35,287 nucleotides of DNA from a virus. The stretch spans positions 1-35,287 of IMG/VR virus record IMGVR_UViG_3300047668_001498; one strand, written 5' to 3'. Shown one piece after another: positions 1 to 35,287 of the stretch. Within the stretch, counting starts at the first letter, position 1. Each line of letters opens with the position of its first letter. The notes under the pieces were generated by a model. That model saw nothing but the letters and a program-made list of their open reading frames with translations. It was not told the DNA's origin and ran no database searches. A program made the position numbers and the translations under genes.

Positions 1-639
1 TAATGTAGTAATTTCATTACCTACTCTGGAATATAATTTACAAACTCCTTCTAAATCTACTATAGCTAAACATCTTACACCATCTAATTTTCTAGATGCA
101 TACCATGTATCATTCCAATCGACTATCTTAGGTTCATACACATTAGCTAAAGCCACCTTAAATTCAGGTATCAATCCTGGTATAACCTTATTAATAACCG
201 AATCTGAAGCTCTTAATTCTAAATTTCTATCTAATATATTATAAATTAATTCCGCATATTTAATATTAAATTGCACAAATCCATTTACATGAGCTATTGC
301 GTTATGTCCTGTAAATTCCCTGCTTTTTAATCCATCTAACATATCAAATATAGTACCATTAGTGGTCCATCTATGATCTGCTAAACCATGATTCTTTTTA
401 CAATTTTTACTGGTGACATGATATTTGAAATAAGGATTATATGTATAATGCAATACCTTAGTAATAAATTTATCATCCTTAATTGATTTAATAATATCTT
501 TTTTGTCTAATAGAGATGATGTTGATTTCATATCTAGAACAAATTCCTGTAACCTTTCTAGGTCCTCTATAACTGTTAAGTTTGTAATATCAGTAGCTCT
601 TACTTGTCTCCTGATTTCCTTCATTTGTAATTTATCCAT
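1..639 (-). CDS. ATP-dependent DNA ligase, N-terminal part (gene runs off the left edge)
   Basis: An open frame of 213 codons starts at the ATG at 639-637 and stays open to base 1, so the C-terminal part lies outside the window. Residues about 181-188 read ASRKLDGV, the KxDG nucleotidyltransferase motif, with K184 as the expected AMP-accepting lysine. About 20 residues later KLYSRVGNEIT resembles the next conserved ligase block, as in T4 gp30 (KADGAR, then RSRSGNEI). T4 gp30 carries its lysine at residue 159, so the roughly 180-residue N-terminal part is of similar size. It would seal nicks during replication or repair. The leader is A-rich with no clear Shine-Dalgarno and starts 10 bases after the upstream gene's stop. 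An RNA ligase or capping enzyme shares KxDG but fits the flanking residues less well. Confidence 0.85.
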   Translation of the reverse strand, partial: MDKLQMKEIRRQVRATDITNLTVIEDLERLQEFVLDMKSTSSLLDKKDIIKSIKDDKFITKVLHYTYNPYFKYHVTSKNCKKNHGLADHRWTTNGTIFDMLDGLKSREFTGHNAIAHVNGFVQFNIKYAELIYNILDRNLELRASDSVINKVIPGLIPEFKVALANVYEPKIVDWNDTWYASRKLDGVRCLAIVDLEGVCKLYSRVGNEITTL

Positions 640-649
640 TTTTTATTTT

Positions 650-982
650 TTATTTTATTAATTCTTCTTCCATAATCTGTATGTCCGTCATATATGATAA
701 AGCTTCTTGAGCAGTGTATTCTAAATTTTGAGGATTATTTTGTCTTCTAACTTCGGTGTGAATTACTATTTCTTGGTACATTTCAACATCTGAAGTTTTA
801 AGTAAAGTACCCTGTTCATCTAGATGAGATTTGAAGATTAGTATTTCTCCAACCTGTACTAGGTCTGTTAACTCTTTTTTAGTTAACTTAAAGAAGTTAT
901 CGTATTTGTGATTTGTGTGAATGTGATACTCAGTTACTGAATGTTGCTGAGTCGATCTTTTTTGCATGTTTAATTTTGGCAT
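650..982 (-). CDS. Hypothetical protein, 110 residues
   Basis: I do not recognise this protein. It is small, charged and mostly polar, with no signal peptide, membrane segment or cysteine pair. A middle part (about residues 30-60) looks like mixed strand and helix with FFKLTKKELTDLVQVGEI, and the C-terminus is acidic. It lies directly upstream of the ligase gene (10-base gap) and probably shares its transcript. The leader is A-rich without a Shine-Dalgarno, and a hairpin and a TATTTATA motif lie between this gene and the one before it. The absence of an overlapping better frame and the tight spacing to the ligase support it as a real gene. Confidence 0.65.
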   Translation of the reverse strand: MPKLNMQKRSTQQHSVTEYHIHTNHKYDNFFKLTKKELTDLVQVGEILIFKSHLDEQGTLLKTSDVEMYQEIVIHTEVRRQNNPQNLEYTAQEALSYMTDIQIMEEELIK

Positions 983-1012
983 TTTTTAATTTTTATTTGT
1001 TATTAGCACTCG

Positions 1013-1037
1013 AAAGAAGAGCTCCGTGCTCTTTCTT
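1013..1037 (-). other. Hairpin in the leader of the 110-residue gene (5' hairpin or weak terminator)
   Basis: AAGAGC at 1017-1022 pairs with GCTCTT at 1028-1033 around a five-base loop, with partial pairing extending on both sides. It lies between the TATTTATA motif at 1045-1052 and the start codon at 982, so a transcript from that motif would carry it near its 5' end. It could alternatively be a weak terminator for the gene ending at 1128, since the 3' arm on the coding strand is pyrimidine-rich. There is no clean U-run after the stem. Confidence 0.35.
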
Positions 1038-1044
1038 ATTTATA

Positions 1045-1052
1045 TATAAATA
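1045..1052 (-). promoter_or_regulatory. Candidate late promoter element TATTTATA
   Basis: The coding strand reads GTATATTTATATATAAATAAG, and the TATTTATA core lies 62 bases before the start codon of the 110-residue gene. The same octamer recurs before several other genes in this window. This copy sits in a near-palindrome, so TATAAATA is also present on the coding strand here (1037-1044). Confidence 0.45.
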
Positions 1053-1127
1053 TACGAAAAATATATGACATATACAACCTTTTTCGCAGTTATTTTGCAA
1101 AAATGTGTAAAAGTTATGAAGAATTGG

Positions 1128-1526
1128 CTATTTTTTTACTTTTATGTGTATTACTTCTTGGACTTCAGTATCTATTCTTTTAAGTCCCTCGTCGTTGGTT
1201 ACGAGCATACAATTTCTATAATTATCCCAGTCTACCTGGTATGAAGTATCTAAAACACCATTATTTAACATCTTAATAAGTACATTTAATGCATTTATTG
1301 TATATAATGTGTTTGTCATCTTTTTACGATGTAATGAAATTGTATTAGCTAAGATATTTACCTGGATTGATGAATCTATATTATATGTACACATTAATTC
1401 AGGAGTTGATTGGCTCTTTAATACGAAAACCTTATTAAAAAGAATATCATATGATTCAATTATTGTATCTACCGTTTTATGTAGTACCTTTGGTGCTGTA
1501 AATGTGCATAATAGTTGTGTTCTCAT
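1128..1526 (-). CDS. Conserved-looking phage hypothetical protein, 132 residues
   Basis: I cannot name a function. The protein begins MRTQLLCTF and contains a compact central block with NTISLHRKKMTNTLYTINAL (about residues 61-80), the kind of dense motif that suggests conservation. I have the impression of similar small proteins in marine T4-like phages, but this is recollection and not a search result. No membrane segment or signal is visible. It follows the 693-residue gene by 25 bases, and a GGAAG about 11 bases before the ATG can serve as ribosome binding site. Its 3' end is followed by the longest non-coding gap of the window (983-1127). Confidence 0.7.
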   Translation of the reverse strand: MRTQLLCTFTAPKVLHKTVDTIIESYDILFNKVFVLKSQSTPELMCTYNIDSSIQVNILANTISLHRKKMTNTLYTINALNVLIKMLNNGVLDTSYQVDWDNYRNCMLVTNDEGLKRIDTEVQEVIHIKVKK

Positions 1527-1551
1527 TAGTTATTCTTTTCTTCCGTTTGCA

Positions 1552-3633
1552 TTATATTTTTCCTAATACTTTTGAGCCTTCTACTATATTAGTACCTGAT
1601 ACTGAGAATGAGAAGGTATCGTTTCTTCCAGACCTCAAATCCACTTGTGTATACTTTGTTCCTTTTTCTGTTATAGAATGTAGAATCCACATTTTTACAG
1701 AAGTATGACCTTTACCACTTTGAACACTTGATTCTACAATTACACCAGGTACAAATTTTCCATCCTTAACCGCATCGGTCATATTCATTGCTTTAAGTTT
1801 ATCTTCTCTAAATTCTTTTCCGCTCTTTAGGTATTCCCAAGCTGTTCCACTCATATCTGCTCCGTATACCTTGAACATTGGTAAGTCCGTTTTTCCAAAA
1901 TACATTTCCTTTTCCAATTCTACGAATTCTTCTAATACTGTTGTGACATTTTTTATTTCACCTTTAGAACTTGCAAGCATTTTTGTTAAGTGTTCGTAAG
2001 CAGTAAAGTTAATCATAAGCTTTATTATATAATTTGCACCATCCTTTATATCTTTTGGCGTATAATCAGTAGGACCTGCTGATATTTTTGTAGAATATAT
2101 TCCATCATTTGGAACTTTTATTAGTTTTTCTAAAATACTCCATTGCTGTTGAGCCTTATTTAGTAAGTTATTAGAATATGACTTGTTATTATTCAAGGCA
2201 GCTCGTGCAACCATCTCAGCATAAGCTGCATAGCTATATCTAGCTTTTGATTTAGCTTCTTTTAACTCCACGGGTGCTTTATTAAATTCCTTTTTCATAA
2301 ATGATTCAAGTGATGATGAAGGTTTATTCATAGTAAACGTTAGGCTTGATAGAACTGAGGATGAGAATTGAGCAATCTTGTTTTTTGCTTTATCTAATAA
2401 GGTTGAAAACGTATCCTTAATATATTTTAATCCCTGCTTAAAGTAATCTGCAAGGCCTTCATTTAATAAAAATCCTTTTTCGCCATGTTCTGTAATTTCT
2501 TTTTGTAGATAAACCTTCCATGTATCCATAGGTTCTTTTAATCCATACATATCTGCAAATGATTTCTGAATTCTACCTAGTTGAGCCCCGCCCTTTTTAA
2601 GTTTATTACTTACTTGATAAAATTCAATACCGGATTCAGTTTTACACTTACCTGAACTATTGAATTCTATTTTTTCACTTTTCATTGCAGTTATAAGAGC
2701 TTGAACACCTCCTTTGACAATAATTGTATCTGCTGTATTGTCTTTGAATCCTGAAGTATCTAGATTTTTATTTTCATATCCAGCATTATAATACTTACCT
2801 ACGCTTTTATGTATGAATTCATAACCGTTACTAGCTTTACAACCATGTTTTGTTGCAAATACATGTACCCCATTCGCCAATTCTAAAGCGCGTATTACAT
2901 CAGGTATACCTTCTATTGAACCTAATGCAGATTTCCCAGCATATTCACCCGATTTACCTAAGGCAGTCTTGAAAGCATCGATTGCTCCTTCAACATCCGA
3001 TTGTTGAGCATTTGGTGTCATTATTTTTTTATAGTGAGATGTAGGGTCAAAATATAATCCTGTACAAGCTGCAGATTCTAGTGTATTCTCCTCCCATTTT
3101 ATTTTATATGGTGAAGCTTTTTTCGATGCATTCTTAAACAGTTTTGACATTTTTGTGGTTTCACCAGATATTTTATACGTCTTACTACCAGCACTAATAT
3201 ATGCAATTTTAGGATTTGATTCTCCTGGTGATAAGTCAACATCAATAGCATCGGATGTTTTTGCAACAACCGTATATGGCCCTTCTGGTGCACCTTTCCA
3301 AACATTAAATGTTTGTGAACCTGCTAATTGCTGTGTACCTACAGGTTTTTCCCATACCGAAGATTCTGCTAATATACCTTCGTTGCTAATAATTTTTCCA
3401 ACCTCTACACAGAATTCCTGAAATGTTTTTTCGGTGAGGTGTTCTGGTTGTTGTTGATCCCTACCAGTTTCACTTAGATTAGCTACTAATTCCTTAATAA
3501 ATTTATATGAAAAATTTTGTTCATATAAAACCTCCATTAAAGTGGTCATATGACTATCATTAGATACGTCAGGCATGCCGTTACCTACTCGCCAAGACCA
3601 TTCTCTTAATATTTTATCTGCGCTAAACTTCAT
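1552..3633 (-). CDS. Large phage protein of unknown function with a possible PD-(D/E)XK nuclease-like core
   Basis: 693 residues. An N-terminal block (residues 1-55) carries ILREWSWRVGNGMPD, a motif I associate with N-terminal regions of uncharacterised marine phage proteins. A middle region has an acidic helix (EENTLESAAC, 181-190), then NTADTIIV (299-306) and FYQVSNKLKKGGAQLGR (338-354). This order of Glu in a helix, Asp before a strand and SxK on the next strand resembles restriction-endonuclease-like folds. The C-terminal half is helical and lysine/serine-rich with no recognised domain. It starts 34 bases after the polymerase-like gene, with TATTTATA ending only 6 bases before the ATG and no Shine-Dalgarno, so a leaderless transcript is possible. 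A structural role is the main alternative. Confidence 0.85.
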   Translation of the reverse strand: MKFSADKILREWSWRVGNGMPDVSNDSHMTTLMEVLYEQNFSYKFIKELVANLSETGRDQQQPEHLTEKTFQEFCVEVGKIISNEGILAESSVWEKPVGTQQLAGSQTFNVWKGAPEGPYTVVAKTSDAIDVDLSPGESNPKIAYISAGSKTYKISGETTKMSKLFKNASKKASPYKIKWEENTLESAACTGLYFDPTSHYKKIMTPNAQQSDVEGAIDAFKTALGKSGEYAGKSALGSIEGIPDVIRALELANGVHVFATKHGCKASNGYEFIHKSVGKYYNAGYENKNLDTSGFKDNTADTIIVKGGVQALITAMKSEKIEFNSSGKCKTESGIEFYQVSNKLKKGGAQLGRIQKSFADMYGLKEPMDTWKVYLQKEITEHGEKGFLLNEGLADYFKQGLKYIKDTFSTLLDKAKNKIAQFSSSVLSSLTFTMNKPSSSLESFMKKEFNKAPVELKEAKSKARYSYAAYAEMVARAALNNNKSYSNNLLNKAQQQWSILEKLIKVPNDGIYSTKISAGPTDYTPKDIKDGANYIIKLMINFTAYEHLTKMLASSKGEIKNVTTVLEEFVELEKEMYFGKTDLPMFKVYGADMSGTAWEYLKSGKEFREDKLKAMNMTDAVKDGKFVPGVIVESSVQSGKGHTSVKMWILHSITEKGTKYTQVDLRSGRNDTFSFSVSGTNIVEGSKVLGKI

Positions 3634-3639
3634 ATCTTA

Positions 3640-3647
3640 TATAAATA
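3640..3647 (-). promoter_or_regulatory. Candidate late promoter element TATTTATA, very close to the start codon
   Basis: The coding strand reads CTATTTATATAAGATATGAAG, where ATG at 3633-3631 opens the 693-residue gene. The core ends 6 bases before the start codon, so if it is a promoter the message would be nearly leaderless. This is the closest spacing among the copies seen. Confidence 0.35.
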
Positions 3648-3667
3648 GAAAATTTACACGAGAAACA

Positions 3668-4978
3668 CTATTGCAATGCATTATAATTGTCTCCTCGCTT
3701 TGTTTTAATAGGAAAATACAGTGCTTCTTCAACATCTTGCAAAAATAATTCTCCATCATCTGGGTTATAATCAAATGTGAAGGAATCATATGTGTATAAA
3801 ATAAGTTTTGATTTATATTTATCCATAACATTAATTAGTTTATCTAAAATTTTACTGTTATATTCCGTTTCCAATGCCTGTAGAAAATAATTTAATAGTT
3901 TCGGTGGATTCATATCCACTAGGTTAGACGCATATAACTTTCTTTTATATAAATATGTAGAAATATACTTTTTATCCTTATATTCCTTCCATAATTTCTT
4001 GGTAAATATATCTATTTTATTAAAAAATTCAATACTTAGCATTTCCTTTGGAATACCACCATATAAAATTCTAAAGGATATTGTTTTAGCTTCTTTATAT
4101 TCAGCTTCGGTAAGTTCTTCTTTTCCAAAATATTGTTTTCCTAGATACATATGAATGGATCCATCTGGAAATTCATAGTCTATAACCTTAGCCATCATCC
4201 TTAAATGGTATGCATCAAAATCACATTCTACTATATCACCATTTCTAAATCTACTAATATATTTTTCACGTGTACCATCCTCTTTATTAAGAGCTGCGTA
4301 ATTTATACCTCCATATCTATTAGATGGTCTCCCTGTACTTGTATATAAATTGTATTGAGAATATTCATATCCTTGCATTGTAAATAATCCTGGTTCCTCA
4401 ATCTTATATAAATTATATAAAGTGTTGTTATTATATGTGTTATACGCTTGCCTATCTACCTTACCAAAATCATACTGTTTATACGCGATTTCCTTGAGTT
4501 TACGACACTTTTCCAAGTGTTTGAATATAGGAATAAGCGTGCCAATCTTTGGAAAATTGTAGTATTTACGTTCTATAAAATTATGTGCTGTTGTATTATT
4601 ATTTGATAATTCCAGTGGTATATTAGTATGAAACCAATTAGCTAAATTAAGATCTAATATTTTTTCACTTTCAACCTTATTCCATTTTAATATGTGTAAT
4701 AATTCCTTTTTATCAGGAGTAAGAATTTGTGTAAAATTTGATATTATCTTTCCAGCTTGTTCCATATCAAATGATGTTAATGCCTCAGAATGATTAATAG
4801 GTATAATAAATTCATGACCTTCATCCTTATCTATACCTAAATATAAATAAAATAAACATAGATCATTTTTAGCTGGGTGTTTGTATATATCAGAAAATAC
4901 TGGTATAATAAAAGCCGTTGAAAACTTTTTAGACATATTAAATAAACTAACAACACTTTGTGGAGTTTCTACAATCAT
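3668..4978 (-). CDS. Family A DNA polymerase-like protein, short, with altered active-site motifs
   Basis: 436 residues. Polymerase motifs appear in the right order: TSTGRPSNRYGGINYAAL at 213-230 (the T-x-TGR block), motif A CDFDAYHLR at 252-260, motif B KTISFRILYGG at 298-308, a LLNYFLQALETEYN helix at 361-374 and motif C YTYDSFTFDY at 395-404. Both catalytic aspartates are present (D253, D398). Against Taq/Pol I, the motif A glutamate is His (H258), the first motif B arginine looks like Tyr (Y294), and the HDE of motif C is YDS. The N-terminal 200 residues show no intact 3'-5' exonuclease acidic motif. T4-type phages normally replicate with a family B polymerase, so this may serve repair, gap filling or an unknown task. 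A weak AAAGG precedes the ATG. Confidence 0.8.
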   Translation of the reverse strand: MIVETPQSVVSLFNMSKKFSTAFIIPVFSDIYKHPAKNDLCLFYLYLGIDKDEGHEFIIPINHSEALTSFDMEQAGKIISNFTQILTPDKKELLHILKWNKVESEKILDLNLANWFHTNIPLELSNNNTTAHNFIERKYYNFPKIGTLIPIFKHLEKCRKLKEIAYKQYDFGKVDRQAYNTYNNNTLYNLYKIEEPGLFTMQGYEYSQYNLYTSTGRPSNRYGGINYAALNKEDGTREKYISRFRNGDIVECDFDAYHLRMMAKVIDYEFPDGSIHMYLGKQYFGKEELTEAEYKEAKTISFRILYGGIPKEMLSIEFFNKIDIFTKKLWKEYKDKKYISTYLYKRKLYASNLVDMNPPKLLNYFLQALETEYNSKILDKLINVMDKYKSKLILYTYDSFTFDYNPDDGELFLQDVEEALYFPIKTKRGDNYNALQ

Positions 4979-5001
4979 AACCTTTTATACTTTTTACTTG
5001 T

Positions 5002-5009
5002 ATTAAATA
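5002..5009 (-). promoter_or_regulatory. Variant of the promoter-like motif (TATTTAAT)
   Basis: The coding strand reads GTATATTTAATACAAG about 24 bases before the start codon of the polymerase-like gene. It differs from TATTTATA in the last two bases. Position and context match the other copies. Confidence 0.3.
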
Positions 5010-5034
5010 TACAAAAAATAAATCAATCTACCAA

Positions 5035-5658
5035 CTAATCACCGCGAAATGAATTATCATATTTTGAATACTCTACAAGGTTATACATAAGCTCATCTAA
5101 TTTAGCTATCGTTCTGCTATTAGAAGCTATTGTTCTCATATTAGTATCCTCTACACCTGATTCAATAAGTTTTCCATCTTTACCTAATATATCATTTTTT
5201 GGACCAGATACCTTCCACTTCATTGTAATGGCTTTATATAAAAATGGATTGATGCCCTCATCCTTGGAATCATATTTTTCGATTTGTTCCTTATCCAATT
5301 CAAAAATAGGGGCTGCTATATCATTACGCTTTCTTATAAAATATCGTATCATATATCCGCGTGTAAAATCCTCTTCGGTTGGAAGCACTACTACATAATA
5401 TGGATCATTAAATTTATAATCATGAGGTGCATTATTTGCCTCTGCTAATTTAATATAAGTTCTTATGGTTTCTGAATCATATGCTATTAAGGGTCTTAAA
5501 GGTTTGCTTGCGCCATCATCATATACCCTACCTGTATAAGGTCCTGTTGCAGTTACATTATAGTATCCAGTATATGATACATAATCCATTAACATGAATT
5601 TGGTTCCATCTGTATATTGATTTTCTTTTTTTATATGTGCTGGTGTATATCTTGCCAT
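5035..5658 (-). CDS. Conserved phage virion (baseplate-region) protein of unknown function
   Basis: 207 residues. The N-terminal part contains YTGYYNVTATGPYTGRVYDD (about residues 29-48), a pattern I associate with small structural proteins in baseplate regions of marine T4-like phages; this is from memory. A central FTRGYMIRYFIRKRND segment and a C-terminal helical tail with regularly spaced hydrophobic residues follow. No catalytic motif, signal peptide or membrane segment is seen. It starts 3 bases after the hub-like gene's stop, and that stop lies inside its ribosome binding site (GGGGGATAATAAATG), so translation is probably coupled. This supports a role in the same baseplate assembly. 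It is the last gene of the structural block before the polymerase-like gene. Confidence 0.75.
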   Translation of the reverse strand: MARYTPAHIKKENQYTDGTKFMLMDYVSYTGYYNVTATGPYTGRVYDDGASKPLRPLIAYDSETIRTYIKLAEANNAPHDYKFNDPYYVVVLPTEEDFTRGYMIRYFIRKRNDIAAPIFELDKEQIEKYDSKDEGINPFLYKAITMKWKVSGPKNDILGKDGKLIESGVEDTNMRTIASNSRTIAKLDELMYNLVEYSKYDNSFRGD

Positions 5659-5661
5659 TTA

Positions 5662-8112
5662 TTATCCCCCTGTCTCGCCACCTTCTCTAGGAGCAGAAAG
5701 AATTTGAGTTAACAAATCCTTACATGCATCTATTTCCTCTATGTTAGCTCTTTTATAAATATTAGTCAATAATCTGGTGATCTTATCCTGCATGTCCTCG
5801 ACTGTAAGTCTTTCATCTTTTACAGATGTTTCATCCTTACCTTCAGTGGTATCCTCACCTATAGTTATACCTTGACTATCTAAAGACATTACCATTGCAT
5901 TAGGATAAATATATGATGCATCTCCAGGCTTTTCCCCAATTCCAAATGTTCCTAATCTTTCCTGCTTAGTAATATCATCTATTTCCTTACCTTCAGTTTC
6001 AAGATCGGTTAATTTATCCTCCGCTGTAGCTAATTTACTATAATGTAATTTAGTATACGTGTCATTCTGTGGTAGGAATCTCATAATACAATCCACATCA
6101 GTAGACCAATCTGTAGCTGAAATGGTATGTTTAACATCTTTTACGAAAAAATATACCTGATTCTGATATCTGGTAGGTATATAATCAATCATGAATCCTT
6201 GACCAAATTGTATTCCTGAAATACCGTCTAATTCAAAGCCACAATCTAATGGTATCAATTTACTAGCTTGTAATTCATTCTTCTGTTCAGAGGATCCTGT
6301 AAATCCTGTATTAGCCCCTAATGCTAGCATTTGCTTCATTCCATTAGGAATTTTGGATCTAAAATCCAATTTACGTAAAATACCATGTTGCCTTCCTGCT
6401 GGTAATTCGGTTACATATACATTATCATTTAATGTAAAGTTATTATCCACCACTGAACAAATATTAGGATACATTTCGTCTACCACTAATCTAAGGTCCC
6501 ATGGATTTCCACATGCCTCATTCATGCTACTAAGCAATGCTTCCATATAACCTTCAAGAGTACCTTCCTCCTGAGTAATTCTTATACACTCATTTACATT
6601 AACAAATATATTACCAAGATATCCTGCAGAAAGAGGGTCATTAAGTGTCATTGGTCCTGCGCTGTCTTCAGGTTCAATTATACCTGCTCTGTAAATAGCT
6701 TCATCTAATTTTTGTACCGCAAATAAATCAATATCATCAGGACTACTTAAACCAGATGGCCTATTAGCTGTTTTAACGGCAGGACTATAATTAGTATCCC
6801 CTATTTGACCTGGTATTAAGCATACTGATGGATCGGTTGATAGTAAAAATTTATCGTTTCCTATTATTGAGGTATACATTGGCTCTTCACCTGTATTATT
6901 CATATCACTACCTATTTTCATGGTCATTAATGGGCCTGCAGCTGGTTTTGTTTTATCTTTTTCATCTGCTGCACTTTCTCTGGTTGCATTACTAGTAACC
7001 TTATATAGAGGATTTATTACCTTATCCACCAAATCCCCAAATTTAACAAAATTAAACCTATCAGCGGCTGTTTTAGCTATATCCGATTCAATAGTATCCT
7101 TAAATTTTGATGTTGCACCAAATTTATATGAATATACCTTTAGTTTAACATCTGGTATACCAATTATATCCTTCAATTTAATGTTCTTTTCCTCTATACT
7201 ACTAACATTTTCTTTAATTTGTTTACCTATACTAAGTAATGCAGAGGATAATCTACTTTCCTTTGCCTTTTTATCATCATCCTCATTCTGTCCTTGTTGT
7301 GATACAGGTGCTCCTAGTGGCATATTTAATGTAGTGTCACCCATTGCGGTAATTTCTGTTTTACAATCGAATGACATATCATCCCGTAGAGCCCATGAAA
7401 AATTAACCGTATAACCAAACATTGCGTCATAACAACCTCCTGAACTTTTTCTTCTTTTGTTTATTTCTTGCTGTACAAGTGTAGGATTTTTTAATATTTC
7501 ATCATCCAATGGCATTAAATTCAATGGCTCATTATGATTAACCGACCATCCCCATTCCACCAATACTCTAATACCTGGAGTCATGTAGAATGTTTCATAT
7601 CTTTCAAGGTCATCTAGCTGATAACATACCCAGCTAACCGAAGCCTTTTTTAATGCACCACGGGATCCTTTATAACTTATTGTTGCTCCTGTAATACCAG
7701 GCATTGCTTTGAAACCTCTTGCCATACCTTGAGATCGTACATCATCCATTGTAGGATTTTCTTCCTCATTAAATTTATAAATTCCACTATACATTTGATC
7801 GAATCCATGTCTCTGACCAAATGTATCGTCATCCTTACCTTTAGCCGTTCCAGCAAATAAGATATGTTCAAATCTAGTGCCATTTCCAAATTCCCCACTC
7901 CACAATTCTTCCTTCTTCTCACCTTCTTTGGTTGATCCTGCTTCAGGAGGCAGTGGAACTGCATTAGATACTAATCTTATATATGGTGTTTTTTGATGGT
8001 GCCAATATCTATCTTCAGGAGACACTCCTGGTATGTGCTTTGCTAGACCTTTTATACGTCTTAGTAATTCCTCGCGGACAAATGGTGCTGGTGCGCTATT
8101 AAATAATGGCAT
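5662..8112 (-). CDS. Baseplate hub-like structural protein (gp27 / late-control-D type, tentative)
   Basis: 816 residues. A segment near residues 230-255 reads GYTVNFSWALRDDMSFDC followed by KTEITAMGD, the pattern of hub-type proteins with paired beta domains. Near the C-terminal third, VYFFVKDVKHTISATDWSTD matches the strand and turn common to gp27/gpD-like hubs, where this domain packs on the tail axis. A low-complexity acidic and lysine-rich linker (about residues 274-290) and a charged C-terminal tail are likely flexible. No lysozyme domain is visible, so a cell-wall-degrading part would be encoded elsewhere. It starts 4 bases after the LysM-like gene with a CCGGAG ribosome binding site that overlaps that gene's stop. 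The assignment is by pattern and position only. Confidence 0.6.
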   Translation of the reverse strand: MPLFNSAPAPFVREELLRRIKGLAKHIPGVSPEDRYWHHQKTPYIRLVSNAVPLPPEAGSTKEGEKKEELWSGEFGNGTRFEHILFAGTAKGKDDDTFGQRHGFDQMYSGIYKFNEEENPTMDDVRSQGMARGFKAMPGITGATISYKGSRGALKKASVSWVCYQLDDLERYETFYMTPGIRVLVEWGWSVNHNEPLNLMPLDDEILKNPTLVQQEINKRRKSSGGCYDAMFGYTVNFSWALRDDMSFDCKTEITAMGDTTLNMPLGAPVSQQGQNEDDDKKAKESRLSSALLSIGKQIKENVSSIEEKNIKLKDIIGIPDVKLKVYSYKFGATSKFKDTIESDIAKTAADRFNFVKFGDLVDKVINPLYKVTSNATRESAADEKDKTKPAAGPLMTMKIGSDMNNTGEEPMYTSIIGNDKFLLSTDPSVCLIPGQIGDTNYSPAVKTANRPSGLSSPDDIDLFAVQKLDEAIYRAGIIEPEDSAGPMTLNDPLSAGYLGNIFVNVNECIRITQEEGTLEGYMEALLSSMNEACGNPWDLRLVVDEMYPNICSVVDNNFTLNDNVYVTELPAGRQHGILRKLDFRSKIPNGMKQMLALGANTGFTGSSEQKNELQASKLIPLDCGFELDGISGIQFGQGFMIDYIPTRYQNQVYFFVKDVKHTISATDWSTDVDCIMRFLPQNDTYTKLHYSKLATAEDKLTDLETEGKEIDDITKQERLGTFGIGEKPGDASYIYPNAMVMSLDSQGITIGEDTTEGKDETSVKDERLTVEDMQDKITRLLTNIYKRANIEEIDACKDLLTQILSAPREGGETGG

Positions 8113-8116
8113 ATAA

Positions 8117-8449
8117 CTACTCCGGTTTTATATTATTAATTGTATCCATTTTTGATAAAATAGCGGATACATCTTTAGGTATTATTAATTGAGTACCGGG
8201 GGTTACAAAGAAGCTATCTCCTGATAAATTATTTGCAGTAGCTATTATCCACCATAATGTTCTATCATTATAGAATCTATAAGCTAAATTATCTAATCTA
8301 TCCGTTGAAGTAGAAATTATAATATTATCTGTTGTTTTCGTTGTAACCTTTGGTATTATTGTTGTTGTTTTAACTAGTTTATTAAAACGTGGATCTACCT
8401 GATCTATATTAGTAGCCCTTTTCTTTTTATTATATGAATATCTAGCCAT
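8117..8449 (-). CDS. LysM-like small baseplate protein (gp53 / tail protein X type)
   Basis: 110 residues. The C-terminal two thirds carry TSTDRLDNLAYRFYNDRTL, WWIIATANNL and FVTPGTQLIIP (about residues 47-92), the signature of LysM-like domains in phage baseplate proteins: a DRLD start, an aromatic pair WW, and a closing PGTQLxIP. In T4, gp53 is the wedge protein that carries this fold; in P2-type phages it is gpX. T4 gp53 is longer (196 residues), so this is a minimal version. A short Lys/Arg-rich N-terminal tail precedes it. The upstream stop and this start share one base (TAATG) with GGAG just upstream, so the two genes are translationally coupled. Confidence 0.8.
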   Translation of the reverse strand: MARYSYNKKKRATNIDQVDPRFNKLVKTTTIIPKVTTKTTDNIIISTSTDRLDNLAYRFYNDRTLWWIIATANNLSGDSFFVTPGTQLIIPKDVSAILSKMDTINNIKPE

Positions 8450-11400
8450 TATTCTTGCTCCAATTTAGCCATTTGTTCAAAGAAATCTTTATGTCCTGCA
8501 TCCATATCCTCTTCTGTACCAGGTCCTATATGGCGTCCTACAATATCTCCGAATGCTGTTGTTTTTGGTGAGGATCCAATTGGTGTAAATCCTAATTGAA
8601 TATTAAGATATTTAGGTAATTGAGCTACATCCTCCATTTCCTCAAGATTAATCTCCCAAGGTGTATTTTCATCTACTGATATATTTACACTAGATAAAAA
8701 TCCAGGACATCTGTATAAATAATCACCTAATGTTAATTTAATCATAGGACCTACCATTGTATCAGGTACAGCATTGGTTGTAGGATCTGCATAATGTGGA
8801 TAACAAAGTCCTATTAAATAATTTACCTTCTTATACATCATTAGTAATTCCTGTCTAGTCATACATACTACCATTAATCCAAATGATATAGCTCTTTCCG
8901 CTCCACCATATTGGTAAACCTTATCCGCCCTACCAATATATTTTTGATCCGACCAGTCAGGTGTTATGTTATCTGCAAAAGATGATATATATGACCTAAA
9001 TCGCAATTGCTTATCTGCAAATATATCTTCCATTACTAATTTAATCAAATCACGTTTATTTCCCTGCGTATCTATTGCAGTTGGCTTGCCCTCATCTCCG
9101 TTAAGCTTCCATAAATAATCATCCTGATTTAATGTTACTCTATAATCCGATCTATCTCTATCTGCTTTATAATCCTGAAAGCCAAATTTAGCAACTAAAC
9201 TATTTTTTTCGTAATCTGATACAGTTGCATCTCCAACTCCAGTAAATTTGGATCCTTTCTTTTCTAAATCGCCTCTAAAATCATTATGACTAGTTCCACC
9301 ATCAGCCATTTTTTTAGCATTTGCTGCCGTTATTCCATATGAACTTACAAGATAAGCTGCAATCTGTGGTCCTGCAAATTTACCTTCAGTATTTTCATAT
9401 TCTAAACCTTTACCATCTATATGATTTGTTTGATTTTCATATCTTCTAATGGTAGTACCACCTAGTCCATAAAAGGATTTAGGTCCACCAAAAACATCGT
9501 CTGATAATCTATCTATTTTTTGTCCTTTGATTCCTAAAAGGTTGGCTATTCCTAAAAATCCACCTGCTCCTAATGGATCGTCATTTAATATTAAATCATC
9601 TTTAAGAGCTATTAATGTATTACCAGCACCTTTACCCTTAGATACGGCTGAGCCAGCAGGTGTAGATTTATCATAGCCTGAGTTCAATACATTATGAGCG
9701 TCAACTGCAGCTTCATAATCAGAATTTCCTTCTCCTGCTCCTAATGGTATTAGACCATGTCGCTTAAATCTTATACCAAAATGGCCAGTGGCTATTGTCG
9801 CTAACATGTTTATAGGTAAAAATACTCTTGTTCTTCTACCAAGAAATGTCATGTCAGTCTCAACTCTTGGATTGGACGCTTGCAACCCTACCTGTTTCAA
9901 AAACCATAATGCACCTTTGATTGGATTGTCAATTAATGACTTACCTATCCTTATTACATCCATTAAACCACGGTTAGTTAGGGTCATGAATCCACCACGG
10001 AATGCACCTTCATCAAATGCCATTCCACCTAATCCCCAATTAGACCCTATATCTCTTAGGATATAAGGTTCTTTTGATTCCTTTAATCCATCTGGATCAT
10101 CACCATGTCCTCCAAACCTTAAATCATGGCCATATATTAATGATTTATTATAATCATATCCACCAACCTGATCTAATAATTCTTTTCTAGCATATCCTTC
10201 AATCTGAGAAGAAATTTCCCCATCCGCATAAGATAATTTATGTACGAAATAATTAGGATTACCTTCCACTGAATTAAATTTAGCCTTTGCATCTCCAAAG
10301 AATGGAATACGTGGTACTCCATCAGGCATACCTGAAGGCCCTGTCGTAGATGGAATTATCATTTCCATTTGACCAAGTATATCATCCCTCAATGTAGCCT
10401 CTGCTAAGAAACTTTTAGGGTGAGTATCATTAATAGTAATATCCGTTGTAAAATTATTAATTAAATCCCCATACTTATTACCTTCTATACCATTAAAATT
10501 AGGCCTTCCTGGATCGGTTGGAACAATTCCTTGAATACTAGCTGGTGAAGAGTTATATAGATTAAATGAAGGACCGAATCCTGAATTAATTACTATTGTT
10601 GGATTAATAGGTACTTGAGCTTCAATGTGTGATGTAAATATTCCTGAAGCATCCCTGAATAATCCATTATACATTAATCTGCCAGCCTGTACAGTATCAG
10701 GGTATGCGTATGTCATAGTTCCTGGAGAACCATTAATGCCTAAAAATTGTGTATCCGTTTGATTTAATGTAAATCCTGTTGATCCATATATATTATCGTC
10801 AAAATAATTGACGGGTGTTCCTATTGTTCCTAATCCCAGTCCGCTACTATCTGCATAAGTGAATTCCTGACCGGAGATTCCTTCATACTTACTTGGTTCT
10901 CCTGTATTAAATGCATTATCAAATTGGCCAATACGTGCGTTTGTAATGGTTTGGATTCCTGTTGTGGTATCTATTATGCTTGATTCATGCCTTCCATCTG
11001 GTGTTGTTAACGTATCATCAATACCGCTTGATTCATGTCTACCATCTGGTGTTGTTACACTAGAATCAATCCCACTTGATTCATGTCTACCTGATGGAGT
11101 TGTTGGACCATCATCAATACCACTAGATTCGTGTCTACCATCTGGTGTTGTAGGGCTACTATCTATACCACTTGATTCATGTCTACCGTCTGGTGTTGTT
11201 GGGCCATCATCAATACCGCTTGATTCATGTCTACCGTCTAGTGTTGTTGGACCATCATCAATACCGCTTGATTCATGTCTTCCTGATGGTGTTGTTACAC
11301 TGGAATCAATACCACTTGATTCATGTCTACCATCCAGTATTGAATTTACTGGTGATGTGTTACTAGCTTGATTATTTGCACCAAGTATTGAATTTACCGG

Positions 11401-12114
11401 GGCAGTATTGCTACTTTCATGTCTACCACCAGGTGTTGTTGGATTGCTATCTATACCAGATGATTCATGTCTTCCTGTTAAGGTTGAATTTAATGGTGCT
11501 GTATTACTAGCTTGATTATTTGCACCAAGAGTTGAATTAATAGGAGCGGTATTACTCGATAAATGTCTACCAGTTACTGGAGTTAGATTTTGTGCTTTTG
11601 TATTACTAGCTTGATTATTTGCTCCTAAAGTGGAGTTTAATGGTGCCGTATTACTAGCTTGATTATTTGCTCCTAAAGTAGAGTTTAATGGTGCTGTATT
11701 ACTAGATAAATGCCTACCTGTTACTGGTGTTAAATTTGTTCCAGCTGGTGTAGGTGCTTCATGTCTTCCAAGAACCGGAGATAAATTAGTTGCTGGTATA
11801 TCCGATTTTAGATTTGGGTTAAATTGGCTAACATTTAATGGAGCTATATCCGATTTTAGATTTGGATTGAATTGACTAACATTTAATGGTGCTATATCCG
11901 ATTTTAGATTTGGATTGAAATTGCTAACATCTAACGGAGATATATTACTTGAATTGTGTCTACCTGTAGGAAATGATATAGATGTTGCTGGTATATTACT
12001 TGAATTGTGTCTACCTGTAGGAAATGATATAGAAGTAGCAGATATATCACTAGAATTATGCCTTCCAGTTGGAAAGCTAATCTTCATTGGTTCTATTGGT
12101 ATTCTCTTTGCCAT
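8449..12114 (-). CDS. Large baseplate / tube-junction protein with an N-terminal 16-residue repeat array
   Basis: 1221 residues. Residues about 10-385 are an array of 16-residue units, many containing GRHxSS (16 GRH copies), with variants NPNLKSDI and GANNQASNT in the same phase. The C-terminal 250 residues look like the conserved phage domain with RSYISSFADNITPDWSDQKY, then IGRADKVYQYGGAERAISF, then FLSSVNISVDENTPWEI and LPKYLNIQLGFTPIG, which resembles tube-initiator or baseplate proteins next to the tape measure (the gp48/gp54 position in T4). A seventeenth GRH occurs near the C-terminus (VGRHIGPG). The middle is glycine-rich with no named domain. The gene starts 1 base after the tape measure stop, with AAGGG as ribosome binding site. 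Confidence 0.8.
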   Translation of the reverse strand: MAKRIPIEPMKISFPTGRHNSSDISATSISFPTGRHNSSNIPATSISFPTGRHNSSNISPLDVSNFNPNLKSDIAPLNVSQFNPNLKSDIAPLNVSQFNPNLKSDIPATNLSPVLGRHEAPTPAGTNLTPVTGRHLSSNTAPLNSTLGANNQASNTAPLNSTLGANNQASNTKAQNLTPVTGRHLSSNTAPINSTLGANNQASNTAPLNSTLTGRHESSGIDSNPTTPGGRHESSNTAPVNSILGANNQASNTSPVNSILDGRHESSGIDSSVTTPSGRHESSGIDDGPTTLDGRHESSGIDDGPTTPDGRHESSGIDSSPTTPDGRHESSGIDDGPTTPSGRHESSGIDSSVTTPDGRHESSGIDDTLTTPDGRHESSIIDTTTGIQTITNARIGQFDNAFNTGEPSKYEGISGQEFTYADSSGLGLGTIGTPVNYFDDNIYGSTGFTLNQTDTQFLGINGSPGTMTYAYPDTVQAGRLMYNGLFRDASGIFTSHIEAQVPINPTIVINSGFGPSFNLYNSSPASIQGIVPTDPGRPNFNGIEGNKYGDLINNFTTDITINDTHPKSFLAEATLRDDILGQMEMIIPSTTGPSGMPDGVPRIPFFGDAKAKFNSVEGNPNYFVHKLSYADGEISSQIEGYARKELLDQVGGYDYNKSLIYGHDLRFGGHGDDPDGLKESKEPYILRDIGSNWGLGGMAFDEGAFRGGFMTLTNRGLMDVIRIGKSLIDNPIKGALWFLKQVGLQASNPRVETDMTFLGRRTRVFLPINMLATIATGHFGIRFKRHGLIPLGAGEGNSDYEAAVDAHNVLNSGYDKSTPAGSAVSKGKGAGNTLIALKDDLILNDDPLGAGGFLGIANLLGIKGQKIDRLSDDVFGGPKSFYGLGGTTIRRYENQTNHIDGKGLEYENTEGKFAGPQIAAYLVSSYGITAANAKKMADGGTSHNDFRGDLEKKGSKFTGVGDATVSDYEKNSLVAKFGFQDYKADRDRSDYRVTLNQDDYLWKLNGDEGKPTAIDTQGNKRDLIKLVMEDIFADKQLRFRSYISSFADNITPDWSDQKYIGRADKVYQYGGAERAISFGLMVVCMTRQELLMMYKKVNYLIGLCYPHYADPTTNAVPDTMVGPMIKLTLGDYLYRCPGFLSSVNISVDENTPWEINLEEMEDVAQLPKYLNIQLGFTPIGSSPKTTAFGDIVGRHIGPGTEEDMDAGHKDFFEQMAKLEQE
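10965..12090 (-). repeat. In-frame 48-base tandem repeat array coding for the GRH repeats
   Basis: About 23 units of 48 bases (16 codons) lie end to end in the 5' part of the 1221-residue gene. The most regular ones lie at 10980-11340 and encode units of the type GRHESSGIDDGPTTPD. The older-looking units toward the start codon keep the period but vary in sequence (FPTGRHNSS, FNPNLKSDI, LGANNQASNT). Codon differences between copies show divergence at synonymous sites, so the array is not a recent single expansion. Confidence 0.9.
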
Positions 12115-12115
12115 A

Positions 12116-15100
12116 TTATGCCCTTACTGATGCAAGACCAACTGCTTTACCAACAGCGGCACCATCCATTTGTATTACTCTACCCCGAGCTACTAATTCA
12201 ATTAACATTTTATTTTGTTTAACTAATATTTCGATTGCATCGGCCATTCTATTAGAACTTCCATCATCATTTGATGATATAACCGATACAGGTGCGCTAT
12301 TATTCTCTGTATTTTGACCTAGATCCGTTCCAGCTATAATAGTGTCATTATTATTCATGGCAAAGGTTCCTTCATCTGCCATGATCATTCTACTGCCATA
12401 TCCAGATGGTGGATTTGTCCCTGGTAACATAAGGTCATTACCTCTATCTATACCATCCCATCCCTTATGGTCCATATGTAGGAAAGGAGAAGATGCTGAA
12501 ACAGAAACATCAAAGTTAAATGGATATTGCAGATATCCACTAATTACTTTATGGAGATTTGCAATTTTAGCACCCATTGTTTCAAAAGCAGCCAATATGC
12601 TAGTCCACATCTTTCCAGGCCATGCTTTTATTGATTCTCCAAAGGCTGAAAATTTTTCTTTTATCAATGTCCATCCTTTTGAGAACCACTCTTTAATAGC
12701 TGTTCCAATTCCTGAAAACCAGTCACCGATGCCTCCTAAGTAATCTCCCATTTTTTCAGTAAACGACATATTAGCATATTCAAGTTCCGCTAATTTATTC
12801 TCCTCAAATTTCATTATTTTATCTTGAATTTTTTTTGAATTCCTGAAATCTTTCATTTTCTGGTCAACATCCTGTTTGCTTAATGTTTTATCTTTCATTA
12901 TCCTTTCTTCCTCTTGTTTCATAAGGTCGCTTTCAAATGAAGCAGACATACTTGCTAGATCAGCTTGTACTTGCATCTGTCCTACCATATCAGTGGTACT
13001 ATTTGTAATGAAGTCACCCATTCCATCTAATGGATCACTAGCTCTAAATGTAGTATCTCCAAAATCTTCCATAGCTCGTGCCATGTAGGCGTTTTGCTCA
13101 TCTACATCAGTAATACCAGTCTTATCAAATAATTGTGCAAAGTATTGATCTTTAGCGCCTGAATTTGCAGCAAAGAAATCCGCCATAGAAGCTTTAGATT
13201 TACCTGTTGATTTTGCAAAATCAGTCATTTGCTGTGCCATTAGATCAGAACTCATACCCAATCCACCTAACATTGCTTCCTCGTCATCACCCCACATACT
13301 TCTATTTGCAGCAATTCCATCTTGAAGGAATGCATCAGCTTTAGCTGCTTCTGATTGTAATCTTTCTGCTCCCGTTCTTTCCTGTATAGCTGCTTGTAAA
13401 TCAACATTTGTTTGTATCAGAGCCTGTTCTATACCTTCTAATCTAGCCAATTCCTCTGTATTGCCTCTTGCTGCAAATTTTAACGCCGTCATTGTCTGGT
13501 CAGTCTGTGAGGTAGACATAGCTAATTTATCCGCTTGTTCTTGGGCCATTCTAGAAGCTGCATCTACATCATTTTCAAATATTTCCAAGGTTCCTCCCCA
13601 CCTACCTGCTGCATATCCAACTAATGCCCCAATACCTGCACCTAATAATGTACCTACGATTGGCACTACTGATCCAATTGCAGCTCCTGCTAATGCACCT
13701 GTTGCCGCACCTGAGGCACCTGTTACTGCCTGGGTTTTCTTAATTCCTGATGTTGCGGTTCCAGCATCATTTAGATCCTTTGCAGACATATAAGCTGCAG
13801 CTCCTAAACCTAACGCTCCCCCTACTACACCAGCTCCACCTAAAGCAGTTCCTCCTAAAGATGCAGCATTAGCTGATCCACCTGCCATCATTGTACCTAA
13901 TTGACCAATTCGGCCTCCTTTTATCATTCTACTTGCGGCCTTTCCACTTCCCTTTAATCCACCTTTCTGAAAAGCTTTTAATAATCTACCAAATCCCTTT
14001 GCTTTTCCTTTACCTCCACCGAAATTTCCACCAGATGAATCCGTTACATGCATTGGATTCATACTCGTTCCTTTTGAGAACATTCCACCAGCTCCTGAAA
14101 ATAAATCACCTATCTTTCCTGGAAATAGTCCTTTAATTAAAGGGCCAAATAATCCTATCACCTTTTTAGCTGCAAAGCCAGCCATTATAGTATTTACAAA
14201 TCCTTTAGTAGCACTTCCTCCACCTACCATTCTTAGTGCACTTTTAATAAAATCACCAATACCAGAGTTATTAAAAAAAGCAATAGCTGCTTTTACTCCG
14301 TCTATTATTGTAGTAATTATTGTTTTTACGGTTTCTAGGAAATGTGTTAATCCAACCTCAAATTGATCGGAGTTTATAAATTTCATAAATCCTTTTTCAA
14401 GATCTTTAATATCACCACCAAACACCTTAAGGAATATATCTCCAATACGATTAGCAATCTTTTCCATTACAGACAAACCTGTCTCTAATTGACCCATTAC
14501 CTTAACCTGTTGATCTAATAATTTAGCGTCCTTTCCCTTTCTCTTCTGAGCTTCATCTTCCTGGCCTTTTTTCATTTCACCACCTTTAAGCATCTTCTCC
14601 ATTTCTCCAAGTTCTAAACCTGCAGCTTTGGCCATTGCTTCTTTTTGGAAGATATTCATTTTATTAAATTCTGATATACCACCCATTTGCTTAAGAACCT
14701 CCTGAGAAGCTCCAAGTGCATCTCCAGACATAGCCATTTCCCTAGCTTTCTGAAGATTTATATTTTTACCAGTTAGTAATTGTGCTTCCATTTCGGCTTC
14801 AATTGAACTTTCAAAGTCTAATAACCCCTTTGCTACCTTAGCCATATCATCCATTGATATACCCATACGTCTAGCTTCAATTGCTGCGTTTCTTACATTG
14901 TCAGCTGTACCACCAAACATTGTTCTTGTTTCAGTAGATGCATTAGCTATATCTTGAAATACTAATGCTGGATTTAATCCATACATATCAGACATAGCAT
15001 AGGTTGATTGAATCATGTTTGCTGCAGTATCTTCTGAGAATCCTGTCATGAGCATCATGTTGTCCATTACCTTAGCAGAATCTTCCGCACTTAATCCTAA

Positions 15101-16246
15101 TCCTAATCTTAACTTAACAGCTGAATCTACTAGCTTTTCGGATACATTATATACACTACCTAATTTATCAGATAATGCGGCTGTTACCTCTGCTGCTCCT
15201 TCTAATGAGGATGCAAATCCTTCACCAGATTTTCTAAATCTAGATTGCATTTGCTTAGCTAATTCTAAATTCCTTTCCTGATATACACCACCACCTGCTA
15301 ATGATTTATTTACCCTATCTTGTTCCTCAGCTAATTGCACTGCTCTTTGACGCATCGTTTCATATCGCTTCAATCCTACAGCTAATAATCCAGTCATAAG
15401 GGTTAAAGGATTTGTTACAATACTTTTAAGAGTAGAGAATATTTGACCAGCTGCTCCTGTCTGATTCTCCATTGTATTTAGTATATCTTTAGATAATTGT
15501 TTACGACGCTCCTCCATCTTTTCGGCCTTAGAAGCTGCTTCTAAGCCCTTCTGTGCGAGTTGTAGCTTTGCTACATCCTCTACGTTACCTGCTGCCTTGG
15601 CTATTGCAATTTCATTTGCTAAATTTCTTAACTCACTCTCATATGGAACAGTCTCAGTTGCAAATCCTAATATTTCCTTCATTCTATTACTTCTAGATTT
15701 CATGCTAGCAGCAACATTTTGCTGAATCTTCTGAACACTATCTATAGTATCTGAAACCCCTTCTAATTCTACTCTTCTTGCCTTAGTAAGGTTACCCATT
15801 AATTCTTCTTGTATCATCATTTTGGAAGAAAACTGTACACCTATTTGCAACTTCTTTGCCATATCATTATATACAGCTGGTCTGCCTGCTTCTTGCTTAA
15901 AAAATTCTTTTTCGGAGTCTTGTATCTTTTTACGTATGGTTTGTTCATCACCTAACGACTTTACCTGATCTCGTTTTAGGGTAGTATTTCTTTGTGTAAG
16001 TTCATTGGCCCTGGCTCTCTCTGCATTTGCCTCTTCTTCTACTCGCAATATCTCTGTTTGAATTTTTGCTAGTTTGTCGATATTGGTTTCAGCTTGAGCA
16101 GCTGTTCGTAAGTCAGCCAATGAGGCTTCAAGTATTTGGGCTTGGTATTCGGAATTTTTTTGTAATATCTTTCCACGCTCAACATATATCTGGTTGAGTT
16201 GTTCTTCACTTCTTATAAATTCTTTTGGATCTATTTTTCTAGCCAT
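12116..16246 (-). CDS. Tail tape measure protein (gp29 position), 1376 residues
   Basis: This is the longest helical protein of the tail module and lies downstream of tube and chaperone genes, the standard place for the tape measure, which sets tail length. The first 130 residues are charged heptad-like coiled coil. Hydrophobic stretches occur near 270-300 (NPLTLMTGLLAVGL) and in glycine/alanine-rich parts near 780-880 (GVVGGALGLGAAAYM, TGALAGAAIGSVVPIVG), typical of tape measures that insert into host membranes. The last 120 residues are Gly/Asn/Asp-rich. T4 gp29 has 590 residues, so this tail should be roughly twice as long. A GGAG lies before the ATG and overlaps the preceding gene's stop region. 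No lysozyme or peptidase motif was noticed. Confidence 0.85.
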   Translation of the reverse strand: MARKIDPKEFIRSEEQLNQIYVERGKILQKNSEYQAQILEASLADLRTAAQAETNIDKLAKIQTEILRVEEEANAERARANELTQRNTTLKRDQVKSLGDEQTIRKKIQDSEKEFFKQEAGRPAVYNDMAKKLQIGVQFSSKMMIQEELMGNLTKARRVELEGVSDTIDSVQKIQQNVAASMKSRSNRMKEILGFATETVPYESELRNLANEIAIAKAAGNVEDVAKLQLAQKGLEAASKAEKMEERRKQLSKDILNTMENQTGAAGQIFSTLKSIVTNPLTLMTGLLAVGLKRYETMRQRAVQLAEEQDRVNKSLAGGGVYQERNLELAKQMQSRFRKSGEGFASSLEGAAEVTAALSDKLGSVYNVSEKLVDSAVKLRLGLGLSAEDSAKVMDNMMLMTGFSEDTAANMIQSTYAMSDMYGLNPALVFQDIANASTETRTMFGGTADNVRNAAIEARRMGISMDDMAKVAKGLLDFESSIEAEMEAQLLTGKNINLQKAREMAMSGDALGASQEVLKQMGGISEFNKMNIFQKEAMAKAAGLELGEMEKMLKGGEMKKGQEDEAQKRKGKDAKLLDQQVKVMGQLETGLSVMEKIANRIGDIFLKVFGGDIKDLEKGFMKFINSDQFEVGLTHFLETVKTIITTIIDGVKAAIAFFNNSGIGDFIKSALRMVGGGSATKGFVNTIMAGFAAKKVIGLFGPLIKGLFPGKIGDLFSGAGGMFSKGTSMNPMHVTDSSGGNFGGGKGKAKGFGRLLKAFQKGGLKGSGKAASRMIKGGRIGQLGTMMAGGSANAASLGGTALGGAGVVGGALGLGAAAYMSAKDLNDAGTATSGIKKTQAVTGASGAATGALAGAAIGSVVPIVGTLLGAGIGALVGYAAGRWGGTLEIFENDVDAASRMAQEQADKLAMSTSQTDQTMTALKFAARGNTEELARLEGIEQALIQTNVDLQAAIQERTGAERLQSEAAKADAFLQDGIAANRSMWGDDEEAMLGGLGMSSDLMAQQMTDFAKSTGKSKASMADFFAANSGAKDQYFAQLFDKTGITDVDEQNAYMARAMEDFGDTTFRASDPLDGMGDFITNSTTDMVGQMQVQADLASMSASFESDLMKQEEERIMKDKTLSKQDVDQKMKDFRNSKKIQDKIMKFEENKLAELEYANMSFTEKMGDYLGGIGDWFSGIGTAIKEWFSKGWTLIKEKFSAFGESIKAWPGKMWTSILAAFETMGAKIANLHKVISGYLQYPFNFDVSVSASSPFLHMDHKGWDGIDRGNDLMLPGTNPPSGYGSRMIMADEGTFAMNNNDTIIAGTDLGQNTENNSAPVSVISSNDDGSSNRMADAIEILVKQNKMLIELVARGRVIQMDGAAVGKAVGLASVRA

Positions 16247-16260
16247 GAACTTTTACTCCA

Positions 16261-16527
16261 CTACTTTTTGGATTTATTACCTATAACATACCAATCATAT
16301 ATTTTTGACCATTTATCATAATGGGTAGCAAATTCGGGACTTTCCTTTCTACGGGCTTGAACTGCGGTTTCTAAATCCTTAGTAGCTTTTTCGAATTCTT
16401 TAGTATATCTTTTTAATTTAGCATCGCCTTGCATTGCCGCATAAAACTTACCTCGCTTATGAACTGTTTTTAATAATCCATATAACTTACTAAGTATACC
16501 CTCATTCATTTTTGGTGTTCTTGCCAT
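16261..16527 (-). CDS. Small basic helical protein between chaperone and tape measure genes
   Basis: 88 residues, lysine-rich and predicted to be mostly helical, with no motif I recognise. It ends 14 bases before the tape measure ATG and has a good ribosome binding site (GGGAGAAT). The position between tail assembly chaperone and tape measure genes suggests a tail assembly or tail-tip role, but this rests on context only. A TATTTATA motif lies 36 bases upstream of its start, so it and the tape measure gene may also be read from their own promoter. Confidence 0.75.
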   Translation of the reverse strand: MARTPKMNEGILSKLYGLLKTVHKRGKFYAAMQGDAKLKRYTKEFEKATKDLETAVQARRKESPEFATHYDKWSKIYDWYVIGNKSKK

Positions 16528-16563
16528 ATTATAATTCTCCCATCATCTATTGTATAGTATAGA

Positions 16564-16571
16564 TATAAATA
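16564..16571 (-). promoter_or_regulatory. Candidate late promoter element TATTTATA
   Basis: The coding strand reads CACATATTTATATCTATAC about 36 bases before the start codon of the 88-residue gene, in the non-coding gap 16528-16589. Confidence 0.45.
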
Positions 16572-16589
16572 TGTGAAACATATAAAATA

Positions 16590-16901
16590 CTATGAATTTA
16601 CCCCTGGAGGTCTGTGAACTTTAGGTCTTGTATTTCCGGATTCCTTGCCTGAATTAGCTTCGTTTTGTCGCTTTACAGCTAGGTTGACCTGGTGTAAGTA
16701 AAATTTACGTAAATATAAAGGCATATCATATACATCCGCATGAGTAAAGCCTTTACCATAGTAGCAAAGTGTAAATATATCCTCGTGAATTACAGGTCTA
16801 TGACTTGGTGTTAGGCCAAAAAAACCCGCTGTCGATTGGTAAATCGACAACCTCATCATGCGCACATTGATCACATTCAAATCTAAATTGCATTGAAACA
16901 T
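16590..16901 (-). CDS. Frameshift extension of the gp26-type protein (tail assembly chaperone second part)
   Basis: An open frame of 103 codons overlaps the 3' end of the gp26-type gene by 104 bases. Its first 26 residues are only the other-frame reading of that gene and have no ribosome binding site in front of the available ATGs, so independent translation from the first ATG is unlikely. The part beyond the overlap is protein-like, with PVIHEDIFTLCYYGKGF and YDMPLYLRKFYLHQVNLAVK. It lies +1 (or -2) relative to the gp26-type frame, and the two frames meet at a run of seven T. A shift there would join 267 residues of gp26-type protein to about 75 residues of this one. The arrangement tube, chaperone, shifted extension, tape measure matches lambda G/GT-type tail assembly genes. 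Confidence 0.7.
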   Translation of the reverse strand: MFQCNLDLNVINVRMMRLSIYQSTAGFFGLTPSHRPVIHEDIFTLCYYGKGFTHADVYDMPLYLRKFYLHQVNLAVKRQNEANSGKESGNTRPKVHRPPGVNS

Positions 16902-17619
16902 CAGGACCTGAGGCCTTAATTGTTTTACGCAGATCTAATGAATCTCTTGCCATCAGTTCATTCTCTATGAAATCCCTAATAGCTTTAGTATCTCTATTAC
17001 CATCTATAGCTATAATTTGATGTTTTAATCTTGTAGTAAGTTCTTGACCTGGTCCATTCTTAGATGCGAATTTTGCAATTCCTTTAAGCTCAGCCTCCAT
17101 AGCCTTGTCCTTACGACCTGTCATAAGTTGATAAGTAATTACTTTCTTAGAAACTGGTAATGTGAATTCAAATTCATTTATTCCTTTTTCAAATTCAGTA
17201 AAATCTACTTCTTTATGTGGTAATTGTGCAAGGTCAATTATTAATTCATTCTTTTCACCACAATCTGGACATTTAATTCCAACCTCATAGTCTTTACCAT
17301 AACCTAAGACTCTAGCTGCAACCATAATTGCATTCTTGTCGCCTGTGATTATATCGTCATAGTTACATGGAGTAACAATTAATGATTTTAATAATTTATC
17401 TAATACTACACCCTTCTTAATAAGATTAGCAGAGGTAAGGATATCCTCATCTCTTGCCGTCATATATCTCATCTCTATCTGACCAGAAGCTAAAGGATGG
17501 TCTTTTGCATAAAACCATCCTTCGCTTGGTAAGTCAACGAGTTCCGTTGGGTATTTTGAATTGATCTGAGGGGCTACCTCAGGTTGTGCGCTGTTTGTAG
17601 ACTTATTTTCGTCTGCCAT
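16798..17619 (-). CDS. gp26-type baseplate/tail assembly protein with a zinc ribbon
   Basis: 273 residues. The front part reads YPTELVDLPSEGWFY (23-37), then SGQIEMRYMTARDEDILTS, LIKKGVVLDKLLKSLIV and NAIMVAARVLGYGKDYEV, which is the conserved core of the T4 base plate family (PF12322, T4 gp26). Two CxxC pairs, C117/C120 (KCPDCG) and C249/C252 (CDQC), probably bind one zinc ion. In T4, gp26 takes part in baseplate hub assembly. Here the gene lies between tube and tape measure and runs into a second frame at its 3' end, which is how tail assembly chaperone genes are built. The ribosome binding site AGGAGAAT is strong. The unshifted product ends FFWPNTKS. Confidence 0.8.
   Translation of the reverse strand: MADENKSTNSAQPEVAPQINSKYPTELVDLPSEGWFYAKDHPLASGQIEMRYMTARDEDILTSANLIKKGVVLDKLLKSLIVTPCNYDDIITGDKNAIMVAARVLGYGKDYEVGIKCPDCGEKNELIIDLAQLPHKEVDFTEFEKGINEFEFTLPVSKKVITYQLMTGRKDKAMEAELKGIAKFASKNGPGQELTTRLKHQIIAIDGNRDTKAIRDFIENELMARDSLDLRKTIKASGPDVSMQFRFECDQCAHDEVVDLPIDSGFFWPNTKS
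16818..16824 (-). promoter_or_regulatory. Probable slippery heptamer for programmed frameshifting (seven T)
   Basis: On the coding strand the gp26-type frame reads GGG TTT TTT TGG CCT, and the downstream frame reads GGT TTT TTT GGC CTA. The P-site phenylalanine tRNA can move +1 or -2 inside the T run and keep full pairing. The unshifted stop (TAG at 16800-16798) follows 18 bases after the run. Confidence 0.6.
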
Positions 17620-17663
17620 AACTTATTCTCCTATGTTGTTTAATAACTTTTATTTGTTGCTAA

Positions 17664-18155
17664 TTAGTACTGTAGTATTGCGTAATCGTACTTAAGGGTA
17701 AGACCCATAGTTACGAATGCTTCACCACTTGACCAATCTAAATCACCTGCTGCTGTAGATAAGATAAATGCACCTTTAAGTGTCCATTCCTCTACCTTAT
17801 CACCTACAGGGCCTAATACATTAAATGTAATATCCTTCTTGTAGAAATCTGCATATCCATCACGACCAGTAACTGATTCATGAGATAGTCTAACCCATTC
17901 CATTACAGCTTGTGCTGCTGATGGTACTACTGGATCATATAGTTCTATTGTTACGTCTTGCCAGTCACCTTTTCCTTTAAGTTTCCTTTTGACGTTAATG
18001 TGATCAAGTACTACCTCACCAAATGTTATTGATGGTCTTGAAGTTTTCTTAATTAAATATGCAGGAATACCATCTATATACATGATAAACCTGTTTTGCA
18101 TTTTTGGTTCAAATGCGGTAAACATTGCTTCTGTTGGGTCGATTAATTGTGCCAT
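17664..18155 (-). CDS. 19: Tail tube protein gp19
   Basis: 163 residues, the same length as T4 gp19. The protein has the features of the tube family: an N-terminal AFEPKMQNRFIMYIDGIPAY, the middle block GEVVLDHINVKRKLKGKG with WQDVTIELYDPVVPS, and the C-terminal GAFILSTAAGDLDWSSGEA followed by VTMGLTLKYDYAIL, which is the strand pair that closes the hexameric ring. It polymerises inside the sheath. The gene follows the second sheath gene by about 74 bases and has a strong ribosome binding site (GAGGAGAAC) and a TATTTATA motif in the gap. Tube subunits are needed in large amounts, which fits a separate promoter. Confidence 0.95.
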   Translation of the reverse strand: MAQLIDPTEAMFTAFEPKMQNRFIMYIDGIPAYLIKKTSRPSITFGEVVLDHINVKRKLKGKGDWQDVTIELYDPVVPSAAQAVMEWVRLSHESVTGRDGYADFYKKDITFNVLGPVGDKVEEWTLKGAFILSTAAGDLDWSSGEAFVTMGLTLKYDYAILQY

Positions 18156-18186
18156 TTGTTCTCCTCGTTTATTCTTGTTCTACATA

Positions 18187-18194
18187 TATAAATA
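18187..18194 (-). promoter_or_regulatory. Candidate late promoter element TATTTATA
   Basis: The coding strand reads CTGCATATTTATATATG, with the core 31 bases before the start codon of the tube gene, in the non-coding gap 18156-18229. Confidence 0.5.
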
Positions 18195-18229
18195 TGCAGT
18201 TTTATAAAAAGTATCCTTTTTTTCTGGTT

Positions 18230-21200
18230 TTATTCAGGGAATACTGCTCCTGTTGGTAATATGTTAAAGTCTAATATAATAAATTCTGCTGCCTTAGCTG
18301 GTTGTAAGAATATCTCACCGATCATTTGATTTCTATCAATTACATCGGCAGTATTATTCGATTCATCCATTATAACCTTAAAGGCGTAAATACCTTGTCT
18401 TTGTTGAACACTTTCAAAGTATGGATTAGCTATGTTTAAGAATCTATTTCTAGTAGCTGTTGTGTTATTTTCAAATACTAAATATTTAGTTGCGGATGCA
18501 ATAAATTTCTTAGCTGCGATTAGTAATCTTCTTACATTAATTCTATCAAGTGCTGATGGTCTAGCTTGTAACGTCTTCTGACCCCATATTGATATACCTT
18601 CCTTAAATGTTGCAATAGGATTTACTCTTCCTTCATATAAATCATCACGTTCAGCATGAGTTAATCTTGATTCCACTTCGAGGGCTGATGTTAACATTCC
18701 TCTATTGAAACCTGCTGGTGCGAACCATTCATATGCTACATTATCATTATGAGATATAACTCCACCTGCTACTACTGATGGCGGAACCCATACTGGTTTA
18801 TTAATATCACTATCCATTATCTTAACCCATGGCCAATAAGTAGCTGTATAGTTGGAATCGAATGATTTTACTACATTAGTTACTGTAGACATTCCTAAAC
18901 CTTCCATTGAAGCTTGTTTTCCTATTGAATCCATTATATAGAATGCATCTGCTCTATCTTCCGCTACATTCTTAGCGTATGTAGTAACAGGTGCGTGATC
19001 TTTCATATTAGGACCTGGAGTAATAATCATGTTAATATCTATTTCATCAGGATTAGATATTGCATTTAATGCTCTTTTATAAGCAAGTGCTCCATCTTTT
19101 TCCATTGTTGATAAATCATACCCTTGCATGTTAGTTGATGTTATATCAGATCCTCTTGCTATGTATCTAGCAGGATTCAATCCATCAAAACCACCTTGGA
19201 AAGGTATCATAAATTTCTTAGTTTGAAGATTTATCGTAGTTCCTGTTGGTGTAATAGCATCACCATCTCCTGAATCTAATGAAGCTGAAGGGTGTTGGAA
19301 GCAATTAGCTAAATTAAATGCTTTATTGTTTCCTGCTGCAGCTGCTAATCCTCCTGCAGGAGCACTATCAGGTAAAGGCATTAAATAATTAAGATTATCT
19401 GAATCTGAATAATCAAATCCGTAGAATACTCTCTTATTATATACATTATCTAATACTTGTGATCCTTTCTTAGCTAGGTTTTTACCTACCATATCATTAT
19501 AAGTTCCAAGATGTCCTTCGCCGTTACCAATAACCGATGCACTTGGTAAACTACCATGTGTTGCATTTAATGGTTCAAGAACGGTTGCATATCCAAATGG
19601 TACTAATTCTGCTGATGTACCTTTATCTTTTACATCCTCAGGTAATTCTACCCATACGAATGAAGATAAGTTAGGATAATCACCATACATAGTTACCTTA
19701 CCATCTGCATCTATTTCCTGGTATCTATCACCAATCACTCTACCTATAAAGTTTGGATTATCTGGATCTAATGTTAAATTATTCCATTGTTCTACTATAT
19801 GTGGTCTTCTATCAGAGTCACCTGATTTTTTCCATGGAGATTGAACTGCATGTACTGAACCATCGAGATCTACTCTTCTTAATTGAACTGAGAATGTACC
19901 ATATTCAGATCCTGCTACTGTTCCTGCACCCTTTACATTAAGTATACCAACTTTAACTTGGTAACTCATTGCTGGTCCATGAGCTCTAGTATGAAATTTG
20001 AATAATTGTGTTGTTTTTCCACCAACTTTTTGTGAAGTAATCCATGGTGTTCTTGCTTCATACCCATCCTTTACACTATATCCATAAGCAATATCATTTT
20101 GAATTGATTTTACTTTAACCTGTGCTGCATTATCAGATGAATACGATGCTGATGCATAATTCTTAAACCACATGTAAGTATATACTGGCTTATATCTATC
20201 TTTTGGAGACATTCCAAATACTTTAGTTAGGTGATTTGAACTATTAGGATTAACTGATGCTGAATAAGCAGTTGCTGTAGTATGAATATTACCATTATCT
20301 GCATGTCCTGTATCAAAGTTAGTATTATTTGTATAAGTTGCACCTAAACTTCCTCCAGCTGAACCAGAGAAATAAAGTACAAATGATTCCGCATCAGATC
20401 CACCCTGTTGTGTAGTTTGTATAGATGCAGTTAAAGATTGTGCGTCTGCTGACCATCTAGGAGCTCCTACTGTTCCACGTCCTGCTACAGATTGAGAATA
20501 CGCAGCATCTGCTGATCTACCTGTTAGGCTGTTTTGTATAGTAAGTGATCCACTACCAGATCCTAATGTAGCTGAAAATATTTGTTCACTATTTTGTGTT
20601 ACTGAATTAATTGCATCCTTAGTTATACGTGCAAATGTTCCTGACATATAAGATCCAGAAGCAAAATATGTTTTAGTACTGTGTGTTCCTGCAACAATAG
20701 TATTACGTCCACTTGATTGTGATACATAAGCACTATTACCTGCTCCACCGTAAGATGCTGAAGTAAGGAATAAGTGTATATTAGATGCTGAAGCTATGTG
20801 AGAACCTGTTGTAGCATGAATATATTTACCTAAGTCCCAATCTGCTCCTACATGGAATCCATAATGAGAAGCTGCATCATCTGCATCTAAATTAGGTTGA
20901 TCACAGTTAATCATTTTAACTAATGATTGTGCCTGATTAAATGCATTAGTTCCTGCCTGGAATGAACCTACTCTAGATCCTGGTGAATCTGCTGCAGGAT
21001 CCGCTGATCCTAATACTGTATATGTTAAATCAGTTCCACCTGTTACTCCTCCTGGAATAAAGATTACTGCTTTATGAGTTGCTGTAGTAGTAGTTGTAAG
21101 AACTATACCTCTACCTACTGCCATTGCATCACCAAGTACGTCATTACCAATAGATGAAGATAAGAATGCTGTTCCATGTGCTCTATCAGCTGGACTGGTT

Positions 21201-22087
21201 ACATCGCCATTTCCAACTAATGGATCATTAGGTCTTTTCATTGAAGTTGCTACTAATTCATCTGTTCCATGGGTATATCCATGTCTAAAAGTTTTTTGAT
21301 ATAAAGATGATGTTACCACACCACTATCTAATATAACATTAAGATCAACTGCATGCACGTGATCAAAATATGTAGATACTGTTCTAATAGCTCCATCATA
21401 CTCTACTCTTACAGGTTGAGCTGCTTGTAATGAAGCTGAGAACCAGAAGAAGTGTGATTCACTTTCCTGATCTTCTCCTCCTGTATATCCTGTTGTAGAT
21501 ATATCAGAGTCTTGTGAGTTATATGAAGAATTAAGTACAAAGTAACTTCCACTAAATGATCCAGAGAAGTTAGAACCACCAATAGGGAAATTTTTACCAG
21601 CTTCAGTATCTTTAATAAATTGTGTAATTTGATTGGCCTTATCTGTAGATCCGGTCATAATAAATTTAGTAATTTCTTCTGTACCATCACCCAATTTAGG
21701 TGTAAAGTAAGCATCACTATCTACATGTGTTGGGTGATATACAGCTACAACGTTATTACCGCCGGCTAATGTAGTATCACTTGATCCACTCATTACTAAT
21801 TCTACTAAATATGGTGAATACCCACTTAGACCTACAACTCTTACAATTGTTACACGTCCCGCGCTTTTCATATATTGTTCAACTGCGTATGGAACATAAC
21901 TGTCCTGTGTCTTAGGTCCAAACACTTTCTCAAACTCACTGAATGATTCTATTACAGTTGGTTCAAATGCTGGGCCTTTGATTGTTGGTCCTATAATTGC
22001 GGCTCCTATTGACGAAATACCTGCTGGTAAAAATGATAAATCACGTTCATTGGTAAATACGCCTGGGCTAACTATTTTTTCTGCCAT
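18230..22087 (-). CDS. 18: Tail sheath protein gp18, enlarged paralogue (1285 residues)
   Basis: The first 90 residues (MAEKIVSPGVFTNERDLSFL onward) and the last 230 closely match the neighbouring sheath gene and resemble T4 gp18: IWGQKTLQARPSALDRINVR, KYLVFENNTTATRNRFLNI, VIMDESNNT and a C-terminal ILDFNILPTGAVFPE. The central region differs. About 390 residues beyond the 899-residue paralogue are inserted between residues about 100 and 560, rich in Ser, Gly, Thr and Ala (for example SNFSGSFSGSYFVLNSS), with blocks like FNQAQSLVKMINCDQPN that resemble beta-rich phage decoration domains. T4 gp18 has 659 residues. The insert probably faces outward on the sheath surface. GAGGAGTT is the ribosome binding site. 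Confidence 0.93.
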   Translation of the reverse strand: MAEKIVSPGVFTNERDLSFLPAGISSIGAAIIGPTIKGPAFEPTVIESFSEFEKVFGPKTQDSYVPYAVEQYMKSAGRVTIVRVVGLSGYSPYLVELVMSGSSDTTLAGGNNVVAVYHPTHVDSDAYFTPKLGDGTEEITKFIMTGSTDKANQITQFIKDTEAGKNFPIGGSNFSGSFSGSYFVLNSSYNSQDSDISTTGYTGGEDQESESHFFWFSASLQAAQPVRVEYDGAIRTVSTYFDHVHAVDLNVILDSGVVTSSLYQKTFRHGYTHGTDELVATSMKRPNDPLVGNGDVTSPADRAHGTAFLSSSIGNDVLGDAMAVGRGIVLTTTTTATHKAVIFIPGGVTGGTDLTYTVLGSADPAADSPGSRVGSFQAGTNAFNQAQSLVKMINCDQPNLDADDAASHYGFHVGADWDLGKYIHATTGSHIASASNIHLFLTSASYGGAGNSAYVSQSSGRNTIVAGTHSTKTYFASGSYMSGTFARITKDAINSVTQNSEQIFSATLGSGSGSLTIQNSLTGRSADAAYSQSVAGRGTVGAPRWSADAQSLTASIQTTQQGGSDAESFVLYFSGSAGGSLGATYTNNTNFDTGHADNGNIHTTATAYSASVNPNSSNHLTKVFGMSPKDRYKPVYTYMWFKNYASASYSSDNAAQVKVKSIQNDIAYGYSVKDGYEARTPWITSQKVGGKTTQLFKFHTRAHGPAMSYQVKVGILNVKGAGTVAGSEYGTFSVQLRRVDLDGSVHAVQSPWKKSGDSDRRPHIVEQWNNLTLDPDNPNFIGRVIGDRYQEIDADGKVTMYGDYPNLSSFVWVELPEDVKDKGTSAELVPFGYATVLEPLNATHGSLPSASVIGNGEGHLGTYNDMVGKNLAKKGSQVLDNVYNKRVFYGFDYSDSDNLNYLMPLPDSAPAGGLAAAAGNNKAFNLANCFQHPSASLDSGDGDAITPTGTTINLQTKKFMIPFQGGFDGLNPARYIARGSDITSTNMQGYDLSTMEKDGALAYKRALNAISNPDEIDINMIITPGPNMKDHAPVTTYAKNVAEDRADAFYIMDSIGKQASMEGLGMSTVTNVVKSFDSNYTATYWPWVKIMDSDINKPVWVPPSVVAGGVISHNDNVAYEWFAPAGFNRGMLTSALEVESRLTHAERDDLYEGRVNPIATFKEGISIWGQKTLQARPSALDRINVRRLLIAAKKFIASATKYLVFENNTTATRNRFLNIANPYFESVQQRQGIYAFKVIMDESNNTADVIDRNQMIGEIFLQPAKAAEFIILDFNILPTGAVFPE

Positions 22088-22118
22088 TTCTTAACTCCTC
22101 TTTATTCTATTTTTTATC

Positions 22119-24818
22119 TTATTCTGGAAAGGCTGCGCCTGTTGGTAAAATGTTAAAGTCTAATATAATGAATTCAGCTGCCTTAGCAGGTTGTAAAAAT
22201 AATTCACCGATCATTTGATTTCTATCAATTACATCAGGAGTATTATTAGATTCATCCATTATAACCTTGAACGCATACAAGCCTTGTCTTTGCTGAATTG
22301 ATTCTAAATAAGGATTAACTATATTTAGAAATCTATTTCTAGTTGCTGTTGTGTTATTTTCAAATACTAAATATTTAGTTGCTGAAGCGATAAATTTCTT
22401 AACAGCAATTAATAATCTTCTTACATTAACTCTATCCAATGCAGATGGTTTAGCTTGAAGCGTTTTCTGTCCCCAGATACATACACCTTGACCAGGGAAT
22501 GTAGCAATAGGATTTACTCTACCTTCATATAAATCATCTCTTTCATCATGAGTTAATCTACTTTTAACCTCAATTACTTCAGTAAGAGTACCTCTGTTTA
22601 GTCCTGCCGGAGCAAACCATTCAAAAGCTACCTTATCATTATAAGCAATTGCTCCAGGAACTACCACTGATGGTGGAACCCATACTGGCTTATTAATATC
22701 AGTATCTAGGATTTTAACCCATGGATAATAACAAGCTGTATAATTAGAATCAAATGCTTTAATTGTATCTGTTACTGTTGTAATATTATCACCGTATGAA
22801 GCTGCATCCATTACATAGAATGCATCTCCTCTATCTTCACATGTATTCTTAGCATGTGTAGTAATTCCAGAATGTAATCTATGATCTGCACCCGGAGTTG
22901 CCATCATATTGATATCATACTCATCTGGATTAGATACTGCGTTAACAGCTCTTTTATATGCTAGTGTACCATCCTTCTGTGCAGTAGAACAGTCGAAGCC
23001 AAATAAATTAGCTGCTGATATATCTCCTGCTAGTCCAACGAATCTTGAAGGATTAAATCCATCAAAACCACCTTGGAATGGTATTGCAAACTTTTTAGTA
23101 GCTAAATTAATTGCTGAACCACCTGGCGTAATGTTTTCACCTCTTGGTGTTCCTCCTCCATCTAATGATGCAGATGGATGTTGCCAACAATCACTTAAAT
23201 TAAATGCTGCATTATTTCCTGCAGTTGTGCTTTCTTTTGGTAAAGGTGATAAATAATTTAAGTTATCTACATTTGTAAAATCAAATCCGTAGAATACCGC
23301 TTTATTATAAACACCATCCATAATTTGTTTTTTATTTCTTTCTTCATTACCATTTTCAGATTCACCATATACACCTATCGTAGATGCTGATGGACAACCT
23401 TTGAATGTTGAAGGAACTGGTTCTAATAATGCTGCATATCCAAATGGTACTAATTCTGCAGATACACCTTGATCTTTAACTTCCTCAGGAATTTCTAACC
23501 AAATGTAATTTGACTTATTAGCATAATCCCCATATACCGTTACCTTTCCTGCTGCATCAATAGCTTGATATCTATCACCAACTACTCTACCTAGGAAATT
23601 TGGGTTATTAGGATCTAATGTTAAATTATTAAATTGTTCAACTACCTCAGGAGCTCTATCTGAATCGTTAGATTTTTTATATGGGGTTCTGTTAGCTAAT
23701 ATAGATCCATCTACCTTCACTCTTCTTAGTTGTAAGGAGAATGAACCATATTCTGATCCTGCAACTGAACCAGCTGCTCTTACATTTAATATACATGCTT
23801 TGATTTCATGATTTACCGAACTACCATGGGCTCTTGTATGTATCTTAAATAAATTTACTGTTTTTCCACCAACCTTTTGTGATGTTATAAATGGTGTTCT
23901 TGCTTCATATCCGTTCTTAGTAGCATATACATGTTTGTAACTTATTTCAGTAGATGTATTACCTGAATCCATATTACCATTATATAATCCACCACCTACT
24001 ATCACAGAAGGAACTGTTTTAGCCCCAACTGTTGTATGTGCAGCGAAAGATGCAGAAGCTGCATTCTTAAACCAATATTTCAAATAAACAGGCTTATATC
24101 TATCCTTTGGTGTTGTACCAAATACCTTATCAATTAAAAATTCACTTGATGGATCTAATGATGCAGAATAAGCTGTATCATCTGTCTTAGATGTAGCTGC
24201 ATGATTTGGTGAAGTACCAGCTGATTTTACTGCATGTCCTGTTGTAAAGTTCGTTGTAGAACCATAAGGTATTGCATTACCATCACTATCTTGTTCTGTC
24301 GGATGACTTGAAGCACTTAGAAATAATAAGAATCCACTTGCGTCTCCAAAATCTTGTCTTCTAACTACATTATCTTCAGCACCATCACCATTTACACCGG
24401 CTTTAGTATTGGATGCAGATAGAGCATACCATTTTGCAGTTGGATCAACTTGACCAGGAGCTAATACAGCTACTGTTCTTCCACCTGCATCAGGAGAAGC
24501 ATCAAGTCTATAACTACCAGAAACTGCTATATCAATAGCTTGTTCTAAATATCCTGATAATCCTAAAATTCTTACTATTGTTACTCTTCCCGCACTCTTC
24601 AAATACTGTTCAACCGTATAAGGAACGTAAGACTCTTTGGTTTTAGGACCAAAGACTGCTTCAAATTCCTTAAATGATTCAATAATTGTAGGTTCAAATG
24701 CAGGTCCTTTGACTGTAGGTCCTATTATTGCAGCTCCAATTTCTCCAATTGATGCTGGTAAAAAAGATAAGTCTCTCTCGTTCGTAAAGACACCAGGACT
24801 AACTATTTTTTCTGCCAT
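22119..24818 (-). CDS. 18: Tail sheath protein gp18, first paralogue (899 residues)
   Basis: The protein opens like its neighbour (SPGVFTNERDLSFLPASIGE) and shares the C-terminal sheath core with T4 gp18: CIWGQKTLQAKPSALDRVNV, LVFENNTTATRNRFLNIVNP, MDESNNTPDVIDRNQMIGEL and PAKAAEFIILDFN. The central part (after residue about 100) carries the block DKVFGTTPKDRYKPVY, ARTPFITSQKVGGKT and LTLDPNNPNFLGRVVGDRYQ, also present in the paralogue. It is about 240 residues longer than T4 gp18. The two genes are separated by only 31 bases. The ribosome binding site is AGAGGAGTT. Which paralogue forms the bulk of the sheath cannot be read from the sequence. The near-identical ends with divergent middles point to tandem duplication followed by divergence or domain gain. 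Confidence 0.95.
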   Translation of the reverse strand: MAEKIVSPGVFTNERDLSFLPASIGEIGAAIIGPTVKGPAFEPTIIESFKEFEAVFGPKTKESYVPYTVEQYLKSAGRVTIVRILGLSGYLEQAIDIAVSGSYRLDASPDAGGRTVAVLAPGQVDPTAKWYALSASNTKAGVNGDGAEDNVVRRQDFGDASGFLLFLSASSHPTEQDSDGNAIPYGSTTNFTTGHAVKSAGTSPNHAATSKTDDTAYSASLDPSSEFLIDKVFGTTPKDRYKPVYLKYWFKNAASASFAAHTTVGAKTVPSVIVGGGLYNGNMDSGNTSTEISYKHVYATKNGYEARTPFITSQKVGGKTVNLFKIHTRAHGSSVNHEIKACILNVRAAGSVAGSEYGSFSLQLRRVKVDGSILANRTPYKKSNDSDRAPEVVEQFNNLTLDPNNPNFLGRVVGDRYQAIDAAGKVTVYGDYANKSNYIWLEIPEEVKDQGVSAELVPFGYAALLEPVPSTFKGCPSASTIGVYGESENGNEERNKKQIMDGVYNKAVFYGFDFTNVDNLNYLSPLPKESTTAGNNAAFNLSDCWQHPSASLDGGGTPRGENITPGGSAINLATKKFAIPFQGGFDGFNPSRFVGLAGDISAANLFGFDCSTAQKDGTLAYKRAVNAVSNPDEYDINMMATPGADHRLHSGITTHAKNTCEDRGDAFYVMDAASYGDNITTVTDTIKAFDSNYTACYYPWVKILDTDINKPVWVPPSVVVPGAIAYNDKVAFEWFAPAGLNRGTLTEVIEVKSRLTHDERDDLYEGRVNPIATFPGQGVCIWGQKTLQAKPSALDRVNVRRLLIAVKKFIASATKYLVFENNTTATRNRFLNIVNPYLESIQQRQGLYAFKVIMDESNNTPDVIDRNQMIGELFLQPAKAAEFIILDFNILPTGAAFPE

Positions 24819-24831
24819 GTTTTAACTCCTC

Positions 24832-25110
24832 TTAATTTTGTGCCGGAGTGAAGGTACCTGTTTGAGGGTCCAAAGTTCCAGCTCCGTATTTCTGATTCAA
24901 TTCCTTAACTAGACCACGCTCGTCCGTTTCTAGTTGTATAATTTCGTTTCGGAGGTTTTCTTCAGCTTGATCTATACCATCAAGTTGTCTATTAACCTGG
25001 AACTTTTGCAGACTTAGTTGCCCAAATAGAGCTGTTTTTTGTTGATAACCAGTTTGAATATCACTGATTTTTTTTAACTCATCGTCTGTAAATTTTACTT
25101 CTGTGCTCAT
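24832..25110 (-). CDS. Small coiled-coil protein upstream of the sheath genes
   Basis: 92 residues. From about residue 8 to 72 the protein is a charged helix with heptad spacing (LFGQLSLQKFQVNRQL, ENLRNEIIQLETDERGL), then a short glycine/threonine/proline tail (GAGTLDPQTGTF). I do not recognise a family. Its stop lies 13 bases before the first sheath gene, and AAGGAGATAG gives a strong ribosome binding site. Context suggests a virion or assembly protein tied to fibre or sheath. A variant promoter-like motif precedes it. Confidence 0.75.
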   Translation of the reverse strand: MSTEVKFTDDELKKISDIQTGYQQKTALFGQLSLQKFQVNRQLDGIDQAEENLRNEIIQLETDERGLVKELNQKYGAGTLDPQTGTFTPAQN

Positions 25111-25146
25111 AACTATCTCCTTTGTTTGTATACATTATTTGTCTTA

Positions 25147-25154
25147 AATAAATA
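25147..25154 (-). promoter_or_regulatory. Variant of the promoter-like motif (TATTTATT)
   Basis: The coding strand reads GTATATTTATTTAAGAC, 37 bases before the start codon of the 92-residue gene, in the 90-base gap 25111-25200. It differs from TATTTATA by one base. Confidence 0.35.
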
Positions 25155-25200
25155 TACTAAAACACACTCAAACACTCATTAATTATACTTTTTCTACTTA

Positions 25201-28200
25201 TTAGCTGATTGCAGTAGTGAAGTATCCTCTAAAGTTATTCTCTGCAGTTACTGTTAATACCATAGCCGTTGAAGCTGGTACTGAAGCTGCTGCATCCTGT
25301 GATAGAGGATGTATTGTTTCACCTGCTGCAGGAAATACCTTTAATGCATTAGATGCATTTGTATTATGAACTGTAAAAGTATGGCCTATTAAAAGAGTAG
25401 CTGCAGATACTAATACTCCAGCTTTTGTTCCATCTGCACCAGCCATAAATGTTACTCCTGTAGCAGGTATTGTTGTACCATTAGCAACTGCATTTCCTGC
25501 TGCATTAAGATCATTAATTTTACTCGCAATAAAATGTCTAGCTTTAATCGTTCCACCTACCTCTATAGTACTCGTTATACTACCTGTAATATTTCCTGAT
25601 GCAGATACTGATCCAACAACCAATCCACCAAAATCTAATGGTCTTGAGCCACTACCAATTACTAATGTATTGGTCGACCCACTTGCCATTGTAAATGTAC
25701 TACCACTTATATTACCTAGACTAGTTATATCACCTGTAACACTTAATGTAGATCCCATGCCTACTGCTGCAGCAGAGCTAAATTGCCAATCATTTGTTAT
25801 AATTCCTTGGCCTGCATAGAATCTACCACTAGCACTTATATTACCTGAAGCTGAAACATGAACTACTGATATTGCACCATCTTTTGTAGGTGCAGATCCA
25901 CTTCCTATTGTTAATCTCTTACCAAAGATATATCTACTTGAACTAATATTATTAGCAGCATAAATTTTACCAGATGCTGATATATGAGTAAACAATGCAT
26001 TCCCATCGCCTGAGTTACCAAACACTATTCCTTTACTATCAACGGTACTTGGCGTTGCCAATTTTCTTTGGCCCATGTAATAGTTAGTACCTTTAATAGT
26101 TCCACTTGAACTAATCTGTCCTATTGAGTATACTGAACCTCCTAATAATTGCCCACTAGCTGATACCGTACTTGAACTTATATATCCTTCAGTTTTTATA
26201 AATCCAGCATTAAGTATATTTCCACTTGAAGATATATGTCCTCGTGTTATTGATACAGAAGATCCATATATTTCTAATGCAGAAGCAGAAATCCAACCTG
26301 ACATTGATATATTACCAGCGGATGCACTAATGAATTCCATACCTACACCAGATCCTTCATGATCCTTAACTGATGGATCGCCATGTCCAATAAATAAAGC
26401 ATTACTGGCACTGATATCACCGCCTACCTGAAGAGTCTTAGTAGGATGCATTCTAGTATGATGTCCTAAACCAAGATATTGAATATCACCTGAACCTGTA
26501 GCCCATATCATATTACCAATATTCATTTGATGACTTGCAGATGGACTAGCCATTGATATTCTATGACCAATACCTATATTACCAAATGGAATACGATGTG
26601 GATCATTTCTCATACCCTTACCTACCATATTACCACCAGCATGTGTTCCTATAAATATACTACCTGAAAGTGATGTTTCTAATGTTGCGACATTATTATG
26701 TGCATGTGATCCTGTTTGCCCTCCTGCAAGAGCTCCTATTATTACATTTTGTGAACCTGATTTATTAAGATGCGAAGCCGAATCACCAATTATTACATTA
26801 TGTTTTGGATTTGATTGAGATCCTGATGCTTTTATTAATCTACCTAATTGAAATGCAGCATTTGCCCCTAATATTATGTTATTGGAACCTGAACGCATTG
26901 TTCCTGCTGCGAATCTACCCATAATTACATTGTCTACTGCTGCTCCTGCTTGTAGCATTTCAGCTGCATGCGATCCAATTACAGTATTACCAGATCCTGA
27001 AAGATTCGCACCTGCTGCAAATCCTAACGTTGTAGAATATCTAGCTATTTGATTGGAAGATTGGCCACCAACGAGTACAGTATCTATACCCCTTACATTA
27101 TCTGCAGCATTATACCACTTATGGGATCTTTTATGTGTAGGATCCAATACCATCCAAGTTGCTACATTATCATCACTCGAATTATCATATCCTATCTTAT
27201 AATTTGAACCAGACATTATACTAGCTGAGAATACTGCCACTCTACCACCATTTGGAGAATTAGAATCATGAGATCCTGAACCTACAAAGAATTTGTCTAC
27301 AAATAAATCACCACTTGCACTTATCGAACCTTTAATCGTTAATGCTTTTGATGCTGATATCGTTCCTATTCCAACCCTTACACCAGTATTATAATCTTTA
27401 TTACGATCTATTGCTGATCCATATGTTACTATACTTGAATTACTTCCTGATATAGTTAAAGCTGGTACCTGATTTATTAATTCATCACTATTTCCATTGG
27501 CAGTTGATCCTGTAAAGAAATAAAATGGTGCTGATTCATTATAAAATCTATTTGCATTATTAGTATCCTTTCTAAATAATATAGTTTCTGCATGTGAGCT
27601 ATCATGAACCATAACGGAAGCCGAATTATTAAATATTAGGTTATGGCTCATTGATACTACGCCATTAAATGATGCTGCAAATTCTCCACCTGCTGGCTTA
27701 AATACATCTAATGCTATATTAGCCTCGTCATTAATCTCTGGTGTAGTAGACCAGTGAGCTTTTTGTCCAATAGTCAATACCTTTTCAACCATTGCATTTT
27801 CAAATGAACCTGAATTTTGTACGAATATGGAACCAGTAACATCTATATCTCCATGATTGTGTTGTCCTCCACTAATCATCAATGCAGACATTGAAACATT
27901 AGATACTATACCATACTTATCTGTTTCCTCATTATTAGAACCACTAATACGCATAGTTCCGTAATGGAATGATTTACCATATACACTTAATGCGCCACCT
28001 CTTGATTTAGGATTCGCGCTTGCTCTTTCAGTCCAGCCATGTCCTGTGAATCTTTTTGAATCTAATCTAGTTTGAACAAATACACCTGATCCAGATACTT
28101 TAAGTGATCCAGATCTTTTATTATATTTTGCTGTCCCGGTTGAACCAGATATCATTAAAGATCCTGTAAAGTTTACTGTTCCTGATACTTCTAAGGTTGC

Positions 28201-30681
28201 GTTAGGACTAGATATACCACCCATTCCAATTCTAAATCTTGGTCTATGTCCACCATAAGTTAATGATGAATGATGAGCAGGACCGAATACCATTGAATTA
28301 CTTTGACTTACTACTGCAAATTTACCGATGGCGGTTGCATTAGTTACCGGAGTTCCGGATTTATCATTGAGGGATGCTTCAGCTCGTGTTCCTATTGCTA
28401 AAATATATGCTTGGGCAGCATCAAGTGAATTACCATTGCTAGATGATCCGTATCCAGCTCTATGGCCTATATATATGTTATAACTACCTGAATTAATGCT
28501 TCTACCAGCATTTCTTCCTATTGCTATATTATCTGCACCAGCTCTATTGTGTTGCATGACCTCATAACCCATACTGATATTATAATCACCTGTTCTAAGC
28601 TGGCTTTGATTGTTTGATCCCACAGCTGTATTACCGATAGATTCTAATTCAGCATTTGCCATATTAGCATAACCTACAGCTGTATTTAATACGCCTGTTG
28701 TTCCAGCATCCAATGCCTGGGATCCAATTATTGTATTTCTATTACCCGTTGTAATTTCCATACCAGCTCTTTGGCCTATGAATATATTTTCATATCCTGT
28801 AGTAAGATTTTGTCCAGAATCTTGACCGAATATATAATTAGTCCTGGTTCCACTACCAGATAAAAATAAGGTTTTTTCATGGTTAAAATATAATCCATTA
28901 GTTCCATCAGCTTCATGGTATGCAATTTCATGCATTTTACCATCCGCATCTAATTTCCAACTTGATGCAGAAAATCTACCTCTAACTACATTAACAGATC
29001 CACTAATAGTTAATGCATGTTCAAATACTTGTTTATTTTGAGAAGCAAATCCATTAATGAATGATCCACTTGATGGATTCATTCTTATACCTACATGCGA
29101 TTGAGATCCAGTTATAATAAGAGAATGGTTAGATTTATGTAATGCTAATCCTTCTGTTCCATCAGATTGGCTAACAAAATGACCAAATATTAACTTATCA
29201 TCCTTCATTGCTATATATTTTGAATTATGTCCGTGCTTACCTGCTCCTGAATTAGTTTTTAATTCAATTGCTACCTGATCATAAGATGATTCGAATATAG
29301 CTAATGTGCTATCTGAGTGTGATACGTGTAATCTAGCTGATGGTTCTGTACCACCTACTTGATTATCAAATACATTTATACCTAGACCTACATCACCTGT
29401 GCTGCTGACCTTGATCATTTCCTTTCTAGCGTAGCCATGCGGGCTTGTATATGCTCTTATAGATAATGATTCAGTATGTGTTGCTCTTCTTGGAGTCGTA
29501 GATACAGAGCCACTACCTGACATAGTAGACATTTCCCAATGAGATAATCCTGATCTTAATACTAATGATGCTGATGCATCTGATCCTGAGGATTCTATTC
29601 TTGTTCTAGCATGCGCCGATGAACTTACGAATAAATTGGAATCACTAGGTAGTGCTGATGCTGATGGAGCATTAATTGCTACTCTATATTGCCCGCCTTT
29701 GCCAATACCTTCATTAGTACTTTGATCCGATGTACTTCCTGTAGCAGATCCTAAAAATATATTAGCATAAATGGAATTAATATTAAATACATCTTCACCT
29801 CTTTGCTTATCATGGATCCTAACCGCATCATTAGCTAAATTAAGATAAGACCAATGTGCTATCCTACCTAATTTATATCCAGCTACGCCTGCATCTCCAT
29901 CACCATAATTATGGCCTGGGTCTGCTATTGTTAAAAGGTGAGACATAAGAACTGGATTATCTTGTCCTGGCTCGTTATACGTTCCAGCTTTATTACTACC
30001 AGTTGTTCCTATCCCTATACCATTTAGAAAGTAACTATCGGATCCAGATTGGAATATACTACCGGTTACCGTCATTGTATCATCAGACTCACCCCCAAAT
30101 TTTGAAGATCCACTAGTATATATAATTGATTGCGATGTTACTTCGGTATGAAATTCCTGTGCCCATATTGTATCCAATACAATTAATGAACCGGTAATAA
30201 CCATATTACCATAAACATCTAATGCAGCATCTTGGCCACCAAATCTAGGTACATTATATTGCCCCGTTCCAGTCCCTCTATTTACTACTGCTGGTTTTTG
30301 ATCTTCAATTACAGGATTATCTAAATATATAAATTTAGCTTGTCCTATATTTCTAAATGTACATGAATGACTAACAGTAAGTGATCCAGTAATCCAAGTG
30401 TGACCTGTAAATTGATGTTTGTCGTCGCAGATACTATTACCTAACCAGGTTGAACCTGAATTAGATAGTTCTTCGGAGATACGAACATATGAAGCTGTCA
30501 GATTGGTAACTTCTAGGTTACCAATTGACATATTACTACTTGTAATTGAATTAGGTATATTAAGGTCATTTACTCTTGACCCCGTACCATCATACATTTC
30601 AAAATCACCGCGCTCATATTGTACGAGTCGGTTAAAACTATTTTTTATCTTATTACTTGATAAATCGCCTGGGTTTGCCAT
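25201..30681 (-). CDS. Giant fibre-like / adhesin-like virion protein, 1826 residues
   Basis: The protein is built of Ser/Gly/Thr-rich short beta repeats. N-terminal residues 1-100 (NSFNRLVQYERGDFEMYDG, NLEVTNLTASYV) look like an attachment part. Two arrays of about 22-24-residue units with NTIIGSQAL, NTAVGYANM, NIAIGRNAG and NIYIGHRAG (residues about 615-750) and NTVIGSHAA, NVIMGRFAA, NIILGANAA and NVIIGALAG (about 1225-1375) resemble left-handed beta-roll repeats of trimeric adhesins. Between them and after them run SISASG and ISSSG units. The last 100 residues form a compact beta-rich end with no visible peptidase S74 chaperone motif. It lies between gp15 and the sheath genes. A surface tail or whisker-like fibre that contacts the host is the likeliest role. 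Confidence 0.8.
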   Translation of the reverse strand: MANPGDLSSNKIKNSFNRLVQYERGDFEMYDGTGSRVNDLNIPNSITSSNMSIGNLEVTNLTASYVRISEELSNSGSTWLGNSICDDKHQFTGHTWITGSLTVSHSCTFRNIGQAKFIYLDNPVIEDQKPAVVNRGTGTGQYNVPRFGGQDAALDVYGNMVITGSLIVLDTIWAQEFHTEVTSQSIIYTSGSSKFGGESDDTMTVTGSIFQSGSDSYFLNGIGIGTTGSNKAGTYNEPGQDNPVLMSHLLTIADPGHNYGDGDAGVAGYKLGRIAHWSYLNLANDAVRIHDKQRGEDVFNINSIYANIFLGSATGSTSDQSTNEGIGKGGQYRVAINAPSASALPSDSNLFVSSSAHARTRIESSGSDASASLVLRSGLSHWEMSTMSGSGSVSTTPRRATHTESLSIRAYTSPHGYARKEMIKVSSTGDVGLGINVFDNQVGGTEPSARLHVSHSDSTLAIFESSYDQVAIELKTNSGAGKHGHNSKYIAMKDDKLIFGHFVSQSDGTEGLALHKSNHSLIITGSQSHVGIRMNPSSGSFINGFASQNKQVFEHALTISGSVNVVRGRFSASSWKLDADGKMHEIAYHEADGTNGLYFNHEKTLFLSGSGTRTNYIFGQDSGQNLTTGYENIFIGQRAGMEITTGNRNTIIGSQALDAGTTGVLNTAVGYANMANAELESIGNTAVGSNNQSQLRTGDYNISMGYEVMQHNRAGADNIAIGRNAGRSINSGSYNIYIGHRAGYGSSSNGNSLDAAQAYILAIGTRAEASLNDKSGTPVTNATAIGKFAVVSQSNSMVFGPAHHSSLTYGGHRPRFRIGMGGISSPNATLEVSGTVNFTGSLMISGSTGTAKYNKRSGSLKVSGSGVFVQTRLDSKRFTGHGWTERASANPKSRGGALSVYGKSFHYGTMRISGSNNEETDKYGIVSNVSMSALMISGGQHNHGDIDVTGSIFVQNSGSFENAMVEKVLTIGQKAHWSTTPEINDEANIALDVFKPAGGEFAASFNGVVSMSHNLIFNNSASVMVHDSSHAETILFRKDTNNANRFYNESAPFYFFTGSTANGNSDELINQVPALTISGSNSSIVTYGSAIDRNKDYNTGVRVGIGTISASKALTIKGSISASGDLFVDKFFVGSGSHDSNSPNGGRVAVFSASIMSGSNYKIGYDNSSDDNVATWMVLDPTHKRSHKWYNAADNVRGIDTVLVGGQSSNQIARYSTTLGFAAGANLSGSGNTVIGSHAAEMLQAGAAVDNVIMGRFAAGTMRSGSNNIILGANAAFQLGRLIKASGSQSNPKHNVIIGDSASHLNKSGSQNVIIGALAGGQTGSHAHNNVATLETSLSGSIFIGTHAGGNMVGKGMRNDPHRIPFGNIGIGHRISMASPSASHQMNIGNMIWATGSGDIQYLGLGHHTRMHPTKTLQVGGDISASNALFIGHGDPSVKDHEGSGVGMEFISASAGNISMSGWISASALEIYGSSVSITRGHISSSGNILNAGFIKTEGYISSSTVSASGQLLGGSVYSIGQISSSGTIKGTNYYMGQRKLATPSTVDSKGIVFGNSGDGNALFTHISASGKIYAANNISSSRYIFGKRLTIGSGSAPTKDGAISVVHVSASGNISASGRFYAGQGIITNDWQFSSAAAVGMGSTLSVTGDITSLGNISGSTFTMASGSTNTLVIGSGSRPLDFGGLVVGSVSASGNITGSITSTIEVGGTIKARHFIASKINDLNAAGNAVANGTTIPATGVTFMAGADGTKAGVLVSAATLLIGHTFTVHNTNASNALKVFPAAGETIHPLSQDAAASVPASTAMVLTVTAENNFRGYFTTAIS
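26550..27010 (-). repeat. Second beta-roll repeat array in the fibre-like protein
   Basis: The encoded residues carry repeated N-x-x-[IV]-[IM]-G-x-x-A units such as NTVIGSHAA, NVIMGRFAA, NIILGANAA, NVIIGDSAS and NVIIGALAG, with 22-30-residue spacing and several longer loops between units. Confidence 0.8.
28430..28840 (-). repeat. First beta-roll repeat array in the fibre-like protein
   Basis: Six successive units of about 22-24 residues with the core N-x-x-[IV]-G-x-x-A/N (NIFIGQRAG, NTIIGSQAL, NTAVGYANM, NTAVGSNNQ, NIAIGRNAG, NIYIGHRAG). The regular period is typical of a wound beta structure. Confidence 0.8.
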
Positions 30682-30708
30682 ATTATTACTTTATCCTAAT
30701 CTTTATTA

Positions 30709-30716
30709 TATAAATA
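30709..30716 (-). promoter_or_regulatory. Candidate late promoter element TATTTATA
   Basis: The coding strand reads GGTTAATATTTATATAATAA directly after the gp15 stop codon and 27 bases before the start codon of the fibre-like gene. An overlapping TATAAT is also present. Confidence 0.45.
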
Positions 30717-31631
30717 TTAACCAAAGATCTTTTTCATCTCTTCTGCTGAAGCTGTTCTTGTTCCAAACCTCACATTAGTAGCTGATATTGTCTTCTTCAT
30801 GTTAACTTCCTTTCCTATGTCTTTTGGTATGAGTCCTGCATTAACCGTAAGTCCTAATGTACATCTTGTTACTCTTTCACCATCTGCTCCTGTTTGTGTC
30901 TCAAAATCATATGAATTGCCTACTGTGTTAAATTTATATGTAGATCCCCATGATGTTCCTTGATGATATGTAAACATTTCAACAAGACCATTAAGTTGTT
31001 CTATAAAATCCGTCCATATTAATAATTCGTAAGATATTACTACAAAATCAGGAACGGCTATTGAGTAATATTCATAACGCTTTTTTCTACCGCCTTGTAA
31101 CATTGAGAATCTATCATATTGATTTTGATTAGAATATTTAGGTGAATAATGATTTATAACATTACCTTCTCCTTGCAATACCTTATTTCTAGCCAAATCA
31201 TTATTGATTGTCATTGAATTTCTTTTATACGCAATGATAGGTAAATTTTGTTTTCCTCTTCCATCTCTCAATGCAGCTAACTTTTGCATTGATGTCCATT
31301 TTTCAGGAGAAGAATACACAACAGGCACTTTGACCTTCTTTCCTTGTTCTAAGATATATGGATCTATATGTTCTTCAATATATCTTTTCACATTAAAATC
31401 TACATCGTATAGGGTTAAACTAATATCCTTTACATTATCATCATCACGGCGAATTTGTGTAGCCCTATTGGGTTTAGTTGATTTAGCTTCTGGTGCAGTA
31501 AATCTAGGAGCATTGGGATTTACCGGCGTTGCACCTGGAGCTGATTGATTATCAGGTCTAGCTACAACAACAGGATTCATCGCTGCTGGATGGAATCTGT
31601 GTAATGTCGGTGTTGGTCTTTTTCTAGCCAT
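30717..31631 (-). CDS. 15: Tail completion / sheath stabiliser gp15-like protein
   Basis: 304 residues. From about residue 85 it resembles T4 gp15 (272 residues): EHIDPYILEQGKKVKVPVVY, SSPEKWTSMQKLAALRDG, QNLPIIAYKRNSMTINNDLA and then SIAVPDFVVISYELLIWTDF. T4 gp15 caps the tail and joins it to the neck. The first 70 residues are a proline/alanine-rich arm (RPTPTLHRFHPAAMNP, SAPGATPVNPNAP) that the T4 protein lacks; it may be flexible or bind neighbours. The start follows the gp14-like stop by 3 bases with no Shine-Dalgarno, which suggests translational coupling. It is followed by the fibre-like gene after 35 bases. Confidence 0.8.
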   Translation of the reverse strand: MARKRPTPTLHRFHPAAMNPVVVARPDNQSAPGATPVNPNAPRFTAPEAKSTKPNRATQIRRDDDNVKDISLTLYDVDFNVKRYIEEHIDPYILEQGKKVKVPVVYSSPEKWTSMQKLAALRDGRGKQNLPIIAYKRNSMTINNDLARNKVLQGEGNVINHYSPKYSNQNQYDRFSMLQGGRKKRYEYYSIAVPDFVVISYELLIWTDFIEQLNGLVEMFTYHQGTSWGSTYKFNTVGNSYDFETQTGADGERVTRCTLGLTVNAGLIPKDIGKEVNMKKTISATNVRFGTRTASAEEMKKIFG

Positions 31632-31634
31632 ATC

Positions 31635-32177
31635 TTATATATTTTTTGGGTAATCGTATTTAGTTGTTTCCGAATTACCATATCTAGGATCCTCAATTTG
31701 TATTCTACTCATTCGAGTCATATGACAATTGCATATAATACTAAGTGAACTACCCCATTCGCTACCTGCTCTTGAATAGTCTGGATCCTTTCCTCCTACC
31801 ATTTGATTTTCTACTAATGTATCTACTTCAAAATATGCTTTGTCCCATTCAATTAAATCTCCCACCTCAGGAACAAAGTCTTGAGCATGGCTAGGAAGAT
31901 CTAAAAATTCATGTCTAAGAAATGAAAATTGAGCTCTTTGCTGTAAATCTATACCAAAGGATTCCTCAGCATAATCTTGATCTTCCCTATTAATAATACA
32001 TGGTATTTTAATACCAGCATAATATGTTTTTTCTATACCTTCACCATATACATTTGTATCCGATTCATCCATAATAAGTTTATAAAACAATATCTCGGTT
32101 CTAATAATTTTATTTATTAGTTCCTGATTAAATTGTCTAAATAGACTTATATCTCTCTGACCTGTAAATAATGGCAT
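31635..32177 (-). CDS. 14: Neck protein gp14-like (head completion)
   Basis: 180 residues. Features match the gp14 family of neck proteins: an N-terminal helix (QFNQELINKIIRTEILFYK), the block ESDTNVYGEGIEKTYYAGIK, and the beta part DFVPEVGDLIEWDKAYFEVD with TLVENQMVGGKDPDYS. T4 gp14 has 256 residues, so this is shorter. Gp13 and gp14 close the head portal and receive the tail, and the order gp13, gp14, gp15 is the same as in T4. The upstream stop lies in the ribosome binding site (AGGATAAATATG), so translation is coupled to the gp13-like gene. The assignment is by pattern and order. Confidence 0.7.
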   Translation of the reverse strand: MPLFTGQRDISLFRQFNQELINKIIRTEILFYKLIMDESDTNVYGEGIEKTYYAGIKIPCIINREDQDYAEESFGIDLQQRAQFSFLRHEFLDLPSHAQDFVPEVGDLIEWDKAYFEVDTLVENQMVGGKDPDYSRAGSEWGSSLSIICNCHMTRMSRIQIEDPRYGNSETTKYDYPKNI

Positions 32178-32179
32178 AT

Positions 32180-33352
32180 TTATCCTATATATATTTTAAG
32201 TGGGATTCGAGCAATAGTATTTTGTATATTCTCTGTTTCCTCACGTTGTTTTTCCAATTGTGATCTTCTACTAGTTGCTTCGAGATTCTCTCTTAATTCT
32301 GTTATTAACCTTTCCTTTTCCGTTGTAGCTTCTGATCTTAATGTTTCTCCATCTAAGGATACATCTGCATTAGGTATAGGTATTGAATTATATTTTCCCC
32401 TAACTATACCTAATAATTCTTTAGCCGATGCTAATGTATATTTTCTAATCCATTGCTTACCTACTGAATTTATATTTCGGTATGGTATATTATCATAAGG
32501 AATATTACTATAGTCCGATATTACTGCTGATCCTGATGCAGCCCAATCAGTATCCTTTAATGGATTATCTTTGTCTCTAGTAAGAATATATTCAAAATGC
32601 AATTTTTGTGATTGAGCTGGTACAGGAAATATTTTTACTCTATTATTTCTTAATTGAAATGAATAAGCTGATTTTCTTATTTGATCATTAAATTCAATAG
32701 CTTGTATTCTTAAAACATCTGCATAAGTAGGCATTAATAAAAAACTTACACCTGGTGAGTAATTGCCCCAGCCAAATCCATCTAACATACCTTGTGAACC
32801 TGCTCCTGAGCCTACATACGGATCAAAGAATCTACTAATGGCTGGAGAAGCTTCATTGAATACTCTTCTTATTTCAATTCTATTTCCACTCTCTTCTACA
32901 TCACCCCAAAGAGCTTGTAAATCATAATCTTGCTGGCTTGCAGCTAGCATTATAGATCCCGTCTTAAATGTTACATTACCACCTTCTTCACTCTCTGTAC
33001 CATATCTTTTAGATAAGCGAATTGTGGATCCAAAAGATGGTGTTATATCTTTACCTGTAAAATTACTAGCTGATGAAAATCCCTTTACATCTAACATATT
33101 ATCACGTATATTAAATTGATTAACCTGTGCGCCGTATTCAGCTATAGATTCCTCAAAACATGCATAAATATTAATATCCTGCAATTCAATATCAACCAAT
33201 GGATAACCTAATTTTTGAGCTACAAAAATAGCTACATTAGGACCGTCGGTTTGATACGAAGCATCAGTATCATATAAAGCCAGTGGCGTGTTCCCATTTA
33301 TTGCTGAACCACTACCAGGCCAAATTGGTATGTCTACACCTTTGTTTGCCAT
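32180..33352 (-). CDS. 13: Neck protein gp13-like (head completion)
   Basis: 390 residues. Residues about 45-75 (VAQKLGYPLVDIELQDINIY and ACFEESIAEYGAQ) match the start of gp13-type proteins, in which a helical pair follows the phrase LG-PxxxVEL. The C-terminal part (KYTLASAKELLGIVRGKYNS, then VSLDGETLRSEATTEKERL) also matches the helical end of this family, and a charged coiled-coil tail follows. T4 gp13 has 309 residues, so about 80 residues are extra, mainly in the middle beta region with SGAGSQGMLDGFGWGNY. The ribosome binding site is GAGGAAAAG. The gene sits between phoH and the gp14-like gene. An alternative is another connector protein of the head-tail joint. Confidence 0.7.
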   Translation of the reverse strand: MANKGVDIPIWPGSGSAINGNTPLALYDTDASYQTDGPNVAIFVAQKLGYPLVDIELQDINIYACFEESIAEYGAQVNQFNIRDNMLDVKGFSSASNFTGKDITPSFGSTIRLSKRYGTESEEGGNVTFKTGSIMLAASQQDYDLQALWGDVEESGNRIEIRRVFNEASPAISRFFDPYVGSGAGSQGMLDGFGWGNYSPGVSFLLMPTYADVLRIQAIEFNDQIRKSAYSFQLRNNRVKIFPVPAQSQKLHFEYILTRDKDNPLKDTDWAASGSAVISDYSNIPYDNIPYRNINSVGKQWIRKYTLASAKELLGIVRGKYNSIPIPNADVSLDGETLRSEATTEKERLITELRENLEATSRRSQLEKQREETENIQNTIARIPLKIYIG

Positions 33353-33383
33353 AATCTTTTCCTCGTTTAATAGTATACTCTAT

Positions 33384-33391
33384 TATAAATA
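33384..33391 (-). promoter_or_regulatory. Candidate late promoter element TATTTATA
   Basis: The coding strand reads TTCATATTTATAATAGAG, with the core 31 bases before the start codon of the gp13-like gene, in the 48-base gap 33353-33400. No matching -35 element is apparent. Confidence 0.5.
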
Positions 33392-33400
33392 TGAAGTTTT

Positions 33401-34069
33401 CTAGGAATGCGGGAAGTTATTGTAAACTTCTAGCAAATCTTTTAATATAGGATGTCGATAATTTTCATGCAGTGTTACGGAGTGCATTCCTTTAACCGAT
33501 TTTATATTAGATAGAAAATTTAATCCACTATCCTTTTGCCTTCTTAGATCAACCTGATTTATATCTCCACAGAACATCATTCTACTTCCTACTCCAACTC
33601 TCTGTAGTATCATAAGTGTTTGTGCGTTATCTAAATTTTGACACTCATCAACTATCACTGTCGAATTAGTAAATGTTCTACCCCTCATATAACTTACTGG
33701 TACTATCTCAATTTGTTCTCTAGCTACCATTTCATCTATACGTTCCTTCCTTAACAACTGGTACATGTTACCATAGATAGGGGCTACCCAAGGATCCATT
33801 TTTTCTTTGATATTACCTGGCAAGTGACCTATATCTTCTTTAGATATGGTTGGCCTTGTTATTATTATTTTTGTAGCCCACTTATCTAATATAGATTGTA
33901 AAGCTATTTGACATGCTAGAAGGGTTTTGCCCGATCCTGCCTCACCTAATAAAACTGATACATCATTCTCTAATATAAGTGCCTTTGCCTTTTTTTGTTC
34001 ATCAGTAAGTGAAATCTTGAATCTATAACCCTTTTTAACATTTTTTGTACGATCTTTCTTCATTGACAT
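33401..34069 (-). CDS. phoH: PhoH-like ATPase
   Basis: 222 residues. Walker A is GEAGSGKT at 42-49 and Walker B VIVDECQNLD at 138-147, with the family phrases ITRPTISKEDIGHLPGNIKE (70-89) and KMDPWVAPIYG (90-100), and a C-terminal arginine-containing NYRHP motif near 208. This is the single-domain PhoH form common in marine phages; its role in infection is unknown, and the phosphate-starvation link comes from bacterial homologues. A short lysine-rich N-terminus precedes the ATPase core. A GGAG lies before the ATG. The gene is placed between the major capsid gene and the neck genes. Confidence 0.93.
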   Translation of the reverse strand: MSMKKDRTKNVKKGYRFKISLTDEQKKAKALILENDVSVLLGEAGSGKTLLACQIALQSILDKWATKIIITRPTISKEDIGHLPGNIKEKMDPWVAPIYGNMYQLLRKERIDEMVAREQIEIVPVSYMRGRTFTNSTVIVDECQNLDNAQTLMILQRVGVGSRMMFCGDINQVDLRRQKDSGLNFLSNIKSVKGMHSVTLHENYRHPILKDLLEVYNNFPHS

Positions 34070-34096
34070 ATTATTCTCCTGAAACTATTGATTTAT

Positions 34097-34104
34097 TATA
34101 AATA
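34097..34104 (-). promoter_or_regulatory. Candidate late promoter element TATTTATA
   Basis: The coding strand reads AACTATTTATAATAAATC, 27 bases before the phoH start codon and directly after the terminator that follows the capsid gene. A transcript started here would cover phoH and could go on into the neck genes. Confidence 0.5.
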
Positions 34105-34127
34105 GTTGTTTACATCCTGAAGTATAA

Positions 34128-34158
34128 AAAAAGACCTCCCTAAATAGGAGGTCTTTTT
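34128..34158 (-). terminator. Intrinsic terminator after the major capsid gene
   Basis: AAAAAGACCTCC (34128-34139) pairs perfectly with GGAGGTCTTTTT (34147-34158) around a 7-base loop, with a U-run on both strands, so it can work in both directions. It lies 22 bases beyond the gp23 stop codon. Confidence 0.9.
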
Positions 34159-34180
34159 AATTAAATATATTAAAGTGATA

Positions 34181-35287
34181 TTACAGAGTATGTAATCCTT
34201 TAACTTCGATCTTACCATAAAATTCTGGTCTTACGATTTTCTTCGCGTAACGTGTCATTACACCTTTACGTGGAGTAAAGTTTTTCGGATCGTAAACTAG
34301 AGGAGTCATAATCAATGGAACGTAAGGAGCATATACTGCACCCGTTTCTAAAAATTGTGTACCTCTAAAGCCCATTAAAATAGTATTTTGAACCATGTAA
34401 GGATTTTTGTAAACAGTAAATCTGTTATTCAATTGTCCTACTTTCTGAACACCCATTGCGAATTGAGATGAGTTACCATCTGTATTTGCAGCATATCCAG
34501 GAATTGATTCTAACACAGTAGCTACATCTGGAGAACAAACTAACCAGTTTGCACCACCACGCATAGTTTTTTGATGAATCTTGTTACTAACCTTTTGGAT
34601 TTTAGTTCCTAATGTTTGGAACCAAAGACCTTGGTTATAAGCTTCACCTGTATTAGCGCCTATCCATAAGTTATTACCATCATACTTTTCACCTACAGTA
34701 ACTGACCATCTTTCAGTAGTTAATGCATTTCTTTGTAACATGTCTAAGATTTCTAAGTCAATCTCTTGTGAGATATATTCAGATAACATAGAAGTTAATT
34801 CAGCTTCAGCATCGATAGAGTGATAAGCATTAAGATCTTGAGCGAACTCAGGAGTCCAAACTGCTTTTAACTTACGAGTCTTAGCTACAATCGGAATACT
34901 TTTCATTTCTAAATTGATTTCCGGGATAGCTAAATCTACTTCTGGGTTAGCAGATGTTGATGCAGCTGATGATTCAAAGTCTCCTCTTGTGATATCAGTT
35001 GGAGTTTTAATAAACTGAACCTTATATCCTTCACCTGAACTTGCTGCTTCTCCTGCAGATGCACCTGAACCAGATACTACGAACTGAATAAATGTTCCAT
35101 TTGCTTTTTCATTACCATTTGAATCAGTTAATTTAGTAAATTCACTAAATACTTTTTCAACGATTTTGAATCCTTTACCTGTTACTGTTGAACCTGACGT
35201 ATGCGTTAATTGGAATGCTCTTACAGCTTCCTTATCAATATGCTTATGTCCTGTTGTACCATCAGCTTCAGTAAAGATAGAAGAAGT
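34181..35287 (-). CDS. 23: Major capsid protein gp23, C-terminal part (gene runs off the right edge)
   Basis: The frame is open from the right edge to the stop at 34181, giving 368 residues; the start lies outside. The strongest match to T4 gp23 is the block KTRKLKAVWTPEFAQDLNAY followed by HSIDAEAELTSMLSEYISQE, which corresponds to AKSRQLKAAYSIELAQDLRA in T4. Nearer the end ANWLVCSPDVATVLE and VYAPYVPLIMTPLVYDP match the capsid core, and the protein finishes RPEFYGKIEVKGL. An ITRGDFES motif lies about 40 residues before the T4-like block. An internal ATG at 34906 is not the start because the conserved frame continues upstream. A Ser/Gly/Ala-rich loop lies about 60 residues before the T4-like block. 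It assembles the head shell. A strong terminator follows. Confidence 0.95.
   Translation of the reverse strand, partial: TSSIFTEADGTTGHKHIDKEAVRAFQLTHTSGSTVTGKGFKIVEKVFSEFTKLTDSNGNEKANGTFIQFVVSGSGASAGEAASSGEGYKVQFIKTPTDITRGDFESSAASTSANPEVDLAIPEINLEMKSIPIVAKTRKLKAVWTPEFAQDLNAYHSIDAEAELTSMLSEYISQEIDLEILDMLQRNALTTERWSVTVGEKYDGNNLWIGANTGEAYNQGLWFQTLGTKIQKVSNKIHQKTMRGGANWLVCSPDVATVLESIPGYAANTDGNSSQFAMGVQKVGQLNNRFTVYKNPYMVQNTILMGFRGTQFLETGAVYAPYVPLIMTPLVYDPKNFTPRKGVMTRYAKKIVRPEFYGKIEVKGLHTL

Follow-up and report, generated by a model that had tools for sequence, protein, structure and literature searches.

The window, the whole 35,287-nucleotide stretch of viral DNA analyzed here, carries on its minus strand a tail tube gene (17664–18155; phrog_4542 6.5e-27, PF06841 1.2e-6) upstream of a gp26-type gene (16798–17619). 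The latter has an AGGAG-type ribosome binding site (ACAACATAGGAGAATAAGTT ahead of the ATG) and encodes a TAC-N-like protein of 273 aa, which matched PF12322 T4_baseplate (2.8e-13; 50.5 bits against a Pfam cut-off of 24.5) and phrog_150, baseplate hub (2.6e-16). A sequence search gave no solved relative. A second ORF (16590–16901) lies in the +1 frame relative to the gp26-type ORF, which is also its −2 frame. The junction reads GAC AGC GGG TTT TTT TGG CCT AAC ACC AAG TCA TAG and contains the putative shift site GGG TTT TTT TGG (16816–16827, with the T-run at 16818–16824), of the form UUU_U, the A-site codon being UGG. Reading in +1 from TTT TTT T into GGC gives FF-GLTPSHRPVIHEDIF..., and the 75 codons after the T-run (GLTPSHR...GVNS) with their stop make up an extension (16590–16817), a predicted three-helix C domain that may resemble the tail of gp51.

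The tape measure gene (12116–16246, 1376 aa) was assigned from a weak match to phrog_167, tape measure (5.7e-5), its size and its position. Between it and the extension is an ORF of 88 aa (16261–16527) with its own ribosome binding site, for which Pfam and PHROG profile comparison gave no family match. The order tube, gp26-type gene, extension, tape measure, likened in an earlier note on this DNA to that of lambda G/GT, is present in the window and in four phages, immuto, Mel-JY01, SP-15 and LIS04. Elsewhere, the window holds two tandem tail sheath genes (18230–22087, 1285 aa, and 22119–24818, 899 aa) with similar ends and differing central regions, and a gene for a 1221-aa protein (8449–12114) with many GRHESSGID-type repeats at its start and no Pfam match.

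Related loci were taken from annotated phages and from viral and prokaryote genome contigs. A tblastn search of phages with only the extension as query gave no match, so extension homologues were sought by position and with an extension profile. A homologue was detectable downstream in 285 of the 295 loci with a gp26-type ORF, lying in the +1 frame in 277, in the −1 frame in eight and in the same frame in none. The earlier note had proposed to check whether relatives keep the T-run and the frame relation but not the start of the extension, and this is what was found. Seven of the ten loci without a profile match are contig ends. Two more are the Streptomyces phages GiJojo and BRock, which have a related open +1 frame at TTT CGC, and the last is L003, in which an endonuclease ORF at the junction separates the gp26-type gene from the extension. 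This ORF (2943–3557 of L003) is a GIY-YIG homing endonuclease gene (PF01541, 2.5e-6) placed exactly between shift site and extension; the L003 extension has its own ATG (3578–3874), and Rfam gave no intron there. Clustering at 60% identity left 59 clusters (50 in +1, seven in −1 and two unscored). The +1 frame stayed open for at least 55 codons past the stop of the gp26-type gene in 263 of 272 testable loci (97%). Among the 697 other ORFs on the same contigs with a length of 150 aa or more, 29 (4%) had such an open frame, so the extension is far beyond chance. The public annotations examined do not show a frameshift signal.

Shift-site statistics were drawn from 214 distinct +1 sites. Most read TTT TTT TGG (145), followed by TTT CTT TGG (34), CTT TTT TGG (14), TTT TTT TAC (8) and rarer forms, and all but one (213) have UUU_Y as their core; in the remaining one, L005, a TTT TGA T lies further downstream. 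The first Phe codon is TTT in 197 and TTC in three, compared with 1742:500 elsewhere in the genes. UUU_Ynn is reported to be especially prone to +1 shifting in bacteria, and CUU_U to be the most efficient +1 site (PMC5009743). No upstream Shine–Dalgarno (SD)-like stimulator was found (motifs in 9% vs. 8% and 1% in control stretches), and there was little RNA structure downstream of the site (mean z −0.3 to −0.8). A classic −1 heptamer (X XXY YYZ) was ruled out for the window, as the extension lies in the +1/−2 frame and a G precedes the T-run.

Downstream of the site, 84 non-overlapping pairs of loci gave 869 synonymous and 569 non-synonymous codon changes in the extension frame, against 162:1300 and 135:1324 in the other two frames, and the changes fell 447/268/1131 on extension-frame codon positions 1/2/3. 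Upstream, most changes were at position 3 of frame 0. The coding frame therefore switches from frame 0 to +1 at the site, and purifying selection acts in the extension frame from there onward.

We conclude that the locus is very probably a +1 programmed frameshift producing a short and a long tail assembly chaperone, as lambda G/GT does, which supports the frameshift that the earlier note proposed at the seven T. The same fused protein, with one extra Phe, could be made by a −2 shift at U7 of the kind used by phage Mu (PMC5009743), and the earlier note had left +1 and −2 side by side. Since the two frames are identical and the U7 of the window (TTT TTT T) allows complete Phe re-pairing in both directions, both are possible there. 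The relatives favor +1, because UUU_Y is present at 213 of the 214 sites whereas no more than 172 would let Phe re-pair after a −2 slip, sites of the forms TTT CTT T, TTT CTA T and TTC TTT being unable to re-pair two bases back. A Mu-type −2 shift was rejected as the mechanism of the whole family on this count, and we consider it unlikely also at the U7 of the window, where the shift is probably +1.

Three other accounts do without a ribosomal shift. It is very improbable that translation of the extension begins at a start of its own, as in an independent small gene, even though the extension is annotated in this way in Mel-JY01, GiJojo and BRock, an ATG is present in L003 after the endonuclease insertion, and the window ORF has start codons upstream of the run. 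In 69 of the 214 sites, a third, the extension frame contains no ATG, GTG or TTG as far as 45 nt beyond the site; SD-like motifs precede any extension-frame start in only 35, and start positions are not conserved. In the window, SD-like sites stand before most structural genes and not before the extension ORF, whose lack of a ribosome binding site the earlier note had remarked. Conservation of the T-run beyond its amino acids would also have no reason in a separate gene. Seven T in AT-rich DNA make a plausible run for RNA polymerase slippage, which would yield a mixed mRNA population, and a homopolymer in a metagenomic contig might be a sequencing or assembly error in one continuous gene. However, the T-run never exceeds three in 41 of the 214 sites, with the frame relation unchanged, which argues against both transcription slippage and read error. 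Polymerase slippage is highly unlikely also because a T closes the preceding codon in no more than 3 of the 214 sites, so longer runs are avoided. Error is refuted by the relatives: in-frame fusions number 0 of 285, eight loci use −1, and hundreds of relatives, among them sequenced isolates and contigs assembled independently, keep the frame relation, as does a record identical to the window (L001).

Under the +1 reading, most ribosomes would read the gp26-type frame to the TAG and release the 273-aa short form. A presumed fraction would slip +1 at UUU UUU UGG, with tRNA-Phe on UUU before a pyrimidine, and continue in the +1 frame to give a long form of 342 aa (...DSGFF-GLTPSHR...). If the two forms work as lambda gpG and gpGT do, the tape measure protein may be coated by the N domain and the tail tube subunit recruited by the helical C domain of 75 residues that only the long form, the minor product, would have; both forms may leave before the virion is complete. 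The lambda proteins are likewise encoded between the tube and tape measure genes, as a short form and a frameshifted long form with a helical tail. Lambda shifts −1, at G GGA AAG, whereas the shift proposed here is +1, and the likeness rests on position and product pair, not on sequence.

The chaperone gene of phage Mu reaches the same relative frame as the window extension, but by a −2 shift (PMC5009743), and +1 fits the family of the window better. In direction and kind of gene the locus resembles the +1 chaperone frameshifts of the SPO1-like phage Moonbeam (PMC4299906) and of HSTV-2 (PMC5009743). The RF2 gene (prfB), with CUU_UGA, and UUU_Y +1 sites share the P-site slip chemistry proposed for this family, which also shows RF2-like traits in the CTT that replaces TTT at many sites and in the TTT TGA T of L005. 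Unlike RF2, most sites of this family have UGG rather than a stop codon in the A site, and no SD-like stimulator was found. The earlier note had also suggested that the gp26-type protein, as a zinc-ribbon protein, would act as the chaperone. The chaperone part of this is supported, but the zinc ribbon does not define the family, its two CxxC pairs being both absent from 182 of the 214 distinct relatives and both present in 31.

The N domain and the extension were modeled apart. The N-domain model (pLDDT 86) was aligned to 399 solved chains, among which the best alignment was to YqbN (3klu; Z 5.7, 81 residues, 3.3 A), which we take to be a tail assembly chaperone from its place in a defective prophage. 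The HK97 tail assembly chaperone was second (2ob9; Z 4.8, 93 residues, 3.9 A) and 5ir0 third (Z 4.5), with the next, unrelated chains at 3.3. These Z values are modest, and values below 8 can reflect a common arrangement; Foldseek alone gave an E of about 4 for 2ob9. The modeled alignments to YqbN and the HK97 chaperone thus support a chaperone fold but do not prove it. The extension model (pLDDT 81) has three helices (10–24, 30–34 and 38–65 of a 79-residue segment) and no convincing match among solved structures; a phage Moogle "tape measure chaperone" at rank 17 among viral models (E 1.6) was not used. The third-ranked chain, 5ir0, is the uncharacterized ORF19 protein from a PICI-like element of Vibrio cholerae; a chaperone-like fold in such a satellite protein might serve to interfere with phage tails.

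T4 gp26 and gp51, listed as hub assembly chaperones (PMC3004832), belong to the same domain family as the window gene, both matching PF12322 (8.8e-64 and 3.9e-52, respectively). In T4 they are two separate, divergently transcribed genes, whereas the window has one gene and a frameshift. As gp51 is a gp26 paralog with a C-terminal tail, extending about 48 residues past the PF12322 domain, gp26 would correspond to the short form and gp51 to the long one. The alignment of the fused family with gp51 is collinear and continues through the tail, but it is weak (hhalign E 0.0014, with a probability of 18%), as is the match of the extension HMM to gp51. T4 seems to encode the same short/long pair as separate genes 26 and 51. 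PMC10885494, citing Vladimirov et al. 2022 on the tail assembly chaperones of T4-like phages, describes these phages as carrying one short gene and another that is long and fused.

The base before the T-run differs between +1 and −1 loci. Two-fold pyrimidine codons just before the site end in C in 93 cases and in T in three, while such codons followed by T elsewhere have a C:T ratio of 626:1940 (Fisher's exact test, 8.5e-51, uncorrected for relatedness; as the loci are related, p-values overstate their independence). A T stands before the first Phe codon in 8/8 of the −1 loci, compared with 3/214 of the +1 loci, and a T at this place would make U UUU UUU, a −1 heptamer. Three of the −1 loci (L097, L113 and L128) fall inside a +1 clade of the N-domain tree, and the other five, with T TTT TTC or T TTT TTT, are jumbo or giant phages. 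On this tree the frame label needs three changes, at least two of them forced by supported branches. The number of direction changes is rough, given the long branches of the jumbo phages and a bootstrap that had not converged.

From these results, a broader reading, on which our confidence is evenly divided, is that the gp26/gp51 chaperone family mainly uses a +1 UUU_Y frameshift, that on two or more occasions its direction has changed to −1, the base preceding the first Phe codon acting as the switch, and that T4 genes 26 and 51 are the same pair split. Frameshifting in tail chaperone genes was already known, with examples of both +1 and −2, and members of the gp26 family had already been proposed to be chaperones. 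What looks new is that this family conserves a +1 signal and that the signal has switched to −1: a literature search, with Vladimirov et al. 2022 outside its scope, found no report of either. If the reading of the locus holds, a long form of the chaperone has gone unannotated in hundreds of myophages, environmental and cultured, and a frameshift counterpart is available for T4 gp26/gp51, a pair whose part in tail assembly has long been obscure. The signal occurs naturally in this family in a +1 and a −1 version that differ by few bases, which makes the choice of shift direction directly testable, and the +1 UUU_Y sites, among the largest natural sets of their kind, could be used for training frameshift predictors. 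More generally, G or C is preferred as the third base of the codon that precedes the T-run, A being depleted there as well (GAG 9 : GAA 2, CAG 6 : CAA 1), a pattern that the avoidance of −1 slips does not explain.
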